From an uncultured Bacteroidia bacterium (GTDB taxonomy: Bacteria > Bacteroidota > Bacteroidia > Bacteroidales > UBA932), in NCBI GenBank assembly GCA_902788175.1, contig CADAJF010000012.1, positions 1 to 57,553 of the forward strand: a stretch of DNA of 57,553 bases, given 5' to 3'. The position numbers and the translations under genes are program-made. Numbering within the stretch: position 1 is the first letter of the stretch; every line of letters starts with the position of its first letter. Below are positions 1 to 57,553 of this stretch, piece after piece. The notes under the pieces were generated by a model. It did not search any database. It had not been told where the DNA came from and was given only the letters and a program-made list of their open reading frames with translations.

Positions 1-353
1 GAGCCAGTTGCAGTCTGGTAACCGCCCACGGTATATACCGCCGTTCCCTTCGAACTGCCGCCATACAGCATATTCACATAGATCTTGTCTCCATTCTGCC
101 AGTCGATACGCTCCCTCTTGGAAGATGTGCTTACCGTCTGGTTGTTCTCGTCCTTGCCGCTGAAAGCAGTTTTGGTGTCCGAATCAAAAAACTCATCGCC
201 GGGGCCCTTGGTGCTCAGTTCATCCTGGGTATAACTGGTAATGGCCGACAGGATGATTTCACCCTCCCGATTTTCGGGTTCATGGACCTCCTTCTGGCAG
301 GCCGTTGCCAGGATAACGATAGCAAGTATGGATAAAGTATATTTTTTCATCAT
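1..353 (-). CDS. Fimbrillin-like surface lipoprotein, 3' part outside window
   Basis: The reading frame starts at 353 and runs off the left edge, so only about 117 N-terminal residues are visible. A typical Bacteroidota lipoprotein signal peptide is present: MMKKYTLSI, then a hydrophobic stretch and the lipobox ATAC with Cys at residue 19. The mature part contains a segment with RIDWQNGDKIYVN, the pattern seen near the start of Mfa-like/fimbrillin-family (PF13149) domains, and the neighbour at 368-1531 has an equivalent RIDWVAGDQVNIW. A good Shine-Dalgarno (AGGAGG) lies 5 bases before the first ATG, unusual for this phylum. It sits 14 bases downstream of the next fimbrillin gene, so the two are probably co-transcribed and make surface or fimbrial components. 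Family call is by pattern; exact role unknown. Confidence 0.7.
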   Translation of the reverse strand, partial: MMKKYTLSILAIVILATACQKEVHEPENREGEIILSAITSYTQDELSTKGPGDEFFDSDTKTAFSGKDENNQTVSTSSKRERIDWQNGDKIYVNMLYGGSSKGTAVYTVGGYQTATG

Positions 354-367
354 CTTTTCCTCCTGAA

Positions 368-1531
368 TCACCATTTAAATCCTCCGTTTCCGCCGTCATA
401 GTGTTCAATCTCGATGCCGTGGCCTTCCACCGTAACCGTGAAAGAGATGCCAGTAGGGACGACATTGAGGTGGATGATGGCCTTCTTGCCGCGGGGGAAG
501 GGAATCCAGTTCCAGGCCGCATTGGCATTCTCGCGGGTTTTCAGGTCCAGCTGACGGATATCGTTGGGCTGATTGTTCTTGTCAAGGAAAGTGAGCTTCA
601 CCGTCATCTGGTGATTGGTGTCTGCGTTCATGCCGCCAAGCACGGTTATCGTGTGAGCCGTACCGTCCTGCGGAAGGCTGACAGGGGTAGTCTGGCCAAA
701 AGTGGACTGCGCGTTGTACCTCACTGCAAGCGAAAGGTCAGCGTTTCCGGCGGGGACAGCATCGTGAACCTGGCTGGTGACGGTAACGTTTCCGCCGTTA
801 TCCTTATTGATGGTGAAAGTGTCCTTTCCGGCGAGGTCTTTGTTGGAGTCCAGCTTAAACTCGTGGAGCTTGAGACCGGCCTTTTCCCCGTCAACGATGT
901 GAAACTCGAAAGCCGTGAAATAAGGCTCGAAAGAAAGGGTGACGTTGGTGTTGCTGCTGGTCTTGTTGACCTTTGTCATTGCAAGGTGATAGCCGTACGT
1001 AGCCAATTTGGTTGCGTCTGCCATTCCGTTCTGCAGATGCCGCTGTGCCGTGGAGAAAGTGATGGGCAGAGAAGCGGGGGCATTCTGGGCGGTGGGAATG
1101 CTGGCCTCTTTTTCCGAACCGGAGGTGGCGGGATAGAAGCCTACGAAAACGTATTCTCCGTTCTCTTCCCACTGGAGGCCGCCCTCGTTCTGGGAAAAGG
1201 GGACCTCAATCCCGGCGCGGCTATAACGGCCGGAGGGAGTAATATCTACCACATTATATATACACAAAGGACTGCCGGCGCCTGTGCGCTTCCAGGTACG
1301 GGCCCTGTTGCTCCAGATATTCACCTGGTCGCCGGCCACCCAGTCTATCCTTTCAATTTTTTTGCCCTGGTCCGTGACATAGGCGCCTGAATAGGCCACT
1401 TTGGTGTCCGATGAGGCAGACTCTGCGGTAAATACTATTTCCTTGCTCGAGGTGAAGGGCGTTTTCCCGCAGCTGATAAATAAAAGGGCGGACAAAGCCG
1501 CCACAAAGTAAAGGCTCGCGCTGCTCCTCAT
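368..1531 (-). CDS. Fimbrillin family (Mfa-like) lipoprotein
   Basis: This 387-residue protein has a lipoprotein signal peptide ending in the lipobox FISC (Cys at about residue 21), followed by a two-domain beta-rich body typical of Bacteroidales fimbrillin/Mfa1-like proteins (PF13149). The RIDWVAGDQVNIW segment near residue 65 and the later GxYxFVGFYPA segment are family-like. I chose the ATG at 1531 over an in-frame ATG at 1543, because the later start gives a compact MRSS signal peptide and begins 2 bases after the stop of the upstream 68-residue gene, suggesting translational coupling. It is exported, lipid-anchored and probably a fimbrial or surface adhesin subunit. No protease maturation site can be assigned with confidence. 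Confidence 0.75.
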   Translation of the reverse strand: MRSSASLYFVAALSALLFISCGKTPFTSSKEIVFTAESASSDTKVAYSGAYVTDQGKKIERIDWVAGDQVNIWSNRARTWKRTGAGSPLCIYNVVDITPSGRYSRAGIEVPFSQNEGGLQWEENGEYVFVGFYPATSGSEKEASIPTAQNAPASLPITFSTAQRHLQNGMADATKLATYGYHLAMTKVNKTSSNTNVTLSFEPYFTAFEFHIVDGEKAGLKLHEFKLDSNKDLAGKDTFTINKDNGGNVTVTSQVHDAVPAGNADLSLAVRYNAQSTFGQTTPVSLPQDGTAHTITVLGGMNADTNHQMTVKLTFLDKNNQPNDIRQLDLKTRENANAAWNWIPFPRGKKAIIHLNVVPTGISFTVTVEGHGIEIEHYDGGNGGFKW

Positions 1532-1533
1532 AA

Positions 1534-1740
1534 TCAATACCATTCGTGGTTAAACGTTGCCGCGTCTGCGGACGGTGCACCATATTCCACTACCTCCTGG
1601 CCGGTGGTTTCTATCTGCGTAGAATCCGCCGTCGAAGACGAGAGGATGCTTTGCTCCATATCCAGTTGCGTACGCTTTAAAACGCGCGGAGATTCAAATG
1701 CGAGTTTTCCCATTTTGTCTCTTATTTTGAATAAATCCAT
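1534..1740 (-). CDS. 68-residue peptide upstream of fimbrillin genes, function unknown
   Basis: A 68-residue protein with no signal peptide or membrane segment. The N-terminal half is basic and amphipathic (MDLFKIRDKMGKLAFESPR); the second half is rich in Ser/Thr (SILSSSTADSTQIETTGQE) and acidic, ending in FNHEWY. I regard it as real because a near-perfect Bacteroidota promoter lies 13 bases upstream and its stop is 2 bases before the fimbrillin start at 1531. Having a small gene as the first cistron of a fimbrillin operon suggests a regulatory, leader or assembly-related role, but I do not recognise a named family. The lack of an export signal argues against it being a surface subunit itself. 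Confidence 0.65.
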   Translation of the reverse strand: MDLFKIRDKMGKLAFESPRVLKRTQLDMEQSILSSSTADSTQIETTGQEVVEYGAPSADAATFNHEWY

Positions 1741-1753
1741 TTGAAAAAGCGGG

Positions 1754-1785
1754 CAAAATTACACACATAAAAGGTATTATACAAA
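1754..1785 (-). promoter_or_regulatory. Promoter of the small-peptide/fimbrillin operon
   Basis: On the minus strand TTTG (1785-1782) is separated by 20 bases from TAATTTTG (1761-1754), matching the Bacteroidota -33/-7 consensus. The start codon of the 68-residue gene follows 13 bases later, giving a very short leader. Confidence 0.75.
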
Positions 1786-1920
1786 TAAAATTGTTTAAAA
1801 TCTTACCGTTCGTCGGGATAGTTCCGCGTATCGTCGTAATTACAAACACGATACGTACTGACAAAATTTTTCGGTGCGATTTTTGCAGTACTGTAGCAAA
1901 ACTAAAACCTGAACCCGCCC

Positions 1921-2295
1921 ATGAACGTTCAAAGACCCAGCAAGATTGGGGACGCAGGCGAGCAAATGGCCTGTGATTTCCTGCTTTCTCGCGGTCACCA
2001 TATCCTGGACCGGAACTGGCGCTCGGGCCATCTGGAGCTGGATATAGTCTCAGAAGGCCCGGACGGGCTGCACTTCGTAGAAGTGAAAACCCGCACCGTC
2101 CCCGTCACCACCGGCATCACGGACCAGGTGAACGCCGTCAAGCAAAAACGTATATCGGCCGCCGCCCTTCAATACCTTAACAAAAAGAAGCTGGACGGCA
2201 AGGAAGTTTTTTTTGACATTGTCTCTGTCCTTTTTGACGGAGCGGAAACCATTGTCCGCTACTTCCCCCAGGCCTGGATTCCCATGTATGTCTGA
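1921..2295 (+). CDS. YraN family (UPF0102) nuclease-like protein
   Basis: This 124-residue protein matches the YraN/UPF0102 family in length and motif order: an N-terminal KIGDAGEQMACDFL segment, then LELDIV near residue 40, and FVEVKTR near residue 52. The E/D...EVK arrangement is the restriction-endonuclease-like active-site signature of the family. The biological function is unresolved; members are presumed to act on DNA, possibly in uptake or processing. Its last codons overlap the start of the next gene (ATG at 2288), implying coupled translation. No convincing TAnnTTTG promoter was seen in the 180-base gap upstream. Confidence 0.85.
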   Translation: MNVQRPSKIGDAGEQMACDFLLSRGHHILDRNWRSGHLELDIVSEGPDGLHFVEVKTRTVPVTTGITDQVNAVKQKRISAAALQYLNKKKLDGKEVFFDIVSVLFDGAETIVRYFPQAWIPMYV

Positions 2296-3085
2296 CAAGT
2301 CCAAGTATATGAACCCTTCCCCGCACAGATATTGTGTCATAATGGCAGACGGCTCCGGCAGTCCCAAGCAGCTGCGTGTCACGTATGACCGCTTCCGCGA
2401 AGTAATCCCCGCCGGCCAGATTCTCCTGGTCACCCTCTCGCCCTTTGCCCAGCAGGCCCGTCTGCTGCTGCCGGACCTTCCGGAGCAGAACCTCCTGATA
2501 GAGCCTTTCGCCCGCAAAACAGCCCCCTGCATGGCCTATGCAGCCTATACCCTGCTGCAGCGGGACCCTGAAGCCATGATGGTAGCCACCCCCTGGGACC
2601 TGGTTATCCGGGACGAATCCCTCTTTGCACACACCGTGGAGGAAGCCTTCGATTATGTCCAGGAGCACGATGTCCTGATGACCCTGGGTATCGTCCCCAA
2701 GAACCCGGATGTAAACTTTGGCTACATCCAGGTACGGGAGGGCCGAAACGCCCACCTGATGACAGGTCCACTGCAGGTGAAAACCTTCACGGAAAAGCCC
2801 TCGCTGGAACTGGCAGAGGTCTTTGTACGCACCGGAGAGTTCTTCTGGAACAGCGGTATCTTTATCTGGAAAGCCGCCACCATCATGGCGGAGATGGAAA
2901 AGTACCTGCCGGAAGTCACGGAGCTTTTCCGCGGCTGGCAGGAGCACATCGGCGAAACCGCCTGGCTGGAACGCGCCTACGCTGAATGCCCCAAAGTATC
3001 CCTGGACTACGGTGTGATGGAGCGCACCGCCCGCGCATGGCTGTATCCCGCAAGATTCGGCTGGGCCGACATTGACCGACTATGA
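2288..3085 (+). pseudogene. Degenerate mannose-1-phosphate guanylyltransferase (ManC-like)
   Basis: The 265-residue product is recognisably a mannose-1-phosphate guanylyltransferase: it has YCVIMA at the start, NTAPC-like KTAPCMAYA, TLGIVP, GYIQV, KTFTEKP, GEFFWNSGIF and VSLDYGVME. However, the nucleotide-binding signature GGxGxRxWPxSR is collapsed: the sequence runs DGSGSPKQLRVTYDRF, lacking the Arg-x-Trp-Pro block and the FLDL/GxSLL segment. The usual PSDH metal motif reads PWDL, and the protein stops at GWADIDRL, where active enzymes continue GWSDLGTW plus about 70 residues. The frame is nevertheless open and overlaps the yraN stop by 8 bases. I infer loss of catalytic activity, either a decaying gene or a repurposed pseudoenzyme. 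Confidence 0.75.
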
Positions 3086-3135
3086 TCTCTGTCCACGTTA
3101 CCCCCTCCCGAAACATATTCTGCATTTGATGAGCC

Positions 3136-5652
3136 ATGGACCAGAGGCTGGAAGCAAAACTGGGATTTGACAAGGTGCGGGCCGCGATCGAGGCCCGCTG
3201 CTCCACGGAGTATGCCGCCGCAAGGGTGGCCGGGGAGGAGCTGAGTACCGCCGGGGCAGAGATTCGCCGGAGGCATCTTCTCACGGACGAGATGCGCCTT
3301 ATCCTCATGTTCGAGGAGAACTTCCCTACCGCCGGGTACATCGATGCCATCGGCTTCCTGGAGCCTGTGGGCGAGAACAATGCTTCCATTGACCTGCTTT
3401 CCATGGGAAAGCTGCGCACAATGCTGGATACCCTGCGCAAGGCGCTGCACTTTTTCCATACGGTGAAAGAGGGCATCTATCCCAACCTTCAGCACCTGGC
3501 CGCGGGCATTTCCGCCCCGGCCGATGTCATCCGCCGCATAGACAGCATCCTGGACCGGCACGGGGAGATGAAGGACACCGCCTCGGACGAGCTTTACCGC
3601 ATCCGGCGCAGCATCAAGGACAAGGAAATCAACGTTTCCAAGCGCATGAACGCCATCCTGCGGAAGGCCCAGCAGGAGGGTCTGGTGGACAGCGAGGCCT
3701 CCGTAGTCATCCGCGACGGGAAGATGCTGATACCGGTGGCATCGGCCAAAAAAAGGGCTTTCCAGGGCTTTGTGTACGACGAAAGCGCCACCGGAAAGAC
3801 CACCTTCATGGAACCGGCCGAGATAGTGGCCCTGCAGAACGAGATATCCGAACTCTACTTTGCCCAGACGCGGGAAGTCTCGCGCATTCTCTACGAATTC
3901 GCAGAGTTCCTGCGACCTTATGTTCCGGAACTCATCGCCGGGGCCTCCTTTGTGGGCGAACTGGACTTTAACATGGCCAAGGCGTATGTGGCGCTGGACT
4001 ATATTGCCGGCATGCCGGTGCTGTCCGAAGACGGCACGCTGAGCCTCAGAAAAGCCCGGCATCCGCTGCTGGAGCGCAGCCTCAGGCGGGAAAAGAAAGC
4101 CATTGTACCCCTTACGGTTACGCTTACCCCGGGGAAACGCATCCTCCTGATTTCCGGCCCCAACGCCGGTGGAAAAAGCGTCTGTCTCAAGACGGTGGGC
4201 CTGCTGCAGTACATGTTCCAGTGGGGCATGCTCATCCCCACCTCAGAGACATCGGAACTGCCTGTGTTTGACAGGATTATGGTATCTATAGGGGACGATC
4301 AATCTCTGGAAAACGACCTTTCCACCTACAGCAGTTTCCTAACGGACATGAAGGCCATGCTGGCCCAGGCCAACGAAAAGACGCTGGTGTTGATAGACGA
4401 GTTTGGCTCCGGAACGGAACCTGCGGCCGGCGGCGCCATCGCAGAGGCCATCCTCCACGCGCTGGACAGCAAAGGCGCCTATGGAGTGATCACCACCCAC
4501 TACACCAACCTCAAACTCTACGCTTCCGCGGCCGATACAGGCGTAGTGAACGGCGCCATGCTCTTTGACGCCGCTACCGTGGCACCGCTTTTCCAGCTGG
4601 AAACGGGGCTGCCGGGCTCCTCCTTCGCCTTCGAGCTGGCCCGCAAGATGGGGCTGCCCGAGGCTATCGTCCACGATGCGGAACAGCGCGCCGGAGAGCA
4701 GTTCGTGGGCATAGAGCGGAACCTTCGCAAGATTGCCCGCAGCCGCCGCGCCCTGGACGAGAAACTGAGCAAAATCCGCGCAACGGACAAGACCCTGGAA
4801 GGCCTCACAGACCGCTACGAGAAAGAGCTGGAAGAAATCAAAGAGTTGCGCCGCAGCATCCTGGACGAAGCCAAGGCAGAGGCCGAAAGGATAATCCAGG
4901 GCGCCAACAAGCAGGTAGAGAATACCATCCGCACCATCAAGGAGGCGCAGGCCGGCAAGGAGCAGACGCAGCAGGCCCGCTCGGAGCTGCAGGGCTTTCT
5001 GGGCGCCCTGGCCCAGACCCGCGGCCGCCGGGACGCCTACATAGACAAAAAGCTCCAGACCGTGAAGGAACGCAAGGAGCGCGAGGCGCAGCGGAAACGC
5101 CGCCGCGCTGACGGCGAGACCCTCCAGCAGATGGAGCAGCAGGAGGCCGAACGCAGGAAGCTGGAGGCCTTCCGCACCGCCCCGCTCAAAGTAGGGGAAA
5201 AGGTGCGCATCAAGGACAACGGCATGGTGGGCGAGGTATCCACCGTAAGCACCAAAGCCGTCTCCGTGATTGTGGGCAATATCACCACCAAACTGCCCCT
5301 GGACCGCGTGGAACGTATCACCGCCAACGAGTTCAAGGCCGTGGCCAAGGCGCCGGCAAGCAGGCCCCGCCAGGTCTTTGACAGCGCCATGACAGAGCGC
5401 AAGGCCCGCTTCAAGCTGGAAGTGGACGTGCGCGGAGAAAGGGTGACGGATGCCCTGGAGATTGTGATGCGCTACATTGACGACGCCATCATGCTGGGTG
5501 TCCCTTCCGTGCGTATCCTGCACGGGAAAGGCACCGGCGCACTGCGGGAAGAAATCCAGAAGTACGTACGCACCGTTCCCGGCGTAAAGCAGGCCGGCGA
5601 CGAGCACATCCAGCTGGGAGGCAGCGGCGTTACCGTAGTCAAATTCGAATAG
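3136..5652 (+). CDS. mutS2: MutS2 ATPase/endonuclease
   Basis: This 838-residue protein has the complete MutS2 architecture: MutS-type core, Walker A GPNAGGKS around residue 341, Walker B LIDEFGSGTEP around 417, the TTHYTNLK switch, a long charged coiled coil (about residues 510-670), a KOW-like segment and a C-terminal Smr domain starting with VDVRGER near residue 765 and containing HGKGTG. MutS2 acts on branched DNA and, in some bacteria, on collided ribosomes; it is not part of mismatch repair. The start at 3136 lies 50 bases after the degenerate guanylyltransferase, so it may share its transcript. The stop codon is TAG, useful when judging the amber codon at 8333. Confidence 0.95.
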   Translation: MDQRLEAKLGFDKVRAAIEARCSTEYAAARVAGEELSTAGAEIRRRHLLTDEMRLILMFEENFPTAGYIDAIGFLEPVGENNASIDLLSMGKLRTMLDTLRKALHFFHTVKEGIYPNLQHLAAGISAPADVIRRIDSILDRHGEMKDTASDELYRIRRSIKDKEINVSKRMNAILRKAQQEGLVDSEASVVIRDGKMLIPVASAKKRAFQGFVYDESATGKTTFMEPAEIVALQNEISELYFAQTREVSRILYEFAEFLRPYVPELIAGASFVGELDFNMAKAYVALDYIAGMPVLSEDGTLSLRKARHPLLERSLRREKKAIVPLTVTLTPGKRILLISGPNAGGKSVCLKTVGLLQYMFQWGMLIPTSETSELPVFDRIMVSIGDDQSLENDLSTYSSFLTDMKAMLAQANEKTLVLIDEFGSGTEPAAGGAIAEAILHALDSKGAYGVITTHYTNLKLYASAADTGVVNGAMLFDAATVAPLFQLETGLPGSSFAFELARKMGLPEAIVHDAEQRAGEQFVGIERNLRKIARSRRALDEKLSKIRATDKTLEGLTDRYEKELEEIKELRRSILDEAKAEAERIIQGANKQVENTIRTIKEAQAGKEQTQQARSELQGFLGALAQTRGRRDAYIDKKLQTVKERKEREAQRKRRRADGETLQQMEQQEAERRKLEAFRTAPLKVGEKVRIKDNGMVGEVSTVSTKAVSVIVGNITTKLPLDRVERITANEFKAVAKAPASRPRQVFDSAMTERKARFKLEVDVRGERVTDALEIVMRYIDDAIMLGVPSVRILHGKGTGALREEIQKYVRTVPGVKQAGDEHIQLGGSGVTVVKFE

Positions 5653-5659
5653 GGGGGCG

Positions 5660-6475
5660 CTACTCGCTGTTCATCACCGAAGAGAGGAGCTCACGCAGCT
5701 CTTTCATGCTTTGGACGGTAAAGATTTCCCCGCCCCGGACAAAACTCACATTGCCCGTCTCCTCCGAGACCACCAGGATATCTGCGTCGGTGTCTTCGCT
5801 GAGGCCGATGGCCGCCCGGTGGCGCATACCGTAATGGGCCGGGATGTCCGTGCGGTTGGTCATGGGCAGCTGGCAGCGCACCGCGGCGATGTGGTCTCCT
5901 ACGATGATCATGGCGCCGTCGTGCAGGGGGGAGTTCTTGAAAAAGATGTTCATGATGAGGCGGCGGTTGATGTCCGCCTCAAACTTGTCTCCGGTGACCA
6001 TGTATTCCTCCATGGAGGATTTGTGCTGCAGCACAATGAGGGCGCCGGTTTTTTCTGCCGACATGGCCCGCACGGCCTCTCCCAGTTCCTCCACGCTGTG
6101 GCTGCCCATCTTTTCCTCCTTGATGCCCAGCAGGCGGTTGAAAAGCTGGCCGCTGCGCCGGGCCAGTCCGGACTGGACGGCAAAACGGTTCAGGAGGTGG
6201 CGGATTTCCGGCTGGAAGAGGATGATGATGGCCAGCACACCCACGTCCAGCAGGGTATTCAGCAGGACGGTCATCATGCGCATGTTGAGCGCACTTACCA
6301 CGGCCTGCAGCACCAGCACGAACACCAGCACCAGCACAATGTTCAGGACCGTAGTGTCTCCCTTGATGCTGCGGATCAGGAAAAAGATGATGGTGCCCAC
6401 CATCAGGATGTCCAGGAGGTCGGCCCAGCCAAAACTCAAGAAGCCAAACAGGCCCGTTGTCTCTAAAACTAACAT
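5660..6475 (-). CDS. cdaA: Diadenylate cyclase CdaA
   Basis: The 271-residue product matches CdaA (DacA), the membrane-bound enzyme joining two ATP into cyclic di-AMP. Three hydrophobic segments occupy roughly the first 95 residues, then the DAC domain follows with the two diagnostic motifs: DGAMII near residue 185 and RHRAAIGLSE near residue 215. I start it at 6475 (MLVLETTG) because the promoter motif TATCTTTG lies just 9 bases upstream, excluding the longer reading frame that begins at 6628. It is convergent with mutS2, 7 bases apart. Cyclic di-AMP normally controls osmolyte and potassium handling and cell-wall homeostasis. Confidence 0.93.
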   Translation of the reverse strand: MLVLETTGLFGFLSFGWADLLDILMVGTIIFFLIRSIKGDTTVLNIVLVLVFVLVLQAVVSALNMRMMTVLLNTLLDVGVLAIIILFQPEIRHLLNRFAVQSGLARRSGQLFNRLLGIKEEKMGSHSVEELGEAVRAMSAEKTGALIVLQHKSSMEEYMVTGDKFEADINRRLIMNIFFKNSPLHDGAMIIVGDHIAAVRCQLPMTNRTDIPAHYGMRHRAAIGLSEDTDADILVVSEETGNVSFVRGGEIFTVQSMKELRELLSSVMNSE

Positions 6476-6484
6476 AGCTGGGGC

Positions 6485-6492
6485 AAAGATAC
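6485..6492 (-). promoter_or_regulatory. -7 element of cdaA promoter
   Basis: TATCTTTG on the minus strand, 9 bases before the cdaA ATG. The transcript would be nearly leaderless. No clear TTTG was found at the -33 position. Confidence 0.55.
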
Positions 6493-6628
6493 TACTTTTT
6501 TGCGCGCATCGACCGCTTGTCTGCCTTTTTTGACTGCTTGTGAGTTTTTTTTCCTTTTCGGGGACTCGTTTTGCAATATTTTTATTATTTTGTGGGCAAG
6601 AAAACAAACTGCAAACAACTATAAACAA

Positions 6629-8335
6629 ATGAATTCTTCAAAATCCAAGAAAAATTGGCCCCGGCACCTTCTCCAATGGGGTTCCCTGGCCGCCATCATC
6701 TTTTTCGTATCCGGCCTTGCCCGCAAGCTCTTCCCCTCCATGGAAGAAGTGGATCCCGAAACCCTTTGCCCGCTGGGCGGCATGGAAGCCCTGGCCACTT
6801 ACGGCGTGCGCGGCTCGCTGCCCTGCAGCATGAGTTCGCTGCAAATAATCCTGGGACTGGCGCTGGCGCTGGGCGTAGTTTTTCTGAGCAAGCTTTTCTG
6901 CGCCTACCTCTGCCCTGTGGGCACGGTGCAGGACCTCCTTATCAGGCTGCGTAAAAAACTCAAAATCAAAGGGCTGGATATACCGCAGGGCAGCATCGCA
7001 GACAAAGTGCTGCGCGTGGTGAAGTACCTGCTGGTCTTCTGGATTTTCTATATGACCGCCACAGCCAGCGAGCTCTTCTGCAAGAACCTGGATCCCTATT
7101 ATGCCGTGGCAACGGGCTTCAAAGGGGAAATCACCCTCTGGATGTCCATCGTCACCGTCACCCTGGTTGTTGTGGGCGGGCTTTTCATCAAGATGTTCTG
7201 GTGCAAGTACCTTTGCCCGCTGGGCGCCATCTCCAACTCCCTCAAGTTCTGGGCGGCCATGCTGGGAATCGGCCTGCTGTGGTACATTCTCCAGCTGGTG
7301 GGCCTGAAACTTCCCTGGACGGTACTGCTGGGCACCCTTTGCCTGGCGGGATACCTGCTGGAGATCCTGTGCGCCCATCCCAAGTGGCAGCTTATGCACG
7401 TGGTGAAGGACGATTCCCTCTGCAACGGCTGCGGCCTGTGCAACCGTGCATGCCCTTACAATATTGATGTGGCAGGCTGCAAGGGCAAGGTCACCGATGT
7501 GGACTGCACCCTCTGCGGGGAATGCACTGTCGCCTGCCGCTGCGGCGCCCTGGAAACAGGCCTGGGCCCCAAAGCCAAGGGAGGCTTCTGGAAATATGTC
7601 CCTGCCCTTGTGACACTTCTCCTGCTGGGCCTTGGCATCTGGCTGGGTTCCCGCACGGAACTGCCCACCATCGTGGAGGAGTGGAACATGGAACAGGTGG
7701 ACCAGAGCACCCTCAAGAGCTTTGACATAGAGCCGCTCCGCTCTGTCAAATGCTTTGGCAGCTCCATGGCCTTCAAGGGCAAGCTTGTCCAGATTCCCGG
7801 CACCCACGGGGTTAAAACCTATGTAGGGAAACACCGGGTGCACATCACCTACAACCCTGCCGTCACCACACCGGAAAAGATCCAGGAGGCCATCTTTGTC
7901 CCTACCCGCTTCAAGGTGTCCACCCCGGACCTTTCCAGCGTCACGCAGGTGAAAAAAGTCACCATCCACACGGAAGCCATGCCCGACAGGATGGACCTCA
8001 ATAATTTTGGCATGCAGCTGCGCCTGAGCGGAAAGAAAATCTACGGCGTGGAAAGTGAGTTCGGCTGCCCGCTCAACGTCCATGTGTACATGGATCCGCA
8101 GGAGGAAGCCGACCAGTCCTGGTTCAAGCAGATAGTGGAAAAGAAGTACCTGGAAATGCCGCTCGCAGACGGTGAGGTGAAAAAGACCCCGCTGGGCTTC
8201 AAATTCGTGGACATGGTTCCCGGAGAGGAACTGATGCCGGTGGCAGACTACATGCACCACATCTTCACGCCCTTCAAGGCAGAATTCCAGAAGGCCGTGG
8301 AAACCTACCAGGGACAGCCGCAGTTTATCTATTAG
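6629..8335 (+). CDS. Membrane 4Fe-4S protein (NapH/CcoG-like) with HMA-like domain, cut short by TAG
   Basis: The 568-residue product has several membrane segments and two Cys-Pro motifs, AYLCPVG near residue 92 and KYLCPLG near residue 192, of the NapH/RdxA/CcoG type. Two ferredoxin clusters follow: CNGCGLCNRACP (about 265-276) and CTLCGECTVAC (about 292-303). After a further membrane segment a region around 370-440 resembles a heavy-metal-associated fold but lacks the CxxC pair. The likely role is membrane electron transfer, possibly metal reduction linked to uptake. The start at 6629 follows an A-rich leader. Translation ends at TAG (8333-8335), yet the same frame stays open with homologous-looking sequence to 8617, so this is either a nonsense allele or a gene with programmed read-through. 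Confidence 0.8.
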   Translation: MNSSKSKKNWPRHLLQWGSLAAIIFFVSGLARKLFPSMEEVDPETLCPLGGMEALATYGVRGSLPCSMSSLQIILGLALALGVVFLSKLFCAYLCPVGTVQDLLIRLRKKLKIKGLDIPQGSIADKVLRVVKYLLVFWIFYMTATASELFCKNLDPYYAVATGFKGEITLWMSIVTVTLVVVGGLFIKMFWCKYLCPLGAISNSLKFWAAMLGIGLLWYILQLVGLKLPWTVLLGTLCLAGYLLEILCAHPKWQLMHVVKDDSLCNGCGLCNRACPYNIDVAGCKGKVTDVDCTLCGECTVACRCGALETGLGPKAKGGFWKYVPALVTLLLLGLGIWLGSRTELPTIVEEWNMEQVDQSTLKSFDIEPLRSVKCFGSSMAFKGKLVQIPGTHGVKTYVGKHRVHITYNPAVTTPEKIQEAIFVPTRFKVSTPDLSSVTQVKKVTIHTEAMPDRMDLNNFGMQLRLSGKKIYGVESEFGCPLNVHVYMDPQEEADQSWFKQIVEKKYLEMPLADGEVKKTPLGFKFVDMVPGEELMPVADYMHHIFTPFKAEFQKAVETYQGQPQFIY

Positions 8336-8617
8336 CTGGCCAATCCCAACTACGACAAACCCATCGTCACGCGCAACCTGCCCTTCCTGAGCAACCACCT
8401 CTCCAGCATGGAGGGTATCATCGGCGTAAACATGGAACTGAACGAGGAACTGATTCCCGCCATCCGCATCCGCTATGCAGCGCCCTGCACCCCGGAGAAA
8501 ATCTGGGAGCGGATCAACATGGAAACCTGGACCATCACTTACAAGAAGGACGACGTACGCGAAGAACCCGCCAAGATAAGCTTCAAGGAAGAAGGCGTAG
8601 TAAAACCTTTGCAATAA
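8336..8617 (+). pseudogene. In-frame continuation of the 4Fe-4S protein after the amber stop
   Basis: These 93 codons continue the preceding frame without any indel and end at TAA (8615-8617). They encode LANPNYDKPIV, then a segment (SSMEGIIGVNMELNEEL, later APCTPEKIWERI) parallel to the HMA-like domain before the stop, where PAVTTPEKIQEAI occurs. So the intact protein probably had about 662 residues with two HMA-like units. An internal ATG at 8408 could restart translation but would begin inside the domain. Codon use matches the upstream part, suggesting the stop is recent. Confidence 0.75.
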
Positions 8618-8627
8618 ACCCCTGCCT

Positions 8628-11414
8628 ATGAGACGCTTACTGCTAAGCGCCGCCCTTGCCGCCATCGCCTGGCCGCTCCTGGCCGCTCCGCCCCTGAAGG
8701 TGAGCGGAACGGTGCGGGAGGCCGGCAGCGGAGAGCCCGTCACGGGGGCCGTCGTGCGCCTGGACGAGAACTATCTCTGGGCCATCACGGACACAGACGG
8801 CGCCTTTGTCCTGGACCGGGCCGAGAAAGGCCGTTACCAGCTGGAAGTCTCCTGCCTGGGCTACGTGACGCACACCCGCATGCTGGACGTGAAGGCTTCC
8901 GTGACGGACCTTGTGATTGAACTCTCCCCCAACACCCTGGCCCTCAATGAGGTAGTGGTAACGGCAGAAAAGTCCAAGGACAATATCAACACCACCCAGG
9001 TGATTGGCCGTACGGCGCTGGACCACCTGCAGATGAACAGTATGGGCGGGATATCGGCCCTGCTGCCGGGCGGCAAGACCATCAACCCGGACCTGACCAC
9101 GGACAATGCCATCTCGCTGCGTGCAGGCGGCTCCGGAGCCGGCAACGCCGCCTTCTCCACCGCCCTGGAAATCAACGGGGTACGCATGGGCGACAACGCC
9201 AGCTTCGGCGGCATGAACGGCTCCGGCACCCGCAGCCTCTCGGTAGAGAACATCGAGAGCGTAGAGGTGATAACCGGCGTTCCATCCGCAGAGTACGGAG
9301 ACCTGGGCAGCGGCATGGTGAAGGTGAATACCAAGAAGGGAAGAACGCCGCTGAGCATAGTCCTCTCCGCCAATCCGCGCACTTATGAGACGGCCGTTTC
9401 CAAAGGCTTCGAGCTGGGAAAAGGCGTGGTAAACCTGGGCGTGGAATGGGCCCGGGCCACCCGCAAGCTCACCTCTCCTTACACCTCCTACACCCGGCGT
9501 GGCTTTACGCTGGACTATACCCGCACTTTTGGCAAGGCGCTGCGGCTGGAGGCCGGCATCAACGGAAATATCGGCGGCATGAACTCACAGAGTGACCCGG
9601 ACGCTTTTTCCGACGAATATACCCGGGAGCGGGACAACCTCCTTACCCCGCATTTCAAGCTCACCTGGCTCCTGAACCGCAGCTGGGTCACCAACCTTTC
9701 CCTGGAAGGAAGCATCTACTACCACGACAACCGGAGCCACTTCCACGGATACAATTCCTACGGCTCGGTACAGCCTTCCGTCCATGCCCGGGAACTGGGC
9801 TACTTCATGGCCGACGCCCTCCCCCTCACCTTCTACTCGGACCAGATTACAGACTCGAAGGAACTGGATTATGCCGCTTCCCTCAAGTACCACTGGCTGC
9901 ACCACTGGGGGGATGTGAAGAACATCTTCAAGGCCGGCATCCAGTGGAAAGCCGATGGCAACGTTGGCCAGGGCGAATGGTACGAAGACCCTTCCCTGGC
10001 GCCCAGCGGGTATCGGCCCCGGCCCTATACGGAATACCCCTACATGCATACGCTGGCCGGTTTTGTGGAAGACAACGTGACCATTCCGCTGGGACGCACG
10101 CAGTTGAACCTGATGGCCGGCCTGCGGCTGGAAGAGGCTTTTGTCAAGGGCTCCAGCTATGAGAACCTGCGCATCCTGTCCCCGCGCCTGAACGCCAAAT
10201 GGTCGCTCAGTGAGGCGTTTACCATCCGCGGCGGCTGGGGAATCGCAGGCAAACTGCCTTCTTTCTACATCCTCTATCCGGTGCAGGAGTACCGGGACAT
10301 CCAGACCTTTGGCTTCTCGCACGGGAACTCCGCCTCCTATGTCTATTACACGCAGCCCTACAGCATGGTGTTCAATCCCCAGCTAAGGTGGCAGCGCAAC
10401 TACAACTCAGAAGTGGGCGCAGACCTTCGGCTAAAGGGTCTCAAACTTTCACTGGTGGGCTTCTACAACCTTACGCGGGACCCCTACGAACTGGGCACCG
10501 TCTATGAGCCCTTCTCCTACAACGTGGCTTCCCTGCCGACCGGCTACCAGATGCCCGCCTCCCCGCAGGTGGTGGTGGACAACCAGACTGGAGATGTCTG
10601 GTTCCAGGACAGCGACGGCCTGTGGGTACCTTCCGCGCGCAAGGTGACGGACCGCAGTTTCGCAGCCTCCCGCCGCCAGGTGAACGGAGCCGATGTCAAG
10701 CGCTACGGCGTAGAGCTCACCGTGGACTTCCCGGAAATCCGCGCCCTGGGCACCCAGCTGCGCCTGGACGCCGCCTGGACCCACACCGCCTACAGCTCCG
10801 ACATTCCGGTTTACTATTACCAGAACGGCTGGTCGCACACCTCGCTCCCCAACCGTTCCTACCAGTATGCCGGCATCTACAGCGGCAGCACCAACGTGTA
10901 TAACGGCCGCAAGACAGACAACCTGGACGCCAACCTCACCTCCATCACGCACATCCCGCGCGCACGGCTGATTGTGACCGTAAGGGTAGAGGCTGCGCTG
11001 CTCAGGAACTCGCAGTACACCTCGGACCGGGCCTTTACCGTGGGCAGTTCCAACAACAGCCCCACCGGCGGCAATATCTACGACGGACAGTCCTACACGG
11101 CCGTTTATCCCACCGCCTATATAGACCTGGACGGGGTGGTGCACCCGTGGACGGATGCATCGGCCCAGGACCCTGAGCTGTCACGCCTGATCCTGCGCTC
11201 CGGCAACATGTACACCTTTGCGGCCGATGGCTATGACCCCTACCTGAGCGCCAACTTCAGCGTAACCAAGGAGATCGGGGACCACGTGTCCATCTCCTTC
11301 TTTGCCAACAACTTCACCAACGGCCGCAGCTTTGTCAAGAGCCGCGCCACCGGCGTAAGTGCCATTTTCACCCCCAACTTTTACTACGGAATCACATGCA
11401 GAATAAAGTTATAA
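8628..11414 (+). CDS. TonB-dependent outer-membrane receptor
   Basis: This 928-residue protein has a signal peptide (to about residue 19), a carboxypeptidase-regulatory-like domain (about 24-105, with VSGTVREAGSGEPVTGAVV), a TonB box-like stretch LNEVVVTAEKS near 110, a plug domain (about 125-235, with IESVEVITGVPSAEYGDLGSG) and a 22-strand-type barrel to the C-terminus. It imports an unidentified ligand through the outer membrane using TonB energy. No SusD partner follows, so it is not a classic SusC. It begins 10 bases after the iron-sulfur protein frame and its end overlaps the next gene by 19 bases, implying an operon. Metal, cofactor or peptide uptake fits the neighbours best, but the ligand is inference. 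Confidence 0.9.
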   Translation: MRRLLLSAALAAIAWPLLAAPPLKVSGTVREAGSGEPVTGAVVRLDENYLWAITDTDGAFVLDRAEKGRYQLEVSCLGYVTHTRMLDVKASVTDLVIELSPNTLALNEVVVTAEKSKDNINTTQVIGRTALDHLQMNSMGGISALLPGGKTINPDLTTDNAISLRAGGSGAGNAAFSTALEINGVRMGDNASFGGMNGSGTRSLSVENIESVEVITGVPSAEYGDLGSGMVKVNTKKGRTPLSIVLSANPRTYETAVSKGFELGKGVVNLGVEWARATRKLTSPYTSYTRRGFTLDYTRTFGKALRLEAGINGNIGGMNSQSDPDAFSDEYTRERDNLLTPHFKLTWLLNRSWVTNLSLEGSIYYHDNRSHFHGYNSYGSVQPSVHARELGYFMADALPLTFYSDQITDSKELDYAASLKYHWLHHWGDVKNIFKAGIQWKADGNVGQGEWYEDPSLAPSGYRPRPYTEYPYMHTLAGFVEDNVTIPLGRTQLNLMAGLRLEEAFVKGSSYENLRILSPRLNAKWSLSEAFTIRGGWGIAGKLPSFYILYPVQEYRDIQTFGFSHGNSASYVYYTQPYSMVFNPQLRWQRNYNSEVGADLRLKGLKLSLVGFYNLTRDPYELGTVYEPFSYNVASLPTGYQMPASPQVVVDNQTGDVWFQDSDGLWVPSARKVTDRSFAASRRQVNGADVKRYGVELTVDFPEIRALGTQLRLDAAWTHTAYSSDIPVYYYQNGWSHTSLPNRSYQYAGIYSGSTNVYNGRKTDNLDANLTSITHIPRARLIVTVRVEAALLRNSQYTSDRAFTVGSSNNSPTGGNIYDGQSYTAVYPTAYIDLDGVVHPWTDASAQDPELSRLILRSGNMYTFAADGYDPYLSANFSVTKEIGDHVSISFFANNFTNGRSFVKSRATGVSAIFTPNFYYGITCRIKL

Positions 11415-12598
11415 GTATCCTGGCGGCCGTTTTTCTGCTAAGCGGCTGTCTGCAGACGGGCACTCCTTACGGGGAGGGGCTCAATACCCTCACGGTGAGG
11501 GTGCTGTATCCGGAAGGCTATTCTGCACGGGAAGGCGCCGGCATCAGTATAGAGAGCGTCACTTCCAGCGCTGCTTACCGCCTGCTTTCCGGGGCCGGCG
11601 GCAGCGCCTCTGCCCGGCTTCCCAACGGCATTTACCGCATCAGCGTCAGCGACCGTGAAGGCAGTGACGTTTTCAACGGCACCTTAGACAAACTGGTGCT
11701 CTCCGGACAGGATTTACAGGTGGATATCAGCCTCATCCGGTCCAAGGCCGGAGGTCTGGTCATCAAGGAACTGTATTGCGGCGGTTGCAGCAAGATGCCC
11801 GAAGAAGGCACTTACCAGAGCGACCAGTACGTCATCGTCCACAACAACGACGACATTGTCACCTACCTGGACGGCCTGTGCCTGGGCACCCTCTCCCCCT
11901 ACAACAGCAACGCGGCCAACCCCTGGCTGGACAAGGACGGCAACCTCCCCTCCTTCATCCCCGTTATCCAGGCGGTGTGGATGATAGGCGGCACCGGCAG
12001 CTCCTTCCCGCTGGAGCCCGGGGCCGATGCAGTGATCTGCCTTCGCGGAGCCATCAACCATGCGGCACAGTACCCCCTGTCGGTGAACCTGAACAAGCCC
12101 GGCTACTTTGTGTGCTACAATCCGGTCTATTTCCCCAACCCCAGCTACCACCCCGTCCCCGGAGACCAGATCCGGGAAGACCACTACCTGGAGGTGGTGA
12201 TCAAAACGGGGCAGGCCAACGCCTACACCGTGTCGCTGAACTCTCCCTGCTTCATCCTCTTCCGCCCGGAGGGGATCAGCATGAAGGACTTCGTGGCCCT
12301 GCCTGAGAGCCTGGTGCAAGTGCCCGGCAGTTCCATCGACCGCGTGGTGGCCGTTACGCCGGAGTGGGTGGTGGACGGCATAGAAGTATTCAACGGAGGC
12401 TCCTCCTCCAACCAGAAACGCCTTTCCCCCGCAGTGGACGCAGGATATGTGCTGCTCAGCGAAACCTTCAAGGGCCGTACCCTCATGCGCGTAAAAGACG
12501 AAGAAGCCAGCGCCCGCAAGGGATTCGAAGTACTACAGGATACCAACAATTCAACCGCCGATTTCTATGAGCGCGAAAAGCAGTCTCTCCATGAGTAG
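11396..12598 (+). CDS. DUF4876-type lipoprotein
   Basis: A 400-residue lipoprotein: the signal peptide ends in the lipobox LLSGC with Cys18. The N-terminal 100 residues look like an Ig/transthyretin-type fold (LTVRVLYPEGY, later LPNGIYRISVSDREGSD), and the remainder has features I associate with DUF4876 (VIKELYCGGCSKMPEEG, then DQYVIVHNND). It overlaps the receptor gene by 19 bases and its stop overlaps the next start. DUF4876 proteins typically accompany a TonB receptor and a DUF6850 barrel in Bacteroidales; a surface-exposed or periplasmic accessory to the receptor is the natural reading, but no biochemical function is known to me. The two Cys of the CGGC motif could bind metal or form a disulfide. 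Confidence 0.7.
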   Translation: MQNKVISILAAVFLLSGCLQTGTPYGEGLNTLTVRVLYPEGYSAREGAGISIESVTSSAAYRLLSGAGGSASARLPNGIYRISVSDREGSDVFNGTLDKLVLSGQDLQVDISLIRSKAGGLVIKELYCGGCSKMPEEGTYQSDQYVIVHNNDDIVTYLDGLCLGTLSPYNSNAANPWLDKDGNLPSFIPVIQAVWMIGGTGSSFPLEPGADAVICLRGAINHAAQYPLSVNLNKPGYFVCYNPVYFPNPSYHPVPGDQIREDHYLEVVIKTGQANAYTVSLNSPCFILFRPEGISMKDFVALPESLVQVPGSSIDRVVAVTPEWVVDGIEVFNGGSSSNQKRLSPAVDAGYVLLSETFKGRTLMRVKDEEASARKGFEVLQDTNNSTADFYEREKQSLHE

Positions 12599-14099
12599 GC
12601 GGGGCCTGCTTGTGGCGGTGCTGGGCATGGTGCTCGGCACTCCCCTGGGCGCCCAGGAGTTTTGGCGCGAGGGTCGCAACATAGGCGGTCTGGCCTTCTG
12701 CGAGGATGCAGGGGCAGAAGCCCTTTTGGGCGGGCAGTACACTTCCGGCGGCTTGCGTACGCTGTCCCAGGCCCCCGAGCTCTGGGGTGCACTGGTGCAG
12801 GCCCAGGCCGAGTCCCACTACAAGGACCTGGTGCTCACCGGCAACTTCTCCTTCCAGCTCCAGAGCGGGAAGCAGATGATGGGCTCCATGTTCACCCAGC
12901 CCGGCTATTATCCCGTAGATGTACTGGAATTCACACCCGGACAGAAGACCCGCCAGACCTACGGCATCGGCGGCGGCCTGGCCTGGACGGGCTCTTCCCG
13001 TTGGATACCCGGAGCTACGCTTCGCTTCCAGGGAGTGAACTACTCCAAGCGCAAAGACCTCAGGCACACTACTTACAGGCAGGAACTGGAGGTAGTGCCC
13101 TCCCTTCTGTACGCCGGCGACAAGTGGCACTTTGGCATCAGCGGCATCTTTGAAAAGACCTCGGAATTTATCCAGGCAGAGCAGCTGGGCGCCGCTACGG
13201 CCGAGTCCTACTACGCCTTCCTGGACCTGGGCATGCGCTTTGGCAATTACCAGGTCTGGGACGGCAGCGGCATCCACCTCTCGGAGGCCGGCGTGGACCG
13301 CTTTGCCGTGAAGGAATACACTTACGGCGCCTCCCTGCAGGCCTCTTACGGGGACGCTTTCTATGCCGATGCAACCTACACCCGCTCCCAGGGCCAGGTA
13401 GGTGAAAAAGGCTACACCTGGTACCGCTTCCCCGGCCAGGCGCTGGAGGGCAAGCTGCTGGCCAGCCTGGAAGGCGCCGGCGGCACCCATACCTTCGGGG
13501 CTGCAGCCCAGTGGCGGCAACAGCGTAACCGCGAGAGCGTGATCGAGCGCGTAACCGCCGGCGGTGTCACCACCCCTTCGGAGTACGGCAGCAACCTGAT
13601 TTTCGAGCGCCGGAGCCTGGGCGGCGGCCCTTCCTACAGCTATGAAAGCCAGAAGGGCTGGTCGCTGGGCATAGAGGCAGAACTGGAGAAAGAGATGAAC
13701 CGCAGCACGCTCATGTACCCCTATGTGGCCAGCGAACAGCTCACCACCTTCCATCTGGAGATGGAGGGGGCCGTAGAGCTGGGCGCCTTTGAAATAGAGG
13801 CCGGGCTGGGCCTTAAGGGTACGCTGGGAGAACACCTGGAGTCCATGGAAAACGTGGACCCGCTGGTGCAGGTCAGCGCCCCTCCCTTCCAGCTGGAAGA
13901 GTGGCATGAACTGGAGCACGAGCTGGAAGAAGCCCTGTGCCTTCGCGGTGCGCTAGCTCTCCGCTACAACTTTACCCTGGCACGCAGGGCCGCCTGCTAT
14001 GTGGAGGCTTCCTGCCGCTGGGACCATGCCTTCAAGGTAGAGCTCCTCCCCGGAGCCAACCGGCAAATCACGCAACTATGTTTTGGCTATAAATTCTAG
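12591..14099 (+). CDS. Outer-membrane beta-barrel protein, DUF6850-like
   Basis: The start at 12591 (ATGAGTAG, overlapping the upstream stop) gives a clean signal peptide MSRRGLLVAVLG...LGAQ followed by a roughly 480-residue chain of alternating amphipathic strands ending in LCFGYKF, where the terminal aromatic residue is the outer-membrane insertion signature. An alternative in-frame ATG at 12567 would add eight residues before the signal peptide. Size and position next to DUF4876 match the DUF6850 family of barrels. It probably forms an outer-membrane channel or structural partner for the TonB receptor and the lipoprotein. Substrate unknown. Confidence 0.7.
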   Translation: MSRRGLLVAVLGMVLGTPLGAQEFWREGRNIGGLAFCEDAGAEALLGGQYTSGGLRTLSQAPELWGALVQAQAESHYKDLVLTGNFSFQLQSGKQMMGSMFTQPGYYPVDVLEFTPGQKTRQTYGIGGGLAWTGSSRWIPGATLRFQGVNYSKRKDLRHTTYRQELEVVPSLLYAGDKWHFGISGIFEKTSEFIQAEQLGAATAESYYAFLDLGMRFGNYQVWDGSGIHLSEAGVDRFAVKEYTYGASLQASYGDAFYADATYTRSQGQVGEKGYTWYRFPGQALEGKLLASLEGAGGTHTFGAAAQWRQQRNRESVIERVTAGGVTTPSEYGSNLIFERRSLGGGPSYSYESQKGWSLGIEAELEKEMNRSTLMYPYVASEQLTTFHLEMEGAVELGAFEIEAGLGLKGTLGEHLESMENVDPLVQVSAPPFQLEEWHELEHELEEALCLRGALALRYNFTLARRAACYVEASCRWDHAFKVELLPGANRQITQLCFGYKF

Positions 14100-14102
14100 A
14101 GC

Positions 14103-15689
14103 ATGAAAAAGACCTTTACCCTGGCCCTGTGCCTTCTGGCGCTGGCCGCTTGCAAAACCTACGTGCCCGACACCCCGGCAGAGCATCCCATCCTCCTGGC
14201 GCCCGTCATGACCCGGGCCACGGAGACCAACTTCGAAGCCGGGGACCAGATAGGCGTTACCATCACCCGCACCAGCGGCGCCTATGTCACCAACGAGAAA
14301 CTGAGCTTTGACGGAAGCGTCTTCTCCGGCTCGCTCACCTGGTATGCCCCGGAGAGCGAAACCTCCACAGTGGCAGCTTATTACCCCTACAACGCACAGG
14401 CGGGAAACAGCTTCAGTGTCCAGGCCGACCAAAGCGCCGGCACGGCCATGTCGGACTACATCTCCGGCTTTAAGGAGGGCGTGACGCCCAGCGCCCAGGC
14501 GGTGGTACTGCCTTTCCGGCACCAGCTTTGCCGCCTGGTCCTGAAAGTGGTCAAGGCAGAGGGCAGCGTCTCCTCCGTAAGCGTAACGGGCGTCAAGCTG
14601 AGCGCCCTGCTGGGGGCCGACTTCTCCGCCTCCGAGGACCTGAACGCCGCCGCCGGCAGCGTCAAGGCCTTCCGCAAGGACGAGTCCACCTTCCACCTGA
14701 TTGTTCCGCCCCAGAGCGTCAAAGCCGGCGTAACGGTGACCACCGCAGACGGCAAAGAGCTTTCCCAGTCCCTGGCAGAGGCCACCCTCCTTTCCGGGAA
14801 ACAATTCACCATTAACCTGGTAGTTGGAAAGAGCGACCTCAAGGTGGTCCTTTCCAGCGACATCGAGAACTGGGACGACGGCGGCGAGATTGGCGGTGAC
14901 GGCGACGGCGGCGATGCAGACTTTGAGGAGAAACTCCCTGAGGGCTATTTCACCTATGCCGGAGAGCGCTACAGCGTGCGCCAGATGAAAGACGGCAAGT
15001 GGTGGATGACCCAGAACCTCCGTTTTGTCCCCAAGGGCTTCACCGTCAGCCAGAGCCTGACCGAGGTAACCGCCGGTGTCTTCTATCCGGTGGTGGTGAA
15101 TGCAGAGCAGACCGGCCTGGAATTCTCCACTGACAAAGACGTGATTGCTGCCAGGGGCTATCTCTACCAGGCCGAGGCCGCCCTGGGCCTGAAGATAGGC
15201 GATATCAAGAGCCTGGAAGATGCGCAGAAGCTGGACGGCGCGCAGGGCATCTGCCCCAAGGGCTGGCATGTGCCCACCAAAGCCGATATCATCGGCCTTG
15301 TAGGTAAGGGAGTAGGCGTTACCACCGTTACGGATGCACCTTATTACAACGGCGCGGACGGTTCCATCAAGATGCTCAACGAGGACGGCTTCCAGATGGA
15401 GGCATACGGCGCGGTGACCATCACGGACAACACCAAGACCGCCGGCACCTTCATGGGCTTTATGGCCGCGTACAAGGAGCGCGTAGCCAGCGGCATGTTC
15501 TGCGGCTCCACCCAGTCCGGCAATCCCACCTACAATGAGAAAGATGTGCCTGAATCCGGTCTCAAGAACATCCAGTTCTTTGGCTTTGTGCCCATGACCA
15601 ATAAGGCCACCGAGGCCGAATATACCTGCAACGGTGGCAATGTGAGCTATCGCATTGCCGCCCCGCTGCGCTGCGTTAGGGATAATTAG
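14103..15689 (+). CDS. Lipoprotein with fimbrillin-like and FISUMP domains
   Basis: The 528-residue product has a lipobox LAAC with Cys17. Residues about 30-270 look like a fimbrillin/Mfa domain (FEAGDQIGVTITRTSGAYVTN; AYYPYNAQ; PFRHQLCRLVLKV). A Gly/Asp-rich linker near residue 260 leads to a C-terminal FISUMP (Fibrobacter succinogenes paralogous) domain with YSVRQMKDGKWWMTQNL near residue 292 and CPKGWHVPTKAD near 383. Such lipoproteins are surface-exposed and often adhesive or carbohydrate-related, but function is not established. It starts 3 bases after the barrel gene and is part of the same operon. Confidence 0.75.
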   Translation: MKKTFTLALCLLALAACKTYVPDTPAEHPILLAPVMTRATETNFEAGDQIGVTITRTSGAYVTNEKLSFDGSVFSGSLTWYAPESETSTVAAYYPYNAQAGNSFSVQADQSAGTAMSDYISGFKEGVTPSAQAVVLPFRHQLCRLVLKVVKAEGSVSSVSVTGVKLSALLGADFSASEDLNAAAGSVKAFRKDESTFHLIVPPQSVKAGVTVTTADGKELSQSLAEATLLSGKQFTINLVVGKSDLKVVLSSDIENWDDGGEIGGDGDGGDADFEEKLPEGYFTYAGERYSVRQMKDGKWWMTQNLRFVPKGFTVSQSLTEVTAGVFYPVVVNAEQTGLEFSTDKDVIAARGYLYQAEAALGLKIGDIKSLEDAQKLDGAQGICPKGWHVPTKADIIGLVGKGVGVTTVTDAPYYNGADGSIKMLNEDGFQMEAYGAVTITDNTKTAGTFMGFMAAYKERVASGMFCGSTQSGNPTYNEKDVPESGLKNIQFFGFVPMTNKATEAEYTCNGGNVSYRIAAPLRCVRDN

Positions 15690-15701
15690 AAAGTATCTGC
15701 C

Positions 15702-17714
15702 ATGAAAAAACTCTTGATTTGTATGGCCCTGGGCTTTTGCGCTTTAACGGCAGCACGGGCCGACGAAGGGATGTGGCTGATCCAGTGCCTGGACAAAGCC
15801 CTTGAAAAGAATATGAAAGCACGCGGCCTCAAGCTGGGCGCCCGGGAAATCTACAACGAGCAGGCCGGCGGCATTGCCGATGCCGTGGTGTCGCTGGGCT
15901 TCTACTGCACGGGCAGCATGATCTCCGACGAGGGCCTGCTCATCACCAACCACCACTGCGCGTTCTCGGACGTGGCAGGCCTGTCCACCCCGGAACACAA
16001 CTACCTGGAAGACGGTTTCTGGGCCCTGGACCGCTCGCAGGAGATTCCCCTCAAGGGGAAGGAATTCTTCTTCCTGAACAAGGTGCTGGACGTGACGGAG
16101 GAGGTGGAGCAGCTGCGTGCGCAGCTGCAGCGGGAGGGCAAGCCCTTCGGCTCCAGGCGCATCAATTCCATCATGGAGAAAAAATACTCGGAGCTGACGG
16201 GCCTGGAAGCGGGCCTGCAGGGGATGTGGGCCGGCACCAAGTACTATATCTGCCTCTATACCAAGTACACGGACATCCGCCTGGTGGGCGCGCCGCCCGT
16301 GACGGTGGCAGCCTTCGGCGGCGACGAAGACAACTGGGAATGGCCCCAGCACAAGGCCGACTTTGCCCTCTACCGCATCTATGACAAGGACGGGCAGCCG
16401 CTTCGGCCCAAGCGCCGCCTGACCATCAGCCAGAAGGGCTACCGGGAGGGGGACTTCGCCATGGTTATCGGCTATCCGGGGTCCACCTCGCGCTATATCT
16501 CATCGGCAGAACTTAACCAGACCATCAACGTGGAACGGCCGGTGGCCAACAGGCTCAGGGCCAAGCAGATGGATATTATCCGCAAGTGGATGGACGAAGA
16601 CCCTGCCGTCCGCATGAAGTACTCCAACTCCTTCTTCTCCCTGAGCAATGTGGCAGAGCTGCATGAAGGGGAGGTGGGCTGCGTACACCGCTTCGGCGTT
16701 ATCGAAGGCCTGCGGGCCCAGGAGGCGCTGATGACGGAAGACCGGGAGCTGCTGGACCTGCTGGACAGGGAGTATGCGGCTATATCGGCCATAGAGCAGC
16801 AGAAGGTTTATTACCGCGAGACGCTGGTGAGGGGCCTGACCATTGCCCGCACGTTCATGCGCATGGGCAGCGCCAAAGACGACCTCCAGCACCAGCGCAA
16901 GCTGCTGGCGCAGGGCCTCGCAGAGACGGACCCCCGCGTGGAAAAAGAGCTCCTGGCCTTCTCGGTGCAGGAATTCCTCACTAATATGGACCCGCAGTTC
17001 CTTCAGCCCATCCACCTGGAACTGAAAGAGCGATTCGGGGAGGACTACGCCGCCATGACGGACTGGCTGTGGGATAACTCCTGCATAGCGGGTTTCGGCC
17101 GTATTCCGGACCAGGAAGTGGTGAACGCCTACATGGGCCCCACCATCGAGAAAGACCCCATCAACCGCTTTATCCGGGAGCTGAGCATCTCCATGCTCAA
17201 CGACGCAGAGCAGCACGTGGCAGAGCCTTCCCCGCTGCGGCGGGAGTATGTCCATGCCCGTTACCGGCTGCTGGAGCGGCTGGGCATTCCGCAGTACCCG
17301 GACGCCAACTCCACCATGCGCCTCAGCTATGGCCGGGTGACCCCCCTGGAGCCCTGGGACGGCATTTATGCCCATTGGCAGACCACTGCGCGCGGCCTTC
17401 GCGAGAAGTACAACCCCGCCAACTATGACTTTGCCTATCCTGATGCCTTCAAGGCGGTGCTTCCTCCCGCCGATTTCCCCGTCAACTTCCTCACGGACAA
17501 CGACATAACGGGCGGCAACTCCGGTTCTCCCGTCCTTAATGCCCGGGGAGAGCTCATTGGCCTGGCCTTTGACGGCAACAAGGAGTCCCTGGCCTCGGAC
17601 TACAAGGCGGTGGAAGGCTACAACAAGTGCGTCTGCGTAGATATCCGCTACGTGCTGTGGATTATCCGCCACCTGGGCCGCCAGGAATACGTCCTGAAGG
17701 AGTTGGGACTTTAA
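15702..17714 (+). CDS. S46 family dipeptidyl-peptidase, DPP7-like
   Basis: A 670-residue S46 peptidase with a signal peptide (to about residue 20). The catalytic triad can be read directly: His85 in TNHHCAF, Asp220 in HKADFALYR, Ser607 in GGNSGSPV. The residue 18 positions after the Ser is Gly625 (LAFDGNKE). In this family Arg at the equivalent site gives DPP11 (Asp/Glu specificity) and Gly gives DPP7-like preference for hydrophobic residues, so I predict DPP7-type activity: removal of dipeptides from the N-terminus of peptides in the periplasm. Being placed in a TonB receptor operon suggests that imported material includes peptides. Starts 12 bases after the preceding stop. Confidence 0.92.
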   Translation: MKKLLICMALGFCALTAARADEGMWLIQCLDKALEKNMKARGLKLGAREIYNEQAGGIADAVVSLGFYCTGSMISDEGLLITNHHCAFSDVAGLSTPEHNYLEDGFWALDRSQEIPLKGKEFFFLNKVLDVTEEVEQLRAQLQREGKPFGSRRINSIMEKKYSELTGLEAGLQGMWAGTKYYICLYTKYTDIRLVGAPPVTVAAFGGDEDNWEWPQHKADFALYRIYDKDGQPLRPKRRLTISQKGYREGDFAMVIGYPGSTSRYISSAELNQTINVERPVANRLRAKQMDIIRKWMDEDPAVRMKYSNSFFSLSNVAELHEGEVGCVHRFGVIEGLRAQEALMTEDRELLDLLDREYAAISAIEQQKVYYRETLVRGLTIARTFMRMGSAKDDLQHQRKLLAQGLAETDPRVEKELLAFSVQEFLTNMDPQFLQPIHLELKERFGEDYAAMTDWLWDNSCIAGFGRIPDQEVVNAYMGPTIEKDPINRFIRELSISMLNDAEQHVAEPSPLRREYVHARYRLLERLGIPQYPDANSTMRLSYGRVTPLEPWDGIYAHWQTTARGLREKYNPANYDFAYPDAFKAVLPPADFPVNFLTDNDITGGNSGSPVLNARGELIGLAFDGNKESLASDYKAVEGYNKCVCVDIRYVLWIIRHLGRQEYVLKELGL

Positions 17715-17726
17715 ACATTACCAAGC

Positions 17727-20700
17727 ATGAAACGCATCCTCCTTTCCGCCCTGGGCGTATTGGCGAGCCTGTGCCTGCAGGCGCAAATTGCTGATATCCA
17801 GGCCCCGAAGTCCATCCTGGACGCGCCTTTCGGTGCCCGGGACGAGCAGCACTTTGCCGCGCCGCCCAAGGACTTCTGGCCCCAGACCTGGTTCCACTTC
17901 ATCGGGGACAATGTGTCCAGGGAAGGGATGGATGCAGACCTGGAAGCCATTGCCGCCGCAAAGCTGGGCGGCATCCAGTGGTTCCACGGCGCCTTCGGGG
18001 GCCGATGGCCGGGCGTGGAAGAGCCAGTAGTACCGCTCTCGGAGGACTGGGAACGGATGGTGGCCTACCTGGGGCAGAAAGCCCGCAGTCTGGGCCTCAG
18101 GCTCACCATCCAGACCTGCCCCGGCTGGGCCATGGCCGGCGGTCCCTGGATCAGGCCGGAAGACGCCATGCGGGAGCTGGTCTGGAGCCGGACGGATGTG
18201 CAGCCTGGCTGGCAGGGTGCCTTGCCCCTTGGGCAGCCCTCGGAAGAGCCCTGGCGGGATTACCAGGACATCTGTGTGTTGGCCTTCCCCACCCCGGAAG
18301 GGGATAGTGGAGAGCCGCTGCAGCTACTGGATATCCGCTCGGAAGAGCCCGACTGGGTGGCCCTGCTGAAGGGAGAAAAAGAGATTGACGCCCGGGCCGG
18401 GACGCGCCATTCGGTACGCTTCTCCCTGCCCGAAGGGGCTGTTGTCCGTACTCTGGAACTTCCCAGCCTGGAGAGCTTCGGCCGCGCTTTTGTGAATACG
18501 CCGGGTATCCGTATCCAGCTTAACGCCCTGGGACCGGACGGGCGCTGTGAAACGGTCCTGGACTGTTCCCTTCCCATGGGAAGCTGGCAGGATAACAGGC
18601 CCCTGTCCCTGGCCGTGAACGAGGCCTGCACAAGGGAGATGGAGCTGATCCTTAGCAACGAGCACCCCATCCACCTGCGTTTCCTGCGCCTGAGTACCGC
18701 CGCCCGCATGAACGACTGGCAGGCCCGCAGCGGCAGCACCCTGCGCGGGCGGGAAAAGTACCAGGAGCACACCCGCCAAAGCGAGAAGGCCTTTATCCAA
18801 ATAGCCGATATCCAGGACCTTAGCTCTCTTCTGGAAGCAGACGGGACGCTGGCGTGGACCGTCCCCGAGGGACGCTGGACTATCCTCCGCTTCGGCCATG
18901 TGAATGCCGGCTACCGCAATGGGCCAGCCCCGGCCGAGGCTACCGGCTGGGAGTGCAACAAGCTGGACCCCCGCGGCGCGGAGATTCAGTTTGCCCATTA
19001 TGTAGGGCGCCTACAGGACGGACCGCTGCAGGGCCAGGCGAACGGAATGCTCATGGACAGCTGGGAGTGCTACAACCAGACCTGGACCGGGAAAATGGAG
19101 GAAGAGTTTGCCACCCGCGTGGGCTATGCGCTCCGCCCCTGGCTGCCCTCCCTGGCCGGCTATGTGCTGGACTCCCAGGAGGCTACCGGACGCTTCTACG
19201 CCCAGTTCCGTCGCCTGAAAAGCGACCTCTACAACCAGCACTTTTTCCAGCGCATGACCCAGCTGGCCCACGCCAAGGGCCTGCAGGTGCAGTACGAGAC
19301 CGCCGGCGGCGACGTAGTGGCCATGGACCCCCTGGAGTACTACAAGTACGCCGATGTCCCCATGACCGAATTCTGGCACCCCATTACGGAGGGCTTTGTA
19401 GGGGACCTCAATTTCAAGCCCATCAAGCCCACGGCCAGCGCAGCGCACCTTTATGGCAAACGCAGGGTGGCCGCAGAGAGTTTCACCAGTTTTGACCTCA
19501 CCTGGGACGAGCACTGGGAGATGCTCAAGGAAGTGGCCAACCTGAACATGACGGAAGGCGTGACGCACAATGTCTTCCACACCTATACGCACAATCCCCA
19601 GGTGGGTTTCCTGCCGCCGGGCACCAGTTTTGGCAACAAGATAGGAACGCCCTTCCTGCGGGGGCAGACCTGGTGGAAGTACATGCCCTATTTTACCACT
19701 TACCTGGCCCGTACCTCTTATCTGCTGGAGCGCGGACTGCCGGTGGTGGACGTACTCTGGTACCTGGGCGACGAGGTGGATCACAAGCCGGACCAGAAGG
19801 CCCACTTCCCCCAGGGCTACAAGTACGACTACTGCAACCAGGATGTGCTCTATAACCGCCTGGACGTGAAGGACGGCCTGCTGCAAACGCCTGAGGGCCA
19901 GTCTTATTCCGTTTTATGGATACCGGAGAGCGAGTGCATGGAGCCCCGGACCGTAGCCCGTGTGCGCGAGCTCATGGCAGCTGGGGCCAAGGTGGTTTTT
20001 GGTCCTGTCATGAGCGCAGCTGCCCTGCAGGCCCTAGGCCTGGAGCCCCGCCTGAAGGCCAGTGAGCCCGTCCTTTGGACCCAGCGCAAGATTGAAGGGG
20101 CCCAGTGGTTCTACGTCACCGCGCCCACCGGGAAAGCTTTCCATGGCAACGTGCAGTTCAGGGCGCAAGGCAAGGCCGAGCTCTGGGATGCCGTGTCGGG
20201 AACTGTCTGCGGACTAGAGTCTGTCCAGGACGGGGCTTACGCCACGGTGCAGCTGGATTTGGCGCGCGCCGGGAACTGCTTTGTAGTATTCCGCCCGGAA
20301 AGTGACAAAACGCCGGTAAAAGCTCCCGAGATGGCAAAAACGGTGGCGCTGAAGCAGTGGACGCTAAGCTTCCCCGCCGGATGGGGCGCACCTGAAAAGC
20401 CGCTGAAATTGAAAGAACTCAGGGCCTGGAAAGACCTGCCGCTGGGAGCGGAAGGAAAAGCCTTCTCCGGAACGGCCGTCTATGAAAGCAGCTTTACCCT
20501 GCCCAAAGCCGGGGAGGTGGTGCTGGACCTTGGCCGCGTGGACATGATAGCGGATGTGCAGCTGAACGGCGCCCCGGCTGGCGTTCTTTGGGCCAGCCCT
20601 TACAAGCTCACGCTCAAGGGAAAAGCCGGGCGCAACACGCTCCGGATTGCCGTTACGGGCACCTGGTCCAACAGGCTGGCCTACGATGCCGCCCTGCCTC

Positions 20701-20795
20701 AGGCGCAGCGGAAAACCTGGACCATCGCCGGTCCGGAGGCGGGCGCTCCCCTCAGGGAAAGCGGCCTGCTTGGCCCGGTAAGGATTTCTTACTGA
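17727..20795 (+). CDS. GH106-type alpha-L-rhamnosidase
   Basis: This 1022-residue exported enzyme (signal peptide ending LCLQAQ, no lipobox) matches glycoside hydrolase family 106: the N-terminal motif KDFWPQTWFHFIGDNVSREGMD, the LTIQTCPGWAMAGGPWI stretch near residue 130, MTEFWHPI near 550, and VAAESFT with NMTEGVTHNVFH around 585-615. A C-terminal galactose-binding-like jelly roll (ESSFTLPKAGEVVLDLG to GTWSNRL) is also usual. GH106 members release alpha-L-rhamnose from plant glycans such as rhamnogalacturonans. It closes the plus-strand run and ends only 3 bases before the convergent thrA stop. It is the only sugar-acting enzyme of the locus, so this is not a normal polysaccharide utilisation locus. 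Confidence 0.85.
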   Translation: MKRILLSALGVLASLCLQAQIADIQAPKSILDAPFGARDEQHFAAPPKDFWPQTWFHFIGDNVSREGMDADLEAIAAAKLGGIQWFHGAFGGRWPGVEEPVVPLSEDWERMVAYLGQKARSLGLRLTIQTCPGWAMAGGPWIRPEDAMRELVWSRTDVQPGWQGALPLGQPSEEPWRDYQDICVLAFPTPEGDSGEPLQLLDIRSEEPDWVALLKGEKEIDARAGTRHSVRFSLPEGAVVRTLELPSLESFGRAFVNTPGIRIQLNALGPDGRCETVLDCSLPMGSWQDNRPLSLAVNEACTREMELILSNEHPIHLRFLRLSTAARMNDWQARSGSTLRGREKYQEHTRQSEKAFIQIADIQDLSSLLEADGTLAWTVPEGRWTILRFGHVNAGYRNGPAPAEATGWECNKLDPRGAEIQFAHYVGRLQDGPLQGQANGMLMDSWECYNQTWTGKMEEEFATRVGYALRPWLPSLAGYVLDSQEATGRFYAQFRRLKSDLYNQHFFQRMTQLAHAKGLQVQYETAGGDVVAMDPLEYYKYADVPMTEFWHPITEGFVGDLNFKPIKPTASAAHLYGKRRVAAESFTSFDLTWDEHWEMLKEVANLNMTEGVTHNVFHTYTHNPQVGFLPPGTSFGNKIGTPFLRGQTWWKYMPYFTTYLARTSYLLERGLPVVDVLWYLGDEVDHKPDQKAHFPQGYKYDYCNQDVLYNRLDVKDGLLQTPEGQSYSVLWIPESECMEPRTVARVRELMAAGAKVVFGPVMSAAALQALGLEPRLKASEPVLWTQRKIEGAQWFYVTAPTGKAFHGNVQFRAQGKAELWDAVSGTVCGLESVQDGAYATVQLDLARAGNCFVVFRPESDKTPVKAPEMAKTVALKQWTLSFPAGWGAPEKPLKLKELRAWKDLPLGAEGKAFSGTAVYESSFTLPKAGEVVLDLGRVDMIADVQLNGAPAGVLWASPYKLTLKGKAGRNTLRIAVTGTWSNRLAYDAALPQAQRKTWTIAGPEAGAPLRESGLLGPVRISY

Positions 20796-20798
20796 GAA

Positions 20799-22880
20799 TT
20801 AGCGCAGAATATCGTTGAGAATGCTGGAGGCTGCCTCGCGGGGGCCTTCACCGGGGCCTTGGATTACCAGCGGGTAGGGGTGGAAAGCACTGCGCACGAT
20901 GATGGCATTCTCCGTGCCGCGCAGGTGATAGGCGGGATGCACGGGCGGCACATTCCGGATGCCGATACCCGCCTTGTAGCCCTTCTGGGTCTTTTCCAAG
21001 GAAGCCACGAAGCGGCGGCGGAAGCCCTGGCTTTCTGCCGCGCGCGCCTGCCGGGCCAGCTCCGGTTCATAGGCTTCCAGGCCTGCGTAAAAGGCCTCTA
21101 CGGTACCCTCAAACAGCTCTTTGGGCACTACGGGCGTAACCTCTACGTCTGCTTCTTCCAGCTGGACACCGGCTTCGCGGGCAAGGATGAGGAGCTTGCG
21201 CAGGGCGTCCCGGCCGCCCAGATCCAGGCGCGGGTCCGGTTCTGTAAGGCCAGCGAGCTGGGCCTTTTTAACCAGCGAGGCAAAGCTTTCCCCGCCGGGC
21301 CTGTATTCTCCCAGGATCTGGTTCAGAGTACAGGAAACCACGGCCTCGATGGAGAGAATCTCGTCGCAGCTGTTGGTGCCGCGGGCAATGGATTCCAGCA
21401 TGGGCAGGGCAGCGCCTACGGTGGTCTCGTAGCGGAGCATACTGCCGTTTTCGCGGGCAGCAGAGAGCATGGCCGCGTAATCCGGATAAGGCACTGCAAA
21501 AGAGCGGCGGTTGCTGGAGACAATGCCGATGCCGGCTTCCAGCAGCTCCCGGTAGCGTTTGTAGAGATTCTCACTGCCGGTTACATCTATGAAAAGGGAG
21601 CCTTTGGGCGCCTGCTGCAGGACAGCATCTACAAAATCCCCTTCCCGGTTAAGGGCAGGATTGCCGCCGGGGTCTATCCCATAGCAGCGGCTGTTGGCCA
21701 GGCCCATGATGCGCAGCTGCTTGCCAGTGCGCTCCTGTACGGTGCAGGAGGAGCCCTTGATCATCTCTGTAAGGGCCTTCCCCACCGCGCCGTTTCCGGC
21801 GATGAAAAGGTTTACCTCCCTCAGGGGAAGTTCCTGGAAAAACGCCCGGTGAAGGGCCTGCAGGGCCTGGTCCAGTACGGTTTCCCGCACCTGGATGTCC
21901 AGGCTGGCACCGTCCGGTGAAATGGCCAGGGCGGCTATGCCGACTTCCTGAAGGGCCTTGCGGGCCTGCGCTTGGGCTTCGGCGGCGGCTTGCGGCTTTG
22001 CGGCGACCGGCTGCGGGGTGCCTACCAGGCGAATCTTGCCGGCCTGGGCGGTGACGCCTATCCATCGGCCGGAATCTTTTTCTGCGCTGATGACGGTGTA
22101 TTTGCCGTCCGGGGCAAAGGTATTGCGGATTTCTATGTCTATGCCGGCGGCCATGGCGGGGGCTACCGTGGGCGCATATAGCACCTTGGCCCCGTGCGAG
22201 GCCATGTCCAGGGCCGATGCATACGACATCCGGGGAACGGTGCGGGCAGCGCCTACCTGGCGCGGATTGGCGGTCATGATGCCGGGGACGTCCGTCCAGA
22301 TCTGGAGGCTCCGGGCCTGAATGGCCGCAGCGTAGAGGGCGGCGCTGTAGTCCGATCCCCCGCGGCCCAGGGTGGTGATATGGCCTTCTGCGTCCCGGCA
22401 GATAAAGCCGGGGGCTATGTAAATATCGGCCGCAACAGCCTCTATGGCCTTTTTGATGCGGTGGAAGGTTTCCGGTTCATTGTCCAGGACCACCAGCTCA
22501 CGGGAATCCAGCCAGGCGGTGCAGTAGCCTTCTTCGGAGAGTTTTTCTGCCAGGAGCGTAGTGGAAAGAATCTCGCCGAAGGTTACCTGCTCCTGCTTGG
22601 GAGCGCTGCGAAGACTGGCAAAAATGGCATCCAGCTTTTCCTGCACCCTTTGGCGCTGCAGCCCGGTAAAAAGGCGCCGGGCTATTTCCCGGTGACGCTC
22701 CTCCATCTGGGCGAAGGCCGCTTCCGTGCCGCTTAAAAGCGCATCCGTGCAGCCGCTGATGGCACTGCTTACCAGCACCACCTTAGCCTTTAGCGCCTCC
22801 TTCTCCACAATATCCAGCACCCCCGACATCCGGGTTGCCGATGCCACGGAAGAACCGCCGAATTTCAATACGCTGAACAT
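20799..22880 (-). CDS. thrA: Bifunctional aspartokinase/homoserine dehydrogenase, short form
   Basis: A 693-residue fusion: aspartokinase (residues 1-265, with KFGGSSVA at 6-13 and TLGRGGSDYSA near 170) and homoserine dehydrogenase (about 353-693, GNGAVGKAL near 362, ESIARGTNSCDEI-like loop). It phosphorylates aspartate and, after Asd, reduces the semialdehyde to homoserine, feeding threonine and methionine. The linker of about 80 residues (271-350) is roughly half of what full-length ThrA (about 810-820 residues) carries between the catalytic domains, and an Ala/Gln-rich stretch (KPQAAAEAQAQARK) lies inside it. One ACT unit appears lost, so threonine feedback may be altered. The gene faces the rubrerythrin gene across a shared 200-base promoter region. 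Confidence 0.9.
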   Translation of the reverse strand: MFSVLKFGGSSVASATRMSGVLDIVEKEALKAKVVLVSSAISGCTDALLSGTEAAFAQMEERHREIARRLFTGLQRQRVQEKLDAIFASLRSAPKQEQVTFGEILSTTLLAEKLSEEGYCTAWLDSRELVVLDNEPETFHRIKKAIEAVAADIYIAPGFICRDAEGHITTLGRGGSDYSAALYAAAIQARSLQIWTDVPGIMTANPRQVGAARTVPRMSYASALDMASHGAKVLYAPTVAPAMAAGIDIEIRNTFAPDGKYTVISAEKDSGRWIGVTAQAGKIRLVGTPQPVAAKPQAAAEAQAQARKALQEVGIAALAISPDGASLDIQVRETVLDQALQALHRAFFQELPLREVNLFIAGNGAVGKALTEMIKGSSCTVQERTGKQLRIMGLANSRCYGIDPGGNPALNREGDFVDAVLQQAPKGSLFIDVTGSENLYKRYRELLEAGIGIVSSNRRSFAVPYPDYAAMLSAARENGSMLRYETTVGAALPMLESIARGTNSCDEILSIEAVVSCTLNQILGEYRPGGESFASLVKKAQLAGLTEPDPRLDLGGRDALRKLLILAREAGVQLEEADVEVTPVVPKELFEGTVEAFYAGLEAYEPELARQARAAESQGFRRRFVASLEKTQKGYKAGIGIRNVPPVHPAYHLRGTENAIIVRSAFHPYPLVIQGPGEGPREAASSILNDILR

Positions 22881-22932
22881 GCCTTTTGCAACTTTACCTC
22901 CCTGCGCATCCCTTTGCTACAGGAAATCTTTG

Positions 22933-22940
22933 CAAATATA
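22933..22940 (-). promoter_or_regulatory. -7 element of thrA promoter
   Basis: TATATTTG on the minus strand about 53 bases before the thrA ATG, matching TAnnTTTG. A TTTG at the correct -33 distance is not evident, and the REP-like palindrome lies just upstream. Confidence 0.5.
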
Positions 22941-22951
22941 GGCAAAAAGAG

Positions 22952-22972
22952 ATTCCCGGTCAAGCCGGGAAT
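22952..22972. repeat. REP-like inverted repeat between thrA and rubrerythrin
   Basis: ATTCCCGG (22952-22959), a 5-base loop TCAAG and CCGGGAAT (22965-22972) make a perfect 8-bp hairpin, followed by GACC. It resembles the palindromes built around a GTCATTCCCG core that are dispersed between genes in many bacteria. Only one copy is present in this window, so repeat status is unproven. Confidence 0.4.
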
Positions 22973-23006
22973 GACCAAAGGACAGCGGGTTGCCGATGGA
23001 AATATT

Positions 23007-23038
23007 TTTGTCCAAATGAAAAATTATGTGTACCTTTG
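23007..23038 (+). promoter_or_regulatory. Rubrerythrin promoter
   Basis: TTTG (23007-23010), 20 bases, then TACCTTTG (23031-23038): a textbook Bacteroidota promoter. The leader to the ATG at 23079 is about 35 bases. Confidence 0.8.
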
Positions 23039-23078
23039 CAAAAGAAACAAATTAGAATAATTCAAATTTATAAACATC

Positions 23079-23621
23079 ATGAAAGAACTGAAAGGTACCA
23101 AGACGGAAAAGAACCTCCAGGAGGCTTTTGCCGGTGAGTCACAGGCCCGTAACAAATACACCTACTTTGCTTCCAAGGCAAAGAAGGACGGTTACGTACA
23201 GATTGCCAAAATTTTTGAAGAGACCGCTGCCAATGAAAAAGAGCACGCAGAGGTTTGGTTCAAATACCTTTGTGGCGGGGACATCCCTACCACCGCAGAG
23301 AACCTGCTGGCAGCAGCTCAAGGCGAGAACTACGAATGGACGGACATGTACGACCGCATGGCCCAGGAAGCAGAGGAAGAAGGCTTCAAGGAGATTGCCG
23401 CTAAATTCCGCATGGTGGGCGCCATCGAAAAAGAGCACGAGGCCCGCTACCGCAAACTGCTGGACAACGTGAAGAATGACCTGGTGTTCTCCCGTGACGG
23501 AGACTGCATCTGGCAGTGCTCCAACTGCGGCCACCTGGTGATTGGCAAAAAGGCCCCGGCCATGTGCCCCGTCTGCTCTCATCCCCAGAGCTATTTCCAG
23601 CTCAAGGCAGAGAACTATTAG
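23079..23621 (+). CDS. Rubrerythrin
   Basis: A 180-residue rubrerythrin: an N-terminal four-helix diiron domain with the ligands in [27 protein letters not shown] and [14 protein letters not shown], then a C-terminal rubredoxin-like zinc/iron site with CSNCGH near residue 147 and CPVCSH near 163. It reduces hydrogen peroxide using electrons passed through rubredoxin-type partners and is a standard peroxide defence of anaerobes. It has its own strong promoter and is monocistronic on the plus strand between two minus-strand biosynthetic genes. Its TAG stop overlaps the convergent dapB stop (23618-23621). Confidence 0.95.
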
Positions 23622-24280
23622 AGTAAAGAACTAAACTCGTGGACGCCTTGCAGGCCCTCGGTTTTCAAGGCAGCCACTACAGCCCCTCGCGCGAAGCCTT
23701 CCCTGGAGAAGGCTTCGTGTTTTAATGTAAGGCGGTCACAGTCAGAAAGATAGGTAACCGTGTGGATACCCGGGACCTCACCTTCCCTGATTGATGCTAT
23801 CCGGGGGCTCTCCCCCATTCCCTCCTCCACCAGGGCACCCAGGGACTTGGCCGTTCCGGAAGGGGCGTCCAGTTTGTGGATGTGGTGAACCTCCTCTATT
23901 TCTGGCGTATAACCAGCATCCCTCAGCATCTGGCTCACGTTCTTTACGGCCTTGAAAAGGGCATTCACTCCTATGGAGAAATTGGAGGCGTAAATCATGG
24001 GGGTACCGGCATCCAGGAAGGTGTCACGAACCTCCGTAAGAATGTCATTCCAGCCGGTTGTACCAATCACCGCCGCCTTGAAATGCCGGGCGATAAAGGG
24101 GTAATTGGCCCGAAAAGCCTCCGGTGTGGTGAAGTCTATGCAAACGCACTCCGCTGCCACGGCAGGGTCTGTAGCCGTGATGTCCTCACTGGCCTGCACC
24201 AGCGGAATCCCAAGCCTCTGGAGCTCTTTCTCTATCATGTGGCCCATCTTCCCGTAGCCACTGAGGATTACTTGAATCAT
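23618..24280 (-). CDS. dapB: 4-hydroxy-tetrahydrodipicolinate reductase
   Basis: A 220-residue DapB with the nucleotide-binding GYGKMGHMI at residues 8-16, the TGWN segment and the catalytic [16 protein letters not shown] near residue 125. It reduces 4-hydroxy-tetrahydrodipicolinate to tetrahydrodipicolinate with NAD(P)H, the step before DapD. It is shorter than the 240-270 residues of many DapB proteins, as is common in this phylum. It is the last cistron of the dapA-dapD-GH20-asd-dapE-dapB operon, starting 6 bases after the M20 hydrolase stop. Confidence 0.93.
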
Positions 24281-24286
24281 AGGGGT

Positions 24287-25369
24287 TTACCTTTGAAGGA
24301 ATTGGCAGATTCTAACGTATTGCCCGACGGCGGTTTCCAGTTCTGAGGGGAGGATTTGCTCGTCGGTTCTGTGCGCCACGCGGACGGTGCCGGGGCCGCA
24401 GATAATCTTTTGGGAGAAGCCCGCCAGGTGCGGGGCGTCGCTGCCAAAGGCCACCGGCGCCTTCCTGAAGCCGGGGAGGGTAAAGTAGCGGGCCGGGGCA
24501 TCCCCGCCGCGGGGAATGACCGTTATGCCGCTCTTCAGCGAACGCTTGCGGGCAGTATCGGCCGCCCCTATGGAGGCCATCCAGTCCTGCACCTTCTGGT
24601 CCGACACAAAGGTTGTGCGGAAATACAGCCGGCATTTAAGCTCCGGGGACAGGATGTTCTGCGGATTGTCGCTGTGCAGAAGCCCCACGTTCCAGGTAGT
24701 TTCCCCCAGCAGAGGGTCCTGACCGAAGTCCTTCTCCTTCAGCTTGTTATAAAAGTCGTTGAACATATCCACGGCACTTACGCCATACTGCGGATAGCCG
24801 GAATGGAAGGCCTGGCCAGTGAACACAAGGTCAAAGGACTTGGTGCCTTTGGAGGCGCTTACCATCTTGTTTTCCGTGGGTTCTCCCACCACCAGATACG
24901 GTGCCTGGAAAGGAGTCTTGGAAAAAGCCTTGGCACCCCAGGAGCCGGTTTCTTCCCCCGCCAGCAGCAGCAGGCCGAAGTCCGTCACCCCAGCCGCCTC
25001 CAACTCCTTGCAGGCCATGTACATGGCAAAGAGCTGGCCCTTGGCGTCACAGGAACCCCGGCCTTTGATGGCGCTTGGGGCTTTCCGCGTTTTTTGGAGG
25101 CGGTCTTTATCGGCGGCCTTTATCCTGGGATCCAGCAGATGGAGCGGGATGGCCGGGGGAATATAGGGCGGAACGGTGTCCATGTGGGTGCAGAAAACCA
25201 CCTGCGGAGTGCCCCAGCGCAGAAAGAGATTTAGGGTACCATCCCCCACATCCATCAGTTCCTTGGAGGGGGCTTCCAGGCGCTCATGGAGCCACAGCGC
25301 CGTCTCCCGCTCCTTTCCGGAAGTGGAATCCAGGGAAAGCATTTCCTTGAACAATTGCCAGTCCATCAT
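24287..25369 (-). CDS. dapE: M20 metallohydrolase, probable succinyl-diaminopimelate desuccinylase
   Basis: A 360-residue M20 peptidase-family hydrolase. Metal-ligand motifs are FCTHMDTVPP near residue 60, GRGSCDAKGQLFA near 105, LLLAGEETGSWGAK near 135 and GEPTENK near 160. The operon (dapA, dapD, asd, dapB) and the presence of DapD point to DapE, which removes succinate from N-succinyl-LL-diaminopimelate. The close relative ArgE, or the succinylcitrulline-removing enzyme of Bacteroides-type arginine synthesis, cannot be excluded: no other M20 gene lies near the arginine operon. The start ATG at 25369 overlaps the asd stop as ATGA. Confidence 0.75.
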   Translation of the reverse strand: MMDWQLFKEMLSLDSTSGKERETALWLHERLEAPSKELMDVGDGTLNLFLRWGTPQVVFCTHMDTVPPYIPPAIPLHLLDPRIKAADKDRLQKTRKAPSAIKGRGSCDAKGQLFAMYMACKELEAAGVTDFGLLLLAGEETGSWGAKAFSKTPFQAPYLVVGEPTENKMVSASKGTKSFDLVFTGQAFHSGYPQYGVSAVDMFNDFYNKLKEKDFGQDPLLGETTWNVGLLHSDNPQNILSPELKCRLYFRTTFVSDQKVQDWMASIGAADTARKRSLKSGITVIPRGGDAPARYFTLPGFRKAPVAFGSDAPHLAGFSQKIICGPGTVRVAHRTDEQILPSELETAVGQYVRICQFLQR

Positions 25370-26358
25370 GCCTGAATCCAGCCGTTTTGCAGTAATACCT
25401 GGGCAATTTGCACAGCATTGGTGGCCGCGCCTTTGCGGATGTTATCGCTTACGCACCAGAGGTTGAGGCCGCTGTCTACGGAAGGGTCCCGGCGGATGCG
25501 GCCAACAAAGACCTCGTCCTTGCCCCAGGCGCCTATGGGCATGGGGTAGAGGTTCTCCGAAGGGCAGTCCTGGACCACTACGCCGGGCATATCGGCCATC
25601 AGTTCCCGGGCTTTTTCCAGCTCAAAGGGCTGGCGGAATTCTACGTTTACGCTCTCTGAGTGACCGCCTTTTACCGGTACGCGCACGGTGGTGGCGCTTA
25701 CGGCGATGGAAGGGTCCCGCAGGATTTTGCGGGTCTCGTTTACCATCTTCATCTCTTCCTTGGTATAGCCGTCCGGCAGGAAGGAATCAATGTGCGGGAG
25801 GACATTCAGGTCTATCTGGTGCGGGAATTTTGTGCCGATACCTCCGGCACGCTCCGCCTCCAGCTGGGCAATGCCCTTCTGCCCCGCACCGGTGACGCTT
25901 TGGTAGGTGCTCACCACGATGCGCTTGATGCCCCAGGCCTTGTGCAAGGGTGCGAGGGCCATCACCATCTGAATGGTGGAACAGTTAGGGTTGGCAATGA
26001 TGTGGTCCCCGGGGGTGAGGACATCGGCGTTGATTTCCGGCACTACCAGCGGGACGGAAGGCTCCATGCGCCAGCAGGAGGAATTGTCCACCACGTAGCA
26101 GCCCACCTCCGCAAAACGGGGCGCCAGCTCCTTGGATGTGGCACCTCCGGCGCTGAAAAGGGCCAGGGCAGGACGGCGGGCAATGGCTTGATCGGCGCTG
26201 ATAACTGTCCATTCCTTGCCTTGGAACTGCACCTTTTTTCCCCAGGAACGCTCCGAGGCCACCGGGAGAAGTTCCGTCACCGGAAAGCGGCGCTCCTGAA
26301 GCACTTCCAACATTTTCGAGCCCACCAGGCCGGTGGCTCCCACAACTGCGACCAGCAT
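25366..26358 (-). CDS. asd: Aspartate-semialdehyde dehydrogenase
   Basis: A 330-residue Asd: the Rossmann start VVGATGLVGSKMLEVL, the active-site Cys in NPNCSTIQM near residue 130, the VSTYQSVTGAG segment and RVPVKGGHS near 233. It converts aspartyl phosphate to aspartate semialdehyde, the branch point to lysine (DapA) and homoserine (ThrA). It is 3 bases downstream of the GH20 gene and overlaps dapE by 4 bases, so it is translated as part of the lysine operon. Confidence 0.95.
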   Translation of the reverse strand: MLVAVVGATGLVGSKMLEVLQERRFPVTELLPVASERSWGKKVQFQGKEWTVISADQAIARRPALALFSAGGATSKELAPRFAEVGCYVVDNSSCWRMEPSVPLVVPEINADVLTPGDHIIANPNCSTIQMVMALAPLHKAWGIKRIVVSTYQSVTGAGQKGIAQLEAERAGGIGTKFPHQIDLNVLPHIDSFLPDGYTKEEMKMVNETRKILRDPSIAVSATTVRVPVKGGHSESVNVEFRQPFELEKARELMADMPGVVVQDCPSENLYPMPIGAWGKDEVFVGRIRRDPSVDSGLNLWCVSDNIRKGAATNAVQIAQVLLQNGWIQA

Positions 26359-26361
26359 AAA

Positions 26362-28293
26362 CTACCTTTTTTTATACTTATATCCAGCGGCTTCCCAGCG
26401 GGGCATTTCCACGGCCTTCACAATGCTGTAGAAGCGGTCGAAGTCCTCTGCAAAATCCTGCTCCGTGGGCCAGGAGGGGGCTGCGTTCCAGGCGCGCTCC
26501 CAAATACCCACGGCCTTGGGCAGCATCTGGTAGGTGGCATCCTGCAGGCTGCGCACTTTTTCTCCCCAGAGCAGGGCTTCCGCGCCGACTATCATTTCCG
26601 GCCTTTGCAGCGGGGTACGGCCGGCGGCGGCTTCTGCCCAGTTCACGGGCGTATCCACGCCTTCCCAACGCTCGGATTCGTAGATGCGCCAGGGCTGCAG
26701 GGCAAAGGATTTGCGCTCGTCCACATACCCGCCCCAATGCAGGCCAATCTCCAGCGGATCATCGCTGTAGGCGAGGTCCACGTAAGCGTTCTGGACATTG
26801 GAAAGCAGCACGGGAATGCCTTCGTTGGCCAATTGGTAAGTGAGTTCTATCTTGTCTCCCTGGGTGCTCCAGGCGTTCACAAACAGCAGCTGGGGCTTCA
26901 GGTCTTCCAGGGTCTGGGGGTGGATGCCCTGTACCATTTCCTGCCAGCCGGCAAGGAGTACGCCGCGCTCCTGCGCCAGGGCCAGGATGCCGCGCGTGAA
27001 GCGGTCTTTCATCTCCCTGCGGCTTCTTCCGGCCCAGACACCGCCGGGAACTTCATCGCCGCCGATATGGATGGCTTTCAGGGGGACATCGGCCTCCCTG
27101 TGCATGCGGATAAGCTCGTCGAAGAGGACGTTGAAGAACTTGTACACGCCCGGAAGCTCCGGGTCCATGACATTGTCCGTGAAGTCCTGGGCGCTCCAGT
27201 AGCGGGAGGTGTCGGCGGGGTCCTGCAGGCGGAAACTGGCGTCTCCGCTGGTGCGTTCCTTATACTGCATGGCCTTGATGGCCGCACGGGAATGGCCCGG
27301 GGCGTCGAACTCCGGCACTACGGCTATGCCCCGCTCCCAGGCATAACGGAGAATTTCCTTGTATTCGGTTTCCGTGTAAAACGTTTTCACACCTGTCTTG
27401 CCGGCGGCGGCCGGTTTCAGGGCCAGGGTTTCCTGCAGGTCCCAGTCCGGGAGCTGCTGCTGGCCAGAAAAGGCCGTGAGCTCCGGCAGGCGGGGGATTT
27501 CCAGGCACCAGGACTCGTCGTCGCCCAGGTGAAAATGCAGGAGATTGAGCTTGTAGGAAGCCATGATGTCCAAGATACTCAGGACCTCTTCCTTGGGCCT
27601 GAAATCCCGCACCACATCCAGCATAAAGCCCCTGAGGGGAAGGTCCGGCCAGTCTTCGATAACCATATCCGGCAGCTGCGCGGGCAGCTTTTCCAGCGTA
27701 CTTTGGGCGTAGATTTCGCCTTCGCGGTCTGCGGCTTCTACCTCTGTCTTGCCATCCTTGGCAGTGATGCGGTACCAGCCGGCGGGTTTACTGCCCTCCT
27801 CCCGGGCACTGCCGCTGCCGTATTCAATACGCTTGGGGCGGGGAATCAGGTCTGCCGGCTGTACGGAGTAGCGGGCCTGGAACCAAGTATCGGCGACTGG
27901 GGTGCTTTCGCGGGGAAGGAAAGTGTATTTGACCGGGAGCGGCTTGTCTTCCTTGCCTTTTTGCTGGAGAATGAAGCCTTCCGGGGCCCAGTCATGGCGG
28001 GGAAGCTGGCGGACCGCATACTCGACGGTAAGCGTCTTGGGGGCGTCCTCCGGGATGTCCAGGTAGAAGGTGGTGCCCTGGAAATGATGGAAAGCCAGGC
28101 CTTCGGGGGCAATTACTTCTTGCTTGCCATACATCTCCTGGAACCAGAGGCGGGAACTGCCCGGCAAATTCTTGAGGGTGAGCGTATTGGTGGCACGGCC
28201 GGGGGCAGTTTCGGGGCCTTCGGCCCATTCCACCGACATGGGGCCGCTGCAAGCGACCAGCGCCAGTAAACTTAGCAGGATGGTTTTTCTCAT
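26362..28293 (-). CDS. GH20 beta-N-acetylhexosaminidase lipoprotein
   Basis: A 643-residue lipoprotein (lipobox LVAC, Cys15) with a GH20b N-terminal domain and a GH20 catalytic barrel: LPLRGFMLDVVRDF, HLGDDESW near residue 258, and the catalytic Asp-Glu pair in HIGGDEVPGG near residue 400. It removes terminal beta-linked N-acetylhexosamine from glycans in the periplasm or at the surface. The odd feature is position: it sits between dapD and asd with 3-base gaps on both sides, inside an amino-acid operon. A link to peptidoglycan recycling or host-glycan use is possible but not shown. Confidence 0.92.
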   Translation of the reverse strand: MRKTILLSLLALVACSGPMSVEWAEGPETAPGRATNTLTLKNLPGSSRLWFQEMYGKQEVIAPEGLAFHHFQGTTFYLDIPEDAPKTLTVEYAVRQLPRHDWAPEGFILQQKGKEDKPLPVKYTFLPRESTPVADTWFQARYSVQPADLIPRPKRIEYGSGSAREEGSKPAGWYRITAKDGKTEVEAADREGEIYAQSTLEKLPAQLPDMVIEDWPDLPLRGFMLDVVRDFRPKEEVLSILDIMASYKLNLLHFHLGDDESWCLEIPRLPELTAFSGQQQLPDWDLQETLALKPAAAGKTGVKTFYTETEYKEILRYAWERGIAVVPEFDAPGHSRAAIKAMQYKERTSGDASFRLQDPADTSRYWSAQDFTDNVMDPELPGVYKFFNVLFDELIRMHREADVPLKAIHIGGDEVPGGVWAGRSRREMKDRFTRGILALAQERGVLLAGWQEMVQGIHPQTLEDLKPQLLFVNAWSTQGDKIELTYQLANEGIPVLLSNVQNAYVDLAYSDDPLEIGLHWGGYVDERKSFALQPWRIYESERWEGVDTPVNWAEAAAGRTPLQRPEMIVGAEALLWGEKVRSLQDATYQMLPKAVGIWERAWNAAPSWPTEQDFAEDFDRFYSIVKAVEMPRWEAAGYKYKKR

Positions 28294-28296
28294 AAC

Positions 28297-29061
28297 TTAT
28301 CGAAGAAGGTCTTCCAGGTGAACGCTGCCTTCAGTTTTGGCATCGCGGTATTTCACAATTACCGGGCAGTAGAGGTGGACGCCCCGGCCGTCGCGGGCAA
28401 TGGGCTTGGAACCGCTCACCACCACGGCGCCGCGGGGTACCACTACCCGTCCCTGCGCGTTGCGGGGAACAAAATCGCCCGCTGTAGCATCGTAGATGGC
28501 CGTGGAGGAGGTAATCACTACGCCAGAAGCGATGACGGCGCCCTCCTCGACGATGGTGCCTTCGTAGATGCCGCAATTGCCGCCCACGAATGCACCGTCT
28601 TCGATGATGGTGGGCAGTGCTCCCGCCGGTTCCAGCACCCCGCCAATCTGCGTAGCGGCCGATATGTGGATATGCTTACCCACCTGTGCACAGGAGCCGA
28701 TGGTAACATGGCTGTCCACCATGGTGCCCTCGCCTACATAGGCGCCTACGTTCACGTAGGAAGGGGGCATGACGATGCTGCCGGGGGCCAGGTAAGCGCC
28801 GCGGCGGATGGAAGTACCGCCGGGGACTATGCGCACGCCGTCCTCTTTGCGGAACGCCCGCACGGGATAGCTGTCTTTGTCAAAAAAGGGGAACTGTCCC
28901 TGGGACATGTCTGCTACAACGCCCATGCGGAAGCCGGCCAGGATGATTTCTTTCACCCGCGTGTTCACCTTCCACTGCCCGTCCACCTTTTCCGCCACGC
29001 GGAGTTCTCCCGCTTCCAGGGCATCCAGGGTCCGGTTGACTTCTGTCAGGCTTATTTCCAT
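28297..29061 (-). CDS. dapD: Tetrahydrodipicolinate N-succinyltransferase
   Basis: A 254-residue DapD. The start at 29061 (MEISLTEVNRTL) overlaps the dapA stop by 10 bases; an upstream in-frame extension reads through low-complexity sequence inside dapA and is not credible. The left-handed beta-helix is visible as hexapeptide repeats from about residue 90 (GAYLAPGSIVMPPSYVNVG, then VGEGTMVDSHV), with FFDKDSYPVRAF before it. It transfers succinate from succinyl-CoA to tetrahydrodipicolinate, committing this organism to the succinylase branch of the lysine/diaminopimelate pathway. Confidence 0.95.
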   Translation of the reverse strand: MEISLTEVNRTLDALEAGELRVAEKVDGQWKVNTRVKEIILAGFRMGVVADMSQGQFPFFDKDSYPVRAFRKEDGVRIVPGGTSIRRGAYLAPGSIVMPPSYVNVGAYVGEGTMVDSHVTIGSCAQVGKHIHISAATQIGGVLEPAGALPTIIEDGAFVGGNCGIYEGTIVEEGAVIASGVVITSSTAIYDATAGDFVPRNAQGRVVVPRGAVVVSGSKPIARDGRGVHLYCPVIVKYRDAKTEGSVHLEDLLR

Positions 29062-29927
29062 AATGCGGCGAGGGTTTTGCGGATGGCTGTTTCCGTCTCG
29101 TCGGTGGCCGGGACCAGCGGCAGGCGAAGCTGGTTTTCCATCAGGCCCAGTTGGGCCATGGCGGCCTTGCCGGGGATGGGGTTGGGCTCTATGAAGAGGT
29201 CCCTGAAAAGGCTGCTGAGCCGGTGGCCCAGGTCTTCGGCTTTGTCCCAGTCCTTTTCCAGGGCAGCTTTGACAAAGCGGGTCATCTCCCCGGGGCAAAC
29301 GTTGGAGGCCACGGAGACAACGCCGTCTGCGCCGCTGCGCATAAGGGCGAGTGTGTCCTCGTCGTTGCCGGACAGGACGCTGAAACCTTCGGGACGGCGG
29401 TTGAGGATATACTTTACCTGCATCAGGTTGCCGGAAGCCTCCTTCACGGCCACAATGTTGGGAACGCCCCTTGCCAGAGCCAGGGTGGTCTCTGCCTCAC
29501 AGTTGGCGCCGGTGCGGCCGGGAACATTATACAGGATAATGGGTTTTTCCGTATGCTCCGCTATGGTCCGGAAGTATTCGTAGATGCCTCTCTGGGGCGG
29601 TTTGTTGTAGTACGGGACCACTACCAGGAAGGCATCGGCGTCCTTGAGGAGCGCCATGTTGGAGAGGGTCCCCTCCACGCTGTTGGAGCCAACGCCCACC
29701 ACTACAGGAAGGTCTTTTGCACTATCTTTTACCGCATGGAAAACCAGCAGTTTCTCCGCATCCGTGAGGGTGGGTGTTTCGCCGGTAGTGCCCAGCGGAA
29801 CCAGGAAATCCACCCCGGCCTCCACCTGCCTTTCCGCAGTGCACACCAGTGCATCTACATCCACCGCACCATCCTTAAAGGGAGTAAACATGGCTGTCCC
29901 GCAGCCCTTGAAAAGAAGATTGTTCAT
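29052..29927 (-). CDS. dapA: 4-hydroxy-tetrahydrodipicolinate synthase
   Basis: A 291-residue DapA: GCGTAMFTPFKDG at the start, PLGTTGETPTL near residue 45, the active-site YNVPGRTGAN near residue 133 and the Schiff-base Lys in VAVKEASGN near 160. It condenses pyruvate with aspartate semialdehyde. It is the first gene of the lysine operon and has a perfect promoter upstream; dapD starts within its last codons. Confidence 0.96.
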   Translation of the reverse strand: MNNLLFKGCGTAMFTPFKDGAVDVDALVCTAERQVEAGVDFLVPLGTTGETPTLTDAEKLLVFHAVKDSAKDLPVVVGVGSNSVEGTLSNMALLKDADAFLVVVPYYNKPPQRGIYEYFRTIAEHTEKPIILYNVPGRTGANCEAETTLALARGVPNIVAVKEASGNLMQVKYILNRRPEGFSVLSGNDEDTLALMRSGADGVVSVASNVCPGEMTRFVKAALEKDWDKAEDLGHRLSSLFRDLFIEPNPIPGKAAMAQLGLMENQLRLPLVPATDETETAIRKTLAALWK

Positions 29928-29953
29928 ACTTAAGCGTTATCGTTACGATTTTT

Positions 29954-29985
29954 CAAAGATAACAAAAATCCGCGATTATTCCAAA
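29954..29985 (-). promoter_or_regulatory. Promoter of the dapA lysine operon
   Basis: On the minus strand TTTG (29985-29982), 20 bases, TATCTTTG (29961-29954), followed by a roughly 20-base leader to the dapA ATG at 29927. No lysine riboswitch-like structure fits in that leader. Confidence 0.8.
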
Positions 29986-30023
29986 GTTGCAGAAGGGGTG
30001 TAGCATAAGTCACAGAAAATCAC

Positions 30024-30031
30024 TACATTTG
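30024..30031 (+). promoter_or_regulatory. -7 element for the 30053 lipoprotein gene
   Basis: TACATTTG on the plus strand, 21 bases before the ATG at 30053. The -33 position lacks TTTG. Confidence 0.5.
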
Positions 30032-30052
30032 TAGAAACCAAACCGTCTGAAG

Positions 30053-30829
30053 ATGAAAAGAGTATTTATTGCAGCCATTATGGCTTTGGCCGTTGCCTGC
30101 TCTGGCAAAGACCCCGTGGAACTGTATGTTCCAAAGAACACCGTGGAGTTCGCCGGGAACGCCTTCACCGCTTTCAGCTTAGGTGCAGACGTAAAACTGT
30201 ACACCACCCCCAATCCGGACAAACCCCAGGAGTGGATGGTGCAGGGAGTAGTCCCTGTGCGCAAAGAAACCCAGGACCAGCTGTCTTCGCTGGATATCGA
30301 CCTGGTTCCCCTGGACGAAAGGGGCATCCGCGTCCGTGACAACTTTGTCCTCAGGGGAGAGGACCTGCAAAACCTCGTGCCCGTGTATAACGCCGGCGAG
30401 GATGTGGAACGCACCATCGTCTTCTCCGTAGTGGAAGGCGAAGGCGCCAAAAAGTACTTCACCTACAAAGAAGCGGCCGAAATCCTGGCTCACACCAAAG
30501 GCGTAAGGATGGACTTCAATGCAGAACTTGCCCAGCCTGAACCCGCCCAGGCCGAAGAGAACAACACCACTGCTGCCGCCAAAGGAACCCAGGAGGAATT
30601 CCCCATGACCCTGGATGGCCTGTGCCGCAAGTACGGCGTTTACGGCCTTCTGGCCCACTACGAAAACGCCATCAAAAACAAGGACAAAAAGGGCGCCAAG
30701 CGTATCGAGGACCAACTCTGGTCCATTGAGAAAAAAGTGAAGGCAGACCGCTCCATCCCCGAATCCCTCCGCGACCGTTTCAAAGACTACATCGAAGACA
30801 AAGAAGACGAAATCGAGGACCGGTATTAG
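30053..30829 (+). CDS. Lipoprotein of unknown function
   Basis: A 258-residue protein with a short lipoprotein signal peptide ([16 protein letters not shown], Cys16). Residues about 20-150 look beta-rich ([17 protein letters not shown], then [15 protein letters not shown]), a Glu/Pro/Ala-rich linker lies near 165-180, and the last 70 residues are strongly charged and helical ([20 protein letters not shown], ending [11 protein letters not shown]), suggesting a coiled coil. I do not recognise the family. It is monocistronic between the lysine operon, which diverges from it, and the fabG fragment/repeat block, which follows 32 bases after its stop. Probably periplasmic and membrane-anchored. Confidence 0.75.
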
Positions 30830-30861
30830 CGCCTGGTTGCCGCCGGCCCGTTTTCACCGGC

Positions 30862-31150
30862 GCCGCGCGGCCCCATTTCCTTGGCCACGGACTTGGCCAT
30901 GGCGATGAGTCCGGCCTTGGAGGCCGAGTAGTTCACCTGCCCGGGGTTTCCCGTCTGGCCGGCGATGGAAGCCATATTGATGATGCTGCCGCCCTTCTGC
31001 CGGGCCATCACAGGCACCACGGCGTGCAGGAAGTTGAAGGCGCTTTTCATGTTCACGGCAATCACGGCGTCCCACTGCTGCTCGCTCATGCGCATCACCA
31101 GGCCGTCCTTGGTGATGCCGGCGTTGTTCACCAGGATGTCGATTCGGCCG
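30862..31150 (-). pseudogene. Internal fragment of fabG flanked by repeats
   Basis: These 289 bases align without gaps to bases 45116-45404 of the intact fabG and encode an identical run of about 95 residues (roughly residues 83-178), including the NNAG motif and the catalytic Ser/Tyr/Lys. I count 11 base differences, all synonymous. The fragment lacks the cofactor-binding start and the C-terminus. At its 5' side it abuts the repeat array at a shared CGGCCGA; at its 3' side GCGCGGC joins a repeat-like CGCCGGTGAA. It lies in a 166-codon open frame (31326-30826) whose first 50 codons are translated repeat, but no functional protein is expected. Confidence 0.85.
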
Positions 31151-31151
31151 G

Positions 31152-31288
31152 CGGTGTACGCAGAAGGGGTGTTTTTGCGCACCGAAACGCCAAAATCGCC
31201 CGCCGGTGAACAAAATCGGCCGCTTTTGCGCACGGGAGGCCGAAAATCGCCCGGCGGTGAACAAAAATGGCCGCTATTGCGCACGGGA
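31152..31288. repeat. Array of three roughly 51-bp palindromic repeats (copy A)
   Basis: Three units begin at 31152, 31204 and 31255. On the minus strand each has the form GTGCGCAAAA, about 8 bases (GCGGCCGA or similar), then TTTTGTTCAC and a CG-rich tail, followed by a 19-21 base spacer of GGGCGATTTT type. The unit at 31152 is a variant carrying ACACCCCTTCTGCG in its middle. The array lies between the fabG fragment and the carB stop. The closest match is the block after intact fabG (45620-45752): about 90 bases there are nearly identical. Confidence 0.85.
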
Positions 31289-31322
31289 GGGGGGCGGGTG
31301 GGAGTAAGCCCCCGGCGCTTCA

Positions 31323-34300
31323 TCAATACTCGTCCCAGCTTTTGATGCCGATCTCGTCCTGTCCGACGGCGCAGAAAGCACGGATATAGGCTGTCGCCAG
31401 CCGGCTGTTGGTAATCAGCGGAACGTTGAAGTCAATGGCCGCGCGGCGCATCTCGTAGCCGTTGCTCAGTTCGCGGTGGGTAAAGTTCTTAGGAATGTTG
31501 ATGACCAGTTCCACCTCGTGGCGGCGGATCAGGTCAAGGGCGGCAGGTGTGCCTTCCTCCCGTTCATTCGGCCACAGGGCGCGAAGAGCCGGTACGCCGT
31601 TCTCGTTCAGGTATTTACAGGTCCCGCCCGTGGCGTAGATGGTGTAGTTCCTGCCCGCAAGCAGCTGGCACGCGGGAAGCAGATCGGCCTTTTGGATGGG
31701 GTTTCCGGAGGAGATGAGGACGGATTTTTCCGGAATGCGGTGCCCCACGGAAAGCATGGACTTGAGCAGCGCTTCGTTCAGATTGTCGCCGATACACCCC
31801 ACCTCGCCGGTGGAAGCCATATCCACGCCCAGTACAGGGTCGGCCTTGCCCAGGCGGGCAAAGGAGAACTGGGAGCACTTGATTCCGACATACTCCAACT
31901 CGAAGGGATCGATGTTGATTTTCTCCGGACGCTGGCCCAGCATGCAGCGGGTTGCCAGGTCGATAAAGTTGACCTTCAGGACTTTGGAAACAAAGGGGAA
32001 GCTACGGGAAGCACGGAGGTTGCACTCGATGACCTTGATGTAATTGTCGCTGGCCAGGAACTGGATGTTGAAGGGGCCGGTGATGTTGAGCTCGGCGGCG
32101 ATAGCGGCCGTAGTCTTGCGAATCTTGGCGGCCGTGATGCCGTAAATCTTCTGCGGAGGGAACTGGATAGTGGCATCGCCGGAGTGTACACCGGCAAACT
32201 CAATGTGCTCCGAGATGGCGTAGGCAATGACTTTTCCGCCGTCTGCCACAGCATCGCACTCCAGCTCCTTGCAGCGCTGCATAAAGGAGCTGATGACCAC
32301 CGGATGTTCCTCGGAGACCTCTACGGCCATATCCAGGAATATTCTCAGGTCCTCCTTGCTGTAACAGACGTTCATGGCGGCGCCCGAGAGTACGTAGGAC
32401 GGCCTGACCAGCACCGGGAACCCTACTTCATCGACAAACCTGTCCACGTCCTCCATCGTGGTCAGCTCGCTCCAGCGGGGCTGGTCAATGCCCAGTTTGT
32501 CCACAAACTGGGAGAATTTATTGCGGTCTTCGGCCCGGTCTATATTGTGCGCCGTGGTGCCCAGGATGTGTACGCCGGCGCGCATCAGCGGAATGGCCAG
32601 GTTGTTGGGAATCTGGCCGCCCACACTCACAATCACGCCGTAGGGCTTCTCCAGTCCGCAGATTTCCATCACGGTCTCAAAGCTGAGCTCGTCAAAATAG
32701 AGCCGGTCGCAGACATCGTAGTCGGTTGATACAGTCTCCGGGTTGTAATTGATCATCACCGCCTTGTAGCCACTGCTGCGCAAAGTGTTCAGGGCATTCA
32801 CCCCGCACCAGTCGAACTCCACGCTGCTGCCTATCCGGTAGGCGCCGGAGCCCAGGACAATCACGGTGTTGGACCCGTCGTCGAAGGTGATATCATCCAC
32901 CTCGCCGTTGTAAGTCATATAGAGGTAGTTGGTGGAGGAAGGGAACTCTGCGGCCAGGGTGTCAATCTGCTTGACATAGGGGCGAAGGCCCAGGAATTTG
33001 CGGTAGTCGCGCACCTTGGCCTCCGGAACATCCAGCACCCGGGCAATCTGGATGTCGGAGAAGCCCTGGCATTTGGCCATTCGGAGAAGGTCAAAGTCTA
33101 TGTCTGTCAGTTTCTTACAGGATTCCAGCTGCCGATAGGTGGTCTCGATGTTCCCAAGTTTCTCCAGGAACCAGCGGTCAATTTTGGTCAGCTCATAGAT
33201 GCGGTCCACTGAGTATCCAGCTTCGAGGGCGGCGGAGATGGCGAAGATGCGCATATCCGTGGGATTCCGCAGCATATCGTCCAGGTCCTCGCTTTTGAGG
33301 GGCTTATTGCACACGAACCCGTTGGCTCCCTGGCCAATCATACGGAGCCCCTTCTGCATGGCCTCCTCGAATGTGCGGCCGATAGCCATCACCTCGCCTA
33401 CACTCTTCATACTGGATCCTATCTTCCGGGAGACGCCCTTGAATTTGGCGAGATCCCAGCGCGGAATCTTGCAGACCACGTAATCCAGGGCCGGCTCGAA
33501 GAAGGCCGGGGTAGTCCTGGTCACGGTGTTGCGGAGCTCGTGCAGGCCATAGCCGAGACCGATCTTGGCGGCGATAAAGGCAAGTGGATAGCCCGTGGCC
33601 TTGGATGCCAAAGCGGATGAACGGCTTAGGCGGGCGTTGATCTCGATAACGCGGTAATCATCGCCGGCGGGGCTGAAGGCATACTGTACGTTGCATTCGC
33701 CGACAATACCGACGTGGCGCACAATCTCAATGGCTTTCTTGCGAAGGAAGTTGCACTCATCGTTGGTAAGGGTCTGGCAGGGGGCTACCACAATACTCTC
33801 GCCGGTATGGATGCCCAGCGGGTCGAAATTCTCCATATTGCAGACGGCGATACAGTTGTCGAAACGGTCCCGCATCACCTCAAACTCAATCTCTTTCCAG
33901 CCGCGCAGCGACTTCTCGACCAGCACCTGCGGCGAGAAGGAAAATGCCTTGCGCGCAACAGTTTCCAGCTCCGTCTCATTCTCGCAGAAGCCGGATCCCA
34001 GGCCGCCCAGGGCATAGGCGGCACGCAGAATCACCGGATAACCCACATCACGGGCGGCGGCGCGGGCTTCTTCCAGGTTGCCGGCCGGGTGGGATTTGAT
34101 GGTCTGAATGCCAATCTCGTCCATCCGCTGCACGAAGAGCTCGCGGTCTTCCGTGTCCATAATGGCTTGTACCGGAGTACCCAGCACCTGCACGCCGTTG
34201 GAGGCAAGGACGCCGCCTTTGTACAGTTCTACGCCGCAGTTGAGCGCCGTTTGGCCGCCAAAGGCCAGCAGAATGCCCTGCGGCTTCTCTTTCTTGATCA

Positions 34301-34526
34301 CTTTCTCCACAAAGAAGGGAGTAACCGGCAGGAAATAGACCTTGTCCGCCACGCCCTCCGATGTCTGCACCGTGGCAATGTTGGGATTGATCAGGACTGT
34401 CTGGATCCCCTCTTCACGCAGGGCTTTCAGGGCTTGCGAGCCGCTATAGTCGAATTCGCCGGCTTCGCCGATCTTGAGGGCGCCCGATCCGAGCACCAGC
34501 ACTTTTTTGATATCGGGATGGATCAT
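31323..34526 (-). CDS. carB: Carbamoyl-phosphate synthase large subunit
   Basis: A 1067-residue CarB with both ATP-grasp halves: an N-terminal half starting [23 protein letters not shown] and a second half with [23 protein letters not shown] near residue 560, an oligomerisation region between them, and a C-terminal MGS-like domain ([10 protein letters not shown] near 960). It makes carbamoyl phosphate from ammonia, bicarbonate and two ATP, with CarA supplying ammonia. Product goes to the acylornithine carbamoyltransferase of this operon and to pyrimidine synthesis. It overlaps carA by 4 bases and ends just before repeat array A, which may replace a normal terminator. Confidence 0.97.
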
Positions 34527-35605
34527 AGCTTGGAGATAAAGTCGTCAAAGATAAAATCGCTGTCTTCGGGGTCGCTGGAGACCTCCGGATGGAAGTGAGC
34601 GGAGAAATAGGGCTGGCTTTTGTGCCGGATTCCCTCGTTGGTGCCGTCGTTCATATTGATCAGGTACGGCTCCCAGTCTGCGGGCAGCGTGTCCGTGTCC
34701 AGCGCATAGCCGTGGTTCTGGACCGTGATGAAGCAGCGATCCGTGCCTGCCTGCCGCACGGGCTGGTTGTGGGACCGGTGGCCGTATTTGAGTTTGCTGG
34801 CCGATGCGCCGGCGGCGATTCCCATCAGCAGGCCGCCCAGGCAGATGCCGCAGATGGGCTTCCCGCCCGCGTGCATGGCTTGGCGAAGGTGCTGGACCGT
34901 CTCCTGGCAATGCGCCGGGTTGCCGGGCCCGTTGGAAATGAACAGGCCGTCCCACTCCAGCCGGTTGAAGTCGTAATCCCAGGGAACGCGGATCACCTCC
35001 ACGCCACGCCGGACCAGGCCGCGCAGGATTTGGTGCTTGACACCGCAGTCCACCAATACTACCTTTTTGTTCCCCTTGCCGTAGTGCATCACCTCTTTGC
35101 AGCTGACCAGGGCCACCTGGTTCTCGAGGTTGGGATCGGCCACGTCAAAGGTCCCGTCGTCCATCCCTTCGGGCACTATCTTGCCCAGCATCGATCCCTG
35201 TTCGCGCAAAATCTGTGTGAGCAGGCGGGTGTCGATGCCACAGATGCCCGGAACTTTCTGCTCCTTCATCCACTCGCCCAGGCTTTTGACGGCACTCCAA
35301 TGGCTGTATTCCTGGCTGTACTCGGTCACAACCAGGCCCCGGACATGGATTTTCCCGGATTCGTAGTTTTTGAGCAGGCCGTCCCCGTCGGTCTCCATCG
35401 GGGGAACGCCATAGTTGCCTATCAGCGGATAGCTGGCACAGAGAATCTGGCCGGCGCAGGAAGGGTCCGTAAGGCTTTCGGTGTAGCCTGCCATGGCTGT
35501 GGAGAAGACTACTTCGCCGTCGCACGGGCCGTCGTAGCCAAAACTCCAGCCCTCCATTTTACGTCCATTCTGCAGGACAAGCGTTGCTTTTTTACGTGTT
35601 GACAT
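34523..35605 (-). CDS. carA: Carbamoyl-phosphate synthase small subunit
   Basis: A 360-residue CarA: the N-terminal domain (GEVVFSTAMAGYTESLTDPS) followed by a class I glutamine amidotransferase with the nucleophile in CGICLGGLLMG near residue 250 and the His/Glu pair in AHFHPEVSS near 340. It hydrolyses glutamine and channels ammonia to CarB. It lies 6 bases after argB and overlaps carB by 4 bases, so both subunits are made from one arginine-type transcript rather than from a pyrimidine operon. Confidence 0.96.
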   Translation of the reverse strand: MSTRKKATLVLQNGRKMEGWSFGYDGPCDGEVVFSTAMAGYTESLTDPSCAGQILCASYPLIGNYGVPPMETDGDGLLKNYESGKIHVRGLVVTEYSQEYSHWSAVKSLGEWMKEQKVPGICGIDTRLLTQILREQGSMLGKIVPEGMDDGTFDVADPNLENQVALVSCKEVMHYGKGNKKVVLVDCGVKHQILRGLVRRGVEVIRVPWDYDFNRLEWDGLFISNGPGNPAHCQETVQHLRQAMHAGGKPICGICLGGLLMGIAAGASASKLKYGHRSHNQPVRQAGTDRCFITVQNHGYALDTDTLPADWEPYLINMNDGTNEGIRHKSQPYFSAHFHPEVSSDPEDSDFIFDDFISKL

Positions 35606-35611
35606 AGGATT

Positions 35612-36397
35612 TTATCTGACTGTTTTCAATTCTGTGCCGCCGGGGACGGCAAGGCCTTCGGCGCTGCGGATAACGACTCCGGACGCCCCGTCGCGCAGGG
35701 CTGCGAACGCGTTGTCCAGTTTGGGAATCATCCCGTCCTGGATGCGGCCTTCGGCTTTCAGCCGGACATATCCGTCCGGATCAAGGGAAGGGATGACGCT
35801 GCCGATGTCATTCCGGTCATACAGCACGCCACCTAGCTCAAAACAATAAAAGAGCTTTGCGCCCAGAGCAACGGAAACCGCGGCAGCCATCGTGTCGGCG
35901 TTGGTGTTGAGCAGCTGGCCGGCGCCGTCGTGGTTGATGGCGCAGAAAACAGGGGTGAGGCCGGCATCCAGCAGTTGCCGGATCAGCTGAACATTAACGG
36001 AAGCGGCCGTAACGTCTCCCACAAAGCCGAAATCCACTTCCGTCACGCCGTCGGAGAGGGTGAGGGGCGGCCGCTTGCGGGCCGTAATCACGCTCCCGTC
36101 ACAACCCGACAGGCCGATGGCGTTGCAGCCGTGGCGCTGCAGCCGGGTCACGATGTCCTTGTTGCACCAGCCGGCATAGACCATCGTCACCACCTCCAGG
36201 GTCTTCGCGTCCGTGACGCGGCGTCCCTCGATCCGGACGGGCTCCACGCCCAGCGCCTTCTGCACCTGGCTGGCGCGGACGCCGCCGCCGTGGACCAGGA
36301 CCTTCGGCCCCTCCAAAGCCGCGAACTCGGCGCAGAAACGCTCCAGGGCCGCCGGATCGTCCACGACCTTTCCTCCTATCTTGTAGAGGCGGATCAT
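35612..36397 (-). CDS. argB: N-acylglutamate kinase
   Basis: A 261-residue amino-acid kinase-family protein with the KIGGKVVDD start, KVLVHGGGVRASQ near residue 33, FVGDVTAASVNV and NADTMAAAVSVALGAKL. It phosphorylates N-acetyl- or N-succinylglutamate. In Bacteroides-type pathways the intermediate is succinylated; the sequence alone does not tell which acyl group is used. The start overlaps the argF' stop by 4 bases. Confidence 0.93.
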   Translation of the reverse strand: MIRLYKIGGKVVDDPAALERFCAEFAALEGPKVLVHGGGVRASQVQKALGVEPVRIEGRRVTDAKTLEVVTMVYAGWCNKDIVTRLQRHGCNAIGLSGCDGSVITARKRPPLTLSDGVTEVDFGFVGDVTAASVNVQLIRQLLDAGLTPVFCAINHDGAGQLLNTNADTMAAAVSVALGAKLFYCFELGGVLYDRNDIGSVIPSLDPDGYVRLKAEGRIQDGMIPKLDNAFAALRDGASGVVIRSAEGLAVPGGTELKTVR

Positions 36398-37356
36398 AGG
36401 CTCTCCAGCATCCGTTTCATCACCACCTGTGCCGACACGGTGCGGTTGGCCGCCTCGGGGATTACGATGCTCCGGGGCGAGTCGATGACCGCGTCCGAGA
36501 CAATCATGTTGCGGCGAACCGGCAGGCAGTGCATGAAGAAGGCATTGTCGGTCACCGCCATGTGGCGCTCATCCACGGTCCAGCTCCTGTCCTTGCTCAG
36601 CACCTTCCCGTACTGCGCGGGATCCGTGACGCCGGGGCAGCTCCAGTTCTTGGCATAGACAAAGTCGGCTCCCTCCAGGGCCTTCATCTGGTCGTATTCG
36701 ACACGGGCGTTGCCGACGAAAGCCGGATCCAGTTCATACCCGCGGGGGTGCGTGATGACAAAATCGACATCGGCCGCATTCATCCATTCGGCGAAGGAAT
36801 TGGGCACGGCCTGGGGCAGGGAATTCGGATGCGGGGCCCAGGTCATCACCACCTTCGGCCGCTTCTTTTCCTTGTATTCTTCGATGGTGATGAGGTCGGC
36901 GAAAGCCTGGCAGGGATGCACCGTGGCCGACTCCAGGCTGATGACGGGCTTCCCGCCGTATTCGATGAACTGGCGGAGCACGCTCTCGTTGTAATCGAAC
37001 TCGCGGTCCTTCAGGCCGGCAAAGGAGCGGATGCCGATCAGGTCGCAGTAGCTGGTCATCACGGGGATGGCCTCGCGCAGGTGCTCGGATTTGTCGCCAT
37101 CCATCACCACGCCCATTTCGGTTTCAAGCTTCCAGCTGTCCTGGCCGATGTTGAGCACTATGGGATTCATCCCCAGGTTGAGTGCCGCCTTCTGGCTGCT
37201 CAGGCGCGTACGGAGACTGCTGTTGAAAAAGACCAGCATAATGGTCTTGTCCTGTCCAAGGTGCTTCCAGGCAAAAGGCGTGGCCTTCACCTGCCGGGCT
37301 TCCTCAAGCGCTGCGCCCAGGTCGCCGATGTCGTTGACGTGAAAGAATGTTTTCAT
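36394..37356 (-). CDS. argF': N-acylornithine carbamoyltransferase with Ser at the specificity position
   Basis: A 320-residue member of the N-acetyl/N-succinylornithine carbamoyltransferase group, clearly not classical OTCase: FFNSSLRTRLSSQKA near residue 43, TEMGVVMDGDKSEHL at 79-93, MTWAPHP near 180 and FMHCLPVRRNMIV near 280. I start it at 37356 (MKTFFHVND); the longer frame adds 19 unrelated residues and the chosen ATG overlaps the argD stop as ATGA. Counting from this start, residue 90 is Ser. This is the position reported to set specificity: Pro90 in the Bacteroides fragilis succinylornithine enzyme, Glu92 in the Xanthomonas acetylornithine enzyme. The substrate is therefore uncertain. 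Confidence 0.93.
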   Translation of the reverse strand: MKTFFHVNDIGDLGAALEEARQVKATPFAWKHLGQDKTIMLVFFNSSLRTRLSSQKAALNLGMNPIVLNIGQDSWKLETEMGVVMDGDKSEHLREAIPVMTSYCDLIGIRSFAGLKDREFDYNESVLRQFIEYGGKPVISLESATVHPCQAFADLITIEEYKEKKRPKVVMTWAPHPNSLPQAVPNSFAEWMNAADVDFVITHPRGYELDPAFVGNARVEYDQMKALEGADFVYAKNWSCPGVTDPAQYGKVLSKDRSWTVDERHMAVTDNAFFMHCLPVRRNMIVSDAVIDSPRSIVIPEAANRTVSAQVVMKRMLESL

Positions 37357-38477
37357 ACGAGTAGTTTGTTGAATGTTCTGAGGAAATGGTCTGCCTGGGC
37401 TTTTGTCAGGCACAGGGGCGGAAGAAGCCGGATCATATTCTGACCGGCGACCCCGGTGAAGATGTGGTTGTCATACAGCAGTGCCCGGCGCAGGGGAGCC
37501 ACAGATTCGGCCATTTCGATGCCAATCATCAGTCCCTTGCCGCGTACCTCCTTGATGCGGGGGCTTCGGGGCAGCGATGCCATGATATGCTCTCCGACGG
37601 AGAGTGCGTTGGCCATCAAGTCCTCCTGTTCAATGATGTCGAGAACGGCCAGCGCGGCAGCGCAGGCAAGGTAGTTGCCGCCGAAGGTAGTGCCCAGCAT
37701 CCCTTTCCGGGCCTGGAACTGCGGAGCAATCAGGATGCCGCCGCAGGGGAAGCCGTTGGCAATCCCCTTACCCATCGTGATGATGTCCGGACGGACGCCC
37801 GTCCACTGGTGGGCGAAGAACTTGCCGGTGCGGCCGTAACCGCTCTGCACTTCGTCCAGGATGAGGACGGCCCCGTGCCGCTTGCACAGCCGGGAAAGGT
37901 CCTGGAGGAATTCCTGCGAGGGCACATGGATGCCGCCGCAGCCTTGAATGCCCTCCACAATCACGCCGGCAACATCTCCCCGGGCAAGTTCCGCCTCCAC
38001 GGCGGCAGCATCACCCAGCTCGCAGAACGTTACCTTGTGTTGCGCGTTGAAAGGGGAGACGATGGCCGGATTGTCGGTCATTGCCACGGCACCGGAGGTG
38101 CGGCCGTGGAAGCTCCGGCGGAAGGCGATGATGCGGTCCTTTCCCGTGTGGAAGGAGGCCAGTTTGGCGGCATTCTCGTTGGACTCCGCGCCGCTGTTGT
38201 CCAGAAAAAGGGAATAGTCCCCGTAGCCGCTGGCTTCCCCAATGCGGCGTGCCAGTTCCTCCTGGAGCGGATTGCGCACGCTGTTGGAGTAGAATCCGAT
38301 CCTGTCCAGCTGCTCCTTGAGCGCGGCGACATAGCGGGGATGCGAATGCCCGACGGAGATAACCGCATGGCCGCCGTAAAGGTCCAGGTATTCCTGTCCT
38401 TTTTGGTCCCACACCGTGCAGCCCTGCGCCCGTACGGGCGTAACGTCGAAGAGGGAATATACGTCAAAAAGTTCCAT
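37353..38477 (-). CDS. argD: N-acylornithine aminotransferase
   Basis: A 374-residue class III PLP-dependent aminotransferase: LDLYGGHAVISVGHSHP near the start, NSGAESNENAAK near residue 94, LILDEVQSGYGRTG near 198 and the PLP Lys in TMGKGIANGFPCGG near 230. It interconverts N-acylglutamate semialdehyde and N-acylornithine. It starts 8 bases after argC and overlaps argF' by 4 bases. Confidence 0.95.
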   Translation of the reverse strand: MELFDVYSLFDVTPVRAQGCTVWDQKGQEYLDLYGGHAVISVGHSHPRYVAALKEQLDRIGFYSNSVRNPLQEELARRIGEASGYGDYSLFLDNSGAESNENAAKLASFHTGKDRIIAFRRSFHGRTSGAVAMTDNPAIVSPFNAQHKVTFCELGDAAAVEAELARGDVAGVIVEGIQGCGGIHVPSQEFLQDLSRLCKRHGAVLILDEVQSGYGRTGKFFAHQWTGVRPDIITMGKGIANGFPCGGILIAPQFQARKGMLGTTFGGNYLACAAALAVLDIIEQEDLMANALSVGEHIMASLPRSPRIKEVRGKGLMIGIEMAESVAPLRRALLYDNHIFTGVAGQNMIRLLPPLCLTKAQADHFLRTFNKLLV

Positions 38478-38485
38478 ACAGTCTG

Positions 38486-39433
38486 TTAAAATGCCGATGC
38501 CTTCAGCCTGAGGCCTGCCGTCTCGGGAAGGCCGGTCATCAGGTTCATGTTCTGAACCGCCTGTCCGGACGCTCCCTTGAGCAGGTTGTCAATTACGGAG
38601 GTGATTACCAGCGAGCTGCCGTGCTTTTCCGGGAATACGATGCATTTGTTGGTGTTGATCACCTGTTTGAGGTCTACCGGGCGGTCGGAAACGAAAGTGA
38701 ACGCCGCATCGGCGTAGTAATCCCGGTAGAGCTTCAGGACCGCCCCGCCGTCCAGCGGACAGTCCAGGGTGATGGAAGCGAAGATGCCGCGGGCATAGTC
38801 GCCCCGCATGGGGACAAAGCGGATGTCCTCAAAACCGAGGTTGCGCCGAATTTCCAGAAGGTGCTGGTGCTCAAATACTTTGTAGGTGGAAAGATTGCCT
38901 GTACGCCAGCTGAAATGCGTTGTGGCGGACGGCTTGACACCAGCGCCCGTAGCGCCGGTGAGGGCCGTCACGTGGACGCAGCCCCCCAGCAGGCCAGCGG
39001 CCGCCAGGGGCAGCAGGCCCAGCTGGATGGCCGTTGCAAAGCAGCCCGGATTGGCCAGCTTCTGCGCGGAGCGGATTTCCTCGCGCCGCCACTCGGGAAG
39101 GCCATAGACGTAGCCTTCGGCCCCGTCGCGGTAGTCCTGTGCCAGGTCCACTACCTTCAGGCCTGCCGGGCAGGCGTTTTCCGCCCAGAACTCCCGGCTC
39201 TTTCCGTGCGCCGAGCAGAGGAAAAGCACCTCCACGGAATGAAGGTCATAGCTTTCGCTGAAGCGCATCTGCGTGTCCCCGAAAAGGCCGCTGTGGACCT
39301 CCCAGAGCTGCTTGCCTGCGTTGCTGCCGGAATGCACGAAGGTGATTTCCACCTCCGGGTGGTTCACCAGGATGCGGAGAAGTTCACCCGCCGTGTACCC
39401 GGCGCCGCCGATAATGCCGATTCTCTTTTTCAT
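38486..39433 (-). CDS. argC: N-acyl-gamma-glutamyl-phosphate reductase
   Basis: A 315-residue ArgC with RIGIIGGAGYTAGELLRIL at the N-terminus, the active-site Cys in NPGCFATAIQLGLLPL near residue 130, and TGATGAGVKPSATTHF near 160. The start at 39433 is supported by the 4-base overlap with the GNAT stop; an upstream extension would duplicate GNAT coding sequence in another frame. It reduces N-acylglutamyl phosphate to the semialdehyde. Confidence 0.95.
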   Translation of the reverse strand: MKKRIGIIGGAGYTAGELLRILVNHPEVEITFVHSGSNAGKQLWEVHSGLFGDTQMRFSESYDLHSVEVLFLCSAHGKSREFWAENACPAGLKVVDLAQDYRDGAEGYVYGLPEWRREEIRSAQKLANPGCFATAIQLGLLPLAAAGLLGGCVHVTALTGATGAGVKPSATTHFSWRTGNLSTYKVFEHQHLLEIRRNLGFEDIRFVPMRGDYARGIFASITLDCPLDGGAVLKLYRDYYADAAFTFVSDRPVDLKQVINTNKCIVFPEKHGSSLVITSVIDNLLKGASGQAVQNMNLMTGLPETAGLRLKASAF

Positions 39434-39990
39434 ATTTCCGGATGATGGATGGTCAGATGTTCCCTGGGGTCGTACAGCAATCCGGTGCAGATGCACATCT
39501 TGTAGTCGTGGCTTTGCAGGATGTCAAAGTGGCGGCAGCCCTCGCAGCCCTTCCAGAACTCCGGATCGTCCGTGAGTTCGGTGAAGGGGACCGGCCGGAA
39601 GCCGAATTCATAGTTCATCTTCATCACGGCGGCACCCGTGGTGATGGAGAAGATCTTGGCATCCGGGAAGAGTTTGCGCGAGAGGATGAAAGTCTGCTCC
39701 TTGATGCGTTTGGCAATGCCCATACCGCGGAATTTGTGCGCGACGATGAGGCCGGAATTGGCGACGAAACTCTTTCCGCCCCAGGACTCGATGTAGGAAA
39801 AACCGGCGAATTCCCCTTCATCGGACAAGGCGATTATCGCTTTGCCGGCGAGAATCTTCTCGTCGATGTACTGCGGGGTACGGTTGGCGATACCGGTTTT
39901 GCGTTCAAGCGAGGAAATGTAGATTTCCCGGCAGATTTCTTCATTATAGCGGGTGTGGTTTGCATCGGCCACCATGACATGGATGTTCAT
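39430..39990 (-). CDS. GNAT acyltransferase, candidate N-acylglutamate synthase
   Basis: A 186-residue GNAT-fold protein with IIALSDEGEFAGFSYI as the central strands and HKFRGMGIAKRIKEQ near residue 85 as the acyl-CoA pyrophosphate loop. Near the C-terminus, CEGCRHFD and the Cys in KMCICTGLLYDP form a four-Cys set that could bind zinc. It is the first gene of the arginine operon, where an enzyme making N-acetyl- or N-succinylglutamate is otherwise missing, so I infer that it is the first committed enzyme, as for the equivalent GNAT in Bacteroides arginine clusters. No clear TAnnTTTG promoter was found upstream. Confidence 0.75.
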   Translation of the reverse strand: MNIHVMVADANHTRYNEEICREIYISSLERKTGIANRTPQYIDEKILAGKAIIALSDEGEFAGFSYIESWGGKSFVANSGLIVAHKFRGMGIAKRIKEQTFILSRKLFPDAKIFSITTGAAVMKMNYEFGFRPVPFTELTDDPEFWKGCEGCRHFDILQSHDYKMCICTGLLYDPREHLTIHHPEI

Positions 39991-40206
39991 AGGTATACAA
40001 TAAGGCCCCTAACGGCAAGACAAACCGAGATTGTCAATTGCTATTGTCGGGCGAAAATTCAAAAATGGGGACAGCACGCTGAATTTCCGGAGATGTGGGA
40101 GGGTTCTACGCCTCCTATCTTCGGTCTCGTCTGGAATATGAGCGGCTCACGAATGACATAATTTCTGCAAACATAATTAAAAATTTTTAAAATCTCAAAT
40201 AATAAT
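39991..40206. other. Intergenic block with a structured element upstream of the arginine operon
   Basis: No gene was found here. The stretch 40087-40124 folds on either strand: CCG, AGAT and GGAGG pair with CCTCC, ATCT and CGG around an 8-base loop GTTCTACG, with small internal loops. A second small palindrome, TGAGCGGCTCA, lies at about 40139-40149. The GC-rich block (about 40060-40160) contrasts with the AT-rich sequence on both sides, which looks more like an inserted or repeated element than an ordinary leader. Confidence 0.5.
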
Positions 40207-40238
40207 GAAAAAACTCGCGCAAAACATTTTTACGCGAG
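40207..40238 (-). terminator. Intrinsic terminator after the DUF456 gene
   Basis: On the minus strand CTCGCG, TAAAAATGTTTTG and CGCGAG form a hairpin with extra A-T pairing, followed directly by six T. It lies 28 bases after the DUF456 stop at 40266. Confidence 0.8.
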
Positions 40239-40265
40239 CATGTAAAGGGTATGCCAGAAAAGTTC

Positions 40266-40760
40266 CTAGAAGGCGTAAATCACAATGTAGAAGAGCATGA
40301 CGCCGGCGCAGATTAGTTTGGCGCCGGTGCCAAAAATGAAGCCCAGGAAAGCGCCGAAGGCAGATTTTACCGAATCCGCTCCGGTTTTGCCGTCCAGCAG
40401 GAGTTCTGCCAGGAAGGCACCCAGAAGGGACCCCAGGATCATGCCCAGCGGCGGGTAGATGAGGCCCAGGAAAAGACCGGCGATGGCCCCCAGGCCGCCC
40501 CATCGGCTGCCCCCTGTAAGGCGCGTAAAGTATGCGGGGACAATGTAGTCCAGGATGCTAACCAGGACCACTATGCCCAGCCACACCAGCAGCAGGGTGA
40601 TACCCATGGGTTCTCCTGCACCGTTGGAGCCGTCGCCCCAGATGTAAAGGAGCAGCATGCCCAGCCAGCTTAGAGGCGGCCCGGGGAGGGCAGGCACAAC
40701 ACTGCCGACGATCCCTACAATGCCCAGCACAATGGCCAGGATAGCGATAAAGGTTTCCAT
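40266..40760 (-). CDS. DUF456 family membrane protein
   Basis: A 164-residue, strongly hydrophobic protein with four to five predicted membrane segments and the glycine-rich GSVVPALPGPPLSWLGML signature near residue 18 typical of DUF456. A second glycine-rich repeat (GGLGAIAGLFLGLIYPPLGMILG) follows the motif GGSRWG. The function is unknown. It starts 3 bases after the aminopeptidase gene and is probably co-transcribed with it; a strong terminator follows. Confidence 0.85.
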   Translation of the reverse strand: METFIAILAIVLGIVGIVGSVVPALPGPPLSWLGMLLLYIWGDGSNGAGEPMGITLLLVWLGIVVLVSILDYIVPAYFTRLTGGSRWGGLGAIAGLFLGLIYPPLGMILGSLLGAFLAELLLDGKTGADSVKSAFGAFLGFIFGTGAKLICAGVMLFYIVIYAF

Positions 40761-40763
40761 ACG

Positions 40764-42149
40764 CTAGCGGGCCATGGCGGCTTCTACATCTTCCGGGCTG
40801 ATGGGCAGGCGGCCGTGACCCAGGCGGCGTGCGCCTTCCGGGGTGATGAGGATGTCGTCTTCCAGGCGGATGCCGCCAAAGTCATAATAGCCCTCCAGCT
40901 TGGCGTAGTTCACAAAGTTTCCGCCCAGGCCTTCCTTCTTGAATTTCTCTATCAGGGCCGGGATGAAGTAGATGCCGGGTTCGTCGGTGATGACGTGACC
41001 GGGGCACAGGCGGCGGGCCATGCGTAGCGAGCGAAGGCCCAGCTGCGTGGCGCGGGTCTGGTCCGGGTCATAGCCCACCAGGTTCTCTCCCAGGTCTTCC
41101 ATGTCGTGGACGTCCAGGCCCATGTTATGGCCCAGGCCGTGCGGCTGGAACAGACCGGCGATACCGGCTGCGAGCATCTCCTCCAGGTCTCCGTGGACCA
41201 GCCCCAGCGCGCTGAGGCTCTCCAGCATCTTGCGGGCCGTTGCCAGGTGTACCTCCCGGTAAGTGATGCCGGGCTTGCACAGGGAGTAGGCCAGTTCATT
41301 GCACTCATAGACAATCTGATAGATTTCCCGCTGCTTGGTGGTGAACTTGCCGCTGGTGGGATAGGTGCGCGTGAAGTCCGAGGCATAATGCTCATTGCTT
41401 TCTACGCCGGCGTCCACCACCAGCAGTTTGCCGGGCTCGATGATGGCAGCGTGCCCGTGGTTATGCAGGGTTTCTCCGTGCTGGGTGAGGATGGTGGGGA
41501 AGGCAGCGCCCCAACCCTTGGCCAGTGCCACGCCTTCCATCTTGCCCACGATTTCCTGCTCTACAATACCCAGCCGAATGGCGTCACGGGCTACGGAGTG
41601 CATCTCTATGCCCAGGTCACAGGCGTGGTCAAGCGCCTCTATCTCAATGTCTTCCTTGATAAGGCGCATGGAAACGACGGCCTTTATGAGGGCCTCTGAG
41701 GGCGCCGCACCCGGTAACAGGGCCGCCAGTTTCATGGTGTTGAAATAGCGGGTGGGCGGCAGGAAATGCACAGCCCTGCCGGACTTGCAGGCCAGCGCCA
41801 CGGCGTTACCCACAGCGCCATAAGGGGCCGAATGTTCCACCCCCGTGGAATCCGCCTTGGAACGGACCGACGGCTGGGGACCCATCCAGATAATATCGTC
41901 AATGTCAACGTCGTCTGCGTATAGAGTCTCTGCGCCGGAATCGATGTCCAGGGTGGCGGCCATCAGGGGTTCATCCAGGCCAAAATAGTACAGCCAGCAG
42001 CTCTCCTGGCGCCATTTGTAGTAATTGTCCTTGTACTGGGCCGGAGCCTCGGTGTTGCCGATAAAAAGAATCAGGCCGCTCTGGCCGGCCTCCCGCATCT
42101 TGGCCAGCAGCGTTTCGCGCCGGCGCACATATACTTCCTTTGCAAACAT
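40764..42149 (-). CDS. pepP: M24B aminopeptidase P-like Xaa-Pro peptidase
   Basis: A 461-residue M24B enzyme: an N-terminal creatinase-like domain and a C-terminal pita-bread domain with the metal ligands visible in LVVDAGVESNEHYASDFTRTYP near residue 243, HGLGHNMGLDVHD near 350, ITDEPGIYF near 405 and GIRLEDDILIT near 438. It removes the N-terminal residue from peptides with proline in position two. It is cytoplasmic, with no signal peptide. It is transcribed divergently from ahcY; a TATCTTTG motif lies 20 bases before the start. Confidence 0.93.
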   Translation of the reverse strand: MFAKEVYVRRRETLLAKMREAGQSGLILFIGNTEAPAQYKDNYYKWRQESCWLYYFGLDEPLMAATLDIDSGAETLYADDVDIDDIIWMGPQPSVRSKADSTGVEHSAPYGAVGNAVALACKSGRAVHFLPPTRYFNTMKLAALLPGAAPSEALIKAVVSMRLIKEDIEIEALDHACDLGIEMHSVARDAIRLGIVEQEIVGKMEGVALAKGWGAAFPTILTQHGETLHNHGHAAIIEPGKLLVVDAGVESNEHYASDFTRTYPTSGKFTTKQREIYQIVYECNELAYSLCKPGITYREVHLATARKMLESLSALGLVHGDLEEMLAAGIAGLFQPHGLGHNMGLDVHDMEDLGENLVGYDPDQTRATQLGLRSLRMARRLCPGHVITDEPGIYFIPALIEKFKKEGLGGNFVNYAKLEGYYDFGGIRLEDDILITPEGARRLGHGRLPISPEDVEAAMAR

Positions 42150-42169
42150 AGTTTATCGTTTATTTCCCC

Positions 42170-42198
42170 CAAAGATACGAAACTTTTTCGTAACTTTG
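42170..42198. promoter_or_regulatory. Back-to-back -7 elements for pepP and ahcY
   Basis: On the minus strand TATCTTTG (42177-42170) serves pepP; on the plus strand TAACTTTG (42191-42198) serves ahcY, whose ATG follows only 7 bases later, implying a nearly leaderless ahcY message. Neither has a clean TTTG at -33, so the assignments rest on the -7 motifs. Confidence 0.55.
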
Positions 42199-42205
42199 TG
42201 TCCTT

Positions 42206-43447
42206 ATGGAAAGTCACATCAAAGATATCAACCTGTGGGAAAGCGGAGAGCTCAAACTCAGCTGGGTCCGCAGCCACATGCCCCTGCTGGAGGGCATCCG
42301 GAAGGATTTTGAAAAAACGCAGCCGTTCAAGGGGCTCAAAGTAGCCCTGAGCATTCACCTGGAGGCCAAAACCGCCCACCTGTGTGAGGTTTTGGCAGCC
42401 GGCGGGGCGCAGATGTACATCACCGGCTCCAACCCCCTCAGTACGCAGGACGACGTAGCCGCCGCCCTGGTGCACCAGGGCCTGAATGTATTTGCCATCC
42501 ACGGCTGCAGCGAGGAAGATTATTTCCAGGACATCCGCCGCGTGCTGGAGGCAGGCCCCAACGTAATCATCGACGACGGAGGAGACCTGGTCACCACCCT
42601 GCACAAGGAGTTCCCCCAGCTGCTGGACCAGGTGATCGGCGGCTGCGAGGAAACCACCACCGGCATCCTGCGCCTGAAAGCGATGGATGCAGCAGGTGCC
42701 CTGAAATTCCCCATGATGCTGGTCAACGACGCCAATTGCAAGCACCTGTTTGACAACCGCTACGGCACGGGCCAGAGCGTCTGGGACGGCATCAACCGCA
42801 CCACCAACCTGATAGTGGCCGGCAAAACCGTAGTGGTGGCCGGTTACGGCTGGTGCGGCAAGGGCGTGGCCATGCGCGCCAAGGGCCAGGGCGCCAAAGT
42901 AATTGTGACAGAAGTAGATGCCGTGAAGGCCATGGAGGCCGTCATGGACGGTTTCAAGGTGATGCCCATGCTGGAAGCCGCGGCAGAGGGAGATTTCTTC
43001 GTGACGGTCACCGGCTGTGAGGATGTAGTGGGTCCGGAGCACTTCCTGCGCATGAAGGACGGCGCCATCTGCTGCAATGCAGGCCACTTCGATGTAGAGG
43101 TGGCGGTGGCGCGGCTCAAGGCCATGGCGGTGAGTCATCGGCCCGCCAGAAACAATATTGAGGCCTATACCCTGGAAAACGGCCGAACCATTTACATCAT
43201 CGCGGAGGGACGCCTGGTGAACCTGGCCGCCGGCGACGGTCACCCCGCAGAGATCATGGACATGTCCTTCGCCATCCAGGCGCTCAGCGCCCGCTACCTG
43301 GTGGAAAACCGGGGCAAACTTAGCCAGAACCTCAACCAGGTCCCCGCTGCCGTAGATCAGGAAGTGGCCCGCCGCAAACTGGAGGACTGGGGCATTGAGA
43401 TAGACCACCTTACCCCGCAACAGTCCCAATACCTTTACGGAGCGTAA
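42206..43447 (+). CDS. ahcY: Adenosylhomocysteinase, short form
   Basis: A 413-residue S-adenosylhomocysteine hydrolase: ALSIHLEAKTAHLCEVL near residue 45, the NAD-binding VVVAGYGWCGKGVAMRAKGQGA near 210, and ICCNAGHFDVE near 288. It splits S-adenosylhomocysteine into adenosine and homocysteine, relieving inhibition of methyltransferases. At 413 residues it lacks the roughly 40-residue insertion and the C-terminal KPDHYRY of the long bacterial/eukaryotic form and instead ends TPQQSQYLYGA, resembling the short archaeal/Thermotoga-type enzymes. Its stop shares a base with the nhaA start (TAATG). Confidence 0.94.
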   Translation: MESHIKDINLWESGELKLSWVRSHMPLLEGIRKDFEKTQPFKGLKVALSIHLEAKTAHLCEVLAAGGAQMYITGSNPLSTQDDVAAALVHQGLNVFAIHGCSEEDYFQDIRRVLEAGPNVIIDDGGDLVTTLHKEFPQLLDQVIGGCEETTTGILRLKAMDAAGALKFPMMLVNDANCKHLFDNRYGTGQSVWDGINRTTNLIVAGKTVVVAGYGWCGKGVAMRAKGQGAKVIVTEVDAVKAMEAVMDGFKVMPMLEAAAEGDFFVTVTGCEDVVGPEHFLRMKDGAICCNAGHFDVEVAVARLKAMAVSHRPARNNIEAYTLENGRTIYIIAEGRLVNLAAGDGHPAEIMDMSFAIQALSARYLVENRGKLSQNLNQVPAAVDQEVARRKLEDWGIEIDHLTPQQSQYLYGA

Positions 43448-44874
43448 TGGCACTGATCCCCGTCCATTGGTGGACCAAGGAAGTCCACTCTTTCCAGATA
43501 TCCCAGGACAAATTCCGCAAACAGCCCTGGGCAGGCGGCGTAACCCTGCTGGGCTGCGTGGTGCTGGCCATGCTGCTGGCCAACCTGCCTTTTACCAAAC
43601 ACGCCTACCATAACTTCCTGCACACGGAATTTACCATTCACCTGGCCTCACCGGACGGCCTGGTGGATTGGTTCTTCCCCCGGGGGATGACCATGGAAAA
43701 GTTCATCAACGACATCCTCATGGTCGTTTTCTTCTTCACGGTGGGCCTGGAAATCAAGCGGGAAGTAGTGTGCGGGGAACTCTCCTCCTTCAAGAAAGCC
43801 ATCCTTCCGGTGATAGCGGCTTTGGGCGGAGTAGCTGTCCCGGCGCTGCTGTATTTCCTGGTAAACAAGGGAACGCTGGCCGCTTCCGGCTGGGGCATAC
43901 CCACTGCTACGGATATTGCCTTTGCTATCGGCATCCTGTCCATCCTGGGAGACAAAGTGCCGGTCTCGCTGAAGGTCTTCCTCACAGCGCTGGCCATCGC
44001 CGATGACCTCATTGCCATCCTGGTGGTGGCGCTCTTCTACGGCGGCAGCATCAATTTACCGCTGTTGGCCCTGGCCCTGGCGGTCATCCTTTTTGTGGCG
44101 CTCATCAAGCACCTGGGAGAAAAGCGGATCAGCTTCTACATTGTGCCCGCTGTCATTGTCTGGTTCCTGTTCTACTACAGCGGCATCCATGCCACCATGA
44201 CAGGCGTGGTGATTGCCATGCTCATCCCCATGGAGGCCCGCTACAACAAGGCCAAGTTCCATCGCCGGGCCAAAATCCTCTATGAAGGCCTGCTGGAAGC
44301 CGAAAAAGTCCACACCTCAGAGGACTTCCCCAACGGCCCGGAGCGCTACTACCTGCGCCGCCTCAGCAGCCTTACCAAGAAAACCATCCCGCCGTCTTAT
44401 CGGCTGGAACACAAGCTGAATCCCATTGTCAATTTTGCCATCATGCCCGTCTTTGCCCTGGCCAATGCGGGGGTGGAAATTACGGACATCTCCTATTTTA
44501 ACGTCTTCAAGGCCATAGACCCTGTGCTGGGCAGCGTGGGCCTGGGCATTTTCCTGGGCCTGGTGCTGGGAAAGCCGCTGGGCATCACGGCAGCTTCTTG
44601 GCTGGCCATCAAATGCAAGGTAGGCGATATGCCCTCCAAGGCCAGCTGGCCCATGCTGTTTGCCGTTGCCTGCCTGGGTGGTATCGGCTTTACCATGAGC
44701 ATTTTTGTAGATACGCTCTCGTTTGCAGGGCCGGAGGTTGCACCGGAAGTGACGCAGACGCTTCGCGATGCCGGCAAGATAGCCGTGCTGCTGGGCTCGC
44801 TCTGCTCAGGCATTCTGGGCTCGCTGCTGATTAGCCTGACAGCCAAAGTGAACAATAAAACTGACTCTATATGA
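43447..44874 (+). CDS. nhaA: NhaA Na+/H+ antiporter
   Basis: A 475-residue membrane protein with about 11-12 hydrophobic segments. NhaA signatures are FFFTVGLEIKREVV near residue 95, GWGIPTATDIAFAIGIL near 150 and FLTALAIADDLIAILVVALFY near 178, where the adjacent Asp-Asp pair is the ion-binding site. A long hydrophilic insert near residues 270-315 (RRAKILYEGLLEAEK) is common in Bacteroidota members. It exchanges sodium for protons at alkaline pH. It is coupled to ahcY (TAATG) and to fabG (ATGA). Confidence 0.95.
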   Translation: MALIPVHWWTKEVHSFQISQDKFRKQPWAGGVTLLGCVVLAMLLANLPFTKHAYHNFLHTEFTIHLASPDGLVDWFFPRGMTMEKFINDILMVVFFFTVGLEIKREVVCGELSSFKKAILPVIAALGGVAVPALLYFLVNKGTLAASGWGIPTATDIAFAIGILSILGDKVPVSLKVFLTALAIADDLIAILVVALFYGGSINLPLLALALAVILFVALIKHLGEKRISFYIVPAVIVWFLFYYSGIHATMTGVVIAMLIPMEARYNKAKFHRRAKILYEGLLEAEKVHTSEDFPNGPERYYLRRLSSLTKKTIPPSYRLEHKLNPIVNFAIMPVFALANAGVEITDISYFNVFKAIDPVLGSVGLGIFLGLVLGKPLGITAASWLAIKCKVGDMPSKASWPMLFAVACLGGIGFTMSIFVDTLSFAGPEVAPEVTQTLRDAGKIAVLLGSLCSGILGSLLISLTAKVNNKTDSI

Positions 44875-45617
44875 AACTCTTAGAAGGAAAAGTGGCGCTC
44901 ATTACGGGCGCTGCACGGGGTATTGGCAAGGCCATCGCCCTCAAATATGCCCAGGAAGGTGCCGCTGTAGCCTTTACGGACCTGGAAATCAATGAAGCAG
45001 CCCAAGAGACCGTAGCCCAGCTGGAGGCTTTCGGCGTTCCGGTCAAGGCCTATGCCTCCAACGCCGCGGACTTTGAAGCCACCCAGGCCGTGGTGGAACA
45101 GGTAGTGGCCGATTTCGGCCGAATCGACATCCTGGTCAACAACGCCGGCATCACCAAGGACGGTCTGGTGATGCGCATGAGCGAGCAGCAGTGGGACGCC
45201 GTCATTGCCGTCAACATGAAAAGCGCCTTCAACTTCCTCCATGCCGTAGTGCCCGTGATGGCCAGGCAGAAGGGCGGCAGCATCATCAATATGGCTTCCA
45301 TCGCCGGCCAGACGGGAAATCCCGGGCAGGTGAACTACTCGGCCTCCAAGGCCGGACTTATCGCCATGGCCAAGTCCGTGGCCAAGGAAATGGGGCCGCG
45401 CGGCATCCGGGCCAATTCCATCGCGCCCGGTTATGTGATTACGGAAATGACCGAAGTCCTGCCCCAGGCCGTTAAGGACGAGTTCGTGAAGCTGATTCCC
45501 CTGAAGCGCGGCGCCACCGTGGAGGAAGTGGCCAATGTAGCCCTCTTCCTGGGCTCCGACCTCTCCTCCTACGTCACCGGCCAGGTCATCGCCGTCAACG
45601 GCGGCATGTACTGCTAA
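44871..45617 (+). CDS. fabG: 3-oxoacyl-[acyl-carrier-protein] reductase
   Basis: A 248-residue short-chain dehydrogenase with the cofactor motif TGAARGIGKAIA at 13-24, NNAG near 88, catalytic Ser near 143 (NMASIAG), and YSASKAG near 156. It ends VIAVNGGMYC, as in FabG. It reduces 3-oxoacyl-ACP in fatty-acid synthesis. Its start overlaps the nhaA stop by 4 bases. A 289-base internal part is present again at 30862-31150, with identical translation but 11 synonymous changes. Repeat array B begins only 2 bases after its stop. Confidence 0.95.
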   Translation: MKLLEGKVALITGAARGIGKAIALKYAQEGAAVAFTDLEINEAAQETVAQLEAFGVPVKAYASNAADFEATQAVVEQVVADFGRIDILVNNAGITKDGLVMRMSEQQWDAVIAVNMKSAFNFLHAVVPVMARQKGGSIINMASIAGQTGNPGQVNYSASKAGLIAMAKSVAKEMGPRGIRANSIAPGYVITEMTEVLPQAVKDEFVKLIPLKRGATVEEVANVALFLGSDLSSYVTGQVIAVNGGMYC

Positions 45618-45619
45618 TC

Positions 45620-45752
45620 CGTGCGCAAAAGCGGCCGATTTTGTTCACCGCTGGGCTGATTTGGCGTTTCGGTGCGCAAAAACACCCCTTCTGCGTACAC
45701 CGGCGGCCGATTTTGGCGTTCCGGTGAACGGGAAGGGGGTGTTTTTGTGCAC
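45620..45752. repeat. Palindromic repeat block (copy B) with long inverted repeat
   Basis: Starting 2 bases after the fabG stop, a GTGCGCAAAA...TTTTGTTCAC unit and a variant unit with ACACCCCTTCTGCG reproduce about 90 bases of copy A (31152-31288, opposite strand). The variant unit (45672-45703) is followed, after 17 bases, by an inverted version (45721-45752); 26 of 32 positions can pair. The block fills the convergent gap between fabG and guaA, apart from the last 18 bases, and may act as a two-way terminator; a five-T run lies inside the right arm. Confidence 0.85.
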
Positions 45753-45770
45753 GCCGGGGCTACCGCCGGG

Positions 45771-46754
45771 CTACTCCCACTCTATGGTGCCGGTGGGCTT
45801 GGGGGTGAGGTCGTACAGGACGCGGTTCACGCCGGGGACTTCCGTTACGATGCGGCGGGTGATGTGGTGCAGCAGCTCATAGGGAATCTCCTCGATGGTG
45901 GCAGTCATGGCGTCACGGGTGTTGACGGCGCGGATGATGACCGGCCAGTCCCAGCTGCGCTTGTCGTCCTTCACGCCCGTTGACTTGAAGTCCGGCACGA
46001 TGGTGAAATACTGCCATACCTTGCCTTCCAGGCCGTTTTTGGCAAATTCCTCGCGCAGGATGGCGTCGCTCTCGCGGAGTGCTTCCAGGCGGTCGCGGGT
46101 GATGGCGCCGGTGCAGCGGACACCCAGGCCGGGGCCGGGGAAGGGCTGGCGGAAGACCATGTTATCCGGCAGGCCCAGTTCCTTGCCCACTACTCGGACC
46201 TCGTCCTTGAAGAGGAGCTTGACGGGCTCTACCAGCTCGAACTGAAGGTCTTCGGGAAGGCCGCCCACATTGTGGTGGGACTTGACGGGACCGGATTCAA
46301 TGATATCCGGATAGATGGTTCCCTGAGCCAGGAAGCTGATACCCTCCAGCTTGCGGGCCTCTTCCTCAAACACGCGGATGAATTCCGCGCCGATAACCTT
46401 GCGCTTCTGCTCAGGATCGGCTACGCCGGAGAGCTTATCCAGGAAACGGTCCACGGCATCTACGTAGATGAGGTTGGCGTCCATCTCGTCGCGGAACACG
46501 CGTACTACTTGCTCGGGCTCGCCTTTGCGCAGCAGGCCGTGATTGACATGGACGGAGACCAGCTGCTTGCCCACTGCCTTGATAAGCAGGGCTGCCACAA
46601 CCGAGGAGTCCACGCCGCCGGACAGGGCCAGCAGCACCTTCTTGTCCCCTATCTGGGCACGGAGTTCTTTAACCTGTTCATCGATGAATTGCTTGGCCAG
46701 AGCGGGAGTGGTGATGCGCTCCATAGAGGCCGGACGGACGTTACCTGTACTCAT
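45771..46754 (-). CDS. guaA: GMP synthase, ATP pyrophosphatase subunit only
   Basis: A 327-residue protein that corresponds only to the C-terminal two-thirds of bacterial GuaA. The PP-loop [16 protein letters not shown] lies near residue 43, and the dimerisation domain with [13 protein letters not shown] near 200 and [13 protein letters not shown] at the end is complete. The class I glutamine amidotransferase domain (about 190 residues) is absent, and upstream of the start lies a 13-base gap and then guaB, so it is not simply mis-split. It adenylates XMP and aminates it to GMP; ammonia must come from a separate subunit or free ammonium. This is the two-subunit organisation known from archaea. 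Confidence 0.9.
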
Positions 46755-46767
46755 ATTGATTAAAAAA

Positions 46768-48258
<1,491 letters not shown>

Positions 48259-48840
48259 TTAATCTGATTCTCTGACGTGGATAAGGGATTTGACGGGAGC
48301 GATGTCTTCCAGGCGCGAGCGGCCGGGAAGGTCGTCGATTTCTACCAGGAATACAAAATCCTTCACCTTAACGCGGTACTCTTTCCCGCCGATGGTGACT
48401 TTCTGGGCGTTCAGGCCCAGGGCCAGGCCGCGTGCAGTGCCGCCGGTGGCCAGGATGTCGTCGAAGAAGGTGATTTCTATGGTGTCTCCCTGGGGCTTGC
48501 TGGCCGCAATGTCCGACACACGGAAATAGACGTGGTCCGGGCCGTATTCCTTCATGATTTCTACCTGAACCAGGTCCCCTTCCGCGAACGGCAGCTTGCC
48601 TTTCTTGCGCAGGGGAATCACGTTCTGCACCTGGGTGGCGGTATCATAGAGCATGGGCGTGGCGAAGAGGAAACCGCGGGCTTCCGGAGCCGCGATATTG
48701 GGGGTGAGGCACATGGCGGTCAGGTCCTTCACCACCTCCCGGAAGAGCTGCTTATCCTGCAGGAGCGGGATAATATCTACAAAGTTCACTCCCTTGATGG
48801 GGAAGTTGGGATAGAAATGCAGGTGTTGTCTGTAGTTCAT
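48259..48840 (-). CDS. apt: Adenine phosphoribosyltransferase-like enzyme
   Basis: A 193-residue phosphoribosyltransferase. NFPIKGVNFVDIIPLLQD near residue 10, APEARGFLFATPM near 57, and the PRPP loop FFDDILATGGTARGLA near 130 identify it as an adenine phosphoribosyltransferase. It turns adenine into AMP. I start it at 48840 (MNYRQHLHF), where the ATG overlaps the regulator stop as ATGA; the frame upstream of this reads through the regulator gene out of frame. Its C-terminal segment is slightly longer than Escherichia coli Apt. Confidence 0.92.
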   Translation of the reverse strand: MNYRQHLHFYPNFPIKGVNFVDIIPLLQDKQLFREVVKDLTAMCLTPNIAAPEARGFLFATPMLYDTATQVQNVIPLRKKGKLPFAEGDLVQVEIMKEYGPDHVYFRVSDIAASKPQGDTIEITFFDDILATGGTARGLALGLNAQKVTIGGKEYRVKVKDFVFLVEIDDLPGRSRLEDIAPVKSLIHVRESD

Positions 48841-49763
48841 AGGGCGCTGGGGTCTATCAGGTGGTTCAGGAGGGCATATACCGTGAGGCCGGCCACCGTT
48901 TTGATGCCGGTTTTGCGGGTGATGTTCTTGCGGTGGGTGATGACAGTGTAGATGGAGATGTTGTACTGGTCTGCGATTTCCTTGTTCAGCATGCCCTGGG
49001 CCACGCTTACCAGGATTTCTTTTTCGCGGGCGCTCAGCTCCTCCCCTTCCGGGCGGGCGGCGGCCACCACTTCCTCCATGCGCACCACCATGGGCACCAG
49101 GATCTGGTCTTCGATGAGAGTGTGCCGGGAGAGGTCCCGCTCCAGGTTGTAGAGGTAGAAAAGAGCTTTGTAGGCATCCTGCTGGCGGCACTGGGCGGGC
49201 AGGTACATCATCACCAGGTTCTTCAGGTCCACCAGTTTCTCCTCTACGTTGGAGTGGTTCTGCTCATACTCGCCGATGGTGAACTGCACCTGGGGCTCCC
49301 GGTCCAGCATCTTCTCCACATAGGGGAAAACGGTCTGTTCCTCGTAGGAAAAATGAGCCAGCAGCTCTTGCCTGTACTGGGCGAAGAACTGCCGGATAAC
49401 TTGCTTTTGTGACTCCTCGCAGGGAAGAACCATCTCTTCCAGGGCCGCCTCAAGGCTGGGGAGCATGTCCCCGGTGTAATAGCTGTGGGACTGCTTGAGG
49501 TAGGAGAGGATGTCTTGCAGGTTGGCGCCCTGGAGAGCCTCCCGGCTGGGCCGATACCCCTCCGACAAATGCACGCGGCACAGCAGGAGGAAGGTTTCCG
49601 GATCCACGCCGCTTTCGCTGCAAACCTCCTGGACCGTAGCCTCCCCGAAGCCCAGGCGCAGTCCCATCCGGGTGGACACTCCCAGCAGGGAGAAGTCCAC
49701 GTTCATGAGGTCTGCCATCTTCATGGCGGGGCTCATTGGACGGTGGCTGGAACTCTTACTCAT
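48837..49763 (-). CDS. Hemerythrin-domain regulator with LuxR-type HTH
   Basis: A 308-residue cytoplasmic protein. The central region carries diiron hemerythrin ligands: His in SHSYYTGDML near residue 95, HFSYEE (HxxxE) near 143, His in EQNHSNVEE near 177 and HTLIEDQ (HxxxxD) near 222. The C-terminus is a LuxR/GerE helix-turn-helix with LSAREKEILVSVAQG near 245 and NISIYTVITHRKNI near 275. Such proteins are thought to sense oxygen or nitric oxide through the diiron site and control transcription. The start at 49763 is set by TACCTTTG 11 bases upstream. It is first in an operon with apt, guaB and guaA, overlapping apt by 4 bases. Confidence 0.85.
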   Translation of the reverse strand: MSKSSSHRPMSPAMKMADLMNVDFSLLGVSTRMGLRLGFGEATVQEVCSESGVDPETFLLLCRVHLSEGYRPSREALQGANLQDILSYLKQSHSYYTGDMLPSLEAALEEMVLPCEESQKQVIRQFFAQYRQELLAHFSYEEQTVFPYVEKMLDREPQVQFTIGEYEQNHSNVEEKLVDLKNLVMMYLPAQCRQQDAYKALFYLYNLERDLSRHTLIEDQILVPMVVRMEEVVAAARPEGEELSAREKEILVSVAQGMLNKEIADQYNISIYTVITHRKNITRKTGIKTVAGLTVYALLNHLIDPSAL

Positions 49764-49774
49764 ACAATAAGCTA

Positions 49775-49802
49775 CAAAGGTAATAAAAAAGTTGTACATT
49801 TG
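49775..49802. promoter_or_regulatory. Divergent promoters of the hemerythrin regulator and queH
   Basis: TACCTTTG on the minus strand (49782-49775) and TACATTTG on the plus strand (49795-49802) lie back to back with 12 bases between them. Each start codon is 7-11 bases downstream of its motif, so both messages would have almost no leader and the two polymerases would compete for the same site. Confidence 0.55.
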
Positions 49803-49809
49803 TAGCCGA

Positions 49810-50379
49810 ATGGAAAAGAAAACACTGGCCGAAGTTCCCCATGGTGCGCACAAAGTGCTGCTCCACGCCTGCTGTGCGCCTTGTTCCAGTGCCATAGTGG
49901 AGTATCTGGTGCAGCAGGGTATAACGCCCGTTATCTTCTATTCCAATTCCAATATCTTTCCCCGCGAGGAATACGACCTTCGGCTTAACGAGTGCATCCG
50001 CTATGCCCTCAAATGGGGCGTGGAAATAGTTCAGGACGTGTATGACCACGGGGCCTGGCAGCAGTGCATCCAAGGGCTGGAACAGGAGCCGGAGCGCGGA
50101 AAACGTTGCCTGGAGTGTTTCAAGCAGCGCCTTCTACGAGCGGCGGAATATGCATCAGCAGGGGGCTTCCCGGTTCTGGCTACAACCTTGGCCTCTTCCC
50201 GCTGGAAGAGCCTTGAGCAGGTGAACGCGGCCGGTCAATGGGCCTGCGACCAGGTCCAGGGCGTTACCTGGTGGGCGCAAAACTGGCGAAAAGGCGGCCT
50301 ACAGGAGCGCCGGAACCAGATTATCCGCGAAGAAAACTTCTACAACCAGCTTTTCTGCGGCTGCGAGTTTTCCCGTTAA
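49810..50379 (+). CDS. queH: Epoxyqueuosine reductase QueH
   Basis: A 189-residue QueH (former DUF208): HACCAPCSSAIVEYL near residue 20 contains the adjacent Cys pair and CxxC, RGKRCLECFKQRLL near 95 adds another CxxC, TLASSRWKSLEQ follows, and FCGCEFS ends the protein. These cysteines bind the 4Fe-4S cluster and second metal used in the last step of queuosine biosynthesis in tRNA. I start it at 49810 (MEKKTLAE), just after its promoter motif. The stop overlaps the convergent barrel gene by 4 bases. Confidence 0.93.
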   Translation: MEKKTLAEVPHGAHKVLLHACCAPCSSAIVEYLVQQGITPVIFYSNSNIFPREEYDLRLNECIRYALKWGVEIVQDVYDHGAWQQCIQGLEQEPERGKRCLECFKQRLLRAAEYASAGGFPVLATTLASSRWKSLEQVNAAGQWACDQVQGVTWWAQNWRKGGLQERRNQIIREENFYNQLFCGCEFSR

Positions 50380-51038
50380 AAAGCGAAGTTGATACCGGCT
50401 TTGATCTGGTGGCGGCCCATGGTGTGGCTTTCCCGCTTGCTGGCGTTGAGGAGGGTATGGTCGTAACCCAGCAGGAACTGGATATCTCCGATCTGGACGC
50501 CCACACCGCCGCCAAGGAGGATATTGAAGCGATTGGTGTCACCCTTGTCTCCGTAGTGATCGTAGTCGTCTGAAGTGGAACCGTGGATGGGGCCGATGGA
50601 AGCGGAGGCATTGAACGTGGAACGGGCCATCAGGCCAAGCCGGAAAGTGGGACCGGCAAAGGCGAGGATGCTGATATTGTTTCCTATTTCGTACTGGCCG
50701 GTGAGGTTTACGGGCAGGCTCAGGGCCACCTCGGTGTAGTTGGAAGAAAAAGAACCGCCAACGGGAACTCCACCGAAAGGAGAACCCTCATAGATATTCT
50801 TGCTCTGGAAAAGCATGTCCAGATACAGGCCGGGGGCTACGCCGAAGTACTGTCCAAAGGCCATGTTATAGCTGGCACCCAGGTAGAAACCGTTCAGGTG
50901 CTCGGGATCTCCGATAGCCTTCCCTTCTTTGTTTTTGGTGTTCTCGATGTTGTGCAGGTAGCCGGCGCCTACCACCAGCTGGGCGTGGGCCTGCATGCCG
51001 ATAAGCAGGGAAACCACGATAAGAAGTACTTTTTTCAT
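50376..51038 (-). CDS. Outer-membrane beta-barrel protein (porin family)
   Basis: A 220-residue protein with a signal peptide (MKKVLLIVVSLLIGMQAHAQ) and alternating strands ending in KAGINFAF with a terminal Phe, the pattern of small PF13568-type Bacteroidota barrels. Loops are rich in Gly/Ser (GSPFGGVPVGGSFSS; HGSTSDDYDHYGDKGD), probably surface-exposed. Ligand or pore function unknown. It lies 30 bases after the NagX-like gene on the same strand and may share its transcript; no separate promoter was identified in that gap. Confidence 0.8.
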   Translation of the reverse strand: MKKVLLIVVSLLIGMQAHAQLVVGAGYLHNIENTKNKEGKAIGDPEHLNGFYLGASYNMAFGQYFGVAPGLYLDMLFQSKNIYEGSPFGGVPVGGSFSSNYTEVALSLPVNLTGQYEIGNNISILAFAGPTFRLGLMARSTFNASASIGPIHGSTSDDYDHYGDKGDTNRFNILLGGGVGVQIGDIQFLLGYDHTLLNASKRESHTMGRHQIKAGINFAF

Positions 51039-51068
51039 CTTTAAGTTATTTAATGACTTTGTTAAATA

Positions 51069-52106
51069 CTACAATTTGAGGAATACCTTCTTCCTGTACA
51101 GCGGAAGGGCCGTGAGCCAGATAAGTCCCACACAGAAGAGGGCAAAAAGGAGGGAAGTGAATTCCGTAACAGGTACCTGCTCCATAGCCCAGGACTGGAA
51201 ACCCGTCAGGTGCCAGGTCCAGGCCATCACGTCCGACATCAGGTAGCAGTAGATGGCGTTGGTGCCGAAGACCTTCCAGAACCCGGTGCGCTTCCAGTAA
51301 TGCTTTTCGTCAATGAGCCACTGCAGAAGGCTCAGGAGCAGGGTACCCATGCCACAGATGAGCAGAACAAAGGAGGGAGACCAGATTTTCTTGTTTACCG
51401 GGAGCAGCCAAAGCAGCAGGAATCCCGCCACCAGCAGCGCCGTTCCCAGGGCGTCCATCTTGCGGAAATCCCTCTGGTACAGAATCTTGCCCACCAGAAA
51501 GCCGATAAGGGTATGGGCAATGGCCGGGATGGTGGAAAGCAGGCCCTCCGGGTCTATTCCGTTGCCCCAGCGGTACAGGTGGGTTTCCCCTAAAACAGCA
51601 CTGTCCACCCGGGCTATGATGCTGGAAGCGTCCTGCGCATAACCGTTCCCAAGCAACAGCAGGGCCGAGTACCCCGCCAGCAGGCCGGCTGCCACCCAGC
51701 CCAGCCACTTGTGGGGAAGCTTGCAAACCAGCACCGCCGTGACGCCAAAGCACAGGCCAAAGCGCTGCAGGACTCCCATCCAGCGAATGTTTTCGAAGGC
51801 AAAGCGGCCGTTAACCAGCATGCCAATCACATTCACCAGCACGCCCAGCCCCAGCAGCAGCAGAAAGCGGCGGAGAATCTTCCGGGACAGGGTGAAGCTC
51901 CCTTTCCGGAGAGAGAAGAACATGGATACCCCCATCAGAAAAAGGAAACAGGGGAAAACAAAGTCCGTGGGTGTGAACCCGTTCCACTGCGCGTGCCGGA
52001 GCATGGGATAGCGCACGCTCCACGACCCCGGGCTGTTCACCAGCACCATCAGCGCCATGGTAATGCCCCGAAGCACGTCAATTGCCTCTATTCGCTTGTC
52101 ATTCAT
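51069..52106 (-). CDS. NagX-like acyltransferase (HGSNAT/DUF5009 type)
   Basis: A 345-residue membrane protein with about ten hydrophobic segments. The N-terminal RIEAIDVLRGITMALMVLVN and the HAQWNGFTPTDFVFPCFLFLMGVSMFFS stretch with its His near residue 38 match the family of heparan-alpha-glucosaminide N-acetyltransferase and bacterial NagX. These enzymes pass acetyl from cytoplasmic acetyl-CoA to an amino sugar on the other side of the membrane, or transport sugars. I start it at 52106 (MNDKRIEA), 4 bases after the promoter -7 motif; an upstream frame extension lacks sense. Confidence 0.82.
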   Translation of the reverse strand: MNDKRIEAIDVLRGITMALMVLVNSPGSWSVRYPMLRHAQWNGFTPTDFVFPCFLFLMGVSMFFSLRKGSFTLSRKILRRFLLLLGLGVLVNVIGMLVNGRFAFENIRWMGVLQRFGLCFGVTAVLVCKLPHKWLGWVAAGLLAGYSALLLLGNGYAQDASSIIARVDSAVLGETHLYRWGNGIDPEGLLSTIPAIAHTLIGFLVGKILYQRDFRKMDALGTALLVAGFLLLWLLPVNKKIWSPSFVLLICGMGTLLLSLLQWLIDEKHYWKRTGFWKVFGTNAIYCYLMSDVMAWTWHLTGFQSWAMEQVPVTEFTSLLFALFCVGLIWLTALPLYRKKVFLKL

Positions 52107-52110
52107 GCTG

Positions 52111-52142
52111 TAAATATACAAAAAAATCGGCCGGACCGCAAA
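52111..52142 (-). promoter_or_regulatory. Promoter of the NagX-like gene
   Basis: On the minus strand TTTG (52142-52139), 20 bases, then TATATTTA (52118-52111), one base off the -7 consensus. The ATG follows after 4 bases. Confidence 0.65.
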
Positions 52143-52182
52143 GCTTAGCTGTAGATTGCGCCATCTGAAGCAACCGATGCAG

Positions 52183-52233
52183 TAATTTTGGCTTGCCGGC
52201 ATGCAAGATTTCCCGTTTTTTGACTTATCTTTA
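52183..52233 (+). promoter_or_regulatory. Possible serpin promoter elements
   Basis: Two candidate -7 motifs precede the serpin start: TAATTTTG (52183-52190) and TATCTTTA (52226-52233). Neither has a clear TTTG at the right distance, so which one is used cannot be decided from sequence. Confidence 0.35.
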
Positions 52234-52266
52234 CAGCGGGAGCCTTATTTCCCTCCCTGTAGTACT

Positions 52267-53493
52267 ATGAAACATCTTTTCCTGGCAGCAGCCATCCTGG
52301 CAATCCTCCTGTCCTGCAACAAAAGCAAAGCGGAGCCAGACCAGGGCAACCCGTATAAGAGCCTGGAGCTCAATACCAAGTCGGCCCAGTTTGCCCGGCA
52401 GGGCCACAGCTTTGCCTTCCATTTCTTAGAGCAGGTTAACGCAGCGGAAAAGGGCAATTTCATCATCTCCCCGCTTAGCATGCAGTTCTTGCTGGGGATG
52501 GTGCTGGACGGCGCCCGCGGCGAGACCGCAAATGAAATCTGCCGCGTCCTTGGCTATGGCGCCGGGGAGGTGGATGCCGTCAACGAGTACTGCCTGTCCA
52601 TGCTGGAGCAGTTGCCCGCCCTGGACAAGAAAACAACGCTGAGCATAGCCAACGCCATCTTTGTCAACGAGGGCTGCCCTTTGGAGAAAAGCTACAAAAG
52701 CACGGTCGGGAAGTATTACAAGGCAGAGGTTGCCAACCTGGATTTCTACAGCCCCAGTGCCCTGAAAACCATCAACGGATGGGCCAGCAAACAGACAAAC
52801 GGCATGATTCCAAAAGTCCTGGAAAAGGTGGAACCAAACATGCTGGCTTATCTGCTGAACGCCCTGTATTTCAAGAGCCAGTGGAAGGAGAAATTCCCCA
52901 AAGACGCCACCACGGAAGAGACCTTCACCGCCGAATCGGGCCAGAAGGGCAGCGTAAGGATGATGAAGCAGGAAAAGGAATTTGCCTACAATGAGAACGA
53001 CATTTTCCAGATGGTATGCATGCCTTACGGAAACGGCGCCTTTTCCATGTATGCCTTCCTTCCCCGGGAGAAGAACAGCCTGGCCGATGTAATCGGCGCG
53101 CTTAGAAAGGCCTCCTGGGACGATATCCGCTACGACACTGTCCCCTGCCATGTGAATCTGTGGCTCCCTAAATTCGAGGGCAAATTCCACATCAAACTCA
53201 ACGATATCCTTTCGCAGATGGGCATGCCCGCCGCCTTCGACCCTTACAAGGCGGACTTCAAGGCCATGTCTTCCCTCGCCTTGTGCCTGAGTTTCGTGCA
53301 GCAGGATGCCGCCATCGTAGTGGATGAAGAAGGCACCGAGGCCGCTGCCGTATCGGTGGCCGGCATGGAAAAGGCAATGGCCGTTGCACCCGGCCAGCGG
53401 GTGGATTTCCATGCCAACCGCCCCTTCCTCTACCTGATCACCGAATCCAGCACCGGCGCCATCCTCTTCGCCGGAAAATTCACCGGGAAATAA
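52267..53493 (+). CDS. Lipoprotein serpin (serine protease inhibitor)
   Basis: A 408-residue serpin with a lipoprotein signal peptide (lipobox LLSC, Cys17). Serpin signatures: NFIISPLSMQFLLGMVLDGARGET near residue 60, NALYFKSQWKEKF near 200, and the C-terminal RPFLYLITESSTGAILFAGKF. The reactive-loop hinge reads EEGTEAAAVSVAG near 355; the small residues after Thr are the sign of an inhibitory serpin. By alignment with the canonical hinge, P1 falls on or next to Ala in MEKAMA, suggesting elastase-like targets, with an error of one residue. Anchored at the cell surface, it could protect the cell from host or rival proteases. Confidence 0.9.
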   Translation: MKHLFLAAAILAILLSCNKSKAEPDQGNPYKSLELNTKSAQFARQGHSFAFHFLEQVNAAEKGNFIISPLSMQFLLGMVLDGARGETANEICRVLGYGAGEVDAVNEYCLSMLEQLPALDKKTTLSIANAIFVNEGCPLEKSYKSTVGKYYKAEVANLDFYSPSALKTINGWASKQTNGMIPKVLEKVEPNMLAYLLNALYFKSQWKEKFPKDATTEETFTAESGQKGSVRMMKQEKEFAYNENDIFQMVCMPYGNGAFSMYAFLPREKNSLADVIGALRKASWDDIRYDTVPCHVNLWLPKFEGKFHIKLNDILSQMGMPAAFDPYKADFKAMSSLALCLSFVQQDAAIVVDEEGTEAAAVSVAGMEKAMAVAPGQRVDFHANRPFLYLITESSTGAILFAGKFTGK

Positions 53494-53539
53494 GCCTCCA
53501 TGATAACTAAGTAGCTGACTCTCAGGCGTATCCTGAAAC

Positions 53540-53570
53540 CAATCGTTGCAAATTGCAACGATTGATTTTT
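53540..53570 (+). terminator. Perfect palindrome after the serpin gene, probable terminator
   Basis: CAATCGTTGCAA (53540-53551) and TTGCAACGATTG (53553-53564) are exact inverted copies around one base, followed by ATTTTTG. The hairpin plus T-run fits termination 47 bases after the serpin stop; a protein-binding operator is an alternative because the symmetry is almost perfect. Confidence 0.6.
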
Positions 53571-53633
53571 GTAATAGACTCAGGGTGAGGCTGTTAGGTA
53601 TCAGGCGAAATGGGCCGATAGCCGGAGGGCACG

Positions 53634-53661
53634 AAAAATCCCCGCTCGGGCGAGCGGGGAT
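53634..53661 (-). terminator. Intrinsic terminator of mdh
   Basis: On the minus strand ATCCCCGCTCG and CGAGCGGGGAT form an 11-bp hairpin with a 2-base loop, ending in a T-run, 22 bases after the mdh stop. Confidence 0.88.
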
Positions 53662-53682
53662 GGAGAGTCTGGTGAGGAGATG

Positions 53683-54669
53683 TTAGAGATTGGGGTTCTC
53701 CTTGTGCCATTCGGAGACGGGGGGGATGATGCCCAGGGAGATGATTTCCTCGCGCATCTTTACCAGGTGCTGGTAGGAGGCGTCCAGGGCGGCGAGTTCT
53801 TCCGGGGTGCCCTCCGGGGCGGTGAAGTGGCAGCCGGTGGAGTCAATCACCGTGGGCATGGCCATCATCACGTGGTTGTACTTGCCCTCATTGACATAGG
53901 TGCCGGCAGGCCAGTAGAATTTCTCTCCGCCCATGGCGGCTTCGATCATCTTCACGGCCTGGTATGCGGGGCTCTGGAAGGAGCTGCGGCCGCGCAGTTT
54001 GATGATGTTGGAACCACCCTGGATGGTCTCGTGCTTGATCTGGGCGAAACGCTCTTCGCTCAGGCCCATTTCGGCGAGGGGCTTGCCGTCCACTTTCACC
54101 TGGGAAGCGAACACTGCCATGGCCTCACCGTGGCCACCGTAAGTGTGGGCGCCGGTGACCTTGCACTGCTGCACATTGAACTCACGGGCAAGGGCCTCCT
54201 GCAGACGGGTGCTGTCCAGGGCGGCAAGCGAGGTGAGTTTCTCGGGCTTGAGGCCGGAGCGGATGAGGGCGGTGAGGGCGGTAACGTCTGCCGGGTTGAA
54301 GATGACCACCACGAACTTCACGTCCGGGCAGTATTTCTCAATGTTCTCGCCGAATTCTGCAGCAATCTGACAGTTGCCCTTGAGCAGGTCCTCGCGGGTC
54401 ATGCCTTCCTTGCGGGGTGCACCGCCGGAGGAGATGATATACTTGGCGTCCTTAAAAGCGACGGCCGGGTCGATGGTGGCGGTGAGGTTCACGCCCGGGA
54501 AGGCGCAATGGTCCATCTCCGCGAGGACACCCTTGAGGCCGGGCTCGAAGATGTCGTACAGGCAGATGTTAGGAGTGAGACCGAGCATGCAGGCGGTCTG
54601 GACCATGTTGGAGCCGATCATACCGGCAGCACCCACAATCAGGAGCTTTTCATCAGTCAAGAATTTCAT
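53683..54669 (-). CDS. mdh: Malate dehydrogenase
   Basis: A 328-residue lactate/malate dehydrogenase-family protein: KLLIVGAAGMIGSNMV at the N-terminus, the specificity loop GGAPRKEGMTREDLL near residue 85, where the Arg pattern favours malate, and a proton-acceptor His in GAHTYGGHGEAM near 175. It interconverts malate and oxaloacetate with NAD(H) in the reductive branch leading to succinate/propionate in these anaerobes. It is monocistronic, with TATCTTTG 43 bases before the start and a strong terminator after the stop. Confidence 0.9.
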   Translation of the reverse strand: MKFLTDEKLLIVGAAGMIGSNMVQTACMLGLTPNICLYDIFEPGLKGVLAEMDHCAFPGVNLTATIDPAVAFKDAKYIISSGGAPRKEGMTREDLLKGNCQIAAEFGENIEKYCPDVKFVVVIFNPADVTALTALIRSGLKPEKLTSLAALDSTRLQEALAREFNVQQCKVTGAHTYGGHGEAMAVFASQVKVDGKPLAEMGLSEERFAQIKHETIQGGSNIIKLRGRSSFQSPAYQAVKMIEAAMGGEKFYWPAGTYVNEGKYNHVMMAMPTVIDSTGCHFTAPEGTPEELAALDASYQHLVKMREEIISLGIIPPVSEWHKENPNL

Positions 54670-54711
54670 GATATTTTTGAGATTAAGGATTACTTTCTAC
54701 TAACCGGATTG

Positions 54712-54719
54712 CAAAGATA
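54712..54719 (-). promoter_or_regulatory. -7 element of mdh promoter
   Basis: TATCTTTG on the minus strand, giving an mdh leader of about 35 bases. The expected -33 position holds TTTC rather than TTTG. Confidence 0.6.
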
Positions 54720-54751
54720 CGAATTTTTATTGTCGTTTGCGAAAATTCCAT

Positions 54752-54759
54752 TATCTTTG
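54752..54759 (+). promoter_or_regulatory. -7 element for the leader ORF/phosphopantetheinyl transferase
   Basis: TATCTTTG on the plus strand with ATTG 19 bases upstream. Transcription from here would begin near 54765, giving a leader of about 165 bases before the transferase gene. Confidence 0.6.
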
Positions 54760-54783
54760 TGCCGATATTTTGTAACGATTAAA

Positions 54784-54861
54784 ATGGAGCCTCCCAGTCC
54801 AGTCAAATCCAACTCAGTAACGGGCGTCGGTTCAGACGACCCTCTGTCGCGTTTTAACTAG
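54784..54861 (+). CDS. Possible 25-residue leader ORF before the phosphopantetheinyl transferase
   Basis: An ATG 24 bases after the promoter motif opens a 25-codon frame, MEPPSPVKSNSVTGVGSDD and onward to a TAG at 54859-54861. It is followed by TTTTTT and a GC hairpin (54880-54892 region). The arrangement promoter, short ORF, hairpin, structural gene resembles an attenuator or a small protein gene. The composition shows no run of a single amino acid that would make it a classical attenuation peptide. Confidence 0.4.
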   Translation: MEPPSPVKSNSVTGVGSDDPLSRFN

Positions 54862-54876
54862 ATTTTTTGGAAAAAA

Positions 54877-54899
54877 CCCGGTGCAGCGGTGCATCCGGG
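54877..54899 (+). promoter_or_regulatory. GC hairpin in the transferase leader
   Basis: CCCGG with TGCA pairs with TGCA and CCGGG around GCGG, with one bulged T. It lies between the leader ORF stop and the transferase start and is preceded rather than followed by a T-run, so it may mask translation or act in attenuation; a plain structured leader is equally possible. Confidence 0.4.
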
Positions 54900-54931
54900 C
54901 GGCCTTGTTTTGTCGTTGAAAAAACCTTGTA

Positions 54932-55570
54932 ATGGGACTTTTTTTAAAGAAGAAACTGGACAATGAAGCCACCATCGGCGTGTGGCACATTACAGAAAGC
55001 GAGGAGGAGCTCACCCTTCTGAGCGCCACCCCCACGGACGAGATGGAAGAAATCTCGTTCATCAAGAGCGCATCCATGCGCCGTCAGCGGCTGGCCGTAA
55101 GGGCCCTGCTGAACAAACTTTTCGATGAAAAGGTTTACCTGAGCCACCACGACAACGGCAAGCCCTACCTGGAGAACAACCCCATGAACATCTCCATCAG
55201 CCACACGGACCAGTTTGTGGCGGTGATCCTCCATGAGGACCAGGACTGCGGCATCGATATCGAATCCCTGGACCGGGACTTCTCCGCCGTGGAGAAAAAG
55301 GCCCTGAGCGAAGATGAGATAGAGGACCTGGAAGACGAAAAGCGCAACGAGCAACTGGCCATCTACTGGTGCGCCAAGGAAGCCATCTTCAAGCTTCTGA
55401 GCCGATACAACGTAGATTTCGCAGAGCAGATAGAGGTAGAGCGCTTCCGCCCCCGCGGGGAAGGAGAACTGGAAGCCACCTTCATCGACAAGAACGAAGA
55501 TGAGCAAGAATTCGAGCTCGAATACATGACCTTCGAACGCCATGTAATGGTATGGGTAGTGGGGGACTGA
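54932..55570 (+). CDS. 4'-phosphopantetheinyl transferase superfamily protein
   Basis: A 212-residue PPTase-fold protein with ISISHTDQFVAVIL near residue 87, the metal-binding CGIDIESLDR near 105 and WCAKEAIFKLL near 148, which together form the coenzyme A and Mg2+ site. It transfers phosphopantetheine to a carrier protein; length and motifs fit the Sfp/Gsp-like half of the superfamily more than the short AcpS type. It is monocistronic, with a hairpin terminator after the stop. Its carrier-protein partner is not in this window. Confidence 0.88.
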   Translation: MGLFLKKKLDNEATIGVWHITESEEELTLLSATPTDEMEEISFIKSASMRRQRLAVRALLNKLFDEKVYLSHHDNGKPYLENNPMNISISHTDQFVAVILHEDQDCGIDIESLDRDFSAVEKKALSEDEIEDLEDEKRNEQLAIYWCAKEAIFKLLSRYNVDFAEQIEVERFRPRGEGELEATFIDKNEDEQEFELEYMTFERHVMVWVVGD

Positions 55571-55648
55571 GCCCCGCCTGTTGAAAACTTGGCCCGCCAA
55601 GAAACAAAGCAGTTATATTTTAGAAGAATTCTAAGTTAAAAATCGGCG

Positions 55649-55690
55649 CTTCCGTTTGTTAATCAGTGAATTAACAGACGGAAGTTTCTT
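55649..55690 (+). terminator. Terminator after the phosphopantetheinyl transferase
   Basis: CTTCCGTTTGTTAAT (55649-55663) and ATTAACAGACGGAAG (55670-55684) pair over 15 bp with one G-T pair and a 6-base loop, followed by TTTCTTTT. Confidence 0.75.
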
Positions 55691-55716
55691 TTGTGGAAAA
55701 CTTTTTTCCCGAAAAG

Positions 55717-55749
55717 CTTGGGAAAAGAGAAACTTTCCTTCTAACTTTG
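55717..55749 (+). promoter_or_regulatory. nrdD promoter
   Basis: CTTG (55717-55720), 21 bases, then TAACTTTG (55742-55749). The leader to the ATG at 55798 is about 42 bases. No NrdR-like box was recognised. Confidence 0.6.
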
Positions 55750-55797
55750 TTCCTGCGGGTTTCCCCGCCAACTTAAACCTACTAATAACCCTGCCTT

Positions 55798-57553
55798 ATG
55801 GTAAAACGTGTACTCAAGCGCGACGGACGCCGCGTGGACTTCAATAACCAGAAAATCGTAGCTGCCGTTCTCAAAGCCATGCGCGTGACGGAAGGCGGCG
55901 AAGACATTGTATTGGCCGCCCAGATTGCCCAGACCATCTCCCAGCTGGAAGCAGAAGAGATGAGCGTGGAGGAAATCCAGGAAGTGGTGGAGAACCTCCT
56001 CATGAACAGCCCCCGCCAGGAGGTGGCCAAGGAGTACATCCGTTACCGCAACCGCCGCACCCTTGCCCGCCGGGCCAAGAGCAACGAGATTTTCGAGACC
56101 ATCATCCAGGCCCAGGCCAACGACATCACCCGCGAAAACGCCAACATGAACGCGGATACGCCCGCCGGCATGATGATGAAGTTTGCCTCGGAGGCCACCA
56201 AGACTTACGTGGACGAGAACCTTCTCAGTGACCCCGTCCGCGAGGCCGTCGCCGGCAACTATATCCACGTACACGACAAAGACTACTATCCCACCAAGTC
56301 GTTAACCTGCATCCAGCACCCGCTGGACCTGATCCTGGAACACGGCCTGAAAGCCGGCCACGGGGAATCCCGTCCCGCCAAGCGCATAGAGACCGCCTCC
56401 GTGCTGGCCTGCATCTCCATGGAAACCGTCCAGAACGAGATGCACGGCGGCCAGGCCATCCCCGCCTTCGACTTCTACCTGGCTCCCTTCGTCCGCAAAA
56501 CCTTCGAGGAAGAAGTGGACAAGGTCAGCGCCATGACCAACGTAGATTACAGCGCCCTCAAGGAGGTTCAGATCGACGACTACCTGAAGCGGGACCTGGT
56601 GGGCATGCAGGGCAAGGAGCGCGCCCTCCATCACGCCATCAACCAGACGGTGGGCCGCGTGCACCAGGCCATGGAAGCCTTCGTGCACAACATGAACACC
56701 ATCCACAGCCGCGGCGGCAACCAGGTGGTCTTCTCCTCCATCAACTACGGAACGGACACATCGGCAGAGGGCCGATGCATCATCCGCGAAATCCTGAACA
56801 CCACCTATGAGGGCGTCGGGAACGGCTCCACGGCCATCTTCCCCATCCAGATCTGGAAGAAAAAGCGCGGTGTAAGCTACCTCCCCGAAGACCCCAACTA
56901 TGACCTTTACAAGTACGCCTGCAAGGTGAGCGCCCGCCGTTTCTTCCCCAATTTCCTAAACCTGGACGCCACCTTCAACCAGGACCCCGCCTGGGATCCC
57001 ACGGACCCCAAGCGCTACGTCCACGAGGTAGCCACCATGGGCTGCCGTACCCGCGTGTATGAGAACCGTTTCGGCCCCAAGACTTCTATCGGCCGGGGAA
57101 ATCTGAGCTTTACCACCATCAATATCGTGAAGCTGGCCATCGAGTGCATGGAAGAACCGGACAAGGAGGCCCGTATAGCTACCTTCTTCGAGAAACTGGA
57201 CTGGGCCCTGGAAATCAGCGCCCGCCAGCTGGACGAGCGTTTCCAATTCCAGAAAACCGCCCTCAAAAAGCAGTTCCCGCTGCTGATGGGCGGCCTGTGG
57301 CTGGGCTCCGGCAAGCTGGACCCGGACGAGACAGTGGAAAGCGTCATCAACCAGGGAACGCTGGGAATCGGTTTTATCGGCCTGGCCGAAGCCCTCATCG
57401 CCCTGCTGGGCAAGCACCACGGCGAAAGCGAGGAAGCCCAGGAGCTGGGCCTTAGGATTGTCACCTTCATGCGCGACAAGATCAACGGCTTCTGCGAGCG
57501 CTACCAGCACAACTATTCCGTCCTGGCCACCCCCGCAGAGGGCCTTTCCGGCA
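55798..57553 (+). CDS. nrdD: Anaerobic ribonucleoside-triphosphate reductase, 3' end outside window
   Basis: About 585 residues are visible of a protein usually near 700-790. The N-terminal ATP-cone (residues 2-90, VLKRDGRRVDFNNQKI) leads into the NrdD catalytic barrel: HDKDYYPTKSLTCIQHP near residue 160, ETVQNEMHGGQAIPAFDF near 215, NTIHSRGGNQVVFSSINYG near 300, and ATMGCRTRV near 415 with one of the active-site cysteines. The glycyl-radical Gly near the C-terminus lies beyond the window. It reduces ribonucleotides to deoxyribonucleotides without oxygen, in keeping with an anaerobe; an activase NrdG would be expected downstream. Confidence 0.95.
   Translation, partial: MVKRVLKRDGRRVDFNNQKIVAAVLKAMRVTEGGEDIVLAAQIAQTISQLEAEEMSVEEIQEVVENLLMNSPRQEVAKEYIRYRNRRTLARRAKSNEIFETIIQAQANDITRENANMNADTPAGMMMKFASEATKTYVDENLLSDPVREAVAGNYIHVHDKDYYPTKSLTCIQHPLDLILEHGLKAGHGESRPAKRIETASVLACISMETVQNEMHGGQAIPAFDFYLAPFVRKTFEEEVDKVSAMTNVDYSALKEVQIDDYLKRDLVGMQGKERALHHAINQTVGRVHQAMEAFVHNMNTIHSRGGNQVVFSSINYGTDTSAEGRCIIREILNTTYEGVGNGSTAIFPIQIWKKKRGVSYLPEDPNYDLYKYACKVSARRFFPNFLNLDATFNQDPAWDPTDPKRYVHEVATMGCRTRVYENRFGPKTSIGRGNLSFTTINIVKLAIECMEEPDKEARIATFFEKLDWALEISARQLDERFQFQKTALKKQFPLLMGGLWLGSGKLDPDETVESVINQGTLGIGFIGLAEALIALLGKHHGESEEAQELGLRIVTFMRDKINGFCERYQHNYSVLATPAEGLSG

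Follow-up and report, generated by a model that had tools for sequence, protein, structure and literature searches.

Two sites in one Bacteroidales contig carry the same palindromic DNA at gene ends, and both adjoin fabG sequence. What is this repeat, does it move, and did it bring the piece of fabG with it? The window, that is, the whole stretch of 57,553 nucleotides analysed here, is contig C12 of an assembly of an uncultured Bacteroidia bacterium that comprises 58 contigs and 2.09 Mb and is 84.5% complete.

Anatomy of the repeat in the window

Both sites are built on a 28-bp imperfect palindrome, GTGnnCAAA-n10-TTTGnnCAC, set in 51-bp units. With at most one mismatch it occurs at window positions 31206, 31257 and 45621, compared with a mean of 0.005 occurrences in 200 Markov shuffles. 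Site A (31152-31284, minus strand) consists of two complete palindromes and one variant end unit. The unit at 31234-31284 (-) joins the palindrome at 31257-31284 to a 23-bp second half and is matched by a 51-bp sequence model at 31235-31284 (E 2.3e-13), and the unit at 31183-31233 (-) has its palindrome at 31206-31233, followed again by the second half (model match 31184-31233, E 5.0e-14). The variant end unit, GTGCGCAAAAACACCCCTTCTGCGTACACCG, lies at 31152-31182 (-), lacks both the GGCC core and TTTTGTTCAC, and has counterparts at 45672 and at other arrays. Site B (45621-45752) holds one complete palindrome, in a unit at 45621-45671 (+) that begins 4 bp past fabG (model match 45621-45670, E 3.6e-11), and two end units in mutually opposite orientation. 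All three matched units belong to the training set of the model. The opposed end units (45672-45752) resemble a REPIN doublet: their 32-nt arms are 81% complementary, so that an 81-bp hairpin is possible, and the predicted DNA fold of 45670-45755 has z = -6.8, while the array of site A as a whole folds no better than its shuffles (z = -0.9). Each 51-bp unit has two symmetry centres, 25-26 bp apart.

The first-pass annotation of this DNA had described three units of about 51 bp at 31152-31288, each with a CGGCCG core, and about 90 bases almost identical between the sites. The near-identity is borne out (83 of 89 bp), as is the 51-bp spacing of the palindromes at both sites; the third unit of site A proved to be the variant end unit, and the CGGCCG core, exact in the palindromes at 31206 and 45621, is missing from that at 31257 and variable across 36 units of the genome.

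A dispersed family of 51-bp arrays

The same repeat occurs throughout the genome. A search with the palindrome pattern matched 61 times on one strand and 59 times on the other, most palindromes being counted on both, and the reversed pattern gave 0 and 0. The 51-bp model, built from 36 units of 16 arrays that match it by construction, yielded at least 131 strand-matches at E <= 0.01, which we grouped ourselves into at least 26 sites, two of them in the window; this is a lower bound, 150 of 1405 candidates having been scored, and the evidence for each of the sites C1:100695 and C25:20314 is a single partial match. The suspicion that the family is dispersed thus holds: further copies abound, and simple duplication of one site is ruled out by the number of sites. 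CRISPR was likewise rejected, for the 23-bp stretches that separate the palindromes resemble one another across units and are not unrelated spacers.

We examined the context of 23 sites (leaving out C1, C5:80827 and C25), two of which lie at contig edges. Spacing at these sites is 51 bp, apart from two 52-bp steps and two weak off-register matches, and array size ranges from 1 to 13 units, with the variant end unit at or in at least nine of the 23. The best conserved letters across the 36 units are GTGC-CA-A and TT-G--CAC-G. Units are 86% identical inside one array (36 pairs) and 67% identical between arrays (594 pairs), which indicates that arrays grow locally. None of the 23 sites lies inside a gene called by a simple codon-usage gene caller, although the ORF that it called over the fabG fragment extends about 30 bp into the array of site A. 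The family therefore has the size, copy number and placement of REPs (palindromes of 20-50 nt in many extragenic copies), with a 28-bp palindrome at no fewer than 26 sites and none of 23 in called genes. It also has the regular spacing, alternating orientation and frequent tandem repetition of BIMEs, here as 51-bp arrays of up to 13 units with two symmetry centres.

The 36-unit consensus has neither a GT[AG]G nor a CGTC tag where the hairpin begins; the feet of the first palindrome read GTGC and CAC[CG]G. Among 45 units, pair 5/24 of the palindrome is Watson-Crick in 2 (10.4 expected) and G-T in 17, units of one array not being independent; counted over the 36 units of 16 arrays, it is Watson-Crick in 2. 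Pair 29/51 is Watson-Crick in 11 of 45 units (22.2 expected, with the same non-independence), and pair 4/25 has no deficit (18 of 45, 19.3 expected). Rfam gave no match above gathering score in 30700-46000, and our literature searches returned no description of this 51-bp repeat family. At two sites, on C28 and C2, the non-coding array flanks (L178:1-254 and L183:1346-1647) are also 76% alike over 302 bp, so these two sites may share an ancestor.

RAYT-like genes lie between arrays

Allowing for a mobile or recombinogenic element family, the first-pass annotation had pointed to a linked nuclease, integrase or transposase as a check. A candidate lies outside the window, on contig C17, where a RAYT-like HUH gene (G000:C17:37779-38741, minus strand) is flanked on both sides by arrays of the window family. 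These arrays (C17:39338-39416 and 36686-36815) are in inverted orientation, 597 and 963 bp away. The gene was recognised by a profile, A3, made from nine proteins of a congeneric RAYT clade that we call clade X (E 4.6e-33), and by the motifs NHFH and AYVIRN. Its surroundings correspond to a REPtron, a gene flanked by cognate repeats, with other ORFs between array and RAYT: a menA-type prenyltransferase-like gene and a smaller ORF, both named by eye, also lie between the arrays. If 26 sites were scattered at random, arrays would fall in both gaps with a probability of about 9e-5 per gene, and the genome has three known RAYT-like genes. Given this linked gene and the number of sites, we consider the family dispersed and probably mobile.

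A second RAYT-like gene, also found with profile A3 (C21, 2148-2951), lies between two arrays of another sequence (GGGGGCnC...TGCCCCC) that has the same period of 51. Tandem Repeats Finder placed these arrays at 1870-2080 and 3193-3333 (L253), and left and right are only loosely alike. An HUH-type gene thus adjoins arrays of each of two repeat families in this genome.

The C17 protein, of about 300 aa, is RAYT-like as judged from its motifs, its profile match and its neighbourhood rather than from a curated model. N64, H65, H67, Y123, R126 and N127 are invariant across six aligned rows including our own, so that HxH and YxxRN are shared by all six proteins; the C17 protein and its nearest matches are labelled clade Y, a label given without a tree. 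In clade X the corresponding residues are N48, H49, H51, Y109 and N113 in nine aligned rows. Against Pfam the C17 protein has no match, and against the NCBIfam model REP_Tyr_transpos (NF047646) it scores 17.9 bits, the cut-off being 80. Two clade-X proteins score 23.0 and 26.9 bits against PF01797 (cut-off 23), and the clade-X profile found only weak hits among PDB sequences, the best being the IS200-type transposase 2xo6 (E 0.15). Both the C17 and the C21 gene are more distant RAYT-like genes that the PF01797 search had missed and the A3 profile found. Since our own enzyme falls under standard annotation cut-offs, the system may be overlooked in gut Bacteroidales.

The gene on C3 that does match PF01797 (L141) was considered as the cognate enzyme and rejected: it has no window-family array near it, belongs to another clade and has a local hairpin past its end. 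In that third RAYT-like clade, the loci L141 (G000:C3:37513), L146 and L156 each have a strong hairpin, specific to the gene, no more than about 30 bp past the ORF, and the next gene looks by its sequence like rpmH.

RAYT loci and repeats across the genus

We extended the comparison to genome sets of 200 and 150, both of which include our own genome. The Y1 transposase model PF01797 has matches in 113 of 150 genomes, our own among them. The core CAAAANNNGCCNNTTTTG occurs in 59 of 200 genus genomes, again including our own, with 337 strand-matches in the 58 congeners and 21 for the reversed control over 200 genomes (our own count); outside the core, the arms vary between genomes.

At 30 PF01797 loci from 12 genomes chosen for carrying the core, the palindrome with the CAAAA-nn-GGCC-nn-TTTTG core lies within the 1.5-kb flanks of five, on both sides in G019, G038 and G156 and on one side in G255 and G206. 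All five belong to clade X, that is, five of nine clade-X loci compared with none of the 21 other RAYT loci. Among 15 further stretches around RAYT-like genes, the core with at most one mismatch is present in seven (G163, G204, G227, G209, G005, G210 and G192) and absent from eight. Taken together, at this tolerance, the core lies on both sides of the RAYT in G019, G038, G156, G005 and G204, and on one side, within about 200 bp, in G163, G206, G209, G210, G227, G192 and G255.

The link between RAYT genes and repeats also appears when no particular sequence is prescribed. We compared 42 RAYT loci with 45 guaA loci, which remained after 18 of 60 and 35 of 80 had been dropped as too short. The 60 RAYT loci were two sets of 30, the second drawn from ten repeat-carrying genomes (our own and nine with cores and no clade-X gene). 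Since those ten genomes were chosen for their repeats, and the clade-X profile came from genomes chosen for cores, this sample favours repeats. Left and right flanks share 14-mers at 27 of 42 RAYT loci, compared with 3 of 45 guaA loci, many of which come from other phyla, and 99 of 2000 mismatched pairs of RAYT flanks, a control that lies within the RAYT loci. Common flank words are lacking at 15 of the 42, including both of our own loci, whose arrays differ too much from left to right. Arrays with a period of 50-53 bp were found by Tandem Repeats Finder at 11 of 42 RAYT loci (both of our own included) versus none of 45 guaA loci, with periods peaking at 51 and 52; at 31 of the 42 it found no such array. 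The 25 usable loci of the first set of 30 alone gave common 14-mers at 16 (p 5e-7) and 50-53-bp arrays at 6 (p 0.0014), both versus guaA.

Core and clade X are also associated across genomes. The best matches to the clade-X profile, which itself comes from genomes chosen for cores, at E <= 1e-145 coincide with the core in 15 of 18 genomes, compared with 43 of 181 other congeners, and without the seven genomes that supplied profile rows in 8 of 11 (p = 0.0013); this cut-off gave the strongest result among four E-value cut-offs and two core counts tried. At E <= 1e-100 the association is weaker (31 of 80 vs 27 of 120, p 0.017, with our own core-positive genome counted as negative). Nine genomes with at least two cores have no clade-X match at 1e-100, yet each of the nine matches A3 more weakly, and genes of this weaker kind adjoin 51-bp repeats in G204, G163, G247, G080 and G244.

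Origin of the fabG fragment

The fabG fragment reported at site A is real: 289 bp at 30862-31150 (-), of which 278 are identical to the intact fabG called at 44871-45617 (+). All 11 differences are synonymous, and the best fabG match in other species is 91% (199 congeners), compared with 96% for the fragment; from these two observations the most likely source of the fragment is a functional fabG within the species, and slow decay is the less likely origin. The fragment is joined to the end unit at CGGCCGA, a 7-bp microhomology common to array and gene. It had been proposed from this heptamer that recombination takes place at the core. The heptamer is indeed shared at the junction, and it argues little for a special recombination site because it occurs 14 times in the window (TCGGCCG 13 times); recombination at the core is possible, though the junction is an ordinary 7-bp microhomology. 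At the far end of the fragment, 30838-30861 (-) may be a degenerate REP remnant, GCCGGTGAAAACGGGCCGGCGGC, a weak resemblance read by eye.

The further proposal that the family could move host gene segments found no backing in the part of the genome compared. When the 500-bp flanks of the 23 sites were compared with 243,389 bases of the genome (about 12%), fabG was the sole gene piece recognised beside an array, and the other flank matches were repeats, the non-coding C2/C28 flanks or weak matches. The piece, as distinct from the repeats, could be an assembly chimera in which sequences from two strains of the species were fused at the repeat, which we hold to be possible rather than probable. 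The exclusively synonymous differences are those expected between functional alleles, the 96% identity exceeds that of any other species, near-identity over about 90 bp is typical of places where assemblies go wrong, and the assembly is fragmented and incomplete; yet two separate junctions would need to be wrong, and the far end of the fragment does not lie in a full-length repeat. We favour such a chimera or a separate microhomology rearrangement at the array over capture borne by the element, in what is a single case, and by either route the source is most likely a fabG allele from within the species. Through the site A array runs an open frame of 166 aa (30826-31326, minus strand), which reads there as 17-aa repeats and continues in frame into the fabG fragment; because 51 = 3 x 17 keeps the frame through the units, this in-frame join may be chance.

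Gene-end context and alternative roles

Both window sites lie between intact convergent genes (names assigned by eye): site A between a hypothetical gene (30053-30829, plus) and carB (31323-34526, minus), site B between fabG (plus) and guaA (minus). The convergent placement noted before is thus correct for the window; family-wide it is enriched and not the rule. The 21 sites with both neighbours were called as 8 convergent, 11 tandem and 2 divergent, and 8 of 21 exceeds the 22 convergent among 157 other adjacent gene pairs of the same regions (p = 0.011), or 9 of 21 (p = 0.003) once site A is recounted as convergent, the fabG fragment having been scored as a gene by the caller. The GuaA encoded in the window shares 92-95% identity with that of 12 assemblies, mostly ruminant, deposited as Prevotella, Prevotellaceae, Bacteroidaceae or Bacteroidales. 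None of the 15 best Bacteroidales guaA loci (L029-L043, flanks of up to 3 kb, some less) has fabG beside guaA, so site B has no base-level counterpart among them. The hypothetical gene beside site A is present in 2 of 90 other genomes searched and in G037 adjoins ahcY. Sites A and B look like synteny breaks in this lineage, and we draw no conclusion from this.

This placement invites the reading that the arrays are mainly regulatory, as bidirectional terminators or mRNA 3'-end stabilisers selected at gene ends, with the RAYT neighbourhood incidental. The convergent enrichment and the strong hairpin at 45670-45755 fit it, and such roles have been put forward for REPs (PMC3733652). However, a crude consensus scan of 30500-46500 for the intrinsic terminator form (a GC-rich stem, then a T run) placed none of its 13 hits on either window array, which sets aside the dispersed terminator of the first-pass annotation as the main reading. 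Site A folds no better than chance, a single site may hold as many as 13 units, and other RAYTs, unlike guaA, have 50-53-bp arrays of differing sequence in their flanks. We therefore regard a mainly regulatory role as unlikely. That the arrays are binding sites for a nucleoid- or partition-type DNA-binding protein seems to us more improbable still: 51 bp is about five helical turns, the half-sites are conserved and the 51-52-bp period is nearly constant across different sequences, but the arm sequences vary between genomes and occur beside the local RAYT, and here two sequence families with one period coexist, each around its own RAYT-like gene. We think it likely, instead, that the repeats are REP/BIME-type palindromes, spread and amplified with the help of the RAYT-like protein encoded on C17.

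Relation to known systems and proposed mechanism

The spread of REPs by RAYTs is still largely inferred, and we know of no case in which insertion of a REPIN has been observed. Excision of REPINs has been seen in sequencing reads, as PMC3116915 relates. In E. coli, TnpA-REP cuts and joins its REPs, which carry a conserved mismatch required for activity (PMC8266576). By analogy with E. coli TnpA-REP and with IS200/IS605, the palindromes would fold when the strand is single, during replication; the HUH protein would recognise the imperfect hairpin, cut beside it and join the freed end at another place, preferably near the 3' end of a gene. Growth of the arrays in place could follow, in 51-bp steps, through slippage, unequal recombination or repeated strand transfer. 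The low Watson-Crick count at pair 5/24 is a sign toward a required mismatch of the E. coli type, with pair 4/25 showing no deficit and the units not independent. We infer mobilisation of the repeats by the RAYT from this parallel.

Like E. coli REPs and BIMEs with TnpA-REP, the repeats described here are many extragenic imperfect palindromes in alternating orientation and tandem copies, and as in the E. coli REPtron the gene of an HUH protein has its own repeats around it. Unlike them, they have no GTAG tag, a 51-bp unit with two centres and a variant end unit, and the protein, of about 300 aa, scores below the NCBIfam cut-off. The REPINs of Pseudomonas fluorescens SBW25 are comparable in that doublets form long hairpins and are linked to a RAYT, and that genome also has REPINs clustered in tandem and a small number of REP arrays with even spacing; in the account of PMC3116915, however, doublet distances there are commonly 71 and 110 bp and depend on the family, whereas here 51-52 bp recurs in differing sequence families. 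TnpA-Y1 subclass 2.6 of Bacteroidetes shares the phylum and flanking repeats without GT[AG]G, copies of which occur elsewhere in the genome, as sketched in PMC6006769. Compared by motif alone, the NH[LIV]H and YIH[QN]NP given there for subclass 2.6 are not those of the C17 protein (NHFH, YVIRNA), while clade X has NHVH and mostly YVQMN; clade-X elements mostly begin with [AG]GTGC and end with GCAC, as judged on the consensus and by eye. CGTC-tagged REPs are extragenic palindromes too, and the TIRYT/TIRtron genes described alongside them in PMC3733652 are RAYT-like with non-GTAG flanks; the array consensus here is without the CGTC tag.

REP, BIME, REPIN and RAYT are thus already known, as are, from what PMC6006769 sets out, non-GT[AG]G repeats beside Bacteroidetes TnpA-Y1. 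As far as our literature searches show, what is new is these repeat families together with the divergent enzymes, and most of all the 51-52-bp period that differing sequences have in common. The missing GT[AG]G/CGTC tag, the near-fixed period and an enzyme below curated cut-offs point to a new variant of the REP/RAYT-type system.

A bolder, and on balance doubtful, extension is that a large branch of HUH RAYT-like proteins has gone unannotated in ruminant-gut Bacteroidales and that the repeats of this branch hold to a 51-52-bp two-centre period irrespective of sequence. In this reading the enzyme, perhaps as a dimer that holds two hairpin feet some five helical turns apart, would measure the period and build the arrays, and array rearrangements could leave gene pieces such as the fabG fragment. 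If true, this would be enzyme-built tandem DNA, which is not described for RAYTs in the literature that we examined. RAYT-like genes are numerous in this one genus, and a good many of them adjoin repeats that differ in sequence from gene to gene at nearly the same spacing, which offers a natural series for what the enzyme reads: hairpin, foot or spacing.

Other repeats

A second palindromic element of about 110 bp, with the core TCAATCGTTGCAA-n-TTGCAACGATTGA, has 11 copies in 243 kb of the genome, one of them at window 53504-53609, and often adjoins 51-bp arrays (C2, C4, C8 and C17). The flanks of the C17 arrays (L187:4200-4620 and 7480-7690) match each other as inverted copies over 222-322 bp, at 81-83% identity, and the C17 segment with the RAYT could be invertible. 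These flanks include GTCATGCCCGGC...GACCGGGCAT palindromes that by eye resemble CGTC-type REPs and that we take to be a separate element. Another dispersed repeat is a 120-bp stretch that is 99% identical between contigs C4 and C39 (L174:18770-18890 and L179:2079-2198).
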